DNA of 64,000 nucleotides from Methylobacter luteus IMV-B-3098. GTDB lineage: Bacteria > Pseudomonadota > Gammaproteobacteria > Methylococcales > Methylomonadaceae. Numbering within the stretch: the first letter of the stretch is position 1; every line of letters begins with the position of its first letter. The notes under the pieces are model-generated. The model was not told the DNA's origin. It worked only from the letters and a program-made list of their open reading frames with translations, and ran no database searches. The stretch covers positions 435,376 through 499,375 of the forward strand of contig NZ_KE386569.1 of the NCBI RefSeq assembly GCF_000427625.1, given 5' to 3'. Shown here in pieces: positions 1 through 64,000 of the stretch. The position numbers were made by a program, and so were the translations under genes.

Positions 1-500
1 TCCACGGTGGTCCCTAAGTCGCCGTTTTTTGTTTTGCAAGAGAGCCGGCGAAGACTGTTAGTGCCGGATTTATTGCATCTTGCTTTTTAGCATCGTCATG
101 TTCAAAACCGCTGCATGAGTTCGGGAACAACAAGAAAGATTTTGCCGGCAAACGGGATTATTTCGTATTGCCGCAGTGATCGTGTAATGAGCGATGCTGG
201 AAAAACGGGCAAATTTTCCATACTTTATTAACACGCTATTAACACGCTTGGAGAGTCGGCCATGCCTATGAGTTAAATGCGAAAGCGTGGGCGCAGTTTA
301 TTTTTCGCAAGTGAGTGGAAATCATATGCCCACAGTGCTTCGAGTAAATCGTCTTGGCCGTGCAATTACTGTCTCCTCCAGCGCTTACTGTAAAGCGGAA
401 TTATAACCCTATGCTAAGATATACATTTTTTTGGGATCGGTAATAGACCTGTCCAGTCAACAAACAAGCTTTTCCGAAGCGATTAATTTTTTGGATTTCC
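1..500. other. Non-coding stretch upstream of cmoA
   Basis: No gene is supported here. A short open frame from base 1 to a stop at 88-90 could be the last codons of an upstream gene, but it resembles nothing I recognise. An 11-bp direct repeat (attaacacgct) occurs twice back to back at 227-248. Confidence 0.4.
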
Positions 501-1229
501 ATGTGCAAAGATCAAGTTTTTAAGGAACAAACTCAAAAGGCTGCAGATTTTAAATTCGGTACTGCGGTTGCCAATGTATTTGACGATATGGTGAACCGTT
601 CGGTGCCTTTTTATGGAGAAATTCAGCGCATGATGGCGGAACTGGCTGCCGACTATGCCACTGCAGGTACAGATGTCTATGACTTAGGCTGCGCTACCGG
701 GACTACTCTGATCGGTATGAACACCTCGATAGCCGAGGATATTCGTTTTATTGGAATTGATGATTCCCCTGAAATGTTGAGCAAATGCCAAAGCAAACTG
801 GAAGAAGCCGGTTTTAAACGCCCTTTTGAATTACGGGTTGCGGACTTGAATCAAAATGTCGAAATTTCCAACGCATCAGTCGCGATCTTATGTCTGACAC
901 TCCAATTTGTCCGTCCCATTAATCGGGAAAAATTGTTGAAATCCATTTTTGATGGTTTAAACAGCGGCGGCGTATTGATTCTGGTGGAAAAAATATTAGC
1001 CGAAGACAGTATCTTTAATCGGGACTTCATCAAGTATTATTATAACTACAAGCGGCGCAACCATTATAGCGAGATGGAAATTTCACAGAAACGTGAAGCT
1101 TTGGAAAATATTCTTATCCCTTATAAACTCAGTGAAAATATCACCTTGTTGCACGACACAGGTTTCGCACATTGCGAAGTGTTTTTTAAGTGGCATAACT
1201 TTGTCGGACTCATTGCGGTGAAACAATAA
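501..1229 (+). CDS. cmoA: Carboxy-S-adenosyl-L-methionine synthase CmoA
   Basis: CmoA converts S-adenosylmethionine plus prephenate into carboxy-SAM, which CmoB then uses to modify wobble uridine 34 of tRNAs (cmo5U). The 242-residue length is usual for the family. The N-terminal stretch with FDDMVNRSVPFYGEIQRM is a CmoA hallmark. The glycine-rich SAM site is DLGCATGTT, followed by GIDDSPEML. The C-terminal part with KWHNFVGLIAVK also matches the family. CmoB is not adjacent, although the two genes are often paired in Gammaproteobacteria. A decayed transposase follows directly downstream. Confidence 0.95.
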   Translation: MCKDQVFKEQTQKAADFKFGTAVANVFDDMVNRSVPFYGEIQRMMAELAADYATAGTDVYDLGCATGTTLIGMNTSIAEDIRFIGIDDSPEMLSKCQSKLEEAGFKRPFELRVADLNQNVEISNASVAILCLTLQFVRPINREKLLKSIFDGLNSGGVLILVEKILAEDSIFNRDFIKYYYNYKRRNHYSEMEISQKREALENILIPYKLSENITLLHDTGFAHCEVFFKWHNFVGLIAVKQ

Positions 1230-1309
1230 ATGGATCAATCCCTGAGGTGCTAGGGCAATTGCCTTTTGGCGGATGTCAGGCCGGTGAGATTTTGCGGCCG
1301 GTAGCGACC

Positions 1310-1570
1310 CGCATGAATCAAAAGGCGGAATAAGCGTTATCCGAGTCGTCTGATTGATGGCGTGTGGCGTTAACTGAAACCCCTCGGCGGGTGCTCGCTG
1401 CCATCCTCTATAACCTGAAGGCAGGTTGCCAGTGGGCAAGACCAGCGCGCTCGCTGGTTGGGGCGTCAACTGCCGGGGAGTTGCTCTCCTGTATCTCGCC
1501 GAATATTCATGGGACACAAAAGAGCTGGGGTGCTCAACGCATTAAACGGAATGAAGGCGCCCGTACGTAA
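1310..1570 (+). pseudogene. Decayed IS5-type transposase N-terminus
   Basis: One frame (about 1330-1368) reads RYPSRLIDGVWR and the next frame continues as PRRVLAAILYNLKAGCQW. Together they resemble the start of IS5-family (DUF4096-type) transposases, in which a YPSxLTDxxW motif is followed by RRVLNAILYVLRTGCQW. The two parts lie in different frames, so a frameshift has broken the gene. Nothing resembling the DDE catalytic part follows before the convergent L,D-transpeptidase gene ends. Terminal inverted repeats were not identified. I infer a dead insertion-sequence fragment; the family assignment is tentative. Confidence 0.5.
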
Positions 1571-1597
1571 TTAGTCAATAAAATGACCGGATTGCGC

Positions 1598-3349
1598 TTA
1601 CCTGACTAATTGGATCGGCGCCGGGCTTTTGCTGATGAAAAGCGACTGATCGGACAAGTCGGCCGGTTTTTCAAGTGCGCTCTGCAAAATAGAGTCCTGA
1701 TCGTAAATATCCTGGTAAAACACCAGATTATCGTGCTGATCGAAGAAAGACGTCGTATAAAAGAACAGGACCGGTATCGGCTTTTTCAGGACAACGCGTT
1801 GCGTTTTAGGTGTCTGTATGGCTGCCTGTATGGTTTCCTTGCTCCATCCTTCCTGGCCTTTAAGAGCAAACTCGGCCAGCCGCTGAGGATTTTCAACCCG
1901 CACGCAGCCATGGCTGAAATCCCGGCGCGACTTGCCGAACAAGGCATTGGCCGGTGTGTCGTGCAGATAGACGTCACTCTGATTGGGGAAAATAAATTTT
2001 ACTTTGCCCAGGGCGTTCTTGTTGCCGGGGCGTTGCCTGGCTTTTAATGTGCCCTGTTTCAGTTGCGCGATGGATTTGTCGGTAAACGGGACGGGCTTGA
2101 TTTCATTGCCGAAATTGGGGACCAGCTCTATATGCTCTTTAGCCAGATAATTCGGGTTCTTCATTAATTTGGGTAATACTTCGGCTTTCAGGATGCTATT
2201 GGGAATATTCCAGTAAGGCATGAAATCGATAAACTGCATTTCCGCCATTAGCACCGGCGTTTGGTTTTCCAAAGCCTTGCCGACGACCACTTTCATGTTC
2301 AGGATGTCAGCATCCACTTCACCACGGTCATTGAGCGCCCATAACTGAAAGGCCGGAATATTGACGATAATCGATGGACCGGACGGGAGTTCAGGCAGCC
2401 AGCGCAATCTTTCCATCGCCAGTTCAATTTGAGCCACACGCTGGTTTAACGGGACATTGAGTGCCGCGGTTGTGTCCTTGCCGATGACGCCAAAGGCGCC
2501 AAGGCCATGCCGGTACTGGAATTTTTTAACGCCTTCCACGATTTCGCCCGTATAAAGCGATGATTTTTCAGCTTTGTTATTATCGCCGGCGTTGTCTTCA
2601 GGGGCGTTGTCCTCAGGCATATCACCGACTGTGATCAGAAACCGGCGCAGATCTTCCATTTTCGGCAGTTTATCGCCAGGGTGTACGGTTTTGGCGATAG
2701 TCAATTTATAGGGTTGGGATTCGGCAGCCAGTTGACGATAAGTGGCTAAAGCCTGTTTCAGCTTTTGATATTGTTTTAATTTGGGCTCGACCAGTAAAGG
2801 CAGGTTGGAAATTGTGTCCTGCGCCAGGCTGGCTTTAATCAGCTCGGGCAAATCAATCAGCTTTTCTCTTAGCTTCAAGTTGAAATTGATGCCTTGTGGA
2901 TTGATGCGCCCGTAATGCAGATCATGCAGAAAACGCAGCAGAGACAGGCTCAGCGCCGTATCGTATAAAGCGATTGAGCTATAAGCTTCCGGGTCGGGCT
3001 TTAAAGCTGAGGGCAATTTTTGTTGCAGCGTTTCAGCGTCATAATTTGCCGGGCTCAAACCGTGTTCCGAGGCTTTTTCCAGTAACGCCAGGGCGTCGGC
3101 GATAGTTTTTTCCGAGTGTTCATGCCCTAACCATAGCGGCCGATAATGGGTGAGCTTATAGAGATTCTCAAGATCCTCAGTTCGATTGAGAAAGCTTGAT
3201 CGTTTCAGGTAAGGGTGCTGTTTGGCCGCTATAATGGCGCTGATTTCTTTTTCCACGCCGGATGGCTGCTCGGCGACGGCTTCCGCATGAAGCCATGGGG
3301 CGGGCACGGCCAGAGAAAACAGCATCAGCAACCGGCAGGCATGACGCAT
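1598..3349 (-). CDS. Murein L,D-transpeptidase (YcbB/LdtD type)
   Basis: This periplasmic enzyme forms 3-3 crosslinks in peptidoglycan. From the chosen start the protein has 583 residues, close to E. coli LdtD (615). The start is the ATG at 3347-3349, which puts a signal peptide (RLLMLFSLAVPAPWLHA) at the N-terminus and has GGAG just upstream. An in-frame ATG at 3460 would add 37 residues and bury the signal. A peptidoglycan-binding-like segment (VKKFQYRHGLGAFG) lies near residues 275-290. The YkuD catalytic motif is YLHDTP (His463) and SHGCVRVENP (nucleophile Cys482). It diverges from the mechanosensitive channel gene across a 420-bp gap. Confidence 0.9.
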   Translation of the reverse strand: MRHACRLLMLFSLAVPAPWLHAEAVAEQPSGVEKEISAIIAAKQHPYLKRSSFLNRTEDLENLYKLTHYRPLWLGHEHSEKTIADALALLEKASEHGLSPANYDAETLQQKLPSALKPDPEAYSSIALYDTALSLSLLRFLHDLHYGRINPQGINFNLKLREKLIDLPELIKASLAQDTISNLPLLVEPKLKQYQKLKQALATYRQLAAESQPYKLTIAKTVHPGDKLPKMEDLRRFLITVGDMPEDNAPEDNAGDNNKAEKSSLYTGEIVEGVKKFQYRHGLGAFGVIGKDTTAALNVPLNQRVAQIELAMERLRWLPELPSGPSIIVNIPAFQLWALNDRGEVDADILNMKVVVGKALENQTPVLMAEMQFIDFMPYWNIPNSILKAEVLPKLMKNPNYLAKEHIELVPNFGNEIKPVPFTDKSIAQLKQGTLKARQRPGNKNALGKVKFIFPNQSDVYLHDTPANALFGKSRRDFSHGCVRVENPQRLAEFALKGQEGWSKETIQAAIQTPKTQRVVLKKPIPVLFFYTTSFFDQHDNLVFYQDIYDQDSILQSALEKPADLSDQSLFISKSPAPIQLVR

Positions 3350-3769
3350 GCTCCACAGTTTCAAATCATTTTTTAGCGATAATTTCGAAGTGTTGAAAAT
3401 GGAATTAACCCCAAAATTATAACCACTTGCCAAGATAATCAACCGCATGCAATGTAACACCTAATTTATAACTCACTCTTAATGGCTCAATGATGCAGTG
3501 ATACTGACATCAAGCTCAGCATTTTATCATAGAGCTGACATGTGGCAGTCATTTATGGGCAATCGTAACTTAAGAAAACTTTGCTAACCTATACCGCACT
3601 GATGTTTTGCACAAACTATTGCTTGATCTGAATAATGACTTGGAGACAGGCTGAGATTGGACTGTTTTCTGATAAAATGGTAAAGCAATGCTCCAAAAAA
3701 CCGGTCAGGCTATCTTGTTTTATACTTTATAACCCTCTGTCTATTCTCTCCCAGCTGTAAAAATTTCTC
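3350..3769. promoter_or_regulatory. Divergent intergenic region between ldt and mscK
   Basis: About 420 bp separate the two divergent genes, so promoters for both must lie here. It is AT-rich with several A/T runs, but I could not assign a convincing -35/-10 pair or a conserved operator by eye. Confidence 0.3.
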
Positions 3770-6700
3770 ATGAAAAGTATGGATTCGCGCGCCGTTGTCA
3801 GTTCGATGGCTCATAATTTACTGTATTTATTGCTTATTCTTTGTCTCGGATCGTCTCCTGTCTGGGCCGGAAAAACAGTATCCACATCTGATACGGGACA
3901 AAAAAACGGCAAATCCAGCATTGCCCGGGATACGTTGCAGGCCAGGATTGACTCATTGAACACACGGCAGGATCTGGATGCCGCCTTGAAAACCAAAGTG
4001 CTCAAACTCTACCAGTCCGCACAGGATAATCTGGCCAATACGGAAGGATTCAACAACCAGACGGCCGGTTTTAAAGAAGCTGTCAACAAGGCGCCCGATC
4101 GAACAAAAAAACTGCAAAAAGATATTAACCAGCTTGAGCAAAAGCTGTCCAAACAGAAAATCGAGGATTTCAGTCACATCGCCATCGAAGAACTGGAGCA
4201 GCGGCTTATTCTTGAGAAAGGGAAAATCAGCAATCTGGATGAGCAAATAAAAAAGCTGGAAAATGAGCTGGCTTTGCAGAACAGTCGCCCGCAGCTCATA
4301 CGAGAAGAAATCGTAGCGGCAAAACAGGATCTTGAATCGGCGCAGAAAAAGCTGGAAGCGCCTGCCGCCAGTTCGGAGTCAAAACTCGAAGCCGAAGCTT
4401 GGCAGATGCATCTGAAAACGCTGATCGAATCGCGCACGGCCGAGCTAAAGATGCTGGATATCGAGGCGATCAGCAACCCGGCCAGAGTGGAGCAGATCAA
4501 GGCCGAGTTGCAGTTGCTGAGTATGCAGAAAACTGCGCTGAATCCGGTTGCGGTAGCCATAGAAAGTCTATTGGTCGAAAAACGACAGCGGGAAGCGCGC
4601 GAAGTGCAGGAAGCGCTCAGCCAGGCTGAAAAAGCCATTTCCGGCAAGCATGCCGTTATTCAGGCCGTCACGCGCGAGAACATCCAATATAGTCGAGATT
4701 TGCAGGTCATCACAGGCAAGCTTGAGCGCTACGGCGAACAAAAGGCGAAGGTAGATGGACAGGCTGCCGAAATTGGCAATGACTTTAAAAGTGCCGAGAA
4801 GAAAATTAGCCTGGCCGGCCTGAGTCCGGCATTGGGCAAGATATTGCGCGAACAGCGGCGTAATCTGCCGACCAATGACCAGTTTGCGCTGCAATCGCAG
4901 ACGATTCAGAACGAGACGGCTTTAACCAGTCTTGAGCAATTCAAGATTGAGGACAGGTTGAAAAAACTCGCGGATACTGATGAAGAGCTGCGGACCATAA
5001 TGGAGCAACAAGTTGATGCGGCACTGCCTGCCGATCAGCGCATGATGATACAGGCCGAGTTGCGCATCCTGCTGGATAGTCAGAAAGAATTGCTGAATAA
5101 ATTATCGGTTGCTTATACAACTTATCTACGCACGCTGGGCGATCTGGATTTTGCCAGACAACAGATGGTCAAACAGGCCGATGACTTTGCCGTTTATCTG
5201 GATGAACGGTTATTATGGGTGCCCAGTTCCAACCCGATCAATAAAGACTTTATCATCGGTCTGTATTATTCGGTACAGTGGTTGTTGTCGCCGTTTAACT
5301 GGCTGGCCGCAGTCAAGGATACTGGCCATATAGCCTTGCAAAATCTGTTTCTGGCTATCATCGCTGTATTCGGTCTGATTGTTTCCATATCAGCCAGGAA
5401 CTGGGCAAAACAGCAGTTGGCGGCTGTATCCGAAAAAGTTGAAAAAATTTATACGGACAATTTCAATTACACGTTGCGGGCGCTGGGATATACGCTGATT
5501 CTGGTATTGCCGTTGCCGCTGTTTCTTTATTATCTGGGCTGGTTTTTAAATACTCATGCCCATGCTGCTGATTTCAGCAGATCGGTCGGGGCGGGATTGC
5601 TAGGCATTTCTGCTCCCTTATTCTTCCTTGAGTTTTTTTATCGCCTGTTTGCCTCCAAGGGCATAGCGAGCAAACATTTCCAATGGCAGAAAAGCACAAC
5701 CCGTTTTTTGCGCAGCCAGATTGCCTGGATACGCTTTGTCATCCTGCCGGCCGTTTTCATTATCTGTGCCACCGAGGCGTCTCAAACTTCAGGGCATAGC
5801 GATAACCTCGGCCGCCTCGCGCTTATTGTTGCCATGACGGTCCTGGCGGTTTTTCTGGGGAAGGCATTGCACCCGTCAAAAGGGTTGATAAAGGATTATA
5901 TTCAGGCACATCCTGATAAGTGGCTGTCCCGGCTGCGCTATGTCTGGTATTCGGCTATTATCCTGGCGCCTGTCATTGTGATTGGTTTTGCCGTTGCCGG
6001 CTATTATCAAAGCGCAGTGGAACTGCAGCAAAAATTGACCGTGACGCTGCGGCTGATTTTTGTCTCCGTTATTGTGCACCAGATGGTCCTGCGCTGGTTG
6101 ACGCTGGTCAATCGGCAATTGGCTTTGGAGAACGTCCGGCAAAAACGCAAGCATGCAGCCAGTAGCGCAAAGCCCGTGGCGGCTGGCGCGGAAGACCCTG
6201 TACTGCCTATCGACGAAGAGCTGATCGATATCCCTAAAATAAACGCCCAGACCACGAAATTACTGAATGTTTTTATCGGTTTCGGTCTGATTATCGGATT
6301 CTGGATGATCTGGAAAAATATCCTGCCGGCGTTTTCATTCCTGGATAACATCGTGCTTTGGCAACACAAGGTTATAGTCGACGGACAGGAAGGCTATCAG
6401 CCGATAACGATGACCAATTTGATGCTGGCCGGATTGTACGCCTTTATCGTTGTTGTTTCGGTACGCAATTTCTCCGGTGTGGTCGAGTTATTGATATTCC
6501 GGCGCTTATCGGTAGAAGCGGGCAGCCGCTACGCAGTTAACCAGCTGGCCAAGTATGTTTTGGTTTCCATTGGTTTCATCGGCGTTGCCAATGAGTTGGG
6601 CGGCAGCTGGTCACAAGTACAATGGCTGGTGGCGGCACTAAGCGTTGGCTTGGGCTTCGGGCTGCAGGAAATCTTCGCCAATCTGGTGTCGGGTATTATT

Positions 6701-7210
6701 TTGTTATTCGAACGCCCGGTGCGCGTTGGCGACACAGTGACTATCGGCGATGTGAGCGGTAAGGTCAGTCGTATTCAAATGCGCGCCACGACGATAATAG
6801 ACTGGGATCAGAAAGAATTGATCGTGCCCAATAAAACCTTTATTACCAATCAATTGGTAAACTGGACTTTAAGCGACGCGACAACCCGGGTTGTGATACC
6901 GGTCAGCATCGCTTACGGCTCCGATGTGGCATTGGCGCATAAAATCATGATCGACACGGTTCGTTCTATCCCGCTGGTACTTGCCGATCCTGAACCAAGT
7001 GTATTATTTGTGGGCTTCGGCGAAAGTGCGCTGAATTTCTCTATCCGTATTTTTGTCAGCGAACTGTCAAATCGGCTGCCTGTTACGCATGATCTGCATG
7101 TTCGGCTCGACCATGCGTTTCGCGAGCATAATATAGAGATTCCTTTCCCACAAAGAGATATTCGTGTGCGTTCTGTTGTGCAGGAAGGAAAAGTTATCAA
7201 TCATCAGTAA
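3770..7210 (+). CDS. mscK: Large mechanosensitive channel, MscK/KefA type
   Basis: The protein is a stretch-activated channel of the inner membrane that relieves turgor on osmotic downshock. At 1146 residues it has the size of MscK/MscM rather than MscS. An N-terminal signal peptide (LLYLLLILCLGSSPVWA) is followed by about 450 residues of periplasmic coiled coil rich in Glu, Lys and Gln, then roughly eleven membrane segments. The pore helix equivalent of MscS TM3 (AALSVGLGFGLQEIFANL) lies near residues 956-973, followed by FERPVRVGDTV and the beta domain (IDWDQKELIVPNKTF). It stands alone with a hairpin 20 bp downstream. MscK and MscM paralogues cannot be separated with certainty by eye. Confidence 0.88.
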   Translation: MKSMDSRAVVSSMAHNLLYLLLILCLGSSPVWAGKTVSTSDTGQKNGKSSIARDTLQARIDSLNTRQDLDAALKTKVLKLYQSAQDNLANTEGFNNQTAGFKEAVNKAPDRTKKLQKDINQLEQKLSKQKIEDFSHIAIEELEQRLILEKGKISNLDEQIKKLENELALQNSRPQLIREEIVAAKQDLESAQKKLEAPAASSESKLEAEAWQMHLKTLIESRTAELKMLDIEAISNPARVEQIKAELQLLSMQKTALNPVAVAIESLLVEKRQREAREVQEALSQAEKAISGKHAVIQAVTRENIQYSRDLQVITGKLERYGEQKAKVDGQAAEIGNDFKSAEKKISLAGLSPALGKILREQRRNLPTNDQFALQSQTIQNETALTSLEQFKIEDRLKKLADTDEELRTIMEQQVDAALPADQRMMIQAELRILLDSQKELLNKLSVAYTTYLRTLGDLDFARQQMVKQADDFAVYLDERLLWVPSSNPINKDFIIGLYYSVQWLLSPFNWLAAVKDTGHIALQNLFLAIIAVFGLIVSISARNWAKQQLAAVSEKVEKIYTDNFNYTLRALGYTLILVLPLPLFLYYLGWFLNTHAHAADFSRSVGAGLLGISAPLFFLEFFYRLFASKGIASKHFQWQKSTTRFLRSQIAWIRFVILPAVFIICATEASQTSGHSDNLGRLALIVAMTVLAVFLGKALHPSKGLIKDYIQAHPDKWLSRLRYVWYSAIILAPVIVIGFAVAGYYQSAVELQQKLTVTLRLIFVSVIVHQMVLRWLTLVNRQLALENVRQKRKHAASSAKPVAAGAEDPVLPIDEELIDIPKINAQTTKLLNVFIGFGLIIGFWMIWKNILPAFSFLDNIVLWQHKVIVDGQEGYQPITMTNLMLAGLYAFIVVVSVRNFSGVVELLIFRRLSVEAGSRYAVNQLAKYVLVSIGFIGVANELGGSWSQVQWLVAALSVGLGFGLQEIFANLVSGIILLFERPVRVGDTVTIGDVSGKVSRIQMRATTIIDWDQKELIVPNKTFITNQLVNWTLSDATTRVVIPVSIAYGSDVALAHKIMIDTVRSIPLVLADPEPSVLFVGFGESALNFSIRIFVSELSNRLPVTHDLHVRLDHAFREHNIEIPFPQRDIRVRSVVQEGKVINHQ

Positions 7211-7229
7211 AAGAGATTGATGGGGGATG

Positions 7230-7270
7230 GCTATCTTTCACGAAACTGGATGTGTTTCGTGAAAGATAGC
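7230..7270 (+). terminator. Perfect 17-bp hairpin after mscK
   Basis: Two perfect 17-bp arms (7230-7246 and 7254-7270) flank a 7-nt loop, 20 bp after the mscK stop. There is no T-run behind the stem on either strand, so it may be an mRNA-stabilising or Rho-associated structure rather than a classical intrinsic terminator. Confidence 0.5.
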
Positions 7271-7276
7271 TTCTGC

Positions 7277-7337
7277 AGGCTGGGTTGATAAACCCAGCAT
7301 CTCAATGTGCTTTGTGCTGGGTTTATCAACCCAGCCT
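7277..7337. repeat. Inverted repeat of the AGGCTGGGTT family
   Basis: Two perfect 23-bp arms (7277-7299 and 7315-7337) are separated by 15 nt, and each arm is itself partly palindromic (GCTGGGTT/AACCCAGC). A related copy lies at 21361-21430. The right arm overlaps the stop codon of the flavin reductase gene. Confidence 0.75.
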
Positions 7338-7815
7338 ACGAAAGCTGCCGGTAATTGCCACAATAATACAGGAGCGGATCACCCGGACGGCGAATCGTGT
7401 CTTGCACTTCCCCGATAATGATCCAGTGCGTGCCGGCGCGCACTTTCTCAACGACCTTGCAATCCAGCGACATGATGCTGTCGGTCAGGATGGGGGCGCC
7501 GGTTATGCCGGGTTCCCAGGCCGTGCTTTCGAAACGTTGCTGCTGACTGCTGCCGCCTGCAAACTGATTGGAAACGTCCTGTTGCTCCGAACTCAACACA
7601 TTGACGGCAAAGCACCGGCTTTCTTCAATGCCGGCGCCGGTGTCCGCCGAATCATTGATGCACACCAGTACTTGAGGCGGACTGACTGAAACACTGGAAA
7701 ACGCGGTTACAGTCATGCCTTGCACGCCGAATTTCCTGGATTGAGTGGTAACGACAGTGACGCCGCTGGCCCAAAATTGTAGCGCTTTCTTAAAATCATC
7801 AACACTGACAGGCAT
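7336..7815 (-). CDS. Flavin reductase domain protein
   Basis: This 159-residue protein matches the FMN-binding split-barrel flavin reductases that supply reduced flavin to two-component monooxygenases (HpaC/HsaB type). Typical signatures are the N-terminal FASGVTVVTT-like ALQFWASGVTVVTTQ, then GMTVTAFSSVSVSPPQVL, CFAVNVLSSEQ, and the C-terminal GTHWIIIGEV with PLLYYCGNYRQL. No oxygenase partner is next to it, so the electron acceptor is unknown. It points the same way as the fadE cluster downstream, about 150 bp away. Its stop codon (7336-7338) lies at the edge of an inverted repeat, so the repeat may have set the present C-terminus. Confidence 0.85.
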   Translation of the reverse strand: MPVSVDDFKKALQFWASGVTVVTTQSRKFGVQGMTVTAFSSVSVSPPQVLVCINDSADTGAGIEESRCFAVNVLSSEQQDVSNQFAGGSSQQQRFESTAWEPGITGAPILTDSIMSLDCKVVEKVRAGTHWIIIGEVQDTIRRPGDPLLYYCGNYRQLS

Positions 7816-7968
7816 TTATTTCTCCGATTACTCAAGCTTGAGGCTGGTCTCAGGCATTTAAACATTATTTGAACGTTATGGTACAACACTTAGCTACAGT
7901 TGTGAAATAATCAGACATGTATACTATTGATTGTGCCATATTTTGGAAATAACCGGCGTCGGATACTG

Positions 7969-10401
7969 TCAGGTGTGCTTAAATCTGCCGGTCAATTCTT
8001 CGGGGTTGAAATCATCAACACTGATGGCCGCTATTCTGGCCTGTTCGGCGGCAGTGATCAAGTCCGCTTCATGCTGCGCGATGATGCCTTTCGCCAACGC
8101 TTCAGCAATGGTCCTGGATTGATCGCCTTTGGATAATTGCTTGTGCAGTTGAGCGACACGGATTTTGGCTTCCACGGGCGCCGCGGCCAGTACGGCTTTA
8201 AAGGCAACTTCAATGCGACCGGTTGCATCGTCGGCTTTGTCGGTGATGTAAATGCCGGAGGTTAAACGGTCGCGCACCGGCGTATCGGCAAGCAGCAGCG
8301 AGGCCGTTTTATGCGCCAGTTTATCATTGGGCGGCGTATAAGGTTTGCCGGTCGGGAAGATAATCAATCGCAACAGCAGGGCTATCGGGCGCATCGGCAG
8401 CTTCCACAGAACGGCCAGCAGGGACTGCTGCGCCCGATGCAGGGTATGCTGGCAGGCCCAGTTCAGCAAGGGCGCATCGTCAACGGGGCAGCCCTGGTCG
8501 TGGTAATGCTTGAGCACGCAGGAGCACAAATACAGATTGCTCAAGACATCGGCAAATCGCCCAGAGATTCTTTCCTTGCGTTTCAGCGAGCCGCCCAGGG
8601 AAAATAAAGCGAAGTCGGCAACGAGCGCGAAATCGACACTGAGACGGGCGATCCGCCGGTAGTAGCGCTTGGTCATGCGATCGCCGGGCACGCGCAGGAA
8701 ACAGGCATTGGTGAGCCCCAGCCAGAAACTGGCCGCCATGTTATGGATGAAAAAGCCGATATGCCGGAACAAAATCTCGTCGAACTGCTGTAAGGTCTGC
8801 CTGGACGGCTCCTGCTGCAAGGCGGCCATTTCTTCCTGGATAAACGGATGACAGCGGATGGCGCCCTGGCCGAAAATCATCATCGTGCGGGTCAGAATAT
8901 TGGCGCCCTCGACGGTGATGCTGATCGGAATGACCTGGTAGAGTCGGCCCAGATAATTGTGCGGCCCCAGGCAGATGCCCGAGCCGCCCTGGATGTCCAT
9001 GCCGTCGTTGACGATGCGGCGCATGCGTTCGGTCAGTTCGTATTTGACGATGGCCGAGATCACGGAAGGTTTTTTGCCATAGTCCAATGCCGCGGTCGTG
9101 ACTTTGCGCGCGGCATCGAGAATATAGGTTTCGCCGGCCATGCGCGCAAGCGGCTCCTGTATGCCTTCGAATTCGCCGAGCGGCAGATTGAATTGCTTGC
9201 GGATGCAGGCATAAGCGCCGGTATTGCGGCAGGTGAATTTTGCCGTACCCACGCTCAGTGCCGGCAGCGAAATGGCCCGTCCCGTGGACAGGCATTGCAT
9301 GAGCATTTTCCAGCCGTTGCCGACCTGTTCGACGCCGCCGATGACCCAGTCCAGCGGAATAAACACATCCTTGCCCCAGTTAGGGCCGTTCTGGAATGCC
9401 GAATCAAGCGGAAGATGGCGCCTGCCGATCGATACGCCGGGCGTATTGGTCGGGATCAGGGCCACGGTGATGCCCCGGCTTTCCTGGTCGCCGATCAGCC
9501 GTTCGGGATCATAGAGCTTGAAGGCCATGCCCAGTACCGTGGCGACGGGGCCCAATGTAATATAGCGTTTTTCCCAGTTAAGCCGGATGCCCAGTACTTC
9601 CCGGCCTTCAAACTGGCCATGGCAGACGATGCCGGTATCGGGCATGGCGCCGGCATCGCTGCCGGCATGCGGGCCGGTCAGTGCGAAGGCGGGGATTTCA
9701 TCGCCCGAAGCCAGGCGCGGCAGATAATGGTTCTTTTGTTCCTCCGTGCCGTATTCCAGCAGCAATTTGGCGGGGCCTAGCGAATTGGGCACCATGACCG
9801 TGACGGCCGCTGTGGTGCTGCGGCTGGCAAGCTTCATGACACAGGCCGAATGCGCCGTGTTGGAAAAATCCAGCCCGCCGTATTGCTTCGGAATGATCAT
9901 GCCGCAGAATTTGTGTTTTTTGATGTAGTCCCAGATCTCTTCAGGCAGATCCCGGCGGTTGTGTGTGATGTCCCAGTCATTGAGCATGGCGCAGAGCGTT
10001 TCAACGGGACCGTCCAGAAAGGCCTGTTCTTCCTCGGTCAGTTTGGCGGCCGGCAGGTTCTGCAGCACTCTCCAGTCCGGATTGCCCGAGAACAATTCCG
10101 CATCCCACCAGGTATTGCCCGCTTCCAGCGCTTCGCGTTCGGTTTGCGACATGACCGGCAGCGCGTCCTTCATCAGTCTGAAAACCCGGGCGCTGACGAT
10201 CTGCTGTCTCAGGGGCGAGTAATTGATGGGTATGGCTAAAAGCAAAAAGCTTATCCATAGCACGGCATTCAGCAGAGGCAGATTGCTTAGCAGCGTATAA
10301 GCGCTCAGCAGCAGGGCGATGGCGATCGTCGATTTCAGCAGCGAGGTTCTGTAATAGGCAAGCACCCCTAACAGGAGGAATAGGGCGAGTAACCAGAGCA
10401 T
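7969..10401 (-). CDS. fadE: Acyl-CoA dehydrogenase FadE
   Basis: FadE catalyses the first, FAD-dependent step of fatty acid beta-oxidation, making trans-2-enoyl-CoA. The 810-residue length fits the large membrane-associated FadE type (E. coli 814). Two hydrophobic segments lie in the first 70 residues (LWLLALFLLLGVLAYY; SAYTLLSNLPLLNAVLW). The dehydrogenase core follows with FCGMIIPKQYGGLDFS, FALTGPHAGSDAGAMPDTG and GGSGICLGPHNYLGR. The start at 10401 has a GAGGAG ribosome site 8 nt upstream; a longer reading from 10464 adds 21 unlikely residues. It is the last gene of a run transcribed as thiolase, FadN-like protein, FadE. Confidence 0.93.
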   Translation of the reverse strand: MLWLLALFLLLGVLAYYRTSLLKSTIAIALLLSAYTLLSNLPLLNAVLWISFLLLAIPINYSPLRQQIVSARVFRLMKDALPVMSQTEREALEAGNTWWDAELFSGNPDWRVLQNLPAAKLTEEEQAFLDGPVETLCAMLNDWDITHNRRDLPEEIWDYIKKHKFCGMIIPKQYGGLDFSNTAHSACVMKLASRSTTAAVTVMVPNSLGPAKLLLEYGTEEQKNHYLPRLASGDEIPAFALTGPHAGSDAGAMPDTGIVCHGQFEGREVLGIRLNWEKRYITLGPVATVLGMAFKLYDPERLIGDQESRGITVALIPTNTPGVSIGRRHLPLDSAFQNGPNWGKDVFIPLDWVIGGVEQVGNGWKMLMQCLSTGRAISLPALSVGTAKFTCRNTGAYACIRKQFNLPLGEFEGIQEPLARMAGETYILDAARKVTTAALDYGKKPSVISAIVKYELTERMRRIVNDGMDIQGGSGICLGPHNYLGRLYQVIPISITVEGANILTRTMMIFGQGAIRCHPFIQEEMAALQQEPSRQTLQQFDEILFRHIGFFIHNMAASFWLGLTNACFLRVPGDRMTKRYYRRIARLSVDFALVADFALFSLGGSLKRKERISGRFADVLSNLYLCSCVLKHYHDQGCPVDDAPLLNWACQHTLHRAQQSLLAVLWKLPMRPIALLLRLIIFPTGKPYTPPNDKLAHKTASLLLADTPVRDRLTSGIYITDKADDATGRIEVAFKAVLAAAPVEAKIRVAQLHKQLSKGDQSRTIAEALAKGIIAQHEADLITAAEQARIAAISVDDFNPEELTGRFKHT

Positions 10402-10477
10402 TGTTGTTCTCCTCGGTTTGTTATAGATGCGCGTTCGCCGTAAAATTCCGCGGTGAATGAGCAATTATTATCAGCGT

Positions 10478-12808
10478 TTAATTCCTTAACGGTTTGCCGG
10501 TTTTCAACATATGATCCAGTCGTGCCAGGGTGCCGGGTTGTTGTACCAGTTGCACGAATGCCTCCCGTTCCAGCGCTAGTATGTCGCCTTCCGTTAACGG
10601 CGACGTGATGTCGGCATCATGGCCGCCGCTCAGGACATAGGCCAGCTTCCCGCCGACTTCGACATCGTATTCGGTGGCTTTGCCCAGTAGATGCAAGGCT
10701 TTAACGCCCATGCTGAGCAATACCCGGGTAGTCTCTCCAGGCATCGCATAAACACTGGGTTCAGGCGGACGATAATCCTGGCTGAGCGCCAGCGCCTTGG
10801 CCTTGGCGTCGGCCAGCAGGCGGCTTTTATTCATGCTGATGCCGTCGGTGTGCGCCAGGAACAGCAACTCTTTCGCTTCCATGGCCGATTTCGATACCTT
10901 GGCCATACCGATGGTTTCGAAGGCTTTGACAATCGGCGGTATAGGGCCGCCGGGCCGCTTGGGAAGCTTCAGCCAGCGGCGCAGGTATTCCTTGCAGCCG
11001 CCCCAGGCCGGAACCAGGCCGACGCCGACTTCCACGAGGCCGATATACAATTCGGCATGCGCCTGTATGGCGTCACAGTGCAACAATATTTCGCAGCCGC
11101 CGCCCAAAGCCAGCCCCGATGGCGCGCCGACTACCGGGAAAGGCGCGAATTTCAGGGCTTTAAAGGTCTGTTGTCCCTGCAGCAGCAATTGTTCGACAGC
11201 CGTCCAGTCGCTGTTGTGAATAGCCTGCATCAGCAAGGTCAGATTGGCGCCGGCGGAAAAATTCTCGCCGTCGTTGTGAATGACCAGCGCTGCAAATTCG
11301 TTGCTGACTTTGTCGATGCTTTGCCTGATCAGCGTCATGGTGTCCATGTCGAGCGTGTTCATCTTACTGTGAAACTCCAGACAGGCGACGCCGTCGCCGA
11401 TATCCCAGAGGCTGGCCGACGGATTGACCAGTACGGCCGGCTGCCGCAATTTTTCATCGGACAGCAGCAGCACGCCTTCCGCTCTGCGGACCGGTTGGTA
11501 ATTGCCCGACAGACCGGCAAATGTCAGCTGCCCCGAGCTGACCTGATACATGGGCTGTTTGACCGCCAATAATGGCGGCACCTCGCGATTTTCCGCACGC
11601 AGCCTGTCGACGAACCAGGCGACGTCGATCTGATCCAGCAATTCGAACGGTCCGTATTTCCAGTTAAATCCTTCGCGCATGGCCGTATCGACGGCGACGA
11701 TATCGTCGGCTATTTCAGGCACCAGACCAGAGGCGTAGCTCAGCGTCCTGGACCAGACCTGCCAGGCATAGAGCGAGGCAGGGCCTGAGCCTGACAACAA
11801 GGCTTGCAGGGGCGACTTCGCTATCGCGCCCACGGATTCATGCAGGTCGTCGGTCTTGGGCTTTTCAGCCGGATGATAACTGCCTGTTTCGAGGTCGATC
11901 GCTTCTTTAACGCGCTCGCCGTTGGTTTTGTTCAGCCGGTAAAAGCCGCCTTTGCCTTTTCTGCCGGTATAGCCTTCCTTGATCATGTTGGCGACCCGTT
12001 CCGGCAGCCGGTTGACCTGATGAAACGCATCGGCCTTCGGCAGCGCCAGTTCCATACCTTTCAAAATATGCGGGATCAGATCCAGGCCGACCAGGTCCAG
12101 AAGGCCGAAGATGCCGGTCTTCGGAATGCCGAAAGGCGTCATGACGGCATCAGCCTGTTCGATGCCGAGATGCCGGTCCATCGCTTCCAGCAGGCCGCAC
12201 TGCAGCCAGTACACGCCGATGCGGTTGCCGATAAAGCCGGGCGTGTCCTTGCAGGTCACGCAATCCTTGCCCAGTCTGATATCGGCGAAGCGGTTGACCA
12301 TTTCGACCAGCTCGGGCCGGGTATCAGGGCCTGCCACCAGTTCCAGCAGCCGCATATAGCGCGGCGGATTGAAAAAATGCGTGATCATGAAACGCTGTGT
12401 GAAGCTTTTCGGCAGGCCTTGCGTCAGCAGCGCCAGGGGCAGCGTCGAGGTGTTCGATGAGATCAGGCAATCGTCACGGCAGACGGCTGCCAGTTTCTGA
12501 TAAAGCGATTGTTTGATTTGCAGGTCTTCAAGAACGGCTTCGATGACCCAGTCCACATCAGCCAGCCAGTTCAGATGGTCCTCGACATTGCCGGGCGTGA
12601 TCAGACGCGCATTGTTTTTATGCATCAGCGGCGCGGGCTCGGCTTCAAGCAGTTTCTTGATGGCCGTTTCAGCGATGGCATTGCGGCTTTTGGCATCCTT
12701 GGGAACGATATCGAGCAGATAAACGGGCACGCCGGCGTTAGTGATATGAGCGGCGATACTGGCTCCCATGACGCCGGCACCGATCACGGCGACTTTTTTG
12801 ATATCCAT
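10478..12808 (-). CDS. 3-hydroxyacyl-CoA dehydrogenase/enoyl-CoA hydratase (FadN-like)
   Basis: This bifunctional beta-oxidation enzyme hydrates enoyl-CoA and oxidises 3-hydroxyacyl-CoA with NAD+. The domain order is dehydrogenase first (NAD site VAVIGAGVMGASIA near residues 6-19; a second C-terminal dehydrogenase-like part around 350-420) and hydratase last (FSAGANLTLL; LALGGGCEILLHCD). That is the reverse of FadB/FadJ and matches Bacillus FadN, whose operon fadN-fadA-fadE also matches the content here. The start at 12808 overlaps the thiolase stop as TGATG and has GGAGG upstream, so the two genes are translationally coupled. FadE follows 77 bp downstream. Confidence 0.9.
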   Translation of the reverse strand: MDIKKVAVIGAGVMGASIAAHITNAGVPVYLLDIVPKDAKSRNAIAETAIKKLLEAEPAPLMHKNNARLITPGNVEDHLNWLADVDWVIEAVLEDLQIKQSLYQKLAAVCRDDCLISSNTSTLPLALLTQGLPKSFTQRFMITHFFNPPRYMRLLELVAGPDTRPELVEMVNRFADIRLGKDCVTCKDTPGFIGNRIGVYWLQCGLLEAMDRHLGIEQADAVMTPFGIPKTGIFGLLDLVGLDLIPHILKGMELALPKADAFHQVNRLPERVANMIKEGYTGRKGKGGFYRLNKTNGERVKEAIDLETGSYHPAEKPKTDDLHESVGAIAKSPLQALLSGSGPASLYAWQVWSRTLSYASGLVPEIADDIVAVDTAMREGFNWKYGPFELLDQIDVAWFVDRLRAENREVPPLLAVKQPMYQVSSGQLTFAGLSGNYQPVRRAEGVLLLSDEKLRQPAVLVNPSASLWDIGDGVACLEFHSKMNTLDMDTMTLIRQSIDKVSNEFAALVIHNDGENFSAGANLTLLMQAIHNSDWTAVEQLLLQGQQTFKALKFAPFPVVGAPSGLALGGGCEILLHCDAIQAHAELYIGLVEVGVGLVPAWGGCKEYLRRWLKLPKRPGGPIPPIVKAFETIGMAKVSKSAMEAKELLFLAHTDGISMNKSRLLADAKAKALALSQDYRPPEPSVYAMPGETTRVLLSMGVKALHLLGKATEYDVEVGGKLAYVLSGGHDADITSPLTEGDILALEREAFVQLVQQPGTLARLDHMLKTGKPLRN

Positions 12809-13947
12809 CAGATTGCCTCCAGAATGGTCGCGATGCCTTGACCACCGCCTATGCATTGCGTGGCCAGCGCGTAGCGTTTGTTTTCGCGTTTCAGCAGGCT
12901 GGCTGCTTTGCCGGTAATTCGGGCGCCCGATGCGCCCAACGGATGGCCCAATGCGATGGCGCCTCCGTCCAGGTTCAGCTTGTGTAATGGAACCGGCAAG
13001 GCTTTCAGGACGGCCAGCGACTGCGCGGCAAACGCTTCGTTCAATTCGACGATATCGATATCGTCCAGCTCGAGTCCGGCGCGCTGCAGGGCTTTGATGG
13101 AGGCGCCGACCGGGCCGATGCCCATGATTTCCGGCGCGCAGCCCGAAACGGCGATCGACCTGATCCGGGCCAGTTTATCGAGGCCGTGCGCGTCGGCGTA
13201 TTCTTCGCTGCAGACCAGCACCGCGGCGGCGCCGTCGGTCAAGGGCGAAGAAGTGCCGGCCGTGACGCTGCCGTTGGTCTGAAAAGCGGGAGGCAGCTGC
13301 GCCATGGCCTCCATGTTGGTATCCGTCCGGATGCAGCCGTCCTGGTCCACAAGATCTGAGTCCGGCGTGTTGATCGGGATGATTTCATCGGCAAACCGGC
13401 CTTGCTGCTGGGCTTCGGACGCTTTTTGCTGGCTCAGCAGGGCGAAACTTTCCTGATCAGCGCGCGATATGTCGTATTGCCGGGCCAGGTTTTCGGCTGT
13501 ATCGCCCATGCTGATATAGGCCTCGGGCAGCTTCTCATAAAGGGCCGGATTGGGCATGTAGTTGTAGCCGCCCATCGGAATCCGCGTCATCGATTCAACG
13601 CCGGCGCAGATAAATGCCGAACCGGCATTCAGTTGAATGGCGCCGGCGGCGATATGGATGGATTGCATGGATGAGCCGCAGAAGCGGTTAACCGTCATGC
13701 CGGCGACAGAAATCGGCAAGTCGGCCAGATTGACGATCAGGCGGGCGACATTGAGCCCCTGTTCGCCTTCGGGAAACGCGCAACCCAGGATCAGGTCTTC
13801 GATGTCATGCGGGTTGACGCCGGTTTTTTCGATCAATCCCTTGACAACCTGCGCCGCGAGATCGTCCGGTCTGACTTTAATAAGGCGGCCTTTATGGGCG
13901 GGCGTAAACGGCGACCGACAATATCCGGCAATAACGACATTTTTCAT
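12808..13947 (-). CDS. fadA: Acetyl-CoA acyltransferase (3-ketoacyl-CoA thiolase)
   Basis: This thiolase carries out the last beta-oxidation step, cleaving 3-ketoacyl-CoA with CoA. The 379-residue protein keeps all catalytic residues: Cys90 in NRFCGSSMQSIH, His335 in GHPLGASG and Cys365 in QCIGGGQG. NEAFAAQSL is also present. It is the first of three coupled beta-oxidation genes. A 32-bp gap separates it from the acyltransferase/hydrolase gene upstream, so they probably share a transcript. It could accept shorter substrates such as acetoacetyl-CoA, but its neighbours point to fatty acids. Confidence 0.92.
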   Translation of the reverse strand: MKNVVIAGYCRSPFTPAHKGRLIKVRPDDLAAQVVKGLIEKTGVNPHDIEDLILGCAFPEGEQGLNVARLIVNLADLPISVAGMTVNRFCGSSMQSIHIAAGAIQLNAGSAFICAGVESMTRIPMGGYNYMPNPALYEKLPEAYISMGDTAENLARQYDISRADQESFALLSQQKASEAQQQGRFADEIIPINTPDSDLVDQDGCIRTDTNMEAMAQLPPAFQTNGSVTAGTSSPLTDGAAAVLVCSEEYADAHGLDKLARIRSIAVSGCAPEIMGIGPVGASIKALQRAGLELDDIDIVELNEAFAAQSLAVLKALPVPLHKLNLDGGAIALGHPLGASGARITGKAASLLKRENKRYALATQCIGGGQGIATILEAI

Positions 13948-13979
13948 AATCCTTATCTCCAGTGAAGTAGGCTTGATTT

Positions 13980-16337
13980 CTAGCGGCTCGACTCCGGCAG
14001 GGTGGGCAGATAAATCTCACTAGCTCTTCTTTGACCGGCTGTATCCTGATTGGTTTCATCGATGCAGTCGGCCATGAAGTCATCGATCATTTCCCAGGTG
14101 TTGCCGAGGTTATGCAGCAGGATGCCGTGGCGGTCGGCGTTTATGATCTTGAGCTGTTTGTGGGGCGTACCGAGTTTTTCGAAGATTTCCTGCGCGCTTT
14201 TTATCGATACGATAGGGTCCTGATCGGCATAAACGACGAATACGGGTATATCAATAAGAGGCAGAACCTCATCCATGTCATCGATCAGCAGACGCAGTTC
14301 ATATAAACTTCTGATCGGCGTGTGCCGGTAATTGATGTTCGGATTTTCCGGTGTGTTTTCGATAAACCGCTTGACGCCTTCATAGGCCGAAACCCAGCCG
14401 ACCAGCTTATTGGTGCCGTGCAATAACGGTACGAGCATAAAGGTCGGGTTGAGAAATTTTAGCGGCACGGCGATCGCGCTGACGCCGATGATTTGTGGGT
14501 GTCCTTCCGAGGCCAGCTTTAGCGCCATGGCGCCGCCGGTGGAAAAGCCGGTGACGAAAATCCGGCTGCAGTGAGCTTTCAGTATGGTGAAGCCGCGCTG
14601 CACGGACGCGTACCAATCCTGCCAGTTCTGGTCACGCAGCGCGTACGGCGATGAGCCATGGCCTTTCAGCCTGACGCCCATGACCGTATAGCCCTGTTTA
14701 ACCAGATACTCGCCATAGCCTCGGGTTTCGGCCGGACTCGCGAGCAGGCCGTGTACCAATAACACGCCGATGCCGTTATCGTGTTCGGGCTGCAGGAAAA
14801 ACGGCGAGGGATCGGCGGAGGCCGCTTCATTTTCATTGATATCGTCGAAATGAGCCTTGCTGTACAGATGCCGCTCCCAGCTCAAATCGCGGCATTCATC
14901 GTCGAAGTGCCAGGCGGCCAATCTCTGCGGGTCGACATGATCATACTCGGCCAGCGCTTTAACCATGATCTTGCGGACGGCGGTTATCGGTTCGGCCTCG
15001 TTATCATAAACGGCGATCAGGTTTTCCAGCCGGATGTTGTCAAAGTCATGCTCTTCCAGCAGTTTGGGCAAGAACTGGTAGTACTCTTCATATTCGAGAA
15101 TGAGCCCGTTTTTGATCGCCACTGAGATGAACTGCTCGAAGCGCTTGCTGGTGCCGGTGATCAAATCGCTGTAATCGATCGGGTTCAGCAGGCTCCTGTG
15201 CAGATTGATTTTGGTGTTGTTCTGCAAATGCTTGACGGCGATGTACAGCGTCGTGAAAAAACGCTGGCGCTCGATCTGCTGCCGGCCGTTCTCGATGCAA
15301 TGCATGATCAGCGTCGAGGCCAGATGGCTTAAATTGATCGTGACATTGGCATAGATCTCTTCCATGTATTGATTGCGCGTGGCTGCGGCGCTTTTTTTAA
15401 AATACGAGCCCAGCATTTTCTGCTTCCAGTTCCTAGGCCTGGCATGCAGCGCAAACACATCATCGAGGGTCCTGAATTCGGAGGCTACCAATCCCAGCAG
15501 ATAGCGGTTCCACCAGTGCCAGACTTTATAGGGATCAACTGGTGCGCCCATGCGGACATCCATGTCGGTATTTTTGAGCAGGATGTTGCCTTCGATCAGC
15601 AGTTCTTCGGTCTGGCGCAGATTGAGCCCGTCGGCGAACAGTTCGACGCTCGTCAACAGCAGATTTTCATCGGACCGAATCGGATAAAACGTGATATTGG
15701 CCGGTATGATCAGGGTCGGTTTCAGCGCGGCGGTCAGTAATTGGTCGAGGCTGTCGAGGTGCAGGTCTTCCTTCCAGCGCAACAGCTGATCATAATCTTT
15801 GTCGGTATAGGCATTGCGGATCGTGGCTTTGAAGGCCTCGAGGCCCTGCGCCAGCACGGCGGGGCCGGTATGATGCTTGCGCCTTTCGCCGGTCAGCCGC
15901 GAATAAACGCTGTAATGGCCTTTTTGGTCCATGACGCGGCGGTCCTTGACCATGCCGCCCTCGGGAAAGACGATGACCTTGCGGCCGCGGAGTATCTGTT
16001 CGGCAAGCAGGGGGAACAAGCGTTGATGATCATGGGGGAACACGCCGACGTTCCTCAGGTATCGGGCCAGTACCGTGTCGCCTTGAAAGAATTCTCCCGA
16101 GGCGATGGCGCAACTGTAGGCGCCGGTTTTCTCATAGATCAGAAATTGCGGGATAAACGTTTCAAAGCGCGAGAAATGGTTGAATAAAAAGATATCGCCT
16201 TGCTGAACCTGAGTGTCGGCATGGAGCTTAAGCTTGACGCCCAGCATTTTTTTAACGGAACTGAATACCTTGATCGATCTTTTATAGAGTGCGGTATCGA
16301 TATCACTCCAGTTGTCGGGATAAGGTACTCTAGGCAT
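13980..16337 (-). CDS. Fused PlsC-type acyltransferase / alpha-beta hydrolase
   Basis: One 785-residue protein joins two lipid-active domains. The N-terminal half is a glycerolipid acyltransferase-like domain with NHFSRFE at residues 53-59 (His54, with Glu59 where the family usually has Asp) and VIVFPEGGMV at 121-130. A ~270-residue middle region has no domain I recognise. The C-terminal domain (from about 520) is an alpha/beta hydrolase of monoacylglycerol-lipase type: LLVHGLLAS, GFSTGG with nucleophile Ser599, YADQDP with Asp705 or Asp707, and His737. It lies between MlaA and the beta-oxidation genes, so a role in remodelling or recycling membrane lipids is inferred. Substrates are unknown. 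Confidence 0.85.
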   Translation of the reverse strand: MPRVPYPDNWSDIDTALYKRSIKVFSSVKKMLGVKLKLHADTQVQQGDIFLFNHFSRFETFIPQFLIYEKTGAYSCAIASGEFFQGDTVLARYLRNVGVFPHDHQRLFPLLAEQILRGRKVIVFPEGGMVKDRRVMDQKGHYSVYSRLTGERRKHHTGPAVLAQGLEAFKATIRNAYTDKDYDQLLRWKEDLHLDSLDQLLTAALKPTLIIPANITFYPIRSDENLLLTSVELFADGLNLRQTEELLIEGNILLKNTDMDVRMGAPVDPYKVWHWWNRYLLGLVASEFRTLDDVFALHARPRNWKQKMLGSYFKKSAAATRNQYMEEIYANVTINLSHLASTLIMHCIENGRQQIERQRFFTTLYIAVKHLQNNTKINLHRSLLNPIDYSDLITGTSKRFEQFISVAIKNGLILEYEEYYQFLPKLLEEHDFDNIRLENLIAVYDNEAEPITAVRKIMVKALAEYDHVDPQRLAAWHFDDECRDLSWERHLYSKAHFDDINENEAASADPSPFFLQPEHDNGIGVLLVHGLLASPAETRGYGEYLVKQGYTVMGVRLKGHGSSPYALRDQNWQDWYASVQRGFTILKAHCSRIFVTGFSTGGAMALKLASEGHPQIIGVSAIAVPLKFLNPTFMLVPLLHGTNKLVGWVSAYEGVKRFIENTPENPNINYRHTPIRSLYELRLLIDDMDEVLPLIDIPVFVVYADQDPIVSIKSAQEIFEKLGTPHKQLKIINADRHGILLHNLGNTWEMIDDFMADCIDETNQDTAGQRRASEIYLPTLPESSR

Positions 16338-16341
16338 GGCG

Positions 16342-17364
16342 TTATTCCTCTTGAGGAGTCGATAAATCCAGGAAGTGCCGGGTCACCGGAACCGACTTGG
16401 GCGAAACGGCTGGTTTAGCGTCCTCCAGTTTCAGCGTATGGGTGGCAACAGGCGCCCTGTCGGCTATCGGCGTTATCTTGACGGTGTTGTCAGGAATCGC
16501 CGTGACCGCATTCACTCTGGTCGTATTAGCCGAGGCATTACCGGCGGCATTCGTTTCGGCCGCATCCGTTGAGGCGTTATCGATATCCTCCATTTCGGAA
16601 ACTTCTTTGTCTATGTCAAAACCGTCCGCTTCCTGTGATGGGGCACTGCCGTCGTTGACCAGGAATTCACGGTGCTGCTGGTAGGAGTTTTTGATGAATT
16701 CATAGCGGTCCACGGCCGCTTCGTCGATCATTTTTTCCGTCGACATCAAGCCGGCTCTCGTATCGGCGACATCGACCGCGCTGGAAGCCAACGATACGGC
16801 ATTGACCATGCCGCCGGAAAGCAGAAAGGCATAGGTCAAAGGGCTCAGGAGGGCATCGCCAAGCAGGCCGACCGCCTCGCGCGGTGAACTGGCGCCGGCG
16901 AACGGCAGCACCAGATAAGGGCCGGAGGGAATGCCCCAATAGCCCAAAGTCTGGCCGAAATCCTCATCGTGTTTGGGCAAATCGATATGCTTGGCCACAT
17001 CGAAAACCCCGACTACCCCGGCCGTCGTGTTGATCAGGAAACGGCTGGCGTCCATGCCGGCCTGCAGCATTTTAAACTGCAGCAGATCGTTGACGGTGAC
17101 GCCGATATCGTTCAGGTTGCTGAAGAAGTTGGACACGCCTTCGTCGACCGCATCCGAGGTTATCCACAGGTAACCTTTCGCCATCGGTTTTAAAATAACG
17201 TCGTCGACATCATCGTTAAATGACTGCGCGCCCCGGTTCCAGCCTTCCAAAGGGTCGTTCGCGTTGGCTTCCCCCGTTTTGGGCGTCGTCGCGCAACCGC
17301 CCAGCATGCCTGAGATAATCAGGCCGGCGGCTAACAGGCGGGTATTTATAATGGATTTTTGCAT
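16342..17364 (-). CDS. mlaA: MlaA/VacJ family outer-membrane lipoprotein
   Basis: MlaA removes mislocalised phospholipid from the outer leaflet of the outer membrane and passes it to the Mla system. The signal peptide ends in a lipobox (GMLGGC, Cys24). The family core follows: DPLEGWNRGAQSFN, FFSNLNDIGVTVNDLLQFK, FGQTLGYWGIPSGPYLVLPF. The C-terminal ~100 residues are low-complexity, rich in Ala, Asn and Thr, and go beyond the usual family length (E. coli MlaA 251, here 340). It ends 4 bp before the acyltransferase/hydrolase start, suggesting one transcript. An MCE-type transporter that could be its partner is encoded at 30.3-33.8 kb. Confidence 0.93.
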   Translation of the reverse strand: MQKSIINTRLLAAGLIISGMLGGCATTPKTGEANANDPLEGWNRGAQSFNDDVDDVILKPMAKGYLWITSDAVDEGVSNFFSNLNDIGVTVNDLLQFKMLQAGMDASRFLINTTAGVVGVFDVAKHIDLPKHDEDFGQTLGYWGIPSGPYLVLPFAGASSPREAVGLLGDALLSPLTYAFLLSGGMVNAVSLASSAVDVADTRAGLMSTEKMIDEAAVDRYEFIKNSYQQHREFLVNDGSAPSQEADGFDIDKEVSEMEDIDNASTDAAETNAAGNASANTTRVNAVTAIPDNTVKITPIADRAPVATHTLKLEDAKPAVSPKSVPVTRHFLDLSTPQEE

Positions 17365-17499
17365 GTTGTTTTCAACCTGTTCTTGAATGGTTTTTCTGAT
17401 AGTCGGCTCCGGTTAGTATACCAAGCATTCACACCCTGTACCTCATGAAGGTTGCTCATGCCCGGACGGTCAACAGCCGCGCTCTTCGTTAATTTTATG

Positions 17500-18900
17500 T
17501 CATGTATTAAGGAATGCATCGAACCAGATTTTCCAATGTTGATATTTGTCCTTTAATGCGCCGGCGCCGGACGTCGGCGATACGATTACCGATTTTCTCG
17601 CATAAGCCGGCGGCAGATCGGCGGCCAGGATAGCGGCGCCGAGCAAACTCGCTTCTCTTTGCTGCAGGCTGTGAACCTCGACCGAACTGCATGCGGCTAT
17701 GCCTTGCCGCAGCGCCGGCACTTCGGACAAGCCGCCGGACAGATAAACACGGTCGATGCCATGGCAACGCCGGAAATCATCAAGTATGCGCGTCACGCGA
17801 AAAATAATGCCTTCCAGCAACAGGCAGGCGATCTGATGTTCACTCAAATGATCGACAGGCGCTGAAAAAACGGTGCCGGATGCTTCGCGAAAATACGGTG
17901 CGCCCAGTCCGCTCGGCTCGCAAGTGCAGAACAGTTGCACCGCTTCGGCCAGATTTTCCAGCCGGCAGTCCTGATAAGGGTAGGGGGCCAGCGCGGCGGC
18001 GATGGAGTTGATCGTCCCTTCGATGGCGGTATGCGTTTTCGAAGTGCTGTCCTCGTAAACCAGGGTCCGCAGATACCCGTCTATCTGCATCGGGACTTGC
18101 TCGGGCAGATAACGGACCACGAAGCCGCCGGTGCCCAGATTGACCAGTGCTTCCGTACTATCGGGCCGGATGCTGGCGATCAGTGCGGCGGACTGGTCCG
18201 CGATATCGGCTTGCAGCGTACAGCCGTTGTTCAGCGTCAGATTCAGGCCGGAAGAGGGCGTGATGGCCGGCAGCCAGTTCAACGGAATTCCGAACAGGTC
18301 GCATAAAACCGGCGACCAGGCCGCCTGCCGAACATCCATCAACAAGGTGCGCGCGGCCATGGAGACATCGGTTTGATGCCGGTTGCCGCCCGACCAGTGG
18401 TAAATCAGGAAACAGTCCAGCGTGCCGACGATCAGTTCGCCCTGCTCAAGGCCCTCGCGCAGGGCAGGACGATCCTCCAGCAAGATGCGCAGCTTGGGCG
18501 CGAAATAATATGGCGTCAGGCGCAGGCCGGTCAGGTCTTTTATCAGGGGTTCCTGCGAGCGCAACGTCTTGCAACTGGCTTCCCCGCGCGTGTCCTGCCA
18601 GGATATCAGCGGCGTGACCGGCAGCCCGCTGATCTTGTCCCAGAGAAGAAAAGAGGAGCGCTGGCACGATAAACCCAGTCTGGCGTTGCCGCCCGTATCG
18701 GCAAGGCATTGGTCCAGCAGTTCGGTGGCCGTGGTCAGATAGGCCAGTGCGTCGCTTTCGCAGATGCCGTTTTCGCCCGTCGTGGTCGGCGCCGGGCGCG
18801 AAAGCACGGCGGCAAATTCGCCGCTATCGGCCAGGATGCCGGCCTTGATGGCGGTCGAACCCAGGTCCAGCGCGATAGTCGAAGTCAGTGAAGCAGCCAT
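17500..18900 (-). CDS. FGGY-family carbohydrate kinase (glycerol kinase-like)
   Basis: The protein belongs to the FGGY sugar/polyol kinases: N-terminal ATPase phosphate motif ALDLGSTAIKAG, substrate loop WQDTRGE, and C-terminal adenosine motif LSGGLSEVPALRQ with LLGAAILA. Starting at the ATG at 18898-18900 it has about 466 residues and overlaps the end of the GlpD-like gene by 16 bp. That coupling suggests it phosphorylates glycerol or a related polyol for the dehydrogenase. Similarity is not close enough to call glycerol kinase outright; another substrate is possible. Confidence 0.8.
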   Translation of the reverse strand: MAASLTSTIALDLGSTAIKAGILADSGEFAAVLSRPAPTTTGENGICESDALAYLTTATELLDQCLADTGGNARLGLSCQRSSFLLWDKISGLPVTPLISWQDTRGEASCKTLRSQEPLIKDLTGLRLTPYYFAPKLRILLEDRPALREGLEQGELIVGTLDCFLIYHWSGGNRHQTDVSMAARTLLMDVRQAAWSPVLCDLFGIPLNWLPAITPSSGLNLTLNNGCTLQADIADQSAALIASIRPDSTEALVNLGTGGFVVRYLPEQVPMQIDGYLRTLVYEDSTSKTHTAIEGTINSIAAALAPYPYQDCRLENLAEAVQLFCTCEPSGLGAPYFREASGTVFSAPVDHLSEHQIACLLLEGIIFRVTRILDDFRRCHGIDRVYLSGGLSEVPALRQGIAACSSVEVHSLQQREASLLGAAILAADLPPAYARKSVIVSPTSGAGALKDKYQHWKIWFDAFLNT

Positions 18901-20462
18901 TTTTCGGTACAACTGTCGAGTTGATGATTCATCGTATGCCGGTCCCATCCCAGTGCCTCAGCGGCGATGCAGGCCAGGCGCTGCAATTCGACCGGCGACA
19001 GCTTGGCCAGGATCAGCAGCGGCATGCGACGTCGCAACAGGTCTTCCAGATGCACGACCATTTCGTGCCGCGCGCAGAAAACCAGGTCGGCCATGATGAA
19101 CGGCAACGCCGGCGTTATGCGCCGGGCCAGTTCAGGCTCCTGTTCGCACAACTCGAATACGGCCGGCATCCGGTTGCCGTGGCGGCGCAGCAGCCAGTGC
19201 GCGCTGATGCTGTCGATGCCCAGATGCGTGGCCTTGTATGAAGCGCCGGCGCACCATTCCGCATAGTCCGTGTCGGGGCTCCAGGGAAAGGCTTTGCCGA
19301 AGGTCTGGCTGACGGCGTCGATGCCTAATTGCCTGCATACCGTATCGACTATGCGCTCGGCATCTTCACGCGCTGAAGTCAGCTTGCCGCCGATAGAAGA
19401 GAGCAGGCCATCGCTGGCGATTTTTAATGTCCAGTCACGGCTGACGTCCGAAGGCGACGCTTCATCGCCAGGCTTCAGCACGCGCAAGCCGGCGTATCGG
19501 CCGATGATGTCGTTTTCTGTCCAGTTTGCCGTCCTGAGCACGCGATTGGCTTCGGACAGCAGATAGCGGATGTCTTCGGGTTCGACCGCCACGTGCTCGA
19601 TGTCGCCGCTATAATCGGTGTCGGTCGTGCCAAGCAGCGTCAGCCCGTACCAGGGCATCATGAAAAACACGCGCCCGTCGGCTTGCGCGGTCAGCAGCAG
19701 CGCTTCATTTTCCAGCACTTTCGGCAGGATCAAATGCACGCCTTTCGAGAGTCTGTAGCGGTTGTCGCTCCGAAGACAAGCCGACCACTGGCCGGCCGTA
19801 TTGACGATCAGAGCGGCGCCGACATTGGCCATCTCGCCCGTGACCTGGTCTTGACAGACAGCGCCGCAGAGCCGGCCGTCATTTTCCAGAAACCGGCTGA
19901 GCCGGCAATAGTTCAGGCAGATAGCGCCGCTGTTCTGCGCGCCGGCTATCAGTTCCAGGACATAGCGGGCATCGTCGGTCTGGGCGTCGAAATAGGTAAA
20001 GCCGGCTGTCAGGCCAGCCGTTTCAAGACAGGGGAATCGCTCGGCGAACTCGGCGGGGGAATGGTATTGGTAAGTCTGGGTTTTGGGCACCGTGCTGGCC
20101 AGCAGATCATAAAGGAGCAGACCAATTTTTAATTGCAGCGAGCCCATGCGCCCGTTTTTATAAACCGGTATGCCGAAACATAGCGGCCAGACCCGGTGCG
20201 GCGCGGTTTTGAGCAGCATCTGCCGTTCGGCCAGGGTCTTTCTGACCAGCTTGAAGTCGAGGGATTCCAGATAGCGCAAGCCGCCGTGAATCAGCTTGCT
20301 GGATGCGGAAGAGGTCGCACTGGCCCAGTCGCCCTGATCGACAATGGCGACCTTCAGGCCGCGCAAGGCCGCATCGTAGGCCGTCCAGGCGCCATAAACG
20401 CCGCCGCCGCAAATCAGCACGTCAACATTGCGGTCTTTAAGCTGCGAGAAATCCCGGTACAT
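18885..20462 (-). CDS. glpD: FAD-dependent glycerol-3-phosphate dehydrogenase (GlpD/GlpA-like)
   Basis: The enzyme oxidises glycerol-3-phosphate to dihydroxyacetone phosphate at the membrane and passes electrons to quinone. The FAD dinucleotide site is VLICGGGVYGAWTAYDAA near residues 15-32. Also visible are SSASSKLIHGGLRYLE, TDTDYSGD and the C-terminal GlpD-type helical domain. The 525-residue length fits aerobic GlpD (501). It is first in a two-gene unit with the FGGY kinase. With the neighbouring lipase-like and beta-oxidation genes it would let the cell use both the glycerol and acyl parts of lipids; that link is inference. Confidence 0.88.
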   Translation of the reverse strand: MYRDFSQLKDRNVDVLICGGGVYGAWTAYDAALRGLKVAIVDQGDWASATSSASSKLIHGGLRYLESLDFKLVRKTLAERQMLLKTAPHRVWPLCFGIPVYKNGRMGSLQLKIGLLLYDLLASTVPKTQTYQYHSPAEFAERFPCLETAGLTAGFTYFDAQTDDARYVLELIAGAQNSGAICLNYCRLSRFLENDGRLCGAVCQDQVTGEMANVGAALIVNTAGQWSACLRSDNRYRLSKGVHLILPKVLENEALLLTAQADGRVFFMMPWYGLTLLGTTDTDYSGDIEHVAVEPEDIRYLLSEANRVLRTANWTENDIIGRYAGLRVLKPGDEASPSDVSRDWTLKIASDGLLSSIGGKLTSAREDAERIVDTVCRQLGIDAVSQTFGKAFPWSPDTDYAEWCAGASYKATHLGIDSISAHWLLRRHGNRMPAVFELCEQEPELARRITPALPFIMADLVFCARHEMVVHLEDLLRRRMPLLILAKLSPVELQRLACIAAEALGWDRHTMNHQLDSCTEKWLLH

Positions 20463-20808
20463 AAATCACGCGCGCGTTTGAATCAGTTTCTATCATGGCA
20501 ACAGCAGACTCCTGGGCTCAATTATCGGTGCGAAGCGGTAGACAAGTATCTGACTCTACTGTAGACAAGTATCTGACTCTACTTATGTTTGGGCTTGCAC
20601 GGATTTTCGACCTCATCAGAAAATGAAAATTCATAAAAAAACCGTTAAAAAATCCATTCAGGCTTTTTAAGGACAATGAGAATAATGCCTGAAGATTTGT
20701 CCTAAAAATAACCGGCGTGTTGTCTGGAGTGAAAATCATGAATGTTGGAGAACGCCTGCCGCCCCGCTCGAATCTGCGGTTTTTTGGACGCTTTGGCATG
20801 AGGCGTCC
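20463..20808. other. Intergenic region with a 23-bp tandem duplication
   Basis: This 346-bp gap lies between the divergent glpD-like and M23 peptidase genes. It holds an exact 23-bp sequence twice in tandem (see 20538-20583) and an imperfect inverted repeat (aaggacaa ... ttgtcct) at about 20668-20702. No gene is supported. Confidence 0.4.
20538..20583. repeat. 23-bp exact tandem duplication
   Basis: The sequence beginning gtagacaagtatctgactc occupies 20538-20560 and is repeated without spacer at 20561-20583. It lies 75 bp upstream of the glpD-like start, where it could alter promoter or leader spacing. Confidence 0.85.
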
Positions 20809-21324
20809 ATGAGAATGTTTCTTGCCTTGCTGATGCTGGCCGGTTTTCTTTCAGGTGCCGTCTTGATGGTGGTTCCGCATTCCAAGGCGCTGTTTTCGCT
20901 CATGACGTCCGATGCGCCGTCGGCATTGCCGATTCCCGTGCAAGGCGTATCGCGCAAGGCGATCGCCGACTCCTGGGGCAACCCGCGCAGCGGCGGCAGG
21001 CAGCATAAGGGCATCGACATTTTCGCCAGACGCGGCACGCCGGTGCTTGCGCCGGTCCGGGGCCTGGTTATCGGTATGGGGGAGAATCGTCTCGGCGGCA
21101 ATAATGTCAGGCTCTTGGGGCCAGGGCTTCAGGTCCATTACTTCGCGCATCTGGATCGCTTCGGGCCTGTTAAAGCCTATGAACTCGTCCAGCGCGGCGA
21201 TGTGATCGGCTACGTCGGCGATAGCGGCAATGCCAAAGGCGGGCCGACGCATCTGCATTATGGGATTTATGCTTACCGCGAGGGCGCGATCAATCCGTAT
21301 CCGTTGCTTGTGGCGGGGGAATGA
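20809..21324 (+). CDS. M23 family metallopeptidase (LytM domain)
   Basis: This is a small peptidoglycan endopeptidase of 171 residues with an N-terminal signal or membrane anchor (FLALLMLAGFLSGAVLMVV). The zinc site is typical of M23: QHKGIDIFA supplies the first His and the Asp, and THLHYGIY the HxH motif. VHYFAHLD is also characteristic. It stands alone, opposite to its neighbours, and is followed by two palindromic repeats. The zinc motifs are complete, so it is probably an active hydrolase acting in the periplasm. Confidence 0.88.
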   Translation: MRMFLALLMLAGFLSGAVLMVVPHSKALFSLMTSDAPSALPIPVQGVSRKAIADSWGNPRSGGRQHKGIDIFARRGTPVLAPVRGLVIGMGENRLGGNNVRLLGPGLQVHYFAHLDRFGPVKAYELVQRGDVIGYVGDSGNAKGGPTHLHYGIYAYREGAINPYPLLVAGE

Positions 21325-21332
21325 GCAGGCAA

Positions 21333-21353
21333 GGTACGCGATGCGTACCCTAC
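21333..21353. repeat. GTAGGGTACGCA palindromic repeat, copy 1
   Basis: On the reverse strand this reads gtagggtacgca-tcgcgtacc, a short palindrome also found at 34213-34233 and 36009-36029, with a degenerate copy near 36375. It lies 9 bp after the M23 peptidase stop. Confidence 0.75.
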
Positions 21354-21360
21354 GACTGTG

Positions 21361-21430
21361 TAGGCTGGGTTGGAGCTTTAGCGGAAACCCGGCATGGGCG
21401 GCCGAAATGCTGGGTTATTAACCCAGCCTA
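21361..21430. repeat. AGGCTGGGTT inverted repeat, copy 2
   Basis: The arms taggctgggtt (21361-21371) and aacccagccta (21420-21430) bracket about 48 bp. The same arms form the perfect repeat at 7277-7337. This type of interspersed palindrome is widespread in Gammaproteobacteria. Confidence 0.7.
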
Positions 21431-21486
21431 CCGCCTACAGCCGCTAAAAGCTGCGGTGCCCGGTGGGGCAAACGGGGTATATCTAA

Positions 21487-24066
21487 TTACTGAACACGAT
21501 ACTGCACAAACACCCCAAAAACATGCTCGCCATAATTCTCCGGAATCGCATTCAGAAACAGGTGATTGCCGATCAGCGGCGTGAGTCCGTCGTAATGCCA
21601 GTCCTGTATGGTGTTGTGTTCATAGCGATGATAGAACCGCATCGATATGTCCTTGCGCAGGTTCCACCTTAAGTTGGTTTCCAGAATATGCCTGTCGAAA
21701 TTAATCACCGGAAAGCTGTTGTTAGTCGCCTGGTTGCCGACATCCGGATTGGCGAAGGCCAGATTGGATGCGGCGTCATAGTCAACGTGAGTGTCCGCCC
21801 AGTTATATGAATAACGGATGTCGATATCGAACGGGTTGAACTGGTAGCGAAAGCCGAGTCCTATCAGGTGGTTGATGTCGTCGACGGATTCTTGCCAGGC
21901 GGCGGCATAGGGAAAGCGGCTTCCGCCGGCATTAGGGTCGGCCGAGAAGCCGATATCGTTGATATTGCTGAGCTGGCTTTCCTGCTTTTGAAAACTGTAG
22001 AAAGCGTAGGCATTCAGTCGTGACGAAGGCTGATAGTTGCCTTCCAGATTGGCCGAGAGGGTCCGGGCGTTTTGCAGTCCGTAACGGACGTCATAATCGT
22101 TGTCGGTCCAGTTCACGGAAGCGAGCAGATCCAGGTCGTCGCGTAGCAGAAAATTGGCCTGGGCCTTGACCTGGTTCTGATACCGGTCGCTCAAATCGTA
22201 TTTTCTCAGATCGGCGAGCGTATGCGGCGTGACACCGTCGGGCAGCGACGATCTGAATCCGGGCAGCGAGGCGGTATAGAAAGGCACGTAGGGATTATAG
22301 TTGTAATCGCTGCCGTCCCGGACCGCGTATTCATAAGACAGGCGCAAGGTGGTCCAGGACAGCGAACGGTTCGATAAGTGGATTTTAAAATGGTTTTCGT
22401 CGGTGCTGTCGCGCTCGCGGTAGCTGGGATCATGCTGTTCAAAATGATAGCTGAAGCCGGCCGTGGTCTTGTAGCTGAGCCGGTAATCGGTATCGAGGAA
22501 CCAGTCCATGACTTCTTGCGAGAAGGGGATGCTTCGGTAGTGGAAAGGGCTTTGCGGCGAGGCCGGCCTGAAAACCTCGCCGCCTTGCGAACCGTCTTCG
22601 AGGATCAGGCCATATTGACGGGTTAGCGGGTTGAACGCGGTATAGTCCGTATCGTTGGCTTCGTTGTAATAGCGGAATTTCGCTTTCAGCGTCAACGGGT
22701 CCCATGGCGCCAGTTGCAGGCCCAGTTGAAACAGCCAGTTCGTGATCTCGGCATTAGCCGTTTTCTGCGACAGCGATGCGGCGGAATTCCACTGGTCCAT
22801 GTCGATGCCGGTAAAGGTCCGGCCTGAGTTGATAGTTGACGGGAGCAGGTCATCGTCCTGATACATGCGCGACCATGACAGGGTCGAGGTCAGTTGCCCG
22901 CGCAGCGGCAGTCTGTAGGCAAGATCGGTTTTTACCTGGTGGAAAGTATTGTCGGGATATAAATCGAAGCGGCCGCGTTCGATGATAAAGTCCGTGCCAG
23001 GAAGATTGGTGAACGGGTTGTCGAAGGTCAACTGGCCTTTGTCATTGGCGAAAAATGAGCCGGTATAGTTCAGGTTAAGTTCCAAATCGGCATCGGCATA
23101 GCTGAAGCCGGAACGTATTTCGTTGGTCGTGTAATCGATGGGTTCGATGGTTTCGACCATGCCGCCTGAGTTCGGGCCGGCATAGAACGGCGGCAGGAAT
23201 GATCCGCCGAAGGCCCGCCTGCCGTCGCGTGTTTCATGGGAGAAATCGGCGAAGAATTTCATGCCCAGCGTCGGCGTATAGTTGAAGCCGATGCGGCTTT
23301 CCTCCCGGTTGATGCCCAGATCGGGGTTATAGGCCGATGCCAGAGCCTGCCGGATCTGCTCGCGGCTATTGCTGCCGGGAACGAGACCGGACGGCAAGCT
23401 CAGGTTTTCGCTGCCGACGCCCTGGAACAGTGTCAGGGCATTATCGGTATAGGTATGCGGCGTCTGGTTGAAAAAGCCGTTGATCCTGAAGGTGCCGAGC
23501 TGGCCTGTCGATAACTGATAATACTGATCATCACGCCCGACGCCGCCGCCTTGCGCGTCGAGAAAATAGCCTTCGCGCTCCTGCCAGCCCGACAGCGAAA
23601 AATAATTGAGCAGGGGACCTGTGCGCCAGTCGCTGTAATCATTAAATTTTGAAGACGATCTTCTGTCGCTGCCGAATAAATAGCCGAAATCCAGGCTGCC
23701 CCGGTACCGCCAGTCTTCGTTCAGCTTTTTATAACTTAATGGCGCATAGGGAGAGTTGTACAGCAGACCGCTCGGCGTTCTGGAAGGGTGTTCCTTCAAA
23801 GCGGAAAGTCCCTGCGAGGATTTGGTCCGGGTTATATCGGTGCCTGTGGGATTGAGATGGTTTCCGGGCGGGTTGCCTATGCCTGTCGCCGACGAGGCAA
23901 AAGCCAGCGATGCGATAAGCAAAGCGGTGCGCTGGCTGCCGAAACGGCCAGCGCCGATAACGGGCAGCACTGCCGCGTCATCGATGGAAAAGCATGCCTG
24001 CCGCATGATTGGAGCCATGAATCTGAGCATGGCAGTTTTGACAGCTTCGGTTGATGAGGCGCGCAT
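21487..24066 (-). CDS. mtrB: MtrB/PioB-family outer-membrane beta-barrel
   Basis: MtrB/PioB proteins form a large barrel that sheathes a decaheme cytochrome and lets electrons cross the outer membrane. The protein has up to 859 residues, with repeated alternating polar/aromatic strands (DWRYRGSLDFGYLFG; ELNLNYTGSFFAND; FDIDIRYSYNWADTHVD) and a C-terminal strand ending in FGVFVQYRVQ, typical for barrel assembly. The exact start is uncertain: in-frame ATGs at 24066, 24030, 24018 and 24006 all lie inside the decaheme gene. A hydrophobic segment (TALLIASLAFASSATG) is the likely signal. The overlap with mtrA (up to 89 bp) indicates coupled expression. Confidence 0.85.
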   Translation of the reverse strand: MRASSTEAVKTAMLRFMAPIMRQACFSIDDAAVLPVIGAGRFGSQRTALLIASLAFASSATGIGNPPGNHLNPTGTDITRTKSSQGLSALKEHPSRTPSGLLYNSPYAPLSYKKLNEDWRYRGSLDFGYLFGSDRRSSSKFNDYSDWRTGPLLNYFSLSGWQEREGYFLDAQGGGVGRDDQYYQLSTGQLGTFRINGFFNQTPHTYTDNALTLFQGVGSENLSLPSGLVPGSNSREQIRQALASAYNPDLGINREESRIGFNYTPTLGMKFFADFSHETRDGRRAFGGSFLPPFYAGPNSGGMVETIEPIDYTTNEIRSGFSYADADLELNLNYTGSFFANDKGQLTFDNPFTNLPGTDFIIERGRFDLYPDNTFHQVKTDLAYRLPLRGQLTSTLSWSRMYQDDDLLPSTINSGRTFTGIDMDQWNSAASLSQKTANAEITNWLFQLGLQLAPWDPLTLKAKFRYYNEANDTDYTAFNPLTRQYGLILEDGSQGGEVFRPASPQSPFHYRSIPFSQEVMDWFLDTDYRLSYKTTAGFSYHFEQHDPSYRERDSTDENHFKIHLSNRSLSWTTLRLSYEYAVRDGSDYNYNPYVPFYTASLPGFRSSLPDGVTPHTLADLRKYDLSDRYQNQVKAQANFLLRDDLDLLASVNWTDNDYDVRYGLQNARTLSANLEGNYQPSSRLNAYAFYSFQKQESQLSNINDIGFSADPNAGGSRFPYAAAWQESVDDINHLIGLGFRYQFNPFDIDIRYSYNWADTHVDYDAASNLAFANPDVGNQATNNSFPVINFDRHILETNLRWNLRKDISMRFYHRYEHNTIQDWHYDGLTPLIGNHLFLNAIPENYGEHVFGVFVQYRVQ

Positions 24067-24922
24067 CCGGATTGGAGGCCGACGCCAGATTTCCGGTGGT
24101 CAGCAAATCGTTGGGATGCCCGCGGTTGGTATGGCAGGTCTGGCATAAAAACGGCCTGGTGCTGACCAGCAGCGATTCGTGATTGGAGCCGTGCGGCTGA
24201 TGGCAATTCAGGCAATTTTCCCGAACCGGTGCGTGCTCCCAAATGAAGGGACCGCGCTTTTCCTGATGACACTGATAGCAAACCTGATTGACCGTATCGG
24301 CTTTCAGTAATGGCGCGGTGCCGGAACCGTGCGGGTTGTGGCAGTCGGTGCAGGTGACTTTGCCTTCGGGCAAGGGCATGTGCGAGCGTTTTCTGAACTC
24401 GGCGCGCTGTTGCTGATGGCAACTGTAGCAGGTCTGATTGATGCCATCCTTGCCCAGCAGGCCTTTTTCCGAAAACCGCGCCATCGGATTGTGGCAATCG
24501 CTGCAACTCAAGTCGTTCATTTGGTGGGCCGAACCCGGCCAGGCGATGCGCTCCTTGCCTCGATGACACTGAAGACACATGGAGTTCTGCTGACGGATGG
24601 TCGAGCCTGACTGGCGGGTGAAGGCCATGATCTTCGATTTATCGGCAGGGTCCGATACATGTTCCGATCCGGGGCCGTGGCAGGTTTCGCAGCCTTCTAC
24701 TTTCGGATTATCCGGCGCGGCCAAATGAGGAATGCGCGCATGAATCGTATGGTTCCAGTGACTGGTTTCAAGTTCATGGCAGCTGGAACAGACGCTTGCT
24801 CCGACATATTGGGCATGGCTTTGCGCGGTACTGAGTTCCGGTTTCAGGGACGGCGGCGATAATGACGAACAGCTCATTATCGCCGCGATGCTGGCGATCA
24901 AAGTTAAATAAATCAGTCTCAT
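23978..24922 (-). CDS. mtrA: DmsE/MtrA-family decaheme c-type cytochrome
   Basis: This periplasmic multiheme cytochrome would carry electrons through the MtrB barrel. I count exactly ten CxxCH heme motifs: CSSCH, CETCH, CLQCH, CSDCH, CYSCH, CTDCH, CYQCH, CLNCH, CQTCH and CQNCH, spread over 314 residues, which is the size of MtrA/DmsE/PioA-type proteins. The N-terminal signal (MRLIYLTLIASIAAIMSC) ends in a Cys with a lipobox-like context, so it may be lipid-anchored. The 5' end of this gene (about 85 bp) exists in three further truncated copies between the upstream monoheme paralogues. No MtrC-like surface multiheme protein is encoded nearby. Confidence 0.93.
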   Translation of the reverse strand: MRLIYLTLIASIAAIMSCSSLSPPSLKPELSTAQSHAQYVGASVCSSCHELETSHWNHTIHARIPHLAAPDNPKVEGCETCHGPGSEHVSDPADKSKIMAFTRQSGSTIRQQNSMCLQCHRGKERIAWPGSAHQMNDLSCSDCHNPMARFSEKGLLGKDGINQTCYSCHQQQRAEFRKRSHMPLPEGKVTCTDCHNPHGSGTAPLLKADTVNQVCYQCHQEKRGPFIWEHAPVRENCLNCHQPHGSNHESLLVSTRPFLCQTCHTNRGHPNDLLTTGNLASASNPDARLINRSCQNCHAQIHGSNHAAGMLFHR

Positions 24923-25026
24923 GCGTGAGATGAAAAATCCTTCATTAATGACTATCTACTTTATAAACAGGGCGCTATCGGTGTTAAACCAGCAATGTTC
25001 AAACGCCATTGCTGGTTTAGTGGCTA

Positions 25027-26046
25027 TCATTGTGCGATAGGCGTGTAGCTGGTCAAGCTGAACTGCAACGGATCGGAACCCGTTATCAACTGCATTTCAG
25101 CGCTTACTTGATCTTCACTGACGCCGTTCCGCTGCAGATCAATAAGAGGCAGAGTGAGTATTCCGGATTCGGGGTCATAAGTCGCGGGAGTGTCCGAAGT
25201 TAGTGTGGTCAACTCTGCGTCTTCCAGTTCGAATCCAAGGCCGGTCGGACTGCTTGGGAGCTGGATGAGTTTCAGGATTGCACTGAACTTTTGCTCTCCG
25301 ACGTTGACGACCGGCAGTGCCAGCTTGTTTGCTTCATAAGAGAAGAAGGCGGTAGTTGGAATCTCTAAGCCACTTTCGTCCAAGCTAAACGTCATAGGAT
25401 CAGAGCCAGCCACTAATGTCAATTCGACATTCGTTGCCTGATCCTGGACAGTGCCGTTTTGTATCACATCCACCGAAGGTATGAGTACTTTTCCGGTTTC
25501 AGGAGTATACGTTGCGGCAGTATCCGAAGACGCTGTGGTCTGCTCAGCATTTTCCAGCACGAATCCATAGCCGGTCGGACTGCTTTCAAGCGGGATCAGC
25601 CTCAGGGTGGCATTGAATTTTTGACTGCCAACAATGACCACCGGAAGTTTCAACGTATTCTCAGTAAGATCAAAAGTGGCATTGGTAGAGGTGGCCGCCG
25701 CTTCTTGCGGGAAACCGGCGCTTTGCCATGCGAGCATGGCGGCTTTTTGTTCGTCGTTAAGCTTCGGGATGCCGCTGGCATCGGGTGGCATCGACATTTC
25801 CTCAACGGCCCTGACGATGGCGAGCTCCGCATTCGGTTCCGTTGCCTCGTAAGTATCCCAGTTGACAGTGGGTGGGGCCCCGTTACGCGCCGCGCCGCTC
25901 AGTTCGGATGAATGGCAGGCCAGACAGTTGGTGGCGAACACTTGCTCTCGAATGCCATTGGGGCCTTCATAAACCGGATCAATAGCGAAAGCATGGCCTG
26001 TGACAAGGAAAGAAAACAGTAAGACTAACGAGCTTTTTATATTCAT
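25027..26046 (-). CDS. Secreted monoheme cytochrome with two novel repeats, paralogue 1
   Basis: The 339-residue protein starts with a Sec signal peptide (KSSLVLLFSFLVTGHAFA). A class I-like cytochrome c domain follows (about 22-115) with heme motif CLACH at 41-45 and likely axial Met86 in SMPP. The rest is two copies of a ~95-residue beta-rich module, from about 125 and 230. Each copy begins LPVVxVGxQKFxA and continues with SSPTGxGF and LTTxxSDTxATYxPExG; it resembles no domain I know. There are three more paralogues upstream in the same orientation and the decaheme conduit gene is 105 bp downstream. A role delivering electrons to or from that conduit is inferred from context. Confidence 0.85.
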   Translation of the reverse strand: MNIKSSLVLLFSFLVTGHAFAIDPVYEGPNGIREQVFATNCLACHSSELSGAARNGAPPTVNWDTYEATEPNAELAIVRAVEEMSMPPDASGIPKLNDEQKAAMLAWQSAGFPQEAAATSTNATFDLTENTLKLPVVIVGSQKFNATLRLIPLESSPTGYGFVLENAEQTTASSDTAATYTPETGKVLIPSVDVIQNGTVQDQATNVELTLVAGSDPMTFSLDESGLEIPTTAFFSYEANKLALPVVNVGEQKFSAILKLIQLPSSPTGLGFELEDAELTTLTSDTPATYDPESGILTLPLIDLQRNGVSEDQVSAEMQLITGSDPLQFSLTSYTPIAQ

Positions 26047-26113
26047 AGGTTTACCTTTGGGGCTTGCAATAAAGTCGTGTCTGACAAATTATCTAACACG
26101 GAGACTTATTACA

Positions 26114-26127
26114 TTGATTTAAGTCAG
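26114..26127 (-). promoter_or_regulatory. FNR/CRP-like inverted repeat upstream of paralogue 1
   Basis: TTGATTTAAGTCAG matches the FNR/ANR consensus TTGAT-N4-ATCAA at 8 of 10 positions. It lies 68 bp upstream of the start codon, inside the segment conserved between the paralogues. Oxygen-dependent control is a hypothesis. Confidence 0.4.
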
Positions 26128-26217
26128 GTAAAATCTATTGTTGAGTATGAGCTTTGACTCTCATAATTGGGCGTCATACCCATCTCAGGCAGGGCATGTG
26201 TTTAAGGAGCTTTGTTG

Positions 26218-26308
26218 AATTCCGGTTTCAGAGGGGCTGCGGCGATAATGACGTACAGCTCATTATCGCCGCGATGCTGGCGATCAAAGTTAAATAAATG
26301 AGTCTCAT
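26218..26308 (-). pseudogene. Truncated 5' copy of the decaheme cytochrome gene, ghost 1
   Basis: On the minus strand from the ATG at 26306-26308 this reads MRLIYLTLIASIAAIMSCTS, nearly identical to the signal peptide of the decaheme cytochrome, then runs into a stop after 24 codons. Homology continues into the flanking sequence: 26220-26410 aligns with 24836-25026. It is a relic of the tandem duplication that created the paralogue array. Confidence 0.85.
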
Positions 26309-26395
26309 ACGTGAGAAGAAAATCCTTCATTAATAATTACTGCCTTTTTATAAACAGGACGCTATCGGCGGTAAACCAGTAATGTTAAGGCTTCA

Positions 26396-27439
26396 TTACT
26401 GGTTAGGTGGCTGTTGTTGTTCGATAGGCGTGAAACTGGTTAAGCTGAATTCTAGCGGTTGAGAGTCTTCCACCAATTGCATTTCGGCACTCACCGGACC
26501 CTCGCTGACGCCGTTTCGTATCAGATCGACAAAAGGCAGAATGACTTGTCCGGTTTCAGGGGTATAAGTCGCGGCATTGTCCGATGATGCCGTGGTTAGC
26601 TCGGCTGTTTCCAGTACAAATCCAGCGCCGGTTGGGCTGGTTTCGAGATTGATCAGCCTCAGGGTTGCCCGGAATGTTTGATCACCGACATTGACGACCG
26701 GCAGAGTCAAAATATTGGTATCGAAAGAGAAGGAGGCTTCAGTCGAAATATTCGGAAAACCGGGTTCTTCCAGGATGAACCGCATGGGATCCGAGTTTGG
26801 TATCAGCGTCAATTGGGCATCTTCCGTGCCTACGCTGGTGCCGTCTGTCGTCAGATTTACCGAAGGTATCGTTACTATCCCGGTTGCAGGGGTATAAGTC
26901 GCGGCATTGTCCGAAGACGCCGTGGTCAGCTCAGCGCTTCTCAGTTCGAAGCCGGAACCGGTAGGGCTGTCTTCAAGGGGGATGAGGTCAAGCGTTGCAT
27001 TGAACTTTTCATCGCCGACATTCACGACCGGCAGTCTCAGCGTGGTGCCATCGAAAGAGGAATCGGTAGCGGACGGAGGAGGGGGCGTAGTCGCTTCTCT
27101 AGGGAAACCGGCGCTTTGCCATGCGAGCATGGCGGCTTTTTGTTCGTCGTTAAGCTTCGGGATGCCGCTGCCGGTGGGCGGCATCGACTCCTCTTCCACG
27201 GCGCTGACGATGGCGCGCTCCGCATTCGGTTCCGTTGCCTCGTAGGTATCATAGTTGACATTGGGGGGAGCGCCGTTACGCGCCGCGCCGACTTTTTCCG
27301 ATGAATGGCAGGCCAGGCAGTTGGTGGCGAACACTTGCGCTCGAATGCCGTTGGGACCCTCATACACTGGATCAATAGCGAAAGCCTGACCTGTGATAAG
27401 GAAAAAGAACAGTGTGATCAACGAGCTTTTTATATTCAT
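26396..27439 (-). CDS. Secreted monoheme cytochrome with two novel repeats, paralogue 2
   Basis: The 347-residue protein has the same plan as its neighbours: signal peptide ending in AFA, heme motif CLACH (41-45), presumed axial Met in EEESMPP, then a Pro/Ser linker (TTPPPPSATD) and two ~95-residue repeats starting LRLPVVNVGDEKFNA and LTLPVVNVGDQTFRA. Both repeats carry the SPTGxGF and LTTASSDNAATYTPxTG signatures. The C-terminus is extended by a short Gln/Pro tail. AAGGTGA upstream of the ATG is a good ribosome site. A truncated decaheme 5' end lies on both sides of the unit. Its function is not established. Confidence 0.85.
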   Translation of the reverse strand: MNIKSSLITLFFFLITGQAFAIDPVYEGPNGIRAQVFATNCLACHSSEKVGAARNGAPPNVNYDTYEATEPNAERAIVSAVEEESMPPTGSGIPKLNDEQKAAMLAWQSAGFPREATTPPPPSATDSSFDGTTLRLPVVNVGDEKFNATLDLIPLEDSPTGSGFELRSAELTTASSDNAATYTPATGIVTIPSVNLTTDGTSVGTEDAQLTLIPNSDPMRFILEEPGFPNISTEASFSFDTNILTLPVVNVGDQTFRATLRLINLETSPTGAGFVLETAELTTASSDNAATYTPETGQVILPFVDLIRNGVSEGPVSAEMQLVEDSQPLEFSLTSFTPIEQQQPPNQ

Positions 27440-27514
27440 AGGTTCACCTTTAAGTGTGTTGCTTGAAATATAAAATCGTGACGCACAGGCTATCTAACAT
27501 CAAAAATCATGACA

Positions 27515-27528
27515 TTGACTTTAATCAG
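27515..27528 (-). promoter_or_regulatory. FNR/CRP-like inverted repeat upstream of paralogue 2
   Basis: TTGACTTTAATCAG matches TTGAT-N4-ATCAA at 8 of 10 positions, 76 bp upstream of the start. Its position relative to the gene matches the boxes of paralogues 1 and 3. Confidence 0.4.
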
Positions 27529-27617
27529 ATAAAAGCTGGTATTGGGTTTTTAATGTCTACACAAAGGCATGCCGTTTCGGGCGGGCTGAAATCACGCCGG
27601 CGGCATTGTCGCATTAC

Positions 27618-27690
27618 GGATTCAGGTACAGCGGAGATAATGGCGAACAGTTCATTATCGCCGCCTCTTCATTAGCATGGCCTTATTTTA
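27618..27690 (-). pseudogene. Truncated 5' copy of the decaheme cytochrome gene, ghost 2 (degraded)
   Basis: The stretch around ggagataatggcgaacag and ttcattatcgccgcc aligns with the decaheme gene's 5' end (24841-24890). It is interrupted by deletions and substitutions, and the start codon is no longer recognisable. It is the most decayed of the three relics. Confidence 0.65.
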
Positions 27691-27716
27691 GAAACAGCAT
27701 ATCCATACCCTTCGCA

Positions 27717-28736
27717 CTATTGAGCGCGGGGTATGGTGGCAAACCTGAGCAAACTCAGCACCGTTGGATTGGTGCCTACCAATTGCATTTCGGCCCGGAC
27801 TACGCTCTCGACAGTGTCATTTCGTATCATCTCAACGTAAGGCAGAACGAGTCGTCTGGTCGACGTGTTAAAAATAGCGGCATTGTCCGAAGTCGCGGTG
27901 GTCAATACGGCGCTCTGCAGCACGAATCCAATACGCGTCGGGCTACCTTCCAGAGGGATTAGTCTCAGGTTTGCCCGGAACCTTTGATTGCCGATAATAA
28001 CGACCGGCAGGTTCAGAACCCTGCTGTTAAAAGAGTAGCTGGCATTGGCTGGCACCACCAAGCGGGTATCCAGACTGAACAGCATTGGCCTGGTGCCCGG
28101 TACCAATGTCAGCTGGATATCCACAGTGCCTGTATTGACGCCATTTCGTATGACCGTTACCGAAGGCACGAGTACTCTTCCGGTTTGGATGTTGGCCGTG
28201 GCGGGAGCTCTCGACCTCTCCGTGGTCAGCACGGCGGATTCCAGCACGAATCCGAAGCCGGTCGGACTGCTTTCGAGCAGGGTGAGTCTCAAAACGGCAT
28301 TGAACCTTTGAGTGCCGACAATAACGACCGGAATTCTCAATCGAGTTCCATCAAAAGAGGAATTGGGCGCAACAGAGGTCGTGGCCGTGAGCGATTGCGG
28401 GAAGCCGGCGCTCTGCCATGCGAGCATGGCGGATTTTTGTTCATCGTTAAGCTGCGGGATACCGTTGCCGGCGGGCGGCATCGACATCTCTTCCACGGCC
28501 CTGACCATGGCGCGCTCGGCAGTCGGTTCCGTTGCCTCGTAGGTATCGAAGTTGATTTCGGGTGGGGCGCCGTTGCGATCCGGGCCGGTCAGTTCGGATG
28601 AATGGCAGGCCAGACAGTTAGTGGCGAACACCCGCTCTCGAATGCCGTTGGAGCCCTCATAGACCGGATCAATAGCGAAAGCGTGACCTGTGATAAGGAA
28701 AAAGAACAGTATGATCAACGAGCTTTTTATATTCAT
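27717..28736 (-). CDS. Secreted monoheme cytochrome with two novel repeats, paralogue 3
   Basis: The start is the ATG at 28736 (MNIKSSLIILFFF), which aligns with the other paralogues; an in-frame extension to 28796 runs into the shared promoter segment and is unlikely. The heme motif is CLACH and the axial Met lies in EEMSMPPAGNG. The two repeats begin LRIPVVIVGTQRFNA and LNLPVVIIGNQRFRA. This copy is the most diverged in the repeat region: many Arg substitutions and a changed SDxAATYTP motif (SRAPATANIQTG). It may therefore have drifted in function. An array context and signal peptide place it in the periplasm or outside the cell. Confidence 0.83.
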   Translation of the reverse strand: MNIKSSLIILFFFLITGHAFAIDPVYEGSNGIRERVFATNCLACHSSELTGPDRNGAPPEINFDTYEATEPTAERAMVRAVEEMSMPPAGNGIPQLNDEQKSAMLAWQSAGFPQSLTATTSVAPNSSFDGTRLRIPVVIVGTQRFNAVLRLTLLESSPTGFGFVLESAVLTTERSRAPATANIQTGRVLVPSVTVIRNGVNTGTVDIQLTLVPGTRPMLFSLDTRLVVPANASYSFNSRVLNLPVVIIGNQRFRANLRLIPLEGSPTRIGFVLQSAVLTTATSDNAAIFNTSTRRLVLPYVEMIRNDTVESVVRAEMQLVGTNPTVLSLLRFATIPRAQ

Positions 28737-28810
28737 AGGTTCACCTTTGTGTGTAGGCTCGAAATATAAAGTCGTGACACACAGGCTATCTAGCATCGAA
28801 AATCATGACA

Positions 28811-28824
28811 TTGACTTTAATCAG
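28811..28824 (-). promoter_or_regulatory. FNR/CRP-like inverted repeat upstream of paralogue 3
   Basis: TTGACTTTAATCAG is identical to the site of paralogue 2 and lies 75 bp upstream of the start at 28736. At the corresponding place upstream of paralogue 4 the motif has decayed. Confidence 0.4.
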
Positions 28825-28913
28825 ATAAAAAGCTGGTATTGAGTTTTTAATGTCTACATAGGGCATACCGTTTCGGGCAGGCTAAGATCAAGCCGGCGGA
28901 AGCATTGCTGAGT

Positions 28914-29004
28914 TACGGTTTCAGGGATGGCGGCGATAAGAGCGAACAGAACAGCTCATTATCGCCGCCATGCTGGCGATTAAAGGCAAATAAACCAGTC
29001 TCAT
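28914..29004 (-). pseudogene. Truncated 5' copy of the decaheme cytochrome gene, ghost 3
   Basis: From the ATG at 29002-29004 the minus strand reads MRLVYLPLIASMAAIMSCS, clearly the decaheme signal peptide. A 5-bp duplication (aacag) then shifts the frame and a stop follows after about 30 codons. Confidence 0.82.
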
Positions 29005-29040
29005 ACGCGTGATGAGGAATGCTTCATGCTTCAAGCCCAA

Positions 29041-30060
29041 TTATTGGCTTCCTGGATACCAGGGTGATGCAGGTATAACGCTAAAACCAGTGATGCTGAA
29101 CAGTAACGGATCGGAGCCGGCTACCAATTCCATATCGATAAACATCACGCCCTGTCTGACGCCGTTTTGTATCAGTTTTACCACTGGCAGAACGATTTGC
29201 CCGGTTTCAGGGTTAAAAGTTGCCGTATCGTCCGAAGACGCCGTGGTTAGTTCAGCGCTGTCCAGCACAAATCCTCCGCCTGTCGGACTAGTGAGGAGGG
29301 GGATTGATCTCAGGATGGCATGGTACTTTTGATTGCCGACATTGACGACCGGCAGGGTCAGTAGATGGCCATCAAAAGTAGCCGGAGACGAAATGATCGG
29401 AAAATTGGGACTTTCCAAAGTAAAGATCATTGGAGCAGAGCCTGTTACCCACGTCATTTGAGCATCTCCGCTGCCTTGACTGACGCCTTTTTCTATCAAT
29501 TCCACTGAAGGTAATAGCATTTGCCCGGTTTCAGGATCGAAAGTCGCGGCTTTATCCGAGGACACAGTAGTCGGCACGACGCTATCCAGTACGAATCCGT
29601 AGCCGGTCGGACTATTTTTGAGAGGGGTTGATATAAAAGTAGCACGGGCTTTTTGGTCACCGATATTAAGGACAGGGAGTATCAGAACAGTGCCGTCAAA
29701 AGAGGAGTTAGAAGGAATCGTATTCGGAAAACCGGTGCTTTGCCATGCGAGCATGGCGGCTTTTTGCTCATCGTTAAGCTGTGGAATGCCGCTGCCGGCG
29801 GGCGGCATCGTCATCTCTTCCACGGCCCTGACGATGGCGCGCTCCGCATACGGGAGTGTTGCCTCGTAAGTATCCCAGTTGACATTGGGTGGGGCGCCTC
29901 TACGCGCCGAGCCCAGGTCGGATGAATGGCAGTCCAGACAGTTGGTGGCGAACACTTGCGCTCGAATGCCGTTGGGACCCTCATACACCGGATCAATAGC
30001 GAAAGCCTGACTCGTGATAAGGAAAAAAAATAACAGGGCTAACGATCTTTTTATATTCAT
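29041..30060 (-). CDS. Secreted monoheme cytochrome with two novel repeats, paralogue 4
   Basis: This 339-residue copy is the first gene of the array in transcription order. It has a signal peptide (SLALLFFFLITSQAFA), heme motif CLDCH (41-45), axial Met in EEMTMPPAGSG, and two repeats beginning LILPVLNIGDQKARA and LTLPVVNVGNQKYHA. It shares its upstream region with the divergent mlaE gene and lacks a clear FNR-like box. No decaheme fragment lies upstream of it, so it marks the outer border of the duplicated block. Function is unknown beyond binding one heme c. Confidence 0.84.
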   Translation of the reverse strand: MNIKRSLALLFFFLITSQAFAIDPVYEGPNGIRAQVFATNCLDCHSSDLGSARRGAPPNVNWDTYEATLPYAERAIVRAVEEMTMPPAGSGIPQLNDEQKAAMLAWQSTGFPNTIPSNSSFDGTVLILPVLNIGDQKARATFISTPLKNSPTGYGFVLDSVVPTTVSSDKAATFDPETGQMLLPSVELIEKGVSQGSGDAQMTWVTGSAPMIFTLESPNFPIISSPATFDGHLLTLPVVNVGNQKYHAILRSIPLLTSPTGGGFVLDSAELTTASSDDTATFNPETGQIVLPVVKLIQNGVRQGVMFIDMELVAGSDPLLFSITGFSVIPASPWYPGSQ

Positions 30061-30218
30061 AGGTAATCTCTAATGTGTATGCTTGTAACATAAAATCATG
30101 ATCACAGGCTGTCTAACGCTAATGCTCATGTTTTTTACTATAACACAGGTAAAGTCCGCTATTGAGCATGAGCTTAGCTTTTTAACGTCAGTTGTGCGTC
30201 ATACCGTTTCGAGCAAGG

Positions 30219-30224
30219 TATAAT
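30219..30224 (+). promoter_or_regulatory. Candidate -10 element for the mlaEFD operon
   Basis: TATAAT lies 55 bp upstream of the mlaE start. The best -35 at 17-bp spacing (GCGTCA, 30196-30201) is weak. The same segment in the duplicated copies (near 27590 and 28890) has lost the TATAAT. Confidence 0.4.
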
Positions 30225-30278
30225 CAAGCCGGCGTATGTATTTAAGGAAAAATTTTTGTTTGCTACCGTAAATTATCT

Positions 30279-31424
30279 ATGACTGATGCCGCAATACATC
30301 CGGATTCTCCAGCACTGCTGAAAGTCCATAAGCAAAAGGACGGCAATAAAGTGATCAAATTGTCAGGCAACTGGACGCTACGCAATCTGGCGATGGCGCC
30401 TCTATTGCGACATAAACTCAAGAAGTATGCCGGTGACCAGACTATGCAATGGGACATGCACGCGGTTGATGTACTCGACAGCGGCACGGCCTTGGTTCTC
30501 TGGCAGGATTGGGGGGAACGGATGCCGGCGGCGCTCAGGGTACGGCCGGAGCATCAGCGCCTGTTCGAGCGCTGGCAATCACGGCAGCTTAAAATTATAG
30601 AACCCGAGCCCAAGAGTTCCCGGTCGCTCCTGATATCCCGTTATCTGCAGCGAACGATTGGGAGCTTCTGGCTTCAACTGCTGGACCTGATCATGTTATT
30701 GGGCCAGCTGGCGCTCGATATAGCTTATTTGCTGCGGCGTCCGCGCGCTGTTCCCTGGCCCGAGATCTCAGACACGATTTATGAAGCGGGCGTTCGGGCT
30801 CTGGGCATTACGGCATTGGTCGGTTTTCTGATCGGCATTGTGCTCAGTTATCTGTCGGCGCTGCAATTAAAGTTGTTCGGGGCCGAGATTTATATTATCG
30901 ATATTCTGGGCCTGAGCGTTATTCGCGAGTTGGGGCCATTGCTCGCGGCCATTCTGGTCGCCGGCCGATCCGGTTCGGCCATGACCGCGCAGATCGGCAT
31001 CATGCGCGTTACCGAGGAACTGGATGCGCTGTCCGCAATGGGCATTTCCCACTCCATGCGTTTGATTCTGCCCAAAGTGGCGGCGCTGGCGATTTCAATG
31101 CCTCTGCTGAGCGTCTGGACCAGTGCCATGGCGCTGGTCGGCGGCATGGTTTCGGCGCAGAATACGCTGGATATCAGTTACCAGCAGTTTTTTCTCAAAT
31201 TGCCCGATGTGGTGCCGCTGCTCAATGTTTTTATCGGGCTGGGCAAGAGCGTCGTATTCGGTTTGATGATAGCGTTGATCGCCTGCCATTTCGGATTTCG
31301 CATCCAGCCCAACACCGAAAGTCTTGGCTTCGAGACGACCAATTCCGTAGTAGCCGCGATTACCGTGGTTATTATGGTCGATGCCGTATTCGCGATCCTG
31401 TTTATGAATGTGGGCATGCCATGA
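30279..31424 (+). CDS. mlaE: MlaE-family ABC permease with N-terminal STAS-like domain
   Basis: This is the membrane subunit of an MCE-type phospholipid transporter in the inner membrane. Residues 1-110 form a STAS/MlaB-like domain (VIKLSGNWTLRNL; MHAVDVLDSGTALVLW). The MlaE permease part follows with five to six membrane helices and the family core RELGPLLAAILVAGRSGSA with TEELDALSAMG. Fusion of the STAS part to MlaE is common outside the enterics. The gene overlaps the next by ATGA, starting a four-gene operon. The partner for lipid delivery could be MlaA at 16.3-17.4 kb. Confidence 0.92.
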   Translation: MTDAAIHPDSPALLKVHKQKDGNKVIKLSGNWTLRNLAMAPLLRHKLKKYAGDQTMQWDMHAVDVLDSGTALVLWQDWGERMPAALRVRPEHQRLFERWQSRQLKIIEPEPKSSRSLLISRYLQRTIGSFWLQLLDLIMLLGQLALDIAYLLRRPRAVPWPEISDTIYEAGVRALGITALVGFLIGIVLSYLSALQLKLFGAEIYIIDILGLSVIRELGPLLAAILVAGRSGSAMTAQIGIMRVTEELDALSAMGISHSMRLILPKVAALAISMPLLSVWTSAMALVGGMVSAQNTLDISYQQFFLKLPDVVPLLNVFIGLGKSVVFGLMIALIACHFGFRIQPNTESLGFETTNSVVAAITVVIMVDAVFAILFMNVGMP

Positions 31425-32269
31425 CCGAGCTCCCGACAAATGCTCCAGCGACCATTGAGTCACCCGCAGACGCCGGCACATCCATGCCGCCATGCGCGAT
31501 ACGGCTGGAACACGTCTGGACCAGCTTCGGCGATAAGGCCGTCCATAAGGATATCAATCTTTGCTTGCCGCAAGGCCAGATTCTGGGGTTGGTGGGCGCG
31601 TCGGGTTCCGGCAAGACGGTTTTGTTGCGCGAGATCATCGGCCTGCAAATACCCACTCAGGGCGAGGTGTCCGTGATGGGGCAGTCTTTGACCAATATTA
31701 CGCCCGGTAGCGAACTGCGGTTGCGCAACAATTGCGGCGTGCTGTTTCAGAAAGGCGCATTGTTCAGCGTGCTGGATGTCTTCGAAAACATTGCCTTCCC
31801 ATTGCGCGAACTGGGCATTCGTGACGAAGAATTGATCAGGCATCTGGTCTTCATGAAACTGGAAAACGTAGGGCTGGCGGCCAGGGATGCCTGGCTGAAA
31901 CCGGCCGATTTGTCCGGCGGCATGACCAAACGGGTCGCGCTTGCCCGTGCGCTGATCGTTGAGCCGCCGTTGCTGCTGCTGGACGAGCCGACCTCGGGGC
32001 TGGACCCTATTTCCAGCGAGGACTTTGTCGAGCTGTTATCGGGACTGCATCGCGAGCTCAAATTCACGGTCGTCATGGTGACGCATGATCTGGATATATT
32101 GAGGGATTTATGCACGCAAGTCGCGGTGCTGGCCGATCATCAACTGGTCGCATTCGGGCCGCTGGCTACGGTCTTGAGCAGCAAACATCCTTTTGTCGAG
32201 CAATTTTTTCACAATAGACGCGCTGAGCGGGTATTTCAATTTCAAGAGACTACGCATGGGCAAAAATAA
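31421..32269 (+). CDS. mlaF: MlaF-family ABC ATPase
   Basis: This ATPase drives lipid transport by the MlaE complex. Walker A is GASGSGKTVLL, the signature is LSGGMTKRVALARAL, Walker B is LLLLDEPTSGLD and the switch His is in VTHD. LSGGM with KR is typical of MlaF/Mkl ATPases. The N-terminus has ~25 extra residues rich in Pro, Ala and Thr before the ABC core. Its start overlaps mlaE by 4 bp and its end overlaps the MCE gene by 14 bp, so stoichiometry is likely kept by coupled translation. Confidence 0.93.
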   Translation: MTELPTNAPATIESPADAGTSMPPCAIRLEHVWTSFGDKAVHKDINLCLPQGQILGLVGASGSGKTVLLREIIGLQIPTQGEVSVMGQSLTNITPGSELRLRNNCGVLFQKGALFSVLDVFENIAFPLRELGIRDEELIRHLVFMKLENVGLAARDAWLKPADLSGGMTKRVALARALIVEPPLLLLDEPTSGLDPISSEDFVELLSGLHRELKFTVVMVTHDLDILRDLCTQVAVLADHQLVAFGPLATVLSSKHPFVEQFFHNRRAERVFQFQETTHGQK

Positions 32270-33170
32270 CCACGCATTGATGACCGGCCTGTTTTTGGTG
32301 GCTTTAATTACAGCTACCGTGGTCGTGATCTACTGGATAGGCCATTTTGAGCGTGAACGCGATTTGTATGTAATCTCAACACGTCAATCCGTTTCCGGCC
32401 TCAATCCCGAATCCACGGTGTTTTACCGTGGCATTGCCGTGGGCAAAGTACGGAAGATCCAGTTTGATCCGAAAGATTTCGGTACCATCCTGGTGCCGAT
32501 TGAAGTCGACAAAGACATCACGCTGACCAAAGGCGTATACGCCACTTTGCGGTTAAAAGGCGTCACCGGCTTGACTCAGATCGAATTACAGGATGACGGT
32601 AAAGTTCAGGAGGTTTTGCCGCCCGGCAATGATCCCATGACACGCATTCCCTTAGTGCCTTCCTTGACCGACAAGCTGATGCTTTCGGGCGAAGACCTTC
32701 TTAAAAAAGCCGAGCAGATCATGGGCCGTCTTAACTCATTGCTGAATGAAGAAAACGAAAAAAATATCAGCGAAATTCTTGATAATTTCAATACCTTGAC
32801 CGCCAAGTTTTCCGATTTGCAAATGGCCGTGGATAAAGCGTTGGCCGGTGTTCCGGCGTTAAGCGCCGACGCCCAAAAGACATTAACACATATCAATGCC
32901 TTGACTGACGATCTAAAGCTGTTAACCCGCAATGTGCAAACGCTCAGCAATAAAGCGGAAAGCCTTGCCGATAAGGGCCAAACAACCGGTGATCTTTTAT
33001 TGCAAACGACGTTGCCGAAAATTAACGATCTGCTGTCCGAATTGCAATCGACGACAACGCAGGTTAAGCGCGTAGCCACGATGCTCGAAAACAACCCTCA
33101 AAGCTTGCTGTTGGGGCCGGCTGAACCAGAACCCGGCCCGGGCGAACCCGGCTATAAGGAGCCGAAATGA
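32256..33170 (+). CDS. mlaD: MCE-domain protein (MlaD-like)
   Basis: This is the periplasmic, membrane-anchored substrate-binding ring of the lipid transporter. One transmembrane helix (LFLVALITATVVVIYWIG) is followed by the MCE core (SVSGLNPESTVFYRGIAVGKV; LKGVTGLTQIELQ) and a long alpha-helical C-terminal part. It is about 304 residues long, larger than E. coli MlaD (183), and resembles the single-MCE proteins of Proteobacteria with a helical tail. The start at 32256 is chosen because the helix then begins at the N-terminus; an upstream in-frame codon at 32193 lies inside mlaF. Confidence 0.9.
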   Translation: MGKNNHALMTGLFLVALITATVVVIYWIGHFERERDLYVISTRQSVSGLNPESTVFYRGIAVGKVRKIQFDPKDFGTILVPIEVDKDITLTKGVYATLRLKGVTGLTQIELQDDGKVQEVLPPGNDPMTRIPLVPSLTDKLMLSGEDLLKKAEQIMGRLNSLLNEENEKNISEILDNFNTLTAKFSDLQMAVDKALAGVPALSADAQKTLTHINALTDDLKLLTRNVQTLSNKAESLADKGQTTGDLLLQTTLPKINDLLSELQSTTTQVKRVATMLENNPQSLLLGPAEPEPGPGEPGYKEPK

Positions 33171-33763
33171 AATACTCAGGCATATTATTACTGCCCATTA
33201 TTATGATTAGCGCCGGTTGCAGCATCGCACCCAAGCAGCCGCAGCCCGCGCTGCATGACTTCGGAGTTCCTTATTCCCGGCATGAAAGCAGACAATCCGC
33301 CAAGCCGGCCGTCAAGATTACCGCGCCCAAGTGGCTATGGGACAATCGCATCCGTTACCGGCTACTCTACGCGGCGCCGACCCAGGTAAGGTTTTATGCA
33401 CTGGACCGCTGGATTGCCGCGCCTCCGGAATTGCTGGAGCAGCAGCTGATTGGCAGTACAACGTCGCTGAATTATTTGTTGAATATCCGTTTGCTGGACT
33501 TTGAGCAGCAGTTTGAGTCATCTGACCGGGCTCGTGCCATCATGCGTTTTTATCTGGAAGCCTATTCGCCTGATGACAAACGCCTGCTTGGCGCTCAGGA
33601 ATTTCGCCTGGAACAGGCGACCCAAACGGCTGATGCATCGGGCGCGGTAACGGCTTTCGCCGAACTGGTCCAACAGGCGGAAGGCAAGATACAGGCTTGG
33701 CTGGCCAAGTTGCCTGACACGGCTAAAAGAGATGGGCGGAATGATATCTCTTCTGCACAGTAG
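33167..33763 (+). CDS. ABC-type transport auxiliary lipoprotein (PqiC-like)
   Basis: This 198-residue lipoprotein has a signal with lipobox ISAGC (Cys18) and the ABC-type transport auxiliary fold seen in PqiC (VRFYALDRWIAAPPELLEQQL). It overlaps the MCE gene by 4 bp and closes the operon. Such proteins sit in the outer membrane and work with MCE transporters in lipid trafficking. There is no MlaC-like periplasmic shuttle here; a PqiC-like lipoprotein takes its place in the gene order. Confidence 0.85.
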   Translation: MKYSGILLLPIIMISAGCSIAPKQPQPALHDFGVPYSRHESRQSAKPAVKITAPKWLWDNRIRYRLLYAAPTQVRFYALDRWIAAPPELLEQQLIGSTTSLNYLLNIRLLDFEQQFESSDRARAIMRFYLEAYSPDDKRLLGAQEFRLEQATQTADASGAVTAFAELVQQAEGKIQAWLAKLPDTAKRDGRNDISSAQ

Positions 33764-33787
33764 GGCAGGGAATGCTTATCGGCGGAC

Positions 33788-33822
33788 AAAAAAAACCTCC
33801 CGGAGCCAAAGGCAGCGGGAGG
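33788..33822 (-). terminator. Intrinsic terminator, minus strand
   Basis: Stem CCTCCCG/CGGGAGG (33796-33802 and 33816-33822) with an inner GCC-AAA-GGC stem is followed, on the minus strand only, by eight T residues (33788-33795). The T-run orientation shows that it ends minus-strand transcription, not the mla operon. Confidence 0.8.
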
Positions 33823-34064
33823 TATAAAGAATACAGAATTATGGTAGGTTCTGAATTTCCATAGTCCGAGGAGGTATATGAAACGGGTGGAGACGGGCTT
33901 TTCAGCCTCGATCTCGGCAAGGCGCCGAAAAATCGATCCTTGCAAAAATAGGGTTGCAGACAGGCAGAATAAATTTTCATGGGCCAATAAATTATAAAAA
34001 GGATTCTTTAATATTGGCTTAAAAAATGCCTGAAAGGCTCAGCAGTAAATCTCGCTGTCAGTTG
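33788..34064 (-). ncRNA. Candidate small RNA on the minus strand
   Basis: A promoter with -35 TTGTCA (34094-34099) and -10 TATAGT (34071-34076), spaced 17 bp, points into this stretch on the minus strand. About 275 nt further lies an intrinsic terminator with an 8-T run (33788-33822). No convincing ORF with a ribosome site lies between: the frame starting MKIYSACLQP at 33980 lacks a Shine-Dalgarno and reads past the terminator. Nothing on the minus strand downstream needs this transcript; the nearest genes run the other way. It does not look like 6S RNA, RNase P or tmRNA to me. Confidence 0.5.
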
Positions 34065-34070
34065 GCGCAT

Positions 34071-34099
34071 ACTATACGCAGATAAGGTATGGTTGACAA
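34071..34099 (-). promoter_or_regulatory. Sigma70-type promoter for the candidate small RNA
   Basis: Reading the minus strand: TTGTCA, 17 bp, TATAGT. Each hexamer matches the consensus at 5 of 6 positions with ideal spacing. Predicted transcription start is near 34064. Confidence 0.6.
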
Positions 34100-34212
34100 T
34101 ATGGCTCATTATTGACAGATTGTTTCAATTTTATTGATAGTTGCTGTTATTGAGCGGCTTGGTTATGCGTTTGGCAACTGGAAATTTTTAATGGCTGCCA
34201 GGACAATTTTTG

Positions 34213-34233
34213 TAGGGTACGCATTGAGTACCA
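34213..34233. repeat. GTAGGGTACGCA palindromic repeat, copy 2
   Basis: gtagggtacgca-ttgagtacc, the same family as 21333-21353 and 36009-36029. It lies in the ~380-bp non-coding stretch upstream of hpnR, in which I see no other feature. Confidence 0.7.
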
Positions 34234-34444
34234 TTAAGCTCATGGGGATTTTTGCAAGGAGCAAAAAATCCGACTTATTGTCATATTTCTCAATGCCTTT
34301 GTCGATGAGAAAGCAATCTATTTAAATTTGACCGCTATGGCCAGGTTTTTTATATTGAATCGATACTATATTTCAAGCGCGCGTTTATGCTGAAAGTGGC
34401 ATGGATTGTTGCGAGTCGCGATGACCTAATAATAAGGAGTTATT

Positions 34445-35995
34445 ATGAAGTTTCTTGCCGTTCATCCCAGTCCACTCATGTACACCAAAGTGTTCCTGCG
34501 CCTGGAACCGCTCGGTTTGGAGCAGGTTGCCGATACGGCCCGCCGGCAGGGTTATCAGGTTCGCCTGATCGATTTGCAGGTGGAGTCGCATCAGGATCTG
34601 TACCGTCTGCTCGATGACTGGCAACCCGACATCATCGCTTTTTCATTGAATTATCTGGCCAATGTGCCGGAAGTGATCGATCTTGCCAAAGCCGCTAAAG
34701 ACCGGTTGCCGCACAGTTTTGTCTTTATCGGCGGCCATAGCGCTTCATTTACGGCGGAAGAACTACTGGAGCACGGCGAGTGCAAAATCGATGCGATTCT
34801 AAAAGGCGAAGGCGAATCAGGGCTTCCGTTATTGCTACAGGCCATCAGGGAAGATCGGGAAAATGTTCACTGCGTGCCGGGCGTCGTGACCATGAAAGGC
34901 CAGGGCGGGCAACCGACCTTTATGCCCGACCTGAACAATGTGTCGCCGGCGCGGGACTTGATCAAACACCGCAAGAAATATTTCCTGGGCACGATGGACC
35001 CGTGCGCGTCGATCGAATTTTCCAGAGGTTGTCCGTGGGACTGCTCGTTCTGTAGCGCCTGGACTTTTTATGGACGCAGTTATCGCGTGCTGAGTCCTGA
35101 AAAAGTCGTCGAGGAAATGCAGCGCATTCGCGAGCCCGGCGTTTTTATTGTCGATGACGTGGCGTTCATTCAGGAAAAAATGGGCTTTGAAATCGGCGAG
35201 GCGCTGGCCCGGAAAGGCATCAGGAAAGAGTATTACCTGGAAACCCGCGGCGACGTGCTGCTGCGCAACAAGGATGTCTTCAGGCTCTGGAAGGAACTCG
35301 GCATGAGTTATATGTTTCTGGGCATCGAATCGATCGATGCCGAGGGGCTGGAAAAATACCGTAAGCGCATCGATTTGAGCCGCAACTTCGAAGCGTTGGA
35401 ATTCGCGAGGTCCCTGGGCATCAATGTCGCCATCAATATCATCGCCGATACGGACTGGGACCATGAACGCTTCCGCGTCGTCAGGGAATGGTGCAGGGAA
35501 GTGCCGGAGATCGTCAATATCAGCGTCAATACGCCTTATCCGGGCACCGAAAGCTGGTTGACTGAATCACGCAATCTCATGACCCGGGATTACCGGTTAT
35601 TCGATATCCAGCATGCGGTGCTGCCGACCCGCCTGCCGATCGACGAGTTTTACGCGGAACTGGTTGAAACCCAGCGGGTGATGTTCACCAAACATATGGG
35701 CTGGGCGGCTGTGCGCGATGTCGCCAGGATTATCGGCGGCCATTTAATACGCGGCCAGACCAATTTCGTCAGCAATCTCTTCAAGTTCGACAAAGTCTTC
35801 AACCCCGCGCTTCAGTTGGACGACCACCGCATGCCGGTCAAGTATCAAATGAAACCGCCGGTGCGCGATGTAAAATTCGCCAATGCCAAGGCCCTTTCGA
35901 AATCCCTTTATATCCATGAACCCTTGGGGCGCGCCAGTCGGCAACTGGATGATGAAACCGAGCAGTTTGTCGATAAAAGCAGGGGCGTGGATTGA
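34445..35995 (+). CDS. hpnR: Hopanoid C-3 methylase HpnR (B12-binding radical SAM)
   Basis: HpnR adds the C-3 methyl group of 3-methylhopanoids, a trait known from aerobic methanotrophs and some acetic acid bacteria. The 516-residue protein has an N-terminal cobalamin-binding-like domain (about 1-150; LIDLQVE, FIGGHSASF) and a radical SAM core with the cluster motif CPWDCSFC (Cys196, Cys200, Cys203) inside FSRGCPWDCSFCSAWTFYGR, the HpnR-type context. An extended C-terminal region follows (ISVNTPYPGTESW; HMGWAAVRDVARI). It is a single-gene unit preceded by AAGGAG-like AATAAGGAG. No other hopanoid gene is in the window. Confidence 0.92.
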   Translation: MKFLAVHPSPLMYTKVFLRLEPLGLEQVADTARRQGYQVRLIDLQVESHQDLYRLLDDWQPDIIAFSLNYLANVPEVIDLAKAAKDRLPHSFVFIGGHSASFTAEELLEHGECKIDAILKGEGESGLPLLLQAIREDRENVHCVPGVVTMKGQGGQPTFMPDLNNVSPARDLIKHRKKYFLGTMDPCASIEFSRGCPWDCSFCSAWTFYGRSYRVLSPEKVVEEMQRIREPGVFIVDDVAFIQEKMGFEIGEALARKGIRKEYYLETRGDVLLRNKDVFRLWKELGMSYMFLGIESIDAEGLEKYRKRIDLSRNFEALEFARSLGINVAINIIADTDWDHERFRVVREWCREVPEIVNISVNTPYPGTESWLTESRNLMTRDYRLFDIQHAVLPTRLPIDEFYAELVETQRVMFTKHMGWAAVRDVARIIGGHLIRGQTNFVSNLFKFDKVFNPALQLDDHRMPVKYQMKPPVRDVKFANAKALSKSLYIHEPLGRASRQLDDETEQFVDKSRGVD

Positions 35996-36008
35996 GTCGA
36001 AAAGAACG

Positions 36009-36029
36009 TAGGGTACGCACCGCGTACCT
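36009..36029. repeat. GTAGGGTACGCA palindromic repeat, copy 3
   Basis: gtagggtacgca-ccgcgtacc begins 13 bp after the hpnR stop. A degenerate relative lies near 36375-36395. Confidence 0.75.
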
Positions 36030-36035
36030 CTGGCG

Positions 36036-36141
36036 GAACGGGGTTTGCAACCCCGTTCCTGACGGTTCTGTGATGTCTGAGCCAAGCGCCTACATTTAAT
36101 CAATGCAAAACGTTTCGGACGGGGCAACATGCCCCGTCCGG
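36036..36141. repeat. Two strong palindromes downstream of hpnR
   Basis: A 25-bp near-perfect palindrome (ggaacgggg...ccccgttcc) lies at 36036-36060 and another (cggacgggg...ccccgtccg) at 36117-36141. Neither is followed by a T-run. They are interspersed repeats rather than clear terminators, though either could end or protect the hpnR transcript. Confidence 0.6.
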
Positions 36142-36468
36142 CTGTAGTATTCTACAGGGCTGGTTTTCGTTCAAGTTCAGCAATTCGAGCAAACGGACGC
36201 CCAAAAGCGTCTGCTAGCTTCGTCTCTCTGCTTCTTGCTGCTACTATTGTGGCACATTATGGTTTTAAGACTCCGGTTGTTGGTGGATTGCCAAGGTAAA
36301 TCCACCCTGCAATTCATCCGCCATACGGCCATGCGTATCATTTTCAAAATTTTTTTGGTGAATTAAACCCCAAAAGGTATGTGATGTGTACCTTACCAGG
36401 CTGATCATTCGGATAAATCATAGGGTAGGGAGCGGGACTAATCCCGTATGCCGCGCCGAGTACCGGAG

Positions 36469-36660
36469 ATTTCGACGGGAATAGCCCGAAGGGGTGCGGC
36501 AGGGATGCCGCACGTTGACGAAGGGGCAGGAGCCCCTTTCGGCAACCCCCGTCGAAATTGAGGAACGCAGGAAGCAAGCGGCATCCGGGCGGCCTTTTCT
36601 TTGGTTTCTTTCTTTTGGCCGCGCAAAAGAAAGAAACCCGCCCGCCGGTGCGGGAACCGG
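36469..36660. repeat. Nested palindromic repeat element
   Basis: Outer arms atttcgacggg (36469-36479) and cccgtcgaaat (36548-36558) enclose inner hairpins GTGCGGCA/TGCCGCAC (36494-36513) and AAGGGGC/GCCCCTT. A pyrimidine-rich palindrome (tttctttcttttggccgcgc and its complement, about 36598-36640) follows. This is a multi-hairpin interspersed element with no coding potential I trust. Confidence 0.6.
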
Positions 36661-36799
36661 CGTTAGATCAGGCTTCGCGTTAGCGAATCATTGTTTTTTG
36701 CAAGTCGACGCAGAGCGTCTGGAGATGCATTCCCACGCCGGAGCGTGTGAAATATCTGAAACAACAAGGCCTGTTCTCGCTACGGGAGGGCTGGATTGC

Positions 36800-36886
36800 A
36801 TTTCATTACGGTTGATGAACCGCCCTGTGCGGAGCCGCATGCAGGGTGGTGTGGGGACTGGGGGCTAGTTACCTCCGGTTACCCGA
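36800..36886 (+). mobile_element. Group II intron 3'-end fragment (domains V-VI)
   Basis: Positions 36819-36850 fold as a ~32-nt domain V hairpin: ACCGCCCTG pairs with CAGGGTGGT, a 2-nt bulge follows, then GCG/CGC with a short loop. Domain VI (36851-36886) follows and ends in TTACCCGAT, the typical intron 3' end. Only this end is present; no reverse transcriptase ORF or 5' GUGYG end was seen. The fragment ends 9 bp before the stop codon of the disrupted gene that lies on the other strand. Confidence 0.65.
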
Positions 36887-37091
36887 TTATAAGCCTATCT
36901 ACCCGCAACTCGCATACCTAAGATAGCTTGAACCATTGCGCTTGCTTGATCTTCACTAACCATTAGCGTTGTTCTATAAAATTTACAGTCCTCTACCGTA
37001 CAATTTTTTAAAACTATAATTCCAGTTAGCAACGTATTATCTGGAAGCGGAATAATGTCCCCTGTTTCATTGAAACTAGAGCAATTATCTA

Positions 37092-37754
37092 TTACGTAGA
37101 AACATAGCCTGAATGCCTGAAGAGATTGAGGCACTCATCCGCTTGAAACTCATCCAACAGCTTACCAATGAGTTGCCAGAGCTTGTCGTAAGTGCGCTCG
37201 GCGGCCTTGCGCAGCAACGCCTTCAGTTTGGCGAAGACTTGCTCGATCGGATTCAGCTCAGGACTATAGGGCGGCAGATATTGGATCGTCGCCCCGTGCG
37301 CTTCAACAATGGACTGGACTTCCGCCACCTTATGGGCGGACAGATTGTCACAGATGACGATGTCGCCGGGCTTCAAGGTCGGTCCCAGTTGCGAGCGCAG
37401 ATATTCCTTGAAGGCTTCGCCCGTCATGGCCTGGTCCAGACACCAGGGCGCGGTGAGCCGGTCGGCACGCAAGCCGGCAATGAAGGTCAGGGTTTGCCAA
37501 TGGCCTGCCGGTGCCGCATCCCGACAGCGGGCGCCACCCAAGGCCCGGCCATAGCGACGGATCATGTTCGTGGAGACGCCCGTTTCATCCAGAAACACCA
37601 ACTTTGACAGATCGCAGGTTTGCTGCCAGGCTTGCCATTGCTCTCGGGCCATCGCGACATCTGCGCGTTGCTGCTCACTGGCGACCAGCGTTTTTTTTAT
37701 AGCGATAGCCCAGCTTGCGCCTAATAAACTTATCAATGGCCGAGATCGAAACAC
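37092..37754 (-). CDS. IS630-type transposase, DDE catalytic part (orfB)
   Basis: This frame carries the DDE domain: LVFLDETGVSTNM (first Asp), IVICDNLSAHKV (second Asp) and LPPYSPELNPIEQVF (third acidic residue, Glu). Those are hallmarks of IS630 transposases. The frame opens inside orfA and probably has no start of its own. A run of eight A on the coding strand (IRxKLGYRYKK / KKTLVASEQQ) is the expected frameshift site joining it to orfA; the shift needed is +1 (or -2). Confidence 0.88.
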   Translation of the reverse strand: MFRSRPLISLLGASWAIAIKKTLVASEQQRADVAMAREQWQAWQQTCDLSKLVFLDETGVSTNMIRRYGRALGGARCRDAAPAGHWQTLTFIAGLRADRLTAPWCLDQAMTGEAFKEYLRSQLGPTLKPGDIVICDNLSAHKVAEVQSIVEAHGATIQYLPPYSPELNPIEQVFAKLKALLRKAAERTYDKLWQLIGKLLDEFQADECLNLFRHSGYVST

Positions 37755-38040
37755 TTAGGCTGTGTTCGCGTCCCAGCCAAGCCTGCAGTTCCTGCAAGGT
37801 CATCGACGGACTACTCGCTAACTGTTCCTTGATGGCGGCTTCATAAGGTTCCAGCCGCGAGCGTCTGTAGCCGCCAAAGGGCTTGCCTTGAACGGCTCCG
37901 GTTTCACGCCACAAGGCGTGCATTCGGCAGACAAAGGCCGGACTGACTTTGTATTGTAAAGCCACGGCCCGCACGGTGTGGCCTGCGGCAACCGCTTCAG
38001 CCACCCGGCTGCGTAAATCTTCGGAATAAGGCTTGGGCAT
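37675..38040 (-). CDS. IS630-type transposase, helix-turn-helix part (orfA)
   Basis: This 121-residue frame is the DNA-binding N-terminus of the transposase. It has a winged helix-turn-helix (PYSEDLRSRVAEAVAAGHT; ALQYKVSPAFVCRMHALW) and a second HTH (MTLQELQAWLGREHSLSVS), and ends shortly after the poly-A stretch where it would shift into orfB. Inverted repeat ends lie outside both frames. Confidence 0.88.
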   Translation of the reverse strand: MPKPYSEDLRSRVAEAVAAGHTVRAVALQYKVSPAFVCRMHALWRETGAVQGKPFGGYRRSRLEPYEAAIKEQLASSPSMTLQELQAWLGREHSLSVSISAIDKFIRRKLGYRYKKNAGRQ

Positions 38041-38739
38041 GATAAAAATGGCTCATTTCGTTTAACAAGAGGTTAGTTTATATCATGTTTTTATCTAAAA
38101 GATAATTGCTCTAGTACGGATAAAACTGCCACCCATTAACGCGAGAGCAGCCGGGCCGACAAAGGAGCATCGCTTAAAATGCTTGTTTTCGTGAACTTGA
38201 GCACCTGGAACTCTTAGCTCTTCCACTGGAATGACTAGTTCCTTAAAGCTTTCTTGAAGTGGGTTAACATGGCTTTTAGGTTGACTAACTATACGGGTAT
38301 ATTCAGCTTGAGCAGATTGATTTTCTGCTGATTTAATTAAGTAGAAAATTATTGCTATTAACATCGCACATACAAAGCCTATGGAAACCCAAGCGAGCAT
38401 TCCTAGTTCTTTGAAGAATGGTGAGTCGGAAGCTAAAAAACCACCAACTGTACCCCCGCCGCCAATAACAACAATAGTTAGTATTTTCCAAGCCCAATCA
38501 ATAAATGACATTCCTGTATTGAATATCGTTACAGAGTCTAGAATTTTTTTCATAATATCCCTTAGTGGCAATCAATCTCGCCGGGCGTATAACAAGTGAT
38601 TATCAGGATCTGGATAACATGCAAATTAAGTATGTTATCCAGCATTATTTTTAAAAGTCGTTCTTTATTCAATTTAAGCTCAGCAAGGGCGATCCGAAAT
38701 TAGATAATCTACTTCATGCCGTTACAAAGCCTATTCCCA

Positions 38740-39414
38740 TCACCCACACTTACTCTCCCCACAATTCAAACAAGTCATACACCCATCCATCAGCACCATA
38801 GCCTTGGTGCTGCATTTGGTGCAGAGCACGGCTTTTTCAGGAAACGCCTGGCCTTCCGATTCGCCATGCTGGGCTTCGAACTCGCGGCGCTTTTCTTCCA
38901 GAAACTGTTTCTGGTGATCGCTCATCGCTTCCGGCTTGATCATGCCGATGTGCTTCAGGTGCGATTCGATGGCGTAGCCGATTTCGGCGACCAGTGACGG
39001 CATGAACACGCCGCCTTTCTTGAAGTAGCCGCCGCGCGGGTCGAATACCGCTTTCAGCTCTTCGACCAGGAAGCAGGCGTCGCCGCCTTTTCTGAATACG
39101 GCCGAGATAACGCGCGTCAACGCCAGCACCCACTGGAAATGCTCCATGTTCTTGGAGTTGATGAAGATTTCGTAAGGGCGGCGCTCTTCGTGCTCCGTGC
39201 CCTGGTTCAGGATGATGTCGTTGATGGTGATGTACAGGGCATGTTCCGACTGCGGCGTCTTGATCTTGTAGGTGGAGCCTACCAGCACTTCGGGGCGCTC
39301 GACGTTTTCGTGCATGCGCTCCAGCGCATGCTGTTCTTCCTGCTTGGCGGCTTCGGTAGTGTCTTTGGTCAGGACTTTGTAGCCGACGATTTTTTTGTTT
39401 ATTTTCAGTATCAT
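38740..39414 (-). CDS. nrdJb: Class II ribonucleotide reductase, small split subunit NrdJb
   Basis: NrdJb supplies the C-terminal part of the vitamin B12-dependent reductase, as in the split NrdJab of Pseudomonas. The 224-residue protein carries the TSCPD-type domain (HFQWVLALTRVISAVFRKGG; GYFKKGGVFMPSLVAEIGYA) and ends in a zinc-ribbon with paired cysteines (CTKCSTKAMVLMDGCMTC, CLNCG), the likely redox-active or metal-binding tail. It starts 14 bp after nrdJa ends and is cotranscribed with it. Confidence 0.9.
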   Translation of the reverse strand: MILKINKKIVGYKVLTKDTTEAAKQEEQHALERMHENVERPEVLVGSTYKIKTPQSEHALYITINDIILNQGTEHEERRPYEIFINSKNMEHFQWVLALTRVISAVFRKGGDACFLVEELKAVFDPRGGYFKKGGVFMPSLVAEIGYAIESHLKHIGMIKPEAMSDHQKQFLEEKRREFEAQHGESEGQAFPEKAVLCTKCSTKAMVLMDGCMTCLNCGESKCG

Positions 39415-39428
39415 GTCTGTAATCTCGA

Positions 39429-41579
39429 TTAAAACTTGCCGTAGTAGCCTTCTTTCAGGGCGTCAAACAGGTTGGCGGCGGTGTGGGTTTCGCCGTCGTA
39501 TTCCACTTCTTCATTACCTTTCAATTCGATCACATGGCCGTCTTCGAGCGTGAATTGGTAGGTGGTGTTTTCCAGATCCGATTCCTTGACCAGAACGCCC
39601 TGGAATACTTCAGGGTTAAAGCGGAACGTCGTGCAGCCTTTCAGCCCTTTGTCATAGGCGTATTCATAAATCGACTTGAAGTCTTCATACGGATAATCGG
39701 TCGGTACGTTGGCGGTTTTGGAGATCGACGAGTCGATCCATTTCTGCGCGGCGGCCTGGATGTCGACATGCTGCTTAGGGCTAATGTCGTCGGCGGCTAT
39801 GAAATAGTCCGGCAGTTGCTGGTCTGCTTCTGCGCTGTAAGGCATCGCGTTGGGATTGACCAGCGCGCGGTAGGCCAGCAGTTCGAAGGAATAGACATCG
39901 ACTTTTTCTTTGGATTTTTTGCCGGCGCGGATGACGTTGCGCGAATAGTGGTGCGCAAAGCTCGGCTCGATGCCGTTGCTGGCGTTGTTGGCCAGCGACA
40001 GCGAGATCGTGCCGGTAGGCGCAATCGAGCTGTGGTGCGTAAAGCGCGCGCCGGTCTCGATCAGTTGCGCGACCAGTTCGGGTTCAACCTGGGCCAGTTG
40101 CTGCATGTAGCGGCTGTACTTGGAGTGCAGCAGTTTGCCCGGCACCTGGTCGCCGACTTTGTAACCGTCGGCAGCCATCTCGGGGCGTTTGTGCAGCATT
40201 TCGCCGGTGACGGTGAACATCTGCTCCATGATCGGGGCCGGGCCTTTTTCCTTGGCCAGTGAGAGACTTTCCTTCCAGCCTTCCACGGCCAGGATTTTGG
40301 TCACTTCTTCGGTGAATTGCAGGGAACGCTCATCGCCGTATTTCATGCCCAGCATGGTAACGGTAGAGCCCAGGCCCAGATAGCCCATGCCGTGACGGCG
40401 CTTGCCGAGGATTTCATTTTGCTGCTGCTGCAGGGGCAGGCCGTTGATTTCGACGACGTTATCGAGCATGCGCGTGAAGACGCGGATGGCTTTGCGGTAA
40501 GTGTCCCAGTCGAAATGCGCTTCACTGGTAAACGGTTTCTTGACGAAACGGGTCAGGTTGATGGAGCCCAACAGGCAGCTGCCGTAAGGCGGCAGCGGTT
40601 GTTCACCGCAAGGGTTGGTTGCGCGGATTTTTTCGCAGAACCAGTTGTTGTTCATTTCGTTGACCTTGTCGATCAGGATGAATCCGGGCTCGGCGTAGTC
40701 GTAAGTGGAACTCATGATGATGTCCCACAGGCGGCGCGCGGGGATCGTTTTCGTGACTCGGCAGGCGACTAGGCCATCTTCGTTGACGATATAGCCGTCC
40801 TTGCCGGGCAGGTCGCGCCAGATGATCTGTTCGGGGTTGTTCAGGTCGAGCTTGTCCAGTTTGAGTTCTTTTTCGGTAACGGGGAATGACAGCGGCCACG
40901 GTTTGTCGTTTTTAACGGCTTCGACAAATTCCGCCGTGATCAGCAGTGACAGATTGAACTGGCGCAGGCGGCCGTCTTCGCGTTTGGCGCGGATGAATTC
41001 GACGACGTCGGGATGGCCGACATCGAAGGTGGCCATCTGTGCGCCGCGCCGGCCGCCGGCCGAGGACACGGTAAAACACATCTTGTCATAGATGTCCATG
41101 AACGACAGCGGGCCGGACGTATAAGCGCCGGCGCCGGACACGTAGGCGTTTTTGGGCCGGAGGGTCGAGAATTCATAGCCGATCCCGCAGCCGGCCTTCA
41201 GGGTCAATCCGGCCTCATGCACTTTGCGCAGGATATCGTCCATCGAATCGGCGATCGTGCCGGAAACGGTGCAGTTGATCGTCGAGGTGGCGGGTTTGTG
41301 TTCCAGTGCGCCGGCATTGGAAATGATGCGGCCTGCCGGTATGACGCCCTGGCGCAGCGCCCACAGGAATTCCTTGTAGTACTGTTCTTGTTTGGCCTTG
41401 CCTTTTTCCGCTTCAGACAGTGCTCTGGCCACCCTTTGGTACGTCTCGTCCATTGTGGCATCGATAGCGATGCCTTCTTTGGTCTTTAAGCGATATTTCG
41501 TATCCCAGATGTCTATCGAGGCATCCTGGAACGGTATTTCGGTCACGGCATTGGCGACGACATGGAGTTTGGCTGTCAT
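39429..41579 (-). CDS. nrdJa: Class II (adenosylcobalamin) ribonucleotide reductase, NrdJa
   Basis: NrdJa holds the catalytic barrel that reduces ribonucleotides using a radical from adenosylcobalamin, so it works with or without oxygen. Family signatures are visible in order: AGRIISNAGA, KAGCGIGYEFSTLRP, SSAGGRRGAQMATFDVGHPD, NPCGEQPLPPYGSCLLGSIN (the radical Cys and active-site residues), GYLGLGSTVTMLGMKYGD and IAPTGTISLSLANNASNGIEP. At 716 residues the C-terminal TSCPD region is missing because NrdJb provides it. Two NrdR boxes lie 74-120 bp upstream. Confidence 0.94.
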   Translation of the reverse strand: MTAKLHVVANAVTEIPFQDASIDIWDTKYRLKTKEGIAIDATMDETYQRVARALSEAEKGKAKQEQYYKEFLWALRQGVIPAGRIISNAGALEHKPATSTINCTVSGTIADSMDDILRKVHEAGLTLKAGCGIGYEFSTLRPKNAYVSGAGAYTSGPLSFMDIYDKMCFTVSSAGGRRGAQMATFDVGHPDVVEFIRAKREDGRLRQFNLSLLITAEFVEAVKNDKPWPLSFPVTEKELKLDKLDLNNPEQIIWRDLPGKDGYIVNEDGLVACRVTKTIPARRLWDIIMSSTYDYAEPGFILIDKVNEMNNNWFCEKIRATNPCGEQPLPPYGSCLLGSINLTRFVKKPFTSEAHFDWDTYRKAIRVFTRMLDNVVEINGLPLQQQQNEILGKRRHGMGYLGLGSTVTMLGMKYGDERSLQFTEEVTKILAVEGWKESLSLAKEKGPAPIMEQMFTVTGEMLHKRPEMAADGYKVGDQVPGKLLHSKYSRYMQQLAQVEPELVAQLIETGARFTHHSSIAPTGTISLSLANNASNGIEPSFAHHYSRNVIRAGKKSKEKVDVYSFELLAYRALVNPNAMPYSAEADQQLPDYFIAADDISPKQHVDIQAAAQKWIDSSISKTANVPTDYPYEDFKSIYEYAYDKGLKGCTTFRFNPEVFQGVLVKESDLENTTYQFTLEDGHVIELKGNEEVEYDGETHTAANLFDALKEGYYGKF

Positions 41580-41652
41580 GGATAAGTCCCTGCGGTAGTT
41601 GTGTAAAAGGATGAAAACAGGCCGTTGCTTTTGCGGGCAACTTGTGCTTGAT

Positions 41653-41699
41653 CATCGATATGTAGTGATTTCTGATTAGGATAACACAACATATAGTGG
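41653..41699 (-). promoter_or_regulatory. Paired NrdR boxes upstream of nrdJab
   Basis: The distal box acacaacatatagtgg (41684-41699) matches the NrdR consensus at 14 of 16 positions. The proximal box (41653-41668, core GATATGTAGTG) matches 10 of 16. Their starts are 31 bp apart, the usual three-turn spacing. NrdR represses ribonucleotide reductase genes when dATP is plentiful. The rest of 41580-41932 shows no other feature. Confidence 0.75.
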
Positions 41700-41932
41700 T
41701 TAATCGAGAAAATAATGTGTTTTTGCATGATTAAAAAATGCTTGCAGGAAGACGGTTTTTTAATGTAGGGATTCTGTTTCTATGGGTTTTAAGATTCAGA
41801 AGCAGTTGATTAAAAATTAGAGAAGATATTTCAGGTAAGTGTTCAGAATATTGATTGTGAACGGGCCAGCGAGTGAGGCCGTGGAAGTCATCGTCTGCTT
41901 TTTGCAAGGCAGACGATGAGAGGCTGCGCGGT

Positions 41933-43342
41933 TTAGGCGGATTTTGCCAATTTACTGTGGCGCATCGAATAGACGAAATAAATGATCAGGCCAAGGGTCA
42001 GCCAGAGAATGAAGCGCAACCAGGTGAGAGCGGGCAGAAAGGCCATGAGGGCACCGCAAGACAACATGCCCAGTACCGGAAACAAAGGGCTGAACGGCGT
42101 GCGGAACGGGCGGTGCATGTCCGGTTTGGCGATGCGCAGGATGAGTACGCCCAGACATACCAGCACGAACGCGGCCAGTGTGCCGATATTGACCAGTTCC
42201 GCCAGATCGCCAAGCGGCATGAAGCCGGCGATGAGCGACATGACGACGCCGCACATCACAATCACGCGCACCGGCGTTTGTGTTTTGGGGTTGACCTCGG
42301 AAAAGAAAGACGAAAGCAGGCCATCGCGCGACATGGCGAAGATGATGCGCGTCAGGGCATAGTAAAGCACCAGCATCACCGTTGTAAGTCCCGCGATGAC
42401 GCCGGTTGCGATCAGCGCTGATGCCCAGTTAATGCCAATCAGGCTCAGGGCATGCGCCACGGGTGATGAGACGTTCAGGTCGGTATAAGGCACGACGCCG
42501 GTCAGCAGGCCGGATACGACAATATAGATGATGGTGCAGAAGATCAGTGAGGCGACAATGCCAAAGGGCAGGTCGCGCTGGGGATCTTTGGCTTCTTCGG
42601 CGGCGGTGGAAACGGCATCGAAACCGACATAGGCGAAAAACACCAGCGAAGCGCCGGCCAGAACGCCGGTCGTCTTGCCGTCGGGCAATGTCTCAAACCA
42701 GCCGTAAGGCATGAAAGGACTCCAGTTGTCCGGGTTGACGTTGAACACGGCAACGGCGATGAATACGGTTATGGTGATCAGCTTGACGAACACCATGGCA
42801 TTGTTGGTTCTGGCGCTATGCTTGACGCCCATGATCAGTAAACCCATCAGGAGCAGAATAATGGCCGAGGCCGGCAGATTGATCAGTCCTCCCAGTTTGG
42901 GCGCTTTAGTCAGCATCTCCGGCAGCGGCAGGCCGATGGCCGTCATGGCGTTGTTGAAATAACCGGACCAGCCGTTAGCGACGGCCGCCACTGAAATACC
43001 GTATTCGAGCAATAAATCCCAACCGATAATCCAGGCAAACAACTCGCCGAATGCCACATAACTGTAGCCATAAGCGCTGCCGCATCCTCCGATGGCGGCG
43101 GACAGCTCCGCATAAGCCAGCGCGGCAAATGTACAGGCCAGCCCCGCTATGACGAACGACAGTATGACAGCGGGACCGGATTGCGTCGCGGCGGCAATCC
43201 CGGTCAGAACGAAAATGCCGGTACCGATGATGGCGCCAATGCCCAGCAAGGCGAGATCCCATGCCGATAAGCAGCGATGAAGGCCGGTATCTGATTGATC
43301 ATCGGGCGAGAGGTGTTTAGTGCGAAAAATTTGCAGCGACAT
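41933..43342 (-). CDS. APC-family amino acid permease
   Basis: The 469-residue protein has twelve predicted membrane helices and belongs to the amino acid-polyamine-cation superfamily, of the cationic amino acid transporter (YfnA/CAT-like) branch. The helix 1 substrate motif is GIGAIIGTGIFVLTG. Others are AALAYAELSAAIGGCGSAYGY, FFAYVGFDAVSTAAEEAKDP and MSRDGLL. It stands alone. The substrate cannot be read from the sequence. Confidence 0.88.
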   Translation of the reverse strand: MSLQIFRTKHLSPDDQSDTGLHRCLSAWDLALLGIGAIIGTGIFVLTGIAAATQSGPAVILSFVIAGLACTFAALAYAELSAAIGGCGSAYGYSYVAFGELFAWIIGWDLLLEYGISVAAVANGWSGYFNNAMTAIGLPLPEMLTKAPKLGGLINLPASAIILLLMGLLIMGVKHSARTNNAMVFVKLITITVFIAVAVFNVNPDNWSPFMPYGWFETLPDGKTTGVLAGASLVFFAYVGFDAVSTAAEEAKDPQRDLPFGIVASLIFCTIIYIVVSGLLTGVVPYTDLNVSSPVAHALSLIGINWASALIATGVIAGLTTVMLVLYYALTRIIFAMSRDGLLSSFFSEVNPKTQTPVRVIVMCGVVMSLIAGFMPLGDLAELVNIGTLAAFVLVCLGVLILRIAKPDMHRPFRTPFSPLFPVLGMLSCGALMAFLPALTWLRFILWLTLGLIIYFVYSMRHSKLAKSA

Positions 43343-43653
43343 ATAGGGTTCCCGGAGCTTTTTTTATTGCAATTTGAAGAGGTTGGGCATTGGCAGAAGC
43401 CTTATCTGCAATGGGCACTAATTATAGTGCAGGAAAGCAGGATAACGACAAACCCGAATGTCATTTTGTGCTTACTTGCAGTGATTAGACACGAGGCTGT
43501 GGCAAAAGCAAGGGCGTTGTTTTCTGACAGTGGGCTTCGATATTTTATGTACGTCATCGTACCGACAGGAAGGCTCAATCCAACTAAGCTTGCGTTCATT
43601 CCAGAGGCTAGCCGCCTTGCAACCCGTTTACATATTTACACAGGAGCGCTGCT
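43343..43653. promoter_or_regulatory. Divergent intergenic region, permease/alcohol dehydrogenase
   Basis: This 311-bp gap must carry promoters for both neighbours. I see no repeat, operator or small gene in it beyond an AGGAG ribosome site at about 43642-43646 before the dehydrogenase start. Confidence 0.3.
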
Positions 43654-44826
43654 ATGAGAGCACTTTGTTGGCATGGCAAATCCGATGTACGCGTTGATAC
43701 CGTTCCCGATCCTAGCATTGTTGAGCCTACGGATGCCATCGTGAAAATAACGTCTACCGCAATTTGTGGTTCTGATCTTCATCTTTACGACGGCTATATG
43801 CCTACCATGGAGTCAGGCGACATACTGGGGCATGAGCCCATGGGAGAGGTCGTTGAGGTCGGTGGTGCGGTTAGTACTTTAAAAATAGGCGACCGTGTCG
43901 TTATACCTTTTACGATTTCATGCGGGCACTGCTTCTTCTGCGAAAAGACGCTTTATTCGTGCTGCGACACCACTAATCCCAATGCTGATATGGCGCGCAA
44001 GGTGATGGGGCATTCACCGGCCGGCATTTTCGGTTATTCCCACTTGCTGGGCGGTTTTGCGGGCGGTCAGGCGGAATATCTGCGCGTGCCTTATGCTGAT
44101 GTCGGACCGATCAAGATTTCTTCCGGATTGCCCGATGAAAGGGTGCTCTTTTTGTCCGATATTTTTCCTACCGGTTACATGGCTGCTGAAAATGCCCAGA
44201 TTGAGGCTGGAGATACGGTGGCAGTCTGGGGCTGTGGTCCGGTGGCGCAGTTTGTAATTCAGAGTTGCTGGATGTTCGGCGCCGGCCGCGTCATTGCTAT
44301 CGATCGTGTGCCGGAACGCCTGAGCATGGCGCAAGAGTACGGCAAGGCGGAAATCATCGATTTTGAGGAAGAGGATGTCTACGACCGGTTGATGACGATG
44401 ACGAACGGCCGCGGCCCTGATCGATGCATTGATGCGGTCGGTTGCGAGGCACATGGTACCGGCAGCTTCGACGCCGTAATCGACAAGGCGAAAGCGGCGC
44501 TTTATTTAGGGACTGATCGCCCGCATGCCTTGCGTGAAGCGATTATGTGCTGCCGCAAGGGAGGAACTGTCTCAATTCCTGGTGTTTATGTCGGTCTTCT
44601 CGATCATATGCCAATGGGGGCTGCGATGAACAAAGGTTTGACCTTGAAAATGGGGCAAACCCATGTGCAACGTTATCTTGAGCCGCTACTGGAGATGATT
44701 GAGAATGGCCAGATTGATCCCTCTTTTGTGATCACGCACCGCCTGGGACTGGAGGATGGTCCTCAGGCTTACAAGACTTTTCGCGACAAGGAGGATGGTT
44801 GCATTAAAGTGGTATTAAAACCATGA
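43654..44826 (+). CDS. Zinc-dependent alcohol dehydrogenase (formaldehyde dehydrogenase-like)
   Basis: This 390-residue enzyme belongs to the medium-chain dehydrogenases, in the branch of glutathione-independent formaldehyde dehydrogenases. Catalytic zinc ligands are Cys38 ([12 protein letters not shown]) and His60-Glu61 (GHEPMGEV). The structural zinc loop is [15 protein letters not shown] (Cys90, 93, 96, 104). The NAD site is [13 protein letters not shown]. In a methanotroph a role with formaldehyde is attractive, but the substrate is not settled by sequence. A small DUF421 membrane-protein gene follows 12 bp downstream, probably on the same transcript. Confidence 0.88.
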
Positions 44827-44838
44827 ACGGATAAGGCG

Positions 44839-45336
44839 GTGGACATTTTGTTTCAGATTGATTGGAAGTCGGTTTTTGTTCCATCAGTGGGTATTTTGGA
44901 GATCATTTTACGAGGTACCCTTATTTATCTGGCGTTGTTCATTTTATTGCGAGTGCTAAGGCGTGAAGCCGGATCTTTGGGAATCACCGATGTTCTGGTG
45001 ATTGTGCTTATTGCTGATGCGGCCCAGAATGGTATGGCCGGCGAGTATAAGTCCGTTACCGAAGGTCTCGTATTAGTTGTGACGATTTGTTTTTGGGATT
45101 ATCTGCTTGATTGGCTAGGTCATGAGATTCCAGCTTTTCAACGACTTATTCATCCTGCTCCCTTGTTGTTGATAAAGGATGGCCGAATGTTGCGCAGAAA
45201 CATGCGTCAGGAAATGATCACGCAGGAAGAACTGATAAGCTTGATACGTCAACAGGGCGTGGAGAGTGCGGACGAAGTCAAGGAGTGTTATCTGGAGAGC
45301 GACGGAGGTCTAAGTGTAATAAAAAAAAGATTCTGA
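44839..45336 (+). CDS. DUF421/YetF-family membrane protein
   Basis: The 165-residue protein starts at a GTG and has three N-terminal membrane helices followed by a small cytoplasmic domain. The order and the motifs (LFILLRVLRREAGSLGITD; PLLLIKDGRMLRRNM; EELISLIRQQGVE) match the YetF/YcaP (DUF421) family, whose function is unknown. A GTG start is accepted because the family begins with this hydrophobic segment. It follows the alcohol dehydrogenase closely and is followed by an imperfect hairpin. Confidence 0.82.
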   Translation: MDILFQIDWKSVFVPSVGILEIILRGTLIYLALFILLRVLRREAGSLGITDVLVIVLIADAAQNGMAGEYKSVTEGLVLVVTICFWDYLLDWLGHEIPAFQRLIHPAPLLLIKDGRMLRRNMRQEMITQEELISLIRQQGVESADEVKECYLESDGGLSVIKKRF

Positions 45337-45432
45337 CGACAGTAGTTTTCAAGGCCCAAAGAAGAAAGAGTGGCTATGATTTTCATGTATGGCGCTATTA
45401 TGGCCGCCTGCTTAAAGGTTCATGTATGAAGT

Positions 45433-45474
45433 GACTGCAGGGCGATGATAAAATCATTTTCAGCCCGTGCAGTC
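45433..45474. terminator. Imperfect hairpin between DUF421 and RRM genes
   Basis: Arms GACTGCAGGGC and GCCCGTGCAGTC (one mismatch) enclose an AT-rich loop that can itself pair (gatgat/atcatt). There is no long T-run; it could separate the two convergent units. Confidence 0.4.
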
Positions 45475-45541
45475 TTTCATGAATAGATAGGCAATCTAAA
45501 AAGCGGCAAGCCAGATGAAAAATAAATTGCCTTGATGTGTA

Positions 45542-45808
45542 TTAATGGCGTCTGCTATTTCTGCCGCCGGCGGACTCTTCAAATTTAACTTTTAAAGGTT
45601 TTCCGCAGTACAGGTTGCCGTCTAGCCCGGCGATAGCCGCTCTGGCTTCATGGCCTTCCATTCCGATAAAGCCGAAACCTCGGCATTTACCGCTAAATAT
45701 ATCCGAAACCAGTTGAATGGATCGGACTTTTCCATATTGGGAAAATAAAGCTTGTACAGATTCTTCGGTGGCGTCGCTAGGTAAGTTTCCTACAAAAATT
45801 CGTTTCAA
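45542..45808 (-). CDS. Small RRM-type RNA-binding protein
   Basis: This protein of about 88 residues is a single RNA recognition motif. RNP2 is RIFVGNL at the N-terminus and RNP1 is CRGFGFIGM, with the usual spacing. Starting at the TTG at 45808 gives MKRIFVGNL, as in known bacterial RRM proteins, with AGGA about 10 nt upstream; another TTG at 45868 would add 20 atypical residues. The C-terminal tail is short and Arg/Gly-rich (GGRNSRRH). The cold-shock gene lies 110 bp upstream on the same strand, so both may respond to low temperature. The start codon choice is an inference. Confidence 0.82.
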   Translation of the reverse strand: MKRIFVGNLPSDATEESVQALFSQYGKVRSIQLVSDIFSGKCRGFGFIGMEGHEARAAIAGLDGNLYCGKPLKVKFEESAGGRNSRRH

Positions 45809-45917
45809 AAGACATGTCCTAAGTTCGGGGGTGAGTTGATTGGCCGGGTTGGCCGATATTTGCCACAACCCCGCGGTTTATGTCGATCGAGGTTGTGAGT
45901 CAGGAAGTATCGTAAGC

Positions 45918-46121
45918 TTAAGCTATGGATACTTGGGATGCTTGCGGGCCTTTAGGGCCTTTTTCTACTTCATACTTGACTGATTGGCCTTCATTCAGCG
46001 TGCGATAGCCATCGCCAGAGATTGCAGAAAAATGCACAAACACATCTGCGCTGCCATCGCTAGGTGAAATAAAACCAAATCCTTTTGATTCGTTAAACCA
46101 TTTAACAGTACCTAATGCCAT
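45918..46121 (-). CDS. Cold-shock protein (CspA family)
   Basis: This 67-residue protein is a complete cold-shock domain that binds single-stranded RNA/DNA. Both nucleic-acid motifs are present (GFGFISP and VFVHFSAI), after the [10 protein letters not shown] start. Bacterial csp mRNAs often have long thermosensitive leaders; about 200 bp of non-coding sequence lies upstream here, but I could not identify a conserved cold-box. Confidence 0.95.
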
Positions 46122-46339
46122 GTAAATTACCTCAATAATTAAAAGATGTTCGATTGCAGATCATATCGGGCAATTTAAAGGAAAAAGCGAATGGGATTTC
46201 TGTAAAATGCTGAATAATATGCAAAATTAGAGTAGTAGTCGTATATGACATACTAGCTTCTGCATTATAGAGACTAATTCTGGGTATAGCCACCAATATT
46301 ATTTTAGAAGCTACCCCCTATCAATCCGTTTAGCCGTAC

Positions 46340-47995
46340 TTAGGTTGCGGGTTGGCTATTATCAACCAGAATTTTTATTTTTTGTCCGGGACGCAGTGAT
46401 TTGCCCGTCATTTCTGAGTTCCATTTACGGAGGTCTGTAAGCGACACATTGAATTTTCGGGAAATTTTCATCAATGAGTCGCCCGATTTAACAGTGTAAT
46501 GAATCAGGCGGAATGGATTCGATTCTGCAGAAGATGAGGTAACAAGCTGTTGTTCGCCGCCTTTAATGGTGAGTTTTTGGCCAGGTGTCAATGCGCTTGA
46601 TAAAGTGAGTTTGTTCCAGCTTGCGATATCTTTGCCGCTAACCGAAAAGTTTTGGCCAATCTTCCAGAATGTGTCGCCTTTTTTTACGGTATAAGTCCGG
46701 CTGTTTTGGAGGTGATTTTTAGACGCTTTGGCGATAACCGGGAAATTGGCTGATTTTCCCGATGAAGGAATTTTTAAAATCATGCCGGAGCGAATGGTAT
46801 TGCCGGCCAAATGGTTGGCCTGTCGGATAGCTTTGGTTGTTGTATGGTTTTTGACGGCAATCGACGTAAGCGTTTCTCCTGAATGAACCTTGTGCCGATA
46901 CTGAGCTACTTGCTGGATCTGCTTGTCATGGGGACGATGTTGAGGTACTCGTTCTTCATAATATCGATGTTGGGCAACCCGATCTTCATCGGGTAATAGT
47001 GCCAGATTCCTTTTGAATGACTGAGCCTGGTCAACAGGAACCAATAATCGATGGGGGCCTTCAGGCGCAGTGGTCCAGCGGTTAAAGCCGGGATTGAGTT
47101 TTAAAAAATCTTTAAGCGGGGTATTAGCCAGCTGAGCGGCCTTGTCCAAATCCAGTTGGGATTTAATGTCGACGACCTCAAAGTAAGGCTTATTCGGGAT
47201 ATATTGCAAAGGGATATGGTATTTATCGGCATGGGCAAATAATTTCGCAATAGCCAGCAGCCGAGGGACATAGTCCATCGTCTCCTCCGGCAGTCTCAAA
47301 GACCAGTAATCCGTCGGAAGGGATAAATCCTCATTCCTTTCAATGGCTTTTCTTACATTGCCTTTTCCATAATTATAGGAAGCCAATGCGAGTAGCCAGT
47401 CTCCATCGAACGTCTCATTCAGTTGTTTGAGAAAAGTAGTGGCGGCTTTAGTCGATGCATAGACATCGCGACGGCCATCGTACCAGGAATCTTGCTTAAG
47501 ACCGAAGAGACGGCCCGTAGCCGGTATAAATTGCCAAAGGCCTGAAGCAGCGCTTTTTGAGTAGGCCTCGGGTAGAAAAGCACTTTCAACTATAGGCAGT
47601 AATGCCAATTCTCCTGGAAGATTTTTGGCTTCGATTTCATTGAGGATAAGGTGCATGTAGGGTTCTGCACGTTGTTGAACTCTGGCAATGTAATCGGGAT
47701 GTTGTAGATACCAGTTTAACTCACGGTCTATACGTTCATTTTCGATTTCGGGCAATGAGTATAAAGACAGTAGCCGATCCCAAACGCTACTGTGAGAGTT
47801 TAATGATCCTTTAAACTTTTTTTTGGATAATGCACTATGGCGGTGGTATATGTAGCTGTTATCTTCCTGACCTACAAATGGCGGTTTTTGACTCACGCTC
47901 AGGCGATCTTTAGTGTTCTCTGAGCAACCTGATGCTATTAAAAGGATCAAAAAAAATAAAAAATTAACTGACCTGTTAAAATTGATGTGCATCAT
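46340..47995 (-). CDS. mltD: Membrane-bound lytic murein transglycosylase D (MltD)
   Basis: MltD cleaves the glycan strands of peptidoglycan. The 551-residue protein starts with a lipoprotein signal (lipobox IASGC, Cys24). The SLT catalytic domain follows, with the catalytic Glu in PIVESAFLPEAYSKSAASGLW-type context and LASYNYGKGNV. Three LysM repeats make up the C-terminal 180 residues (HSGETLTSIAVKNH; KKGDTFWKIGQNF; KSGDSLMKISRKF). MltD next to yafS-rnhA is a familiar gammaproteobacterial arrangement. Confidence 0.93.
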   Translation of the reverse strand: MMHINFNRSVNFLFFLILLIASGCSENTKDRLSVSQKPPFVGQEDNSYIYHRHSALSKKKFKGSLNSHSSVWDRLLSLYSLPEIENERIDRELNWYLQHPDYIARVQQRAEPYMHLILNEIEAKNLPGELALLPIVESAFLPEAYSKSAASGLWQFIPATGRLFGLKQDSWYDGRRDVYASTKAATTFLKQLNETFDGDWLLALASYNYGKGNVRKAIERNEDLSLPTDYWSLRLPEETMDYVPRLLAIAKLFAHADKYHIPLQYIPNKPYFEVVDIKSQLDLDKAAQLANTPLKDFLKLNPGFNRWTTAPEGPHRLLVPVDQAQSFKRNLALLPDEDRVAQHRYYEERVPQHRPHDKQIQQVAQYRHKVHSGETLTSIAVKNHTTTKAIRQANHLAGNTIRSGMILKIPSSGKSANFPVIAKASKNHLQNSRTYTVKKGDTFWKIGQNFSVSGKDIASWNKLTLSSALTPGQKLTIKGGEQQLVTSSSAESNPFRLIHYTVKSGDSLMKISRKFNVSLTDLRKWNSEMTGKSLRPGQKIKILVDNSQPAT

Positions 47996-48098
47996 CTAAC
48001 CCTGAGGTGAAGTCTAATTGTGTTTAAATATACTAAATTATTGTACAGCTTGTCTTCCCTGAAAACCATTTAAAGCCATAAATTGTTGAGCTAGATCA

Positions 48099-48815
48099 AT
48101 GAAACGTGATTTTTTGTTTGCTTGCTACGAGACTCCCAGGGGCAAGCTGTTGAGGCAGCTTGAAGAATGCTATTTGCAGCGGGCTATTACCGTCAGCTGT
48201 AAGCAGACTATTTTGCAGATCGGCGGGTTAGGCTGGGAGAATCAATTTATTGATTGCTCTTTATACAAAAATTATACAGTGCTCGACGCCAAAAATTTGG
48301 GCAGTGACGAAGCGAGACGGATTCAGGCCAAATCGTATAATCTGCCGCTGCAAAACAATAGTATCGACATGATCATACTGCCGCATTTATTAGAGTTCGA
48401 TGCCAATCGGTTTCAGACTATGAGAGAGGTGGAGCGCGTGCTTAAGCCGGAAGGTCTATTGGTTGTGCTAAATTTTAATCCCTGGAGTTTATGGGTCAGG
48501 TATCAGTATTTGTGGGACAAGAAAATGGCTGATACTTGGCGTGGGCATTTTATTTCCAGGGCGAGAATATTAGACTGGCTGAAATTGTTGAATTTTGAAG
48601 TGACGCTCTCATCGGATTTTAATCTGAATTCGGTGAAATCGACGAATGGTAGATTGAATGCCAATCGGCATGCGTTTTCAGCGACGGCCTATGCGGTTAA
48701 GGCAATAAAACGTCGTTATCATTTAATTCCATTAACTCCTGCGGAAAGGACAAACCCCCAACTGGTCTTTGCCAATTCGATAAGTTCACCAACAGAATCC
48801 AATCAACATGACTGA
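48099..48815 (+). CDS. SAM-dependent methyltransferase (YafS-like)
   Basis: This is a class I methyltransferase fold of 238 residues. The SAM-binding region is less canonical ([15 protein letters not shown]), followed by [14 protein letters not shown] and [24 protein letters not shown]. Length, wording and position upstream of rnhA and divergent to mltD all match E. coli YafS, whose substrate is unknown. Its last 8 bp overlap the rnhA start. Confidence 0.85.
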
Positions 48816-49254
48816 CCGTGTTACTATATATACCGACGGCGCCTGTCGCGGTAATCCAGGGCCAGGCGGGTGGGGTGTCATACTCAAATACAAAGGTAAG
48901 ATCAAGGAAATGTATGGGGGAGAGTTGGAAACGACCAATAACCGCATGGAACTGACGGCCGCCATACAGGCTTTGGAAGCGCTGACAAGGCCGTGCACTG
49001 TCGAGCTTCATATCGATTCAAAATATGTACTGCAGGGAATCACCGAATGGATGGTCAATTGGAAAAAACGGGGTTGGAAAACCGCGGCTAAAACACCGGT
49101 TAAAAATGAAGATCTGTGGCGCAGGTTGGACGCAGCTATTGAGAGCCATGATATAGAATGGCGGTGGATAAAGGGACATTCGGGAGATAAAGGCAATGAG
49201 CGGGCAGATGCGTTGGCGAATCTTGGTATTGATTCTTTAACGGCAACAGGTTAA
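48808..49254 (+). CDS. rnhA: Ribonuclease HI
   Basis: RNase HI degrades the RNA strand of RNA-DNA hybrids. The 148-residue protein keeps the four catalytic acids: Asp10 in [14 protein letters not shown], Glu48 in [10 protein letters not shown], Asp70 in LHIDSKYV and Asp134 in [17 protein letters not shown] precedes the last. It overlaps the methyltransferase gene by 8 bp. The dnaQ gene that often lies next to it in enterics is absent. Confidence 0.96.
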
Positions 49255-49289
49255 TCGTACAATCTGCCCGCCAATAAACTTTTTCTCAA

Positions 49290-49670
49290 TTATTTTTTGC
49301 TGTCCAGTAAGGATTTGAGATTTGCAAAGGGATTATGAGTAGGAATCGATTCTGACGCTTTATGGGATTGACTGCTGCCGAAGCGGGTTTCTTCATATCG
49401 CGAATGCTCATTATCGTGGCAGTAAAGGCATAACAATTCCCAGTTGCTACCATCGGGAGGGTTGTTGTCGTGGTTGTGGTCCCTGTGATGAACGGTCAAT
49501 TCATTCAGGTTCTTATGCGTAAATTCACGCGCGCAACGGCCGCATATCCAGGGGTACAGTTTAAGGGCTTGCCCGCGATAGGATTGTTCCCGCAATTCCT
49601 GACTGCGTCGAGCTTCAATAACAATCTGATTTAATTTGTCTTTATCAAGATTTGTCTTTTTAGTAGGCAT
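49290..49670 (-). CDS. HNH nuclease family protein (YajD-like)
   Basis: From the ATG at 49670 the protein has 126 residues; a longer reading to 49709 lacks a ribosome site. The HNH/treble-clef motif has CGRCAREF, LTVHHRDHNHDNNPPDGSN and LCLYCHDNEHSRYEE, which is the pattern of YajD and related small HNH proteins. Its targets are unknown. It stands alone, convergent with rnhA. Confidence 0.87.
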   Translation of the reverse strand: MPTKKTNLDKDKLNQIVIEARRSQELREQSYRGQALKLYPWICGRCAREFTHKNLNELTVHHRDHNHDNNPPDGSNWELLCLYCHDNEHSRYEETRFGSSQSHKASESIPTHNPFANLKSLLDSKK

Positions 49671-49918
49671 GTGGTTTCTCGCCGGGTTGGCTATGATCTT
49701 TTTAAACAATTAGAGAAAGATATCGTTAAATAAGTGCCTTGTATATACCTTAAAATATGATTTTTCGTAACGTTTTTATTCTATTTATTTTTTCATGTGC
49801 TTTTGTTTGTCCGAGATGCTTGGTAAAAATAAAGCATGACAAAGTCCCTGGGAACGTCCTATTATTTTCCTCTTTTTTGGCTTGAGTCGCAGATCAGCTA
49901 GCGATACAAGGTTAATGC

Positions 49919-51763
49919 ATGTCAATTCGTTATATTTCCTCACTTATTTTCTTTGCTGGTTTCATCTTGTCAGGGTGCACAACATCTCGTCAAATTGCCA
50001 TCGATCCTCCATCAATTGAGCCGCATTCTTTTCAGCCTCTGCAGGGATTTTCGGTCATTGATGGTGATGATTATTATGTACGGCTGATTTCAGAGTTTGA
50101 TTCCAAAGCGGACAATGTACTAAAAAGCGGATGTGCCGATATCGCGCCATCCTATAGCAAAGGCGATTTATCAGCGGCTCTGATTTATGGCATTCGTAAT
50201 AATGCTCTCAAGTTCAACAGTGAAGCTACCGGCTTTTTATATCAGGCTACGACAGGGAAATGCAATTTCAAGTTCGATGCTAAAAAACAATATCTCACTC
50301 CCTGGATACGCTTGGATTCAGGCAAAGAGACCATGGTCGATTATGACTTCTATACCAATGCCAATAGTGATCTGGATTTATCGAAACTGGTTGGCGATGT
50401 GAATGCCGCAAGTAGCTTGCTGGCGATGACTGGAGTTGGTATGGGTGTCGCCGTTATGGGACAGTTTGCCAGCGAATGGGTGAAAAGCAGCCAGCAAGCG
50501 GCACCTGCTGCTGTCCAGACATCAGGCAAGCATAGTTCAGAATCGCACTCGCTGCCGGCTGCGACTTCATTTTCAGGCAAGACGGGCACGCTCAATCATT
50601 CCGTATTCAAGGTTTATGAAGTGACGGAAGGCGGTGTTAATCCGTTTGGCTCGAACATCAAGCCACTGGGTGAGCTAAAGATTTATCCTGAAATTCTTCC
50701 GACATTATTGTTGAAAACGACTGCTGACGGAATACCCGATGCGCGAGACTTATCGCTGGAAGAAATGTGGTATTCGCCCATGAAATCAACCACGGGCCAA
50801 ATTACTCTGCAGCAGTTGATTGAGCAATCACAGCATCCAGCAAAGCCGAATTTAAATCCTAACTGGGATAATTATGCTGAAGTCGAGAGTAATTGCCGGA
50901 AATTAAAACTGGTTTTGAAGGATCTTGGCTTTAATAAGTTTGACCGTAATGCCGTACTTTATTATTTTTTACTCAAAAACGGCGATTGGAAAAACTACAA
51001 CATATCCGGGCAGATGGCTATGGCCGACGAGATTCGTCCTAAAATTCTGGAGGCTTATCGCGGCAAGGGCTTCGGTAATTGTCTCGCAGCTGATGATTAT
51101 ACTGTCATGAAATCGATGGGATTGTCCGTTAATGCGCCGTCGGACTGGAATCTGATCGGCGAGTCCAGGCAGAAAAAAGAACAGTTTTTTACGCCGATGC
51201 AGTCAGTGGAAAGACAGCTGATTTCAGTGCTTAAAAGTCCTAATCCGGCTGAAATGGCGCGTCAGATGTTTCCTTTATTATCCACTGCGAAAGGTGGTGA
51301 TGGCACTGTATTGCTACAGAATCATTTGGGTGATTTTGGCTTGGAAGCGTTGTTAAATTCACCTGTTCCCCCAGTATCTTCATCTTCAGGTGCGGCAGAG
51401 ACTCAAACAGCGCCATCAGCAGCATCCGCCCCTGTGGTTGTTCCTGGAGAAGGGATAATTGTTAGTGCTCGTCAATTGGCGCAAGTCTTTTCCGGCCTGT
51501 CTATAAGTGAGCTGAGTTGTGCTCGTCCCGCGCCTGAACAACAAGGAAAGTCAGCGGAGAATATAGGGATTTTCTTGTTTACAACCAAGGATGGCAGTTC
51601 TCGAATCAAAGGCGGCGCCATAGAGTTTGCATTTTTCGGTGGAAAAATCAGTCGCATCGCGTTTCAGTTGCCGACCTTCAGGGATTTCGAGCAGGATTTG
51701 CTGAATCGTCCTGAAATTGGTGGTTGCCGAATTGATCCGGCTTTTCTGATGAAGTTGCACTAA
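49919..51763 (+). CDS. Large lipoprotein of unknown function
   Basis: The 614-residue protein begins with a lipoprotein signal (SLIFFAGFILSGC, Cys20). It has a hydrophobic, glycine-rich stretch (ASSLLAMTGVGMGVAVMGQFA, about 165-185) that resembles a membrane-interacting segment, a Ser/Ala-rich linker before it, and a Ser/Ala/Pro-rich linker near residue 490 that separates a C-terminal ~110-residue part. I do not recognise any domain. Neighbours (an HNH protein and the cytochrome oxidase cluster) give no clue. It is a single-gene unit. Confidence 0.75.
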   Translation: MSIRYISSLIFFAGFILSGCTTSRQIAIDPPSIEPHSFQPLQGFSVIDGDDYYVRLISEFDSKADNVLKSGCADIAPSYSKGDLSAALIYGIRNNALKFNSEATGFLYQATTGKCNFKFDAKKQYLTPWIRLDSGKETMVDYDFYTNANSDLDLSKLVGDVNAASSLLAMTGVGMGVAVMGQFASEWVKSSQQAAPAAVQTSGKHSSESHSLPAATSFSGKTGTLNHSVFKVYEVTEGGVNPFGSNIKPLGELKIYPEILPTLLLKTTADGIPDARDLSLEEMWYSPMKSTTGQITLQQLIEQSQHPAKPNLNPNWDNYAEVESNCRKLKLVLKDLGFNKFDRNAVLYYFLLKNGDWKNYNISGQMAMADEIRPKILEAYRGKGFGNCLAADDYTVMKSMGLSVNAPSDWNLIGESRQKKEQFFTPMQSVERQLISVLKSPNPAEMARQMFPLLSTAKGGDGTVLLQNHLGDFGLEALLNSPVPPVSSSSGAAETQTAPSAASAPVVVPGEGIIVSARQLAQVFSGLSISELSCARPAPEQQGKSAENIGIFLFTTKDGSSRIKGGAIEFAFFGGKISRIAFQLPTFRDFEQDLLNRPEIGGCRIDPAFLMKLH

Positions 51764-52187
51764 AAAATTTATCACGTCATTGGTTGGCGCTTTCAAGTGA
51801 GATTTGAAAGCGCATGACTGTTTCATTTGTCGGTTTCATTCATAAAATTGTTCTGTATCAAGTTGAATTGTTTTTACATCAAATAGAATTGTCTTACATC
51901 AATTAGCATTGATGTGTCATAAGAAATCAACACAAATCAAAAACTGTCCTTTTTCTAGGTAGAGATCAATACACAAGATAGATAGCAATAAAGTGGGCGT
52001 TTATTGGTTTAAATTCCATAGACTTCTAGCTTAGAAAAGCTTCATGAGTTAAAATTGCTCAGTTTATTTGTGAGAATTCTTAGAGAGGAGACATAAGGCG
52101 AATTTTGGTGCGTCTTGGAAATTACGAAACGATATAAACGATAAAACGCATACAAGAGTTTATAACTACTAACGAGGAGAGCGCTCC
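51764..52187. promoter_or_regulatory. Upstream region of the cytochrome oxidase cluster with a palindrome
   Basis: This 424-bp AT-rich stretch precedes coxB. A 20-bp palindrome acatcaa-ttagca-ttgatgt lies at 51896-51915, and a half copy (acatcaaatagaattg) lies 20 bp before it. These could bind a dimeric regulator. The ribosome site CGAGGAGAG lies 7 nt before the GTG start. No small gene is supported. Confidence 0.45.
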
Positions 52188-53708
52188 GTGAAAACAATAA
52201 AGCAACTGCTCGCAGGTCTGATCTTAATGACTTTTGGTCTAGGGACAGCGCAGGCGGCATATACGCTCAATTTAATGAAAGGGGTTACAGAGATCAGTAA
52301 TGATATTTATGACCTGCATATGCTGATTCTATGGATATGTGTATTCATAGGTATCGTCGTATTTGGCACTATGTTTTATTCGATTTACCATCACCGTAAA
52401 TCAAAAGGACATAAAGCGGAGCAGTTTCATGAAAATACTACTGTTGAAATTATCTGGACTATTATTCCGACACTGATTCTCATCGGTATGGCTATTCCAG
52501 CAACAAAAGCCATGATGGAACTGGATGATGTGCAAGATGCCGATATGTCCATTAAAGTTACAGGTTGGCAGTGGAAATGGGAATATGAATACCTGGACAA
52601 CGGTATCCATTTTTTCAGTAATCTGGATGAAGCCAGTAATAAGGCACGACAGATAGATTCGGGCATAGATCCTCGTACGGTTCCTAATTATCTGTTAAAT
52701 GTAGATAATCCTTTAGTTATCCCAACTAAAAAGAAAATTCGTTTCGTATTTACAGCGGCTGACGTGATTCACTCATGGTGGGTGCCTGATCTGGGTTGGA
52801 AAAAAGATACTATTCCCGGCTTTATTAATGAATCCTGGACCTCTGTTGACAAGCCCGGTATTTATCGCGGCCAATGTACCGAACTCTGTGGTAAGGATCA
52901 TGGTTTTATGCCTATCGTCGTCGTTGCGATGGAGCAGGCCGATTATGATGCCTGGGTGAAAAAGACTCAGGAAGAAGCGGCAAAAGGACCTGATTTAAAT
53001 GATCAAAGCCATGATGAACTGGTCTCCAAAGGCGCTGCCATTTACGCGAAAAACTGTGCATCTTGTCATATGGCCGGTGGTGAAGGCGTTCCGGGTACAT
53101 TCCCAGCTATTACTGGCAGCGCTATAGTGACAGGGGATATTAAAGCCCAGACCGATCTGGTGCTGAATGGTAAAGGCATGATGCCGGCTTTCGGAAAAAT
53201 GTTGAATGCGGCTGAATTGGCCCAAGTTATCACTTATACCAGAAATGCATTAGGCAACTCGGTGGGTGATGAAATACAGCCTAAAGCGATACAAGAATTG
53301 CTGCCGGCAGGTACTGCTCCAGCTGCTTCTGCTGCAAAAGAAAAGCCGCAAGAAAAAGTGGATGCGAGCAAAGAAATGTCGCTTGATGATTTAGTGGCTC
53401 GCGGAGAATCTGTTTACGCCCAAAACTGCGCGTCGTGCCATATGGCAGATGGCGCCGGATTACCCGGTACTTTTCCTGCTATAAAGGGAAGTTCTGTGGC
53501 AACAGGAGATATCAATGCTCAGGTTGATTTGATGTTGAATGGAAAAGGCATGATGCCTGCTTTCGGAAAAACATTAAATGCGGTTGATTTCGCCGCGGTT
53601 GTAACATATACCCGTAACAAACTGGGTAATTCGGTAGGGGATTCTATACAGCCTTCAGCGATTCAGTCTCTGCAATCGGCTATGCCTGCTGAAGATGATG
53701 ATGAGTAA
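52188..53708 (+). CDS. coxB: Cytochrome c oxidase subunit II with two fused cytochrome c domains
   Basis: Subunit II takes electrons from cytochrome c into the CuA centre. The 506-residue protein starts with GTG and a signal peptide, followed by two membrane helices and the CuA cupredoxin domain: ligands His195, Cys230, Cys234, His238 and Met241 (GQCTELCGKDHGFM). Two near-identical cytochrome c domains come next, with CASCH at 290-294 and 414-418 and axial Met in GMMPAFGK. They are joined by a Lys/Ala/Glu-rich linker. Most bacterial fused forms carry one such domain, so the tandem pair is notable. Confidence 0.93.
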   Translation: MKTIKQLLAGLILMTFGLGTAQAAYTLNLMKGVTEISNDIYDLHMLILWICVFIGIVVFGTMFYSIYHHRKSKGHKAEQFHENTTVEIIWTIIPTLILIGMAIPATKAMMELDDVQDADMSIKVTGWQWKWEYEYLDNGIHFFSNLDEASNKARQIDSGIDPRTVPNYLLNVDNPLVIPTKKKIRFVFTAADVIHSWWVPDLGWKKDTIPGFINESWTSVDKPGIYRGQCTELCGKDHGFMPIVVVAMEQADYDAWVKKTQEEAAKGPDLNDQSHDELVSKGAAIYAKNCASCHMAGGEGVPGTFPAITGSAIVTGDIKAQTDLVLNGKGMMPAFGKMLNAAELAQVITYTRNALGNSVGDEIQPKAIQELLPAGTAPAASAAKEKPQEKVDASKEMSLDDLVARGESVYAQNCASCHMADGAGLPGTFPAIKGSSVATGDINAQVDLMLNGKGMMPAFGKTLNAVDFAAVVTYTRNKLGNSVGDSIQPSAIQSLQSAMPAEDDDE

Positions 53709-53763
53709 GTCATTGACTTTGTTATCGATAAAATCTTTTCATATATTCATAGAGGTATAAAAT

Positions 53764-55377
53764 ATGTCTGCTGTAGTAGCTGAACATGAACATGACGATC
53801 ATCATGATCACGGCCCTCAGAAGGGGCTTTTAAGATGGATTATTACAACTAACCACAAAGATATCGGCACTTTATATTTAGTGTTTGCACTGGCGATGTT
53901 TTTTGTCGGCGGCGCAATGGCAATGATCATTCGTGCTGAACTGTTTGAGCCGGGTATGCAGTTTGTTAATCCCCAGTTCTTCAATTCGATGACTACCATG
54001 CATGCTTTGGTGATGGTATTCGGCGCGGTTATGCCCGCGTTCGTAGGCTTGGCCAACTGGATGATTCCAATGATGATTGGTGCACCGGATATGGCATTGC
54101 CCCGTATGAACAACATGAGCTTCTGGATGCTCGTAGCTGGTGTTCTACTTCTGGCCAGCACCTTGTTCATGGAAGGCGGCGCGCCTGCAGCCGGTTGGAC
54201 GTTGTATCCACCATTGGTATTGCAGACCGGTTCCGCATTGCCTTTCGCGATTTTCTCGGTGCATTTGCTGGGTATTTCGTCCATCATGGGGGCTATTAAC
54301 ATTATCGCGACTATTTTCAATATGCGCGCCCCAGCCATGACGCTGATGAAAATGCCGTTGTTTGTCTGGACCTGGCTGATTACCGCTTTCCTGTTGATTG
54401 CTATCATGCCGGTTTTCGCCGGTGCGGTAACCATGCTGTTGACGGACCGCTTTTTTGATACCAGTTTCTTTGATGCAGCTGGCGGCGGCGACCCGGTTCT
54501 TTATCAGCATATCTTCTGGTTTTTTGGTCATCCTGAAGTTTATGTCATGATTTTGCCCACTTTCGGCGTGGCTTCTACTATTATCCCGGTATTTGCCCGT
54601 AAACCTTTGTTCGGTTACAGCTCAATGGTTTATGCAACTGCATCGATTGCCTTTCTGTCATTCATCGTGTGGGCTCACCACATGTTTACAGTCGGCATGC
54701 CAATTGCAGGCGAGTTGTACTTCATGTATGCAACCATGCTGATTGCGATTCCGACTGGCGTTAAGGTTTTCAACTGGACGGCCACCATGTGGAAAGGGTC
54801 AATGACGTTTGAAACGCCGATGCTGTTCTCGATCGCTTTTGTCGTACTGTTTACCATGGGCGGCTTTACTGGACTGATGATGTCTATAGCGCCTTCTGAC
54901 TTCCAGTACCACGATACTTATTTCATCGTTGCCCACTTTCACTACACGCTGGTTCCGGCTTCTGTCTTTATTTTGATGGCGGCGGGCTATTATTGGCTGC
55001 CTAAATGGACCGGTAATATGTACAACGAGAGAATCGGCAGATTGCACTTCTGGTTGTCTGTTATATCAGTCAATGTTCTGTTCTTTCCTCAGCATTTCTT
55101 AGGTCTGGCAGGCATGCCGCGCAGAATTCCTGATTATGCGGTTCAATTTGCTGACTGGAACATGATTTCAAGTATTGGTGGCTTCATCTTCGGAGTCAGC
55201 CAGTTGCTGTTCTTGTGGATCGTGATTGATACCATTAAAGGCGGCACTGGTATAAAAGCAACAGATGAAGTGTGGGAAGATGCACATAAACATGGCCTGG
55301 AATGGACTTTGCCATCGCCTCCGCCATATCATACTTTTACAACACCTCCAGCCTCTGTGCCGACTGAACATATCTAA
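53764..55377 (+). CDS. coxA: Cytochrome c oxidase subunit I
   Basis: This is the catalytic subunit, which reduces oxygen at the heme a3-CuB centre and pumps protons. The 537-residue protein has twelve helices. Key motifs are [14 protein letters not shown] (CuB His and the cross-linked Tyr), [12 protein letters not shown], and the heme ligands in HFHYTLV. The N-terminus is His/Asp-rich ([11 protein letters not shown]), unusual but possibly metal-binding. It lies 55 bp after subunit II; a perfect hairpin follows. Confidence 0.96.
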
Positions 55378-55389
55378 GATATTCAATAC

Positions 55390-55413
55390 CCACTGCTTCA
55401 AGTGAAGCAGTGG
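55390..55413 (+). other. Perfect hairpin between coxA and the small assembly gene
   Basis: CCACTGCTTC (55390-55399) pairs perfectly with GAAGCAGTGG (55404-55413) across a 4-nt loop. There is no T-run, so it probably affects mRNA processing or stability and gives different levels of the upstream and downstream genes. Confidence 0.6.
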
Positions 55414-55484
55414 AGCTAGATTATGTTCATCAAGGTGTAATTTAGATATATTGTCTGAATAACAGGCAATGTATCAGGTGAAAT

Positions 55485-55583
55485 ATGGATACAAAAAAGA
55501 AGAATATTTTGACAGCAGTGGTTCTAATTATCATAGCGGTCATTATTTATGTTTTTGCGGTAATAAGAGCAGTTTCTCAATGA
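55485..55583 (+). CDS. Cytochrome oxidase small assembly protein, 32 residues
   Basis: A tiny gene, too short for routine gene calling, lies between coxA and ctaG. It starts with ATG after AGGTG and encodes [20 protein letters not shown] followed by [12 protein letters not shown]: one lysine-rich cytoplasmic end and one transmembrane helix. Its stop overlaps the ctaG start as ATGA. Size, topology and location match the small membrane peptides found at this place in other proteobacterial oxidase operons. Confidence 0.75.
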
Positions 55584-56125
55584 AAGAAGACATTACGCAA
55601 AAGAACGCTAAGTTAGTTGTCACATTAGTGTTTGTTGTATTGGGTATGTTTGGTTTTGGCTATGCGCTAGTTCCTCTTTATGACGTGTTATGCGATATCA
55701 CAGGAATCAATGGCAAAGTTGAAGGCGCAGCAGTCAAGGAAGCGAGTTATGAAATTGATAAAAGTAGAGAAATTACCGTAGAATTCATGGCTGCGTTGAA
55801 TGAATCGACACCGATGGTATTCCGCCCGGAAACAAAGAAGTTAAAAATTCATCCGGGCGAATACCATACAGTGAATTTCTACGCAGAAAACATGACTGAT
55901 AAGGCGATGGTAGCCCGGGCAATTCCAAGTATTTCGCCAGGACCTGCTGCTGAATATTTTAAAAAAATAGAGTGTTTCTGTTTTTCAGAACAGACGTTCA
56001 AGGCGCGGGAAGGCAAAACCATGCCCGTGCGTTTTGTTGTGAACCCTGAGTTACCTGAAAAATATAGAACAATTACACTCGCATATACATTTTTCGATAA
56101 TACTGAAACATCAGTAAAAAAATAA
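55580..56125 (+). CDS. ctaG: Cytochrome c oxidase assembly protein CtaG (Cox11)
   Basis: Cox11 inserts copper into the CuB site of subunit I. From the ATG at 55580 the protein has 181 residues, with one membrane helix ([20 protein letters not shown]), the [15 protein letters not shown] motif and the copper-binding CFCF motif (ECFCFSEQ). An in-frame codon at 55469 would include the small assembly gene in another frame and is rejected. The ATGA overlap couples its translation to that gene. Confidence 0.93.
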
Positions 56126-56137
56126 TAGGGGACGGTC

Positions 56138-57001
56138 ATGTCTACAAATCACTCTTACTACATTCCGCATAAGGCTACCTGGCCGGTTATTGGTACTGCC
56201 GGTTTAATGATGATGCTGGCGGGTTTTGCGAACCATTTAAATGGTTCATCCATGGGTTCAGCCTGGATGATTATGGGCCTGGTTGTTTTTATTATCATGC
56301 TGACCGGATGGTTTACCTTACAAGCTGGTGAAAGCGAATCCGGCATGTACAATACTCAGGTAGGCATTTCCTATCGTATGGGTATGATGTGGTTTATCTT
56401 TTCAGAGATTATGTTTTTTGGGGTTTTCTTCGGTACGCTTTGGTATACCCGTAATTTATCGGTGCCCTGGCTGGGCGGTGAAGGCACTGGTGCGGCAACT
56501 AAAGAACTTCTGTGGCCATCATTTGAAGCTAGCTGGCCGACTAATGGTCCTGCCAATGTCGGTGGTGAGTTCGAGCCAATGGGCGCTTGGGGCCTGCCTT
56601 TTCTGAATACCTTGATTCTATTAACCAGCGGTGTAACCTGTACATGGGCGCATCATGGCTTGCTGGCCAAAAAGCGTGATCAATTAATCAAAGGTTTGAT
56701 CGCGACTGTAGGTTTGGGCTTTTTGTTCGTGGCTTTTCAAGCCTTCGAATATCATGAAGCTTATACTGAAATGGGCTTGACATTAGGTTCCGGTATTTAT
56801 GGTTCTACTTTCTTTATGTTGACCGGTTTCCACGGTTTCCATGTCTGCGTAGGTGCTATCATTCTGAGCGTTGTGTTGTTCCGTAGCTGGAAAGGTCATT
56901 TTAAACCGGAAAATCACTTTGCTTTTGAAGCTGCCGCCTGGTACTGGCATTTTGTTGATGTTGTATGGTTAGGCTTGTTTGTATTCGTTTATTTAATGTA
57001 A
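56138..57001 (+). CDS. coxC: Cytochrome c oxidase subunit III
   Basis: Subunit III stabilises the oxidase. The 287-residue protein has seven membrane helices. Family motifs are RMGMMWFIFSEIMFFGVFF, GSTFFMLTGFHGFHVCVGA and AAWYWHFVDVVWLGLFVFVY. It starts 12 bp after ctaG and is followed by a strong intrinsic terminator, which closes the structural part of the operon. Confidence 0.95.
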   Translation: MSTNHSYYIPHKATWPVIGTAGLMMMLAGFANHLNGSSMGSAWMIMGLVVFIIMLTGWFTLQAGESESGMYNTQVGISYRMGMMWFIFSEIMFFGVFFGTLWYTRNLSVPWLGGEGTGAATKELLWPSFEASWPTNGPANVGGEFEPMGAWGLPFLNTLILLTSGVTCTWAHHGLLAKKRDQLIKGLIATVGLGFLFVAFQAFEYHEAYTEMGLTLGSGIYGSTFFMLTGFHGFHVCVGAIILSVVLFRSWKGHFKPENHFAFEAAAWYWHFVDVVWLGLFVFVYLM

Positions 57002-57023
57002 TCTGAAAACAAGGCTGAAAAAA

Positions 57024-57055
57024 AGCGCTGCCTAAACCGGCAGCGCTTTTTTTTT
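57024..57055 (+). terminator. Strong intrinsic terminator after coxC
   Basis: AGCGCTGCC (57024-57032) pairs with GGCAGCGCT (57039-57047) and is followed by nine T. It separates the oxidase subunit genes from the assembly genes. A short A-run upstream (57018-57024) may let it work for the convergent DUF2909 gene as well. Confidence 0.9.
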
Positions 57056-57074
57056 GTCGGGACGATAGCGATAA

Positions 57075-57326
57075 TTATTTATCAGTTTGTACCGGTTTTT
57101 GTCCGTGCATTTGAACACCCAATCCATGAGGTTTAAAGAGACCTGTAGCAAAGGCGATAAAAATAAAAATGAACAAAAGGATTGAAAGAGTAATGCGAAA
57201 AGTCAGTGCCCGGACTGTTTTTTCGGATTGTTCCTGATCTTTGTATTTAACCAGATAAAAAAGTGCGGAACCAAGACTGATGATAATCAGGACGAAGGCA
57301 ATAATAATGATGGCTTTTATAATCAT
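57075..57326 (-). CDS. DUF2909 twin transmembrane protein
   Basis: This 83-residue protein has two membrane helices (IIIIAFVLIIISLGSALFYL and LSILLFIFIFIAFATGLF) separated by a charged loop with DQEQSEKTVRAL. It matches the DUF2909 family, commonly found next to cox genes in Proteobacteria and of unknown function. It is encoded opposite to the rest of the cluster, between the terminator and surf1. Confidence 0.85.
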   Translation of the reverse strand: MIIKAIIIIAFVLIIISLGSALFYLVKYKDQEQSEKTVRALTFRITLSILLFIFIFIAFATGLFKPHGLGVQMHGQKPVQTDK

Positions 57327-57406
57327 GATGTAGTTATGCAGGCAAGTAAGGTTCTGGTATTCTCGATTATTCAGCTGCCTGTGCCAATAGGTTAAAGTAA
57401 AAAAGT

Positions 57407-58144
57407 ATGAATATTAAAATTGGCCGTAGGTCATTGAAGTTCGAAATAATCCCGACAATAGCCTACCTATGTCTATTATCATTGCTGTTGTCATTGGGAG
57501 CCTGGCAATTAAGAAGATCGGATGAGAAACAGGCATTTATCAAGCTGGAAGAGCAAAGACTGGCTTCAGGTACGTTGCATTTATCGGCAGATGTCGAAGA
57601 TGATCTGGATATGTTGAAATACAGGCATGTAACAGTGATCGGCAGTTATGATCAAGCGCATCAGTTTTTGATAGATAATCAAATCAGCGATGGCAAGGTC
57701 GGCTATTATGTGCTGACGCCGTTTATATTACAGGGAGAGAACAAGGCAGTATTGATAAACAGGGGATGGGTGCCTTTAAACAAGGACCGGTCAATATTGC
57801 CTGACGTGCCTGTTGATGAGCTACAAACAATTATTGCTGGCCGGATTAATAGTTTCCCTAGTGTCGGTATAAAATTGGCCGGCGCCGAGATCCCGACTGA
57901 TACTTGGCCTTCGGTGGTTCAGCGAGTCGATAGTGGTATTCTGGCTAAAAAGTTAGGCTATCCATTATTCCCATTCCAGATTGAGCTGGATCAAGATTTA
58001 TCCGGCGGTTTTAAGCGCGAATGGCGTACCGCAACAGTCATGTCTCCGGAGCAACATATTGGGTATGCGGTTCAGTGGTTCGGACTGGCCTTGACACTTA
58101 CGCTTATATTTATTTGGTACAGTATTAAAAAAGACAATGAATAA
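57407..58144 (+). CDS. SURF1-family cytochrome oxidase biogenesis protein
   Basis: SURF1 helps place heme a in subunit I. The 245-residue protein has two membrane helices at its ends and a periplasmic domain between. Family motifs are LSLGAWQLRRSDEKQ near the first helix, VLINRGWVPLNK and HIGYAVQWFGLA at the second. It overlaps the next gene by 8 bp. It begins the assembly-gene part of the cluster. Confidence 0.92.
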   Translation: MNIKIGRRSLKFEIIPTIAYLCLLSLLLSLGAWQLRRSDEKQAFIKLEEQRLASGTLHLSADVEDDLDMLKYRHVTVIGSYDQAHQFLIDNQISDGKVGYYVLTPFILQGENKAVLINRGWVPLNKDRSILPDVPVDELQTIIAGRINSFPSVGIKLAGAEIPTDTWPSVVQRVDSGILAKKLGYPLFPFQIELDQDLSGGFKREWRTATVMSPEQHIGYAVQWFGLALTLTLIFIWYSIKKDNE

Positions 58145-58733
58145 TCAGCAAAAAAGAAATCGTTTATTAATTCTGGCTATTTTTGGTATGTCTGTCATTC
58201 CTTTTTTAATTGCCTGGGGACTAAAAGAAAATCCAGGTCTCTTAAAGGGCAGAACTAATCACGGCGAACTCATAACCCCCGTTATTACAACTGAACGAAG
58301 CGATTTAACAGGGTTTGATCAGTTTACAGCGCAGAATATGGATCAACTGCCGGGGCACTGGCTGATCGTCAATGTGATTCCGCATGATGATTGCAATGAA
58401 GTATGCCGGGAGGCCCTATATAAAACCAAACAATTGCAGCTAATGATGAGCAAGGATTTGACCAGAACTCGCCGCGTCGCCCTGATTTTTAAGGAAGTGG
58501 CGCCGGAAACCGCCGCATTGTGGTGGAAAGAGGACTCGCGCTTATTAAGAATCAAACCCAATGAAGCGCTTATTAAAAAAATCGCTGCCATCAGGCAGGA
58601 CGGTGTACCCGATGGTATGCTGCTGTTAATGGATCCATTAGGCAATTTAATGATGCAATATGAGCCTGGGTTCGACCCTTACAAAGTAAAAAATGATCTG
58701 ATGCATCTTCTGAAAATTTCACAAATCGGCTAA
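58137..58733 (+). CDS. SCO-like oxidase-associated membrane protein
   Basis: The 198-residue protein has one N-terminal membrane helix (LLILAIFGMSVIPFLIAWGL) and a thioredoxin-like periplasmic part with HDDCNEVCREALY. The CxxxC resembles the copper-binding motif of SCO proteins, although the remainder is only weakly similar. Proteins of this kind regularly sit between SURF1 and CtaA in gammaproteobacterial oxidase operons. A copper-delivery or thiol-redox role is inferred, not shown. Confidence 0.75.
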   Translation: MNNQQKRNRLLILAIFGMSVIPFLIAWGLKENPGLLKGRTNHGELITPVITTERSDLTGFDQFTAQNMDQLPGHWLIVNVIPHDDCNEVCREALYKTKQLQLMMSKDLTRTRRVALIFKEVAPETAALWWKEDSRLLRIKPNEALIKKIAAIRQDGVPDGMLLLMDPLGNLMMQYEPGFDPYKVKNDLMHLLKISQIG

Positions 58734-58747
58734 TAGAAAAATAAAAA

Positions 58748-60724
58748 ATGTTTAGAAAAATAACCCTCTTTAGCGCCGTTTTAGCGTTAATAGTGATCGT
58801 ATTGGAAGCGTATGTTCGTTTATCGGGAGCGGAGCTTGGCTGTCCTGATTGGCCAGGTTGTTATGGTCAGTTCGTGATTAGTGATGATGCGGATTTTAAA
58901 TCCCAGGGTGCACAGGCATTTCCCGATAAGCCGCTCGATATTATAAAAGCATGGAAGCAAATGAGTTATCGCTATCTGGCGGCTTTCCTGGGCATATTTA
59001 TCGTATTGCTGGCTTTGATGTCCTGGCGCCAGAAACAGGCACGCCTGACGGCAGTGGCAACTTCATGGTCTCTGGTGCTCTTGTTCGGACTGCAGGCAGC
59101 TTTGGGTCTATGGATTGTCAAAACGCAAGCCATGCCGATTGTCGTAACCGGCCATCTGCTGTTGGGAATGATGATTTTCTGGGTGCTGTCCTGGCTGTAT
59201 TTGCGGCTAAACCCACTGGTTTCTGTATCAAAATCACGCACAGGCCCTGGAAATTTTGCCCGCTTTGCCATGCTGGTTCTGTTCTTGCAGATTATTTTAG
59301 GCGCATGGACCAGTACGAATTACGCTGCATTGGCTTGTACCGGTTTTCCGCAGTGCAACGGATACTGGTGGCCTGAAGCCGATTATCAAGGTGCGCTTAA
59401 TTTATTCAACGGCTTAATCACAGGTTATAGCGGTGTTCTCTCTTATGATGCACAAGTCGCGGTGCATTGGCTACACAGGGTGGGTGCGCTGGTCAGTTTT
59501 ATTCTGCTCAGTCTGGTGATGCTGAGCGCTACTTCTGAACGTTATCCGAAACCTGTAAGAAAAGCCGGATTGCTGTTGAGTTTGTTGCTGTTTGTGCAAA
59601 TTGCTTTGGGCATTGTCAGTGTCAAGCTGGCTATGCCTTTATGGATAGTCGTGACACATAATGCCTTTTCGGCGTTACTGATGCTGCCGCTAATCGTCAT
59701 TAGTTTTTACAGCAGATACACCCATGCTGAAGCGCCGCAGCCCAGCGCAGTTGTAGCGCCTTCCGGTATTATCGCCGAAGAAATCTATGTCGAGCCGGCG
59801 CCCGAGTCTCTTTATTTACGCCTCAAGTCGCAGCTGAAACGTACCCGCTCCGGACTTAGCGAGGTATTGGCCACTATTCCTCTGGGACAAAAAGGAATCG
59901 ACGAGGACTTGCTGGAAGAAATTGAAGCCCGCTTGTTAATGGCCGATGTCGGTATGGATGCCACGACGGAAATCATCAGGCGATTGACTGAGCGTGTCGA
60001 GCGGCATCAGCTGAATGACAGTGCCGCACTGTCATCGGCCCTAAAGCAGGAATTGCTGGCTATGCTTCAACCTTGCAGCCAGCCTTTGGAAATTCCTAAG
60101 CAGGATAAGCCTTTTGTCATTCTGGTGGTTGGTGTTAACGGCGCCGGTAAAACCACAACCATTGGTAAACTGGCCAAGCGTCTGCAAGCTCAAGGCTACA
60201 GCGTCATGCTGGCGGCCGGCGATACGTTCAGAGCGGCGGCCGTCGAGCAGCTGCAAACCTGGGGTGAGCGTAATAATATTCATGTGGTGGCTCAGCATAC
60301 CGGCGCTGACTCCGCATCGGTTATTTATGATGGCGTCCAGTCCGCGCAGGCAAAAGGGATTGATGTGTTGATTGCCGATACAGCAGGCCGATTGCATACG
60401 AAATCAAACTTGATGGACGAATTGAAAAAAGTAAAAAGAATCATGGGCAAACTGGATGATACAGCGCCCCATGAAGTATTATTGGTACTAGATGCCGGTA
60501 CAGGTCAAAACGCATTATCCCAGGCCAAGCTGTTTAATGAAGCCGTTGCCTTAACCGGATTGGTATTGACCAAATTGGACGGTACGGCAAAAGGTGGTGT
60601 CATTTTCGCTCTGGCCAAACAGTCCGGCATTCCCATCCGTTATATAGGCATAGGCGAAGGCATCGACGATCTGCAGGACTTTAACGCAGAAACTTTTGTA
60701 GACGCATTATTTGTCAAAGACTGA
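58748..60724 (+). CDS. Heme A synthase (CtaA) fused to SRP receptor GTPase FtsY
   Basis: One uninterrupted 658-codon ORF joins two unrelated proteins. Residues 1-325 are a complete eight-helix CtaA/COX15: Cys pairs GCPDWPGC (32, 38) and ACTGFPQC (197, 203), and heme-ligand His136 (VTGHLLLG), His243 (HWLHRVGAL) and His304 (VVTHNAFSAL). The usual EMxHR motif in helix 2 reads QMSYR (71-75). A ~30-residue linker follows, then the FtsY N domain (356-445; IDEDLLEEIEARLLMADVG) and G domain with GVNGAGKTT (462-470), DTFRAAA (492-498), DTAGR (544-548), TKLDGTAKGG (608-617) and GIGEGIDDLQDF. The acidic A domain of classical FtsY is gone, replaced by CtaA. ftsE begins 8 bp later. Confidence 0.92.
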   Translation: MFRKITLFSAVLALIVIVLEAYVRLSGAELGCPDWPGCYGQFVISDDADFKSQGAQAFPDKPLDIIKAWKQMSYRYLAAFLGIFIVLLALMSWRQKQARLTAVATSWSLVLLFGLQAALGLWIVKTQAMPIVVTGHLLLGMMIFWVLSWLYLRLNPLVSVSKSRTGPGNFARFAMLVLFLQIILGAWTSTNYAALACTGFPQCNGYWWPEADYQGALNLFNGLITGYSGVLSYDAQVAVHWLHRVGALVSFILLSLVMLSATSERYPKPVRKAGLLLSLLLFVQIALGIVSVKLAMPLWIVVTHNAFSALLMLPLIVISFYSRYTHAEAPQPSAVVAPSGIIAEEIYVEPAPESLYLRLKSQLKRTRSGLSEVLATIPLGQKGIDEDLLEEIEARLLMADVGMDATTEIIRRLTERVERHQLNDSAALSSALKQELLAMLQPCSQPLEIPKQDKPFVILVVGVNGAGKTTTIGKLAKRLQAQGYSVMLAAGDTFRAAAVEQLQTWGERNNIHVVAQHTGADSASVIYDGVQSAQAKGIDVLIADTAGRLHTKSNLMDELKKVKRIMGKLDDTAPHEVLLVLDAGTGQNALSQAKLFNEAVALTGLVLTKLDGTAKGGVIFALAKQSGIPIRYIGIGEGIDDLQDFNAETFVDALFVKD

Positions 60725-60732
60725 AAACCGAT

Positions 60733-61389
60733 ATGTTAAAGTTCGATAAAGTCAGCAAGCGCTATCCTGAGACCGGAGATGTGTTGCGCAATGTCAGTTT
60801 TCATTTGCAGCACGGCGAGATGGCTTTTCTAACCGGCCATTCGGGGGCCGGCAAAAGTACCTTATTGAAGTTGATTGCGGTCATCGAGCGCTGCAGCCGC
60901 GGACAAATTTTATTGGACGGACACAACGTCAATCAGGCAAAGGAAAGTCAGATCCCCTACCTAAGAAGAAAAATAGGTCTGATTTTTCAGGATTATAAGC
61001 TGTTACAGGACAGGACAGTTTTTGATAACGTGGCGCTGCCGTTGCTGATTGCGGGCTATGGACACCATGAAGTTCCCCGTAGGGTGCGCGCGGCGTTGGA
61101 TAAGGTAGGCTTGCTAGGCAAGGAAAGAAAATACCCGCTGGCTTTGTCCGGCGGCGAACAGCAGCGGGTCGGGATCGCCAGAGCTGTCGTCAATAAGCCG
61201 CCGATGATTTTAGCCGATGAGCCAACCGGGAATCTGGATCCGGAACTGTCAGCAGAAATCATGCATTTGTTTGAGCAGTTTCAACAGGTCGGCGTCACCG
61301 TATTGATTGCATCGCATGATATCTCATTAATCAACCAAATGAATTATCGCGTTTTAAAACTGGATCATGGGCAACTGGTTGCGGGCTAA
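60733..61389 (+). CDS. ftsE: Cell-division ATP-binding protein FtsE
   Basis: FtsE with FtsX forms an ABC-like complex at the septum that activates peptidoglycan hydrolases. The 218-residue ATPase has Walker A GHSGAGKSTLLK, the Q-loop IGLIFQDYKLL, signature LSGGEQQRVGIARAV and Walker B MILADEPTGNLD. It follows the CtaA-FtsY gene by 8 bp and precedes ftsX by 3 bp, the classical ftsYEX order. Confidence 0.96.
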   Translation: MLKFDKVSKRYPETGDVLRNVSFHLQHGEMAFLTGHSGAGKSTLLKLIAVIERCSRGQILLDGHNVNQAKESQIPYLRRKIGLIFQDYKLLQDRTVFDNVALPLLIAGYGHHEVPRRVRAALDKVGLLGKERKYPLALSGGEQQRVGIARAVVNKPPMILADEPTGNLDPELSAEIMHLFEQFQQVGVTVLIASHDISLINQMNYRVLKLDHGQLVAG

Positions 61390-61392
61390 ACA

Positions 61393-62496
61393 ATGAAGCG
61401 CAGAAGAAATAAAGCTAGCTTTCCAAGTATCTTGATGATGATTTTCAGAAGTCTATATGATGCTCGGGAAAAAAAAATACCCGCAAGACCCCACAGACAT
61501 CATCCAACCAATAAAACGGCAACGCAAACCAGACCGGATGGTCCGAAAACCAGAGTCTCGGGCGGCGATTTCAGGGATAAATTGCACGCCTATCTTGACT
61601 TGCATGCCCATGCACTCTTTTCCAGTCTCGGACGTTTGGTGGATTCGCCGTATACGTCCATCATGACCATAACCGTGCTGGCTATTGCCATTTCACTGGC
61701 CAGCGTTTTTTATATTACAGTAGCGAATCTTCAACAGTTGTCCGGTAATTTGGAGGCAAGCAATCAAATATCGTTGTTTCTGCGTGATGATGTCTCCGAT
61801 GCAAGCGCTAAAAAGTTTGCAGAAAGCATAAGGCAGAATCCGGTTATTCAGGAAGTCAAATTAATTACTAAAAACCAGGCTTTGGAAGAGTTTCGGACAT
61901 ACAGTGGTTTCGGCGAGGCTGTTACTGCGCTGGAAAAAAATCCGCTGCCTATCGTCATTCAGGTTTTACCGAAAAATACTCTTGAAAATGGAGGGGAACT
62001 TGAGAAGTTGCTTAATTCATTTAAACAGGCCGTTGAAGTCGATTTTGCCCAAGTGGATATGCAGTGGGTCAAGCGTCTGCAATCTTTCATGGAATTAGCG
62101 CGGCGCACCGGCTCTGCATTAAGTTTGTTGCTGGGAATCGCCGTATTGTTTGTTGCCGGAAATACCATACGATTGGAATTGCATAACCGTCGGGAGGAAG
62201 TCGAGATTGCCAAATTGGTAGGCGCTACTAACAGCTTTATTCAACGGCCGTTTTTATACAGTGGATTTTGGCTTGGCTTTTTTGCAGGCGTGGCGGCATG
62301 GTTTATCGTTGCCGTGATGATGCTGATTGTGAAACACCCTATCGAGGAACTTTCCGGCTTGTATGAAGGGGATTTTCATTTGCTGTTTTTGAGTTATTCG
62401 GAGACCTTCGCGCTGCTGTTTATCTCCTCATTACTAGGCATAGTGGGTTCGTGGGCTGTGCTTAGTTACCAGCTCCAACAGCTGAAGCCCGAGTAG
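61393..62496 (+). CDS. ftsX: Cell-division permease-like protein FtsX
   Basis: FtsX is the membrane partner of FtsE. The 367-residue protein has a ~90-residue, basic, low-complexity cytoplasmic N-terminus (longer than usual), the first helix (TVLAIAISLASVFYITVAN), the periplasmic domain (NQISLFLRDDVSDASAKKF) and three further helices with EVEIAKLVGATNSFIQRPF, a family hallmark. The start (ATG at 61393) is 3 bp after ftsE; the long N-terminus could be shortened only to an internal methionine with no better ribosome site. Confidence 0.94.
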   Translation: MKRRRNKASFPSILMMIFRSLYDAREKKIPARPHRHHPTNKTATQTRPDGPKTRVSGGDFRDKLHAYLDLHAHALFSSLGRLVDSPYTSIMTITVLAIAISLASVFYITVANLQQLSGNLEASNQISLFLRDDVSDASAKKFAESIRQNPVIQEVKLITKNQALEEFRTYSGFGEAVTALEKNPLPIVIQVLPKNTLENGGELEKLLNSFKQAVEVDFAQVDMQWVKRLQSFMELARRTGSALSLLLGIAVLFVAGNTIRLELHNRREEVEIAKLVGATNSFIQRPFLYSGFWLGFFAGVAAWFIVAVMMLIVKHPIEELSGLYEGDFHLLFLSYSETFALLFISSLLGIVGSWAVLSYQLQQLKPE

Positions 62497-62518
62497 AACA
62501 GTGGAACTTAGAAAATTA

Positions 62519-62545
62519 TTAGCACTCTTAAAAGCGGAGTGCTAG
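62519..62545 (+). promoter_or_regulatory. CIRCE operator upstream of rpoH
   Basis: TTAGCACTC-N9-GAGTGCTAG is the CIRCE consensus (TTAGCACTC-N9-GAGTGCTAA) with a single change at the last base. It begins 22 bp after the ftsX stop and ends 33 bp before the rpoH start. CIRCE is bound by the heat-shock repressor HrcA. Its place here predicts HrcA repression of rpoH or of an rpoH promoter in this gap. Confidence 0.9.
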
Positions 62546-62578
62546 AATTCGATTTAAGTTTTTTACTAAGGGGATACC

Positions 62579-63436
62579 ATGAGTAGTGCATTAGCTTTAC
62601 CCGTTAATTTGTCAGTCGGAACATTTGACGCTTACTTGAATCTTGTCAGGCAGATGCCTAGATTGACTGCTGATCAAGAACGTGAATTAGCCTTGAGATT
62701 TAGAGATCACGGCGACTTGGAAGCGGCTCGGGAATTGGTGATGTCCAACTTGCGTTTTGTCGTTCACGTTGCGAGAGGCTACAGCGGTTATGGCCTGCCC
62801 ATGCCGGATATTATTCAGGAAGGCAACATCGGATTGATGAAAGCTGTGAAGCGTTTTGACCCTGATGTTGGCGTGCGACTGGTTTCTTTTGCAGTGCATT
62901 GGATCAAAGCCGAAATTCACGAGTACGTCATCAAGAACTGGCGTATCGTAAAAGTTGCGACAACAAAGGCGCAACGGAAGCTGTTCTTCAATCTGCGCAA
63001 ATCCAAAGCGAATCTGGGCTGGCTGTCCAATGACGAAGCAACGGCCATTGCCAAGGATCTGGATGTCGATGTCGATACCGTTTATGAAATGGAGAAACGC
63101 CTGGATAGCAGGGATATGGCTTTTGATATGCCCAGCGATGAATCCGAGGAAGAAAACTATATAGCGCCTGTGAACTATCTTCAGCAACACGGTACTGACC
63201 CGGCTTTATTGCTTGAAAATGAAGATTGGGGAGGGCATGAGCAGAATTTATTATCCGAAGCTTTGTCGGAGTTGGATGAGCGCAGCCTGGACATTCTTTC
63301 CAGCCGCTGGCTGGCGGATAAAAAAGCCACCTTGCACGAGCTGGCCGAGCGTTACAATGTGTCTGCTGAAAGAATCAGGCAGTTGGAACAAAATGCCATG
63401 AAAAAATTGCGGGCAGCGGTTGTGCTTGAAGCCTGA
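62579..63436 (+). CDS. rpoH: RNA polymerase heat-shock sigma factor RpoH (sigma-32)
   Basis: Sigma-32 directs RNA polymerase to heat-shock promoters. The 285-residue protein has region 2 ([40 protein letters not shown]), the RpoH box [12 protein letters not shown] and region 4 HTH ([20 protein letters not shown]). It follows ftsX by 82 bp in the usual ftsYEX-rpoH order. AAGGGGA precedes the ATG. A CIRCE operator lies in the gap. Confidence 0.97.
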
Positions 63437-63460
63437 TCGTTTCATCATGTTGAACAAAAA

Positions 63461-63492
63461 AGGCTTGGCGGTTTAACCGCCAAGCCTTTTTT
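63461..63492. terminator. Strong bidirectional terminator after rpoH
   Basis: AGGCTTGGCGG (63461-63471) pairs perfectly with CCGCCAAGCCT (63477-63487). A T-run follows on the plus strand and five A precede the stem, so it can end both rpoH and the convergent small gene. Confidence 0.92.
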
Positions 63493-63580
63493 ATTTGTTC
63501 GCTTTGAATCAATCGTAGCAATCAGCGCAGGAATGATAATCAACGAAATATCAAGAACTGGGCGAGAACATCTTTCATCT

Positions 63581-63817
63581 TCAGGCGGGTTTGAGTATGT
63601 CCAGAATAGCCTGGGCCTGCTCGGTAACCTCACGGCCTAGGCTGGTCAGATAACCGCCGTCTTTCTGCGAGATAAGACCTTTATCGTATAAGCGCCGGGT
63701 GGCGTTAATGGTTTCCGGCGTCGCTGTCTTGTGAACCTTAATGCCTTCTTGTGTGGTAGTGAGGTTGTAACGGACCAGTATGTTTAGTTCCTCTACAATA
63801 TCTTGCGTATAAGGCAT
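63581..63817 (-). CDS. Small TIGR02647-family protein
   Basis: This 78-residue, mostly alpha-helical protein (EELNILVRYNLTTTQEGIKV; TINATRRLYDKGLISQKDGG; LTSLGREVTEQAQAILDIL) matches the TIGR02647 family of Gammaproteobacteria, which has a winged-helix-like pattern and no known function. It is a single-gene unit, convergent with rpoH. Confidence 0.85.
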   Translation of the reverse strand: MPYTQDIVEELNILVRYNLTTTQEGIKVHKTATPETINATRRLYDKGLISQKDGGYLTSLGREVTEQAQAILDILKPA

Positions 63818-63898
63818 GGTGAATCCTCGTGAGTTATTTTATGAGCCGATAGCATAATGCTTTTCGAGGCAAAGCGCGTATTTTTTACGGTTAAAGGT

Positions 63899-64000
63899 TC
63901 AGGCAGGTGATTTCGGTTTCCGGCACGACGGGCTGTGGCCCTGTTTTTCGCAGAGCTGATAACTTAACTGTGCGGCCCAGTATTGATAGGCCAGCGCAAT
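63899..64000 (-). CDS. C-terminal end of a gene continuing beyond the window
   Basis: On the minus strand the frame from the window edge reads IALAYQYWAAQLSYQLCEKQ and ends after 33 codons at 63899. The composition looks protein-like, but the fragment is too short to identify. Confidence 0.35.
   Translation of the reverse strand: MALAYQYWAAQLSYQLCEKQGHSPSCRKPKSPA

Follow-up and report, generated by a model that had tools for sequence, protein, structure and literature searches.

A tandem array of tail-bearing monoheme cytochromes beside an MtrAB locus without a detected MtrC in Methylobacter luteus

Gene content of the locus

The window analyzed here, a stretch of 64,000 nucleotides of Methylobacter luteus IMV-B-3098, contains four tandem ORFs for exported monoheme cytochromes (c1-c4; positions 25027-30060, minus strand), which lie directly upstream of mtrA and mtrB in the same orientation (Table 1). 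They agreed with the description in the earlier note, apart from the corrections given below. The listed ORF of c2 extends to 28796, and we used the start at 28736, which aligns with those of the other copies.

Table 1. Features of the array and the adjoining mtrAB genes (positions in the window)
Feature	Position	Strand	Description
c1	29041..30060	-	exported monoheme cytochrome with four-repeat tail; heme domain ~29725-29997; tail ~29074-29715
mtrA 5' remnant, c1-c2 gap	28908..29027	-	82.5% over 120 columns
c2	27717..28736	-	architecture as c1; heme domain ~28398-28673; tail ~27732-28373
mtrA 5' remnant, c2-c3 gap	27614..27664	-	86% over 51 bp
c3	26396..27439	-	architecture as c1; heme domain ~27101-27376; tail ~26423-27073; structure modelled
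mtrA 5' remnant, c3-c4 gap	26216..26334	-	92% over 120 columns
c4	25027..26046	-	architecture as c1; heme domain ~25708-25983; tail ~25036-25689
mtrA	23978..24922	-	decaheme protein of the MtrA/DmsE family; 10 CxxCH; lipobox pattern IMSC
mtrB	21487..24066	-	outer-membrane barrel; overlaps the end of mtrA; PF11854 (MtrB_PioB)

The N-termini of c1-c4 bear a Sec-type signal (AFA followed by IDPVYEG), which was judged by eye to be of the cleavable type and to contain no lipobox. Each protein has one CxxCH and one MPP motif, both invariant across the alignment of the four; the SMPP reported previously as conserved was found in c2-c4, but c1 has TMPP. The heme domains matched Pfam weakly (E values of 1e-5 to 3e-3), with Cytochrom_C over the cut-off in two of the four proteins and below it in the other two, and that of c3 was poorly modelled (ten-residue pLDDT means of 37-63).

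The mtrA product matched the DmsE/MtrA family of NCBIfam (TIGR03508) with 257.9 bits (cut-off 192.2; 1e-76) and the solved chain 6r2q_A with an E value of 1e-64. The mtrB product scored 431.9 bits against PF11854 (6e-129) and 283.7 against TIGR03509 (cut-off 240.05). The locus thus encodes together the decaheme MtrA and the MtrB/PioB barrel that characterize a porin-cytochrome conduit (MtrAB/MtoAB/PioAB). The next clear gene beyond mtrB (20809-21324) is oppositely oriented and has no CxxCH. The proposal that the system has no MtrC-like surface cytochrome held in a genome-wide search with the MtrC-family profile TIGR03507, in which three weak matches (the best at 6e-7) and none over the cut-off were found; the two of the three that were read are eight-CxxCH proteins and look like other kinds. 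The sole match over the cut-off to the NapC/NirT quinol dehydrogenase profile (CymA/ImoA; PF03264) in the same genome lies inside mtrA, and the inner-membrane link is therefore missing. The gspD gene is present in the genome.

A fixed promoter or operon structure for the array was dropped as an option, since sites resembling promoters and terminators did not exceed their frequency in shuffled sequences (9 versus 8.5 and 10 versus 10.8, respectively). A candidate FNR-like box in front of the array genes was dropped as well: the best matches had 1-4 mismatches and were equalled in 10 to 300 of 300 shuffles, and the block is shared through duplication and weak in single-copy relatives.

The tail repeat and its distribution

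At the DNA level, the array tails contain a 207 nt repeat in eight copies, implying that the repetition of the tail is not a matter of chance. Each of the eight copies of a ~95-residue module described in the earlier note proved to comprise two homologous ~50-residue repeats, ~55 residues apart. There are consequently four repeats per tail and 16 in the whole array; the related cytochromes of the family bear 1, 2 or 4. In keeping with the description of the module as unrecognized in the earlier note, no window tail matched a Pfam or NCBIfam profile over the cut-off. Among the tail parts of the relatives read, the single match over a curated-profile cut-off was that of the repeat region of a distant relative (L011) to Pfam GEVED (25.5 bits; cut-off 24.4).

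In the models, each repeat forms a meander with three to four strands. Foldseek with both tail models gave nothing at E < 0.001, although the absence of a match does not make the fold new, and a fold comparison with the same models gave nothing at a Z of 5 or more. Many of the weak fold matches (Z at most 4.2) were propeller proteins by title. The c2 tail is unusually basic (pI of 11.6), while the net charges of the c3 and c4 tails are -24 and -21, respectively, and the array as a whole ranges from -24 to +9. Opposite tail charge was ruled out as a conserved trait, because the basic nature of the c2 tail is not kept in the orthologues (net -5 and -4).

The tail is by no means restricted to cytochromes. 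A four-repeat tail was also found at the C-terminus of a lysyl-oxidase-like/Big_7 protein and of a GSDH-type dehydrogenase, and divergent copies occur on many exported non-cytochrome proteins of the same genome and beyond. The other domains of the tail-sharing proteins (lysyl-oxidase-like plus Ig, lipase and PhoD phosphatase) suggest the cell exterior. On account of these proteins, the module cannot be regarded as unique to decaheme systems, and the question, raised in the earlier note, of whether it always lies beside decaheme cytochromes is answered in the negative. Homologues thus occur largely in unrelated contexts, a pattern that the same note had named as evidence against its proposal, yet four other MtrAB loci carry a tail-bearing monoheme cytochrome (see below).

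Growth of the array

Pieces of the start of mtrA were detected in all three gaps of the array, indicating that the array grew in place. The corresponding remnants were found in three of the three gaps in G002 and two of the three in G003. We considered whether the remnants are functional micro-ORFs. They are open in two of the three window gaps, but broken or altered in the relatives, and are thus regarded as remnants. The ancestral unit was probably a single cytochrome with fewer repeats beside mtrA, after which the repeats would have doubled and the gene been copied in place along with the start of mtrA.

All 10 cytochromes in the arrays of G000, G002 and G003 retained CxxCH and MPP, and dN/dS in the interspecies comparisons ranged from 0.20 to 0.34. 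From these sequence comparisons, the orthologous array copies in the three species are evidently under purifying selection. The tree of the heme domain alone was little resolved (three of 13 branches starred), and the tail tree resolved the orthologues of c1, c2 and c4 but not those of c3.

Related loci in the family and the class

Among the 201 genomes of the family surveyed, 26 possess mtrA and six possess MtrA of the window type (67% identity or more). Tail-bearing cytochrome genes were found upstream of mtrA and codirectional with it in all six. A cultivated relative with the locus, Candidatus Methylobacter oryzae KRF1, has a single copy next to mtrA. The association in the six genomes ties the array to this MtrAB type and in part supports the interpretation in the earlier note, whereas a special role of the module in electron transfer was not supported. 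The lipobox pattern at the signal end was seen in the six window-type MtrAs, in one of the 18 other MtrAs of the family and in none of the 11 examined from the class. We therefore regard the window-type MtrA as a putative lipoprotein on the basis of this pattern. In G002 and G003, a heme-less tail gene (dN/dS of 0.23 between the two species) sits between mtrA and the tail-bearing cytochromes, and the mlaEFD genes flanking the locus are conserved. An extra copy in G066 (C82) has MPS in place of MPP. A megablast search for close relatives on plasmids returned none.

Cytochrome relatives with one repeat were found in four genomes that have no mtrA at the locus examined, and two of these genomes (G011 and G090) gave no MtrA match at 1e-60. 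Thus, MtrAB is no requirement for this cytochrome family. G051, a genome outside the 26 that possess mtrA, retains a broken cytochrome, and neither mtrA nor mtrB was found within the 16 kb examined.

The other MtrA loci that we read were 18 from the family (L087-L104) and 11 from the class. Four of the 18 (in G086, G130, G174 and G168) encode a cytochrome with one heme and one tail repeat, the heme domain of which is of another kind. The matches to this repeat (E values of 2e-6 to 6e-4) were the sole ones at E 0.01 when the ORFs from all 18 loci were searched, and the repeat-bearing heme domain shares only short matches with those of c1-c4 (E 0.04 or worse). As judged by these sequences, tail, monoheme and MtrAB came together at least twice. 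The second pairing may represent a single event, as it is confined to one genus (g21), which contains other tail copies as well.

The nearest listed same-strand ORF upstream of mtrA has one CxxCH in 16 of the 18 family loci; L099 has none, the contig ends there in L103, and the ORF of 485 residues in L093 is perhaps mis-called. In the class, a multiheme ORF occurs just upstream of mtrA in seven of the 11 loci. A one-CxxCH ORF lies between the multiheme ORF and mtrA in L172 and L177, implying that the monoheme protein there accompanies the multiheme one rather than replacing it.

Comparison with known systems

The window locus resembles Shewanella MtrCAB (6r2q_A) in encoding MtrA and an MtrB/PioB barrel together, but differs from it in the lack of an MtrC over the cut-off, in the lipobox pattern of MtrA and in the upstream tail-bearing monohemes. 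With MtoAB-MtoD of Sideroxydans lithotrophicus it shares the presence of a decaheme protein, a porin and a monoheme protein in one cluster. MtoD is a small monoheme protein whose gene adjoins mtoA and to which a shuttle role in the periplasm has been ascribed (PMC4412085; PMC12016527), with a potential of +155 mV despite bis-His ligation as against +30 to -350 mV for the MtoA hemes (PMC4412085), and the Mto cluster includes a CymA-like gene (PMC12016527). No such gene was found here over the cut-off, and c1-c4, present in four copies, depart from a small single-domain bis-His class I cytochrome in their four-repeat tail and in the invariant MPP methionine, from which His/Met ligation is predicted. 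MtoD was not among the 60 matches listed of 70 for profile A3, which is uninformative either way.

A related but different cluster is the putative EET cluster of a Methylobacter from a 2026 bioanode study, in which a monoheme protein placed in the periplasm, MtrA and MtrB were described, and no MtrC/OmcA homologue was reported (PMC13322032). It belongs to the same bacterial group as the window locus, and both combine a monoheme protein with MtrA and MtrB. The inner-membrane monoheme protein encoded next to mtrB in that cluster (PMC13322032) is absent from the window locus. By gene content, we equate the cluster with L092-L104, whose MtrAs are 40-42% identical to the window MtrA; the one monoheme protein compared (that of L098) has only a 10-residue stretch around the heme motif in common with c3 (E 0.02). 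The 70% identity cut-off used in PMC13322032 would miss the window locus.

The tetraheme-associated MtrAB loci of other Methylococcaceae (L087-L091) likewise have cytochromes upstream, and in L087-L090 these include the single-heme cytochrome that bears one tail repeat. They differ from the window locus in MtrA (42-46% identical) and in the additional presence of a four-CxxCH protein and a one-CxxCH protein of 312-320 residues. The Group 6 mtrCAB clusters reported in 2022 have a predicted periplasmic monoheme protein named among their neighbours (PMC8805035); they are likened to the window locus by description, not by sequence, and possess MtrC unlike the latter.

Possible function of the array

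Altogether, we consider it probable that c1-c4 are monoheme carriers dedicated to an MtrC-less electron-transfer locus with lipoprotein-type MtrAB in a methanotroph-family bacterium. MtrAB would form the porin-cytochrome conduit across the outer membrane and would be served by exported single-heme cytochromes in the absence of a multiheme MtrC. Electron exchange with MtrA would fall to the small c-type heme domain, with its predicted His/Met ligands. The C-terminal tail, made up of four beta-rich repeats, would carry no electrons and may hold the carrier to a surface or to a partner; the lineage uses the same module on other exported enzymes.

This proposal has two more exact and mutually exclusive forms. 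It is quite conceivable that c1-c4 are periplasmic and ferry electrons between MtrA and cytochromes of the inner membrane or of methanol oxidation, the tail merely tethering them near the outer membrane. The precedent of MtoD, the one-CxxCH ORF at most other family loci, the periplasmic placement of the monoheme in the 2026 cluster, the gene order in L172 and L177 and the cleavable-type signals are all consistent with this location; the tail shared with proteins whose domains suggest the exterior, none of them localized, argues against it. A tentative case can also be made for c1-c4 crossing the outer membrane (e.g., by type II secretion) and taking the place of MtrC at the outside of MtrAB or within the matrix. 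The genome possesses gspD and no MtrC match over the cut-off, the slot just upstream of mtrA often holds a multiheme ORF in the class, the tail is common to probably extracellular enzymes, and the expansion of the array and the span of its tail charges point in the same direction. On the other hand, one heme compares poorly with the chain of hemes in MtrC, and the c2 orthologues do not share the basic tail.

Two further readings were weighed. Electrons may flow inward in a Mto/Pio-like oxidation of ferrous iron or minerals, with c1-c4 taking them from MtrA towards high-potential oxidases, which appears rather unlikely to us. A His/Met monoheme is typically of high potential, and those predicted here would suit acceptance from low-potential MtrA-type hemes; the potentials of MtoD and MtoA and the lack of a CymA-like quinol oxidase over the cut-off also accord with inward flow. 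However, the locus content fixes no direction, the names of the relatives mark the family as methanotrophic, and outward flow is the published proposal for methanotrophs. We find it very improbable that the function resides in the tail, the heme being incidental, and that the array encodes exported adhesive or structural proteins lying beside mtrAB by chance. The heme-less member kept beside mtrA in two species and the wide occurrence of the tail without heme fit such a role. Nevertheless, CxxCH and MPP are kept in every array cytochrome of the three species, the relatives with the shortest tail, of one repeat, still have the heme domain, and in another MtrAB cluster the repeat is attached to a heme domain of a second kind.

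The 2026 bioanode study (PMC13322032) has raised anew the question of whether aerobic methanotrophs, once oxygen is exhausted, are able to transfer electrons from methane to minerals or electrodes. The window locus suggests electron exchange with the outside in a form lacking the usual surface cytochrome. Within the same group, it represents an MtrAB lineage apart, which has conserved partner cytochromes of its own, an MtrA with a lipobox pattern and a clear record of expansion in place. An unlikely but more specific arrangement would be an MtrC-free interface, in which the outer end of a lipid-anchored MtrA is served by a mixture of tail-bearing monohemes and, in the relatives, heme-less tail proteins, bound to one another or to the surface through the tail repeats, so that the extracellular electron exit of the methanotroph consists of many one-heme units. 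The locus supplies concrete genes for deletion and localization. It also sets apart a system-specific cytochrome from a widely shared, unnamed tail repeat, the latter occurring with two distinct heme domains among MtrAB clusters.

Cytochrome array and its tail repeat

The array of tail-bearing cytochromes beside mtrAB in the window genome (5.03 Mb, 4 contigs) is real and conserved. The genes run on the minus strand towards lower coordinates in the order c1, c2, c3, c4, mtrA and mtrB (Table). By eye, each of c1-c4 starts with a Sec-type signal; each also has a single CxxCH, an MPP motif with an invariant Met, and a ~220-residue tail. The pairs compared shared 57-70% identity. MtrA matched the MtrA/DmsE family and the solved chain 6r2q_A.

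Table. Coordinates of the array, the conduit genes and other tail-bearing genes (plain coordinates are window positions).
Feature	Coordinates	Strand	Remarks
c1	29041-30060	minus	exported monoheme cytochrome with tail, first in array
c2	27717-28736	minus	exported monoheme cytochrome with tail, after c1
c3	26396-27439	minus	exported monoheme cytochrome with tail, after c2
c4	25027-26046	minus	exported monoheme cytochrome with tail, after c3
mtrA	23978-24922	minus	after c4; ten CxxCH; overlaps mtrB
mtrB	21487-24066	minus	after mtrA; matches MtrB/PioB
Heme-less tail protein	L066:3674-4405		adjoins mtrA
Heme-less tail protein	L067:11321-12052		adjoins mtrA
One-heme cytochrome, one tail repeat	L087:4045-4506
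One-heme cytochrome, one tail repeat	L088:6167-6616
One-heme cytochrome, one tail repeat	L089:9951-10400
One-heme cytochrome, one tail repeat	L090:4072-4521
Lysyl-oxidase-like/Big_7 protein with tail	L009:8319-11063		window genome
Lysyl-oxidase-like/Big_7 protein with tail	L069:6383-9064		G002
GSDH-type dehydrogenase with four-repeat tail	L068:6154-8049		G003

The duplicated module of ~95 residues proposed in the earlier note turned out to be two repeats, the conserved motif recurring every ~55 residues. Comparison of the profiles of the first and second module halves scored 21.6 (E 3e-4), while 40 column-shuffled controls reached at most 13.1. The single-repeat profile detected four repeats in each of c1-c4; FW305, oryzae (both copies) and BinT2 have cytochromes with two, and five shorter relatives have one, three of these with weak scores (domain E 0.004 to 0.05). 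L016 shows the heme domain without any repeat. AlphaFold modeled each repeat as three to four successive strands, both in c3 (pLDDT 74) and in its tail alone (pLDDT 88, pTM 0.61). Fold searches yielded weak matches and nothing stronger, and propeller proteins were frequent among them. On the window tails, every Pfam and NCBIfam family stayed below its cut-off. Pfam GEVED was narrowly over its cut-off (25.5 vs 24.4 bits) on the repeat region of a distant relative in the same genome (L011:7324-8451), and a link between GEVED and the tail repeat is possible.

Linkage to MtrAB across genomes

With the window MtrA as the query (1e-60), 26 of 201 family genomes matched, six of them (G000, the window genome, plus G002, G003, G128, G066 and G097) at 67-100% identity and the remaining 20 at 40-46%. 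All six possess tail-bearing cytochrome genes upstream of mtrA in the same direction. The named relatives at this locus, Methylobacter sp. FW305_bin.9, Candidatus Methylobacter oryzae KRF1 and one Methylococcaceae bin, belong to other genera of the window's family in the classification scheme used. In G002 and G003, three cytochromes are followed by a heme-less tail protein adjoining mtrA. One Cys in a lipobox-like setting precedes the first heme in 6/6 window-type MtrAs (IMSC, IISC, AISC), in 1/18 other family MtrAs (L090 only, FLSC) and in 0/11 class MtrAs, these calls being pattern matches rather than predictor output.

No relative of the window heme domain was found at 1e-3 in the 18 loci examined of the other 20 family MtrA loci. 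Four loci of genus g21 (L087-L090; genomes G086, G130, G174 and G168) encode a one-heme cytochrome of ~150 residues that ends in a single tail repeat and whose heme domain differs from that of c1-c4. At E 0.01, no other ORF of the 18 loci matched the tail; these four scored E 2e-6 to 6e-4. Their genes lie upstream of mtrA by ~2 to 2.5 kb; next come a four-CxxCH gene and a one-CxxCH gene of 312-320 residues. Thus, the tail repeat has been joined to a monoheme cytochrome in MtrAB clusters at least twice. Own genome aside, MtrA had matches at 1e-50 in 17 of 273 class genomes; these belong to other families, and the best identity was 46%.

One-repeat relatives of the window cytochrome occur apart from mtrA in G086, G011, G174 and G090, and as a second copy in G097; MtrA was absent at 1e-60 from G011 and G090. 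Extra copies reside elsewhere in the window genome (contig C2) and in G066 (contig C82; MPS replaces MPP). The one-repeat relatives, the extra copies and the MtrA-less genomes count against a strict tie of this cytochrome family to MtrAB. The cytochrome gene of G051 is broken, with no mtrA or mtrB found near it, and neither the cytochrome nor mtrA was found in G001, which is of the window's genus. Contig C2 (318 kb) carries a fifth four-repeat cytochrome with insertions in its tail (L010:9680-10828); the 20 kb examined there gave no match to mtrAB.

Tails outside the array

The module is less special to this system than the earlier note had thought, as it also occurs on exported non-cytochrome proteins. 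The four-repeat tail ends a lysyl-oxidase-like protein with Ig domains/Big_7 in the window genome (L009) and in G002 (L069) and G003 (L070) of the same genus; the Lysyl_oxidase match was over the cut-off in L069 and below it in L009, and L070 was assigned via 93% identity to L069. In the tail tree, the G002 and G003 tails of this protein grouped with those of c1 (support 99/99), and the GSDH tail grouped with those of c4 (86/89). This mixing among the array tails suggests that tails have been swapped between genes.

Profile A4 of the tail matched in 38 of 301 order genomes, and the broader profile A5 in 7 of 369 class and 2 of 299 phylum genomes, the window's own counted in both. Among the matches listed, the hosts of divergent copies include a di-heme MauG-type protein, a PhoD phosphatase, a lipase, and RCC1, FG-GAP and laminin-G proteins. 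CxxCH was found in none of 25 tail ORF rows from other class genomes (some rows represent the same gene, and others are truncated where the locus ends). Repeats of the tail type are N-terminal in an exported protein of 650-700 residues with no Pfam or NCBIfam match (L071:8768-10774), and ORFs resembling it were among the matches listed for several family genomes.

History of the array

The 5' end of mtrA recurs in all three gaps of the window array (82.5% over 120 columns, 86% over 51, and 92% over 120), as well as in 3/3 gaps of G002 and 2/3 of G003. Thus, the start of mtrA seems to have been duplicated along with a cytochrome gene each time. The tail phylogeny placed each of c1, c2 and c4 (named after the window copies) with its orthologues from three species (support 99/99, 100/99 and 99/96) but did not resolve c3. 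Between species, dN/dS was 0.20-0.34 for the array genes and 0.08-0.16 for mtrA and mtrB; that of the heme-less member between G002 and G003 was 0.23, indicating purifying selection. Therefore, the array is older than these species and has been maintained.

In all three species, the array is flanked by MlaE, MlaF and MlaD genes, MlaE being assigned by Pfam and the other two named from position and resemblance. In the window, the locus lies between an MlaA lipoprotein gene (16342-17364) and mlaE with neighboring transport genes (30279-33170).

Known systems and the side of the outer membrane

We found no published description of the tail or the array when searching an open-access library, and regard an array of tail-bearing monohemes as a new variant within the MtrAB kind. 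Methylobacter MtrAB homologues have been reported, with tails and arrays absent from the accessible parts of the descriptions (PMC6344600; PMC12810054). As far as the accessible text goes, a 2026 Methylobacter cluster comprises a periplasmic monoheme, MtrA, MtrB and an inner-membrane monoheme in conserved synteny, with no MtrC/OmcA homologue reported there (PMC13322032). We equate it, on gene content, with L092-L104, most of which hold a 114-140-residue one-CxxCH gene, MtrA, MtrB and a one-CxxCH gene of roughly 241-276 residues. PMC8805035 and PMC10654088 were consulted for context.

Most likely, c1-c4 are electron-transfer partners of the window MtrAB, positioned by their tails. They may act outside the outer membrane: other hosts of the tail look extracellular, gspD is present, no MtrC exceeded the cut-off in the genome, and a multiheme ORF lies upstream of mtrA in 7/11 class loci. 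Soluble outer-membrane cytochromes of Shewanella are exported by type II, according to the part of PMC6929479 available. Alternatively, by analogy, c1-c4 may be periplasmic, since the monoheme of the 2026 cluster and Sideroxydans MtoD, a bis-His shuttle of +155 mV in the accessible passages of PMC4412085 and PMC12016527, are both described as such. In 16/18 other family loci, the first of the listed ORFs upstream of mtrA contains a single CxxCH. Its length is 312-320 residues in five loci (L087-L091), 114-140 in ten and 485 in L093, where the ORF may be mis-called. Of the remaining two loci, L099 has none, and in L103 the contig ends at that point. In class loci L172 and L177, a multiheme ORF and a monoheme occur together upstream of mtrA.

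Other observations

Genes for an acyl-CoA dehydrogenase, a 3-hydroxyacyl-CoA dehydrogenase/enoyl-CoA hydratase, a thiolase and an alpha/beta hydrolase stand in a row at 7969-16337 of the window, a beta-oxidation-like set, which would not be expected of a methanotroph. Further on, past mlaA, are genes for an FGGY kinase and a GlpD-like oxidoreductase (the latter by eye). A Group II intron match (Rfam, 43.9 bits) was found at 36818-36887, and nearby ORFs (37092-38040) appeared transposase-like by eye. The window genome encodes two further eight-CxxCH proteins (L135 and L136): by eye, one of 769 residues has TPR-like terminal repeats, and the other, of 569 residues, resembles hydroxylamine oxidoreductase.
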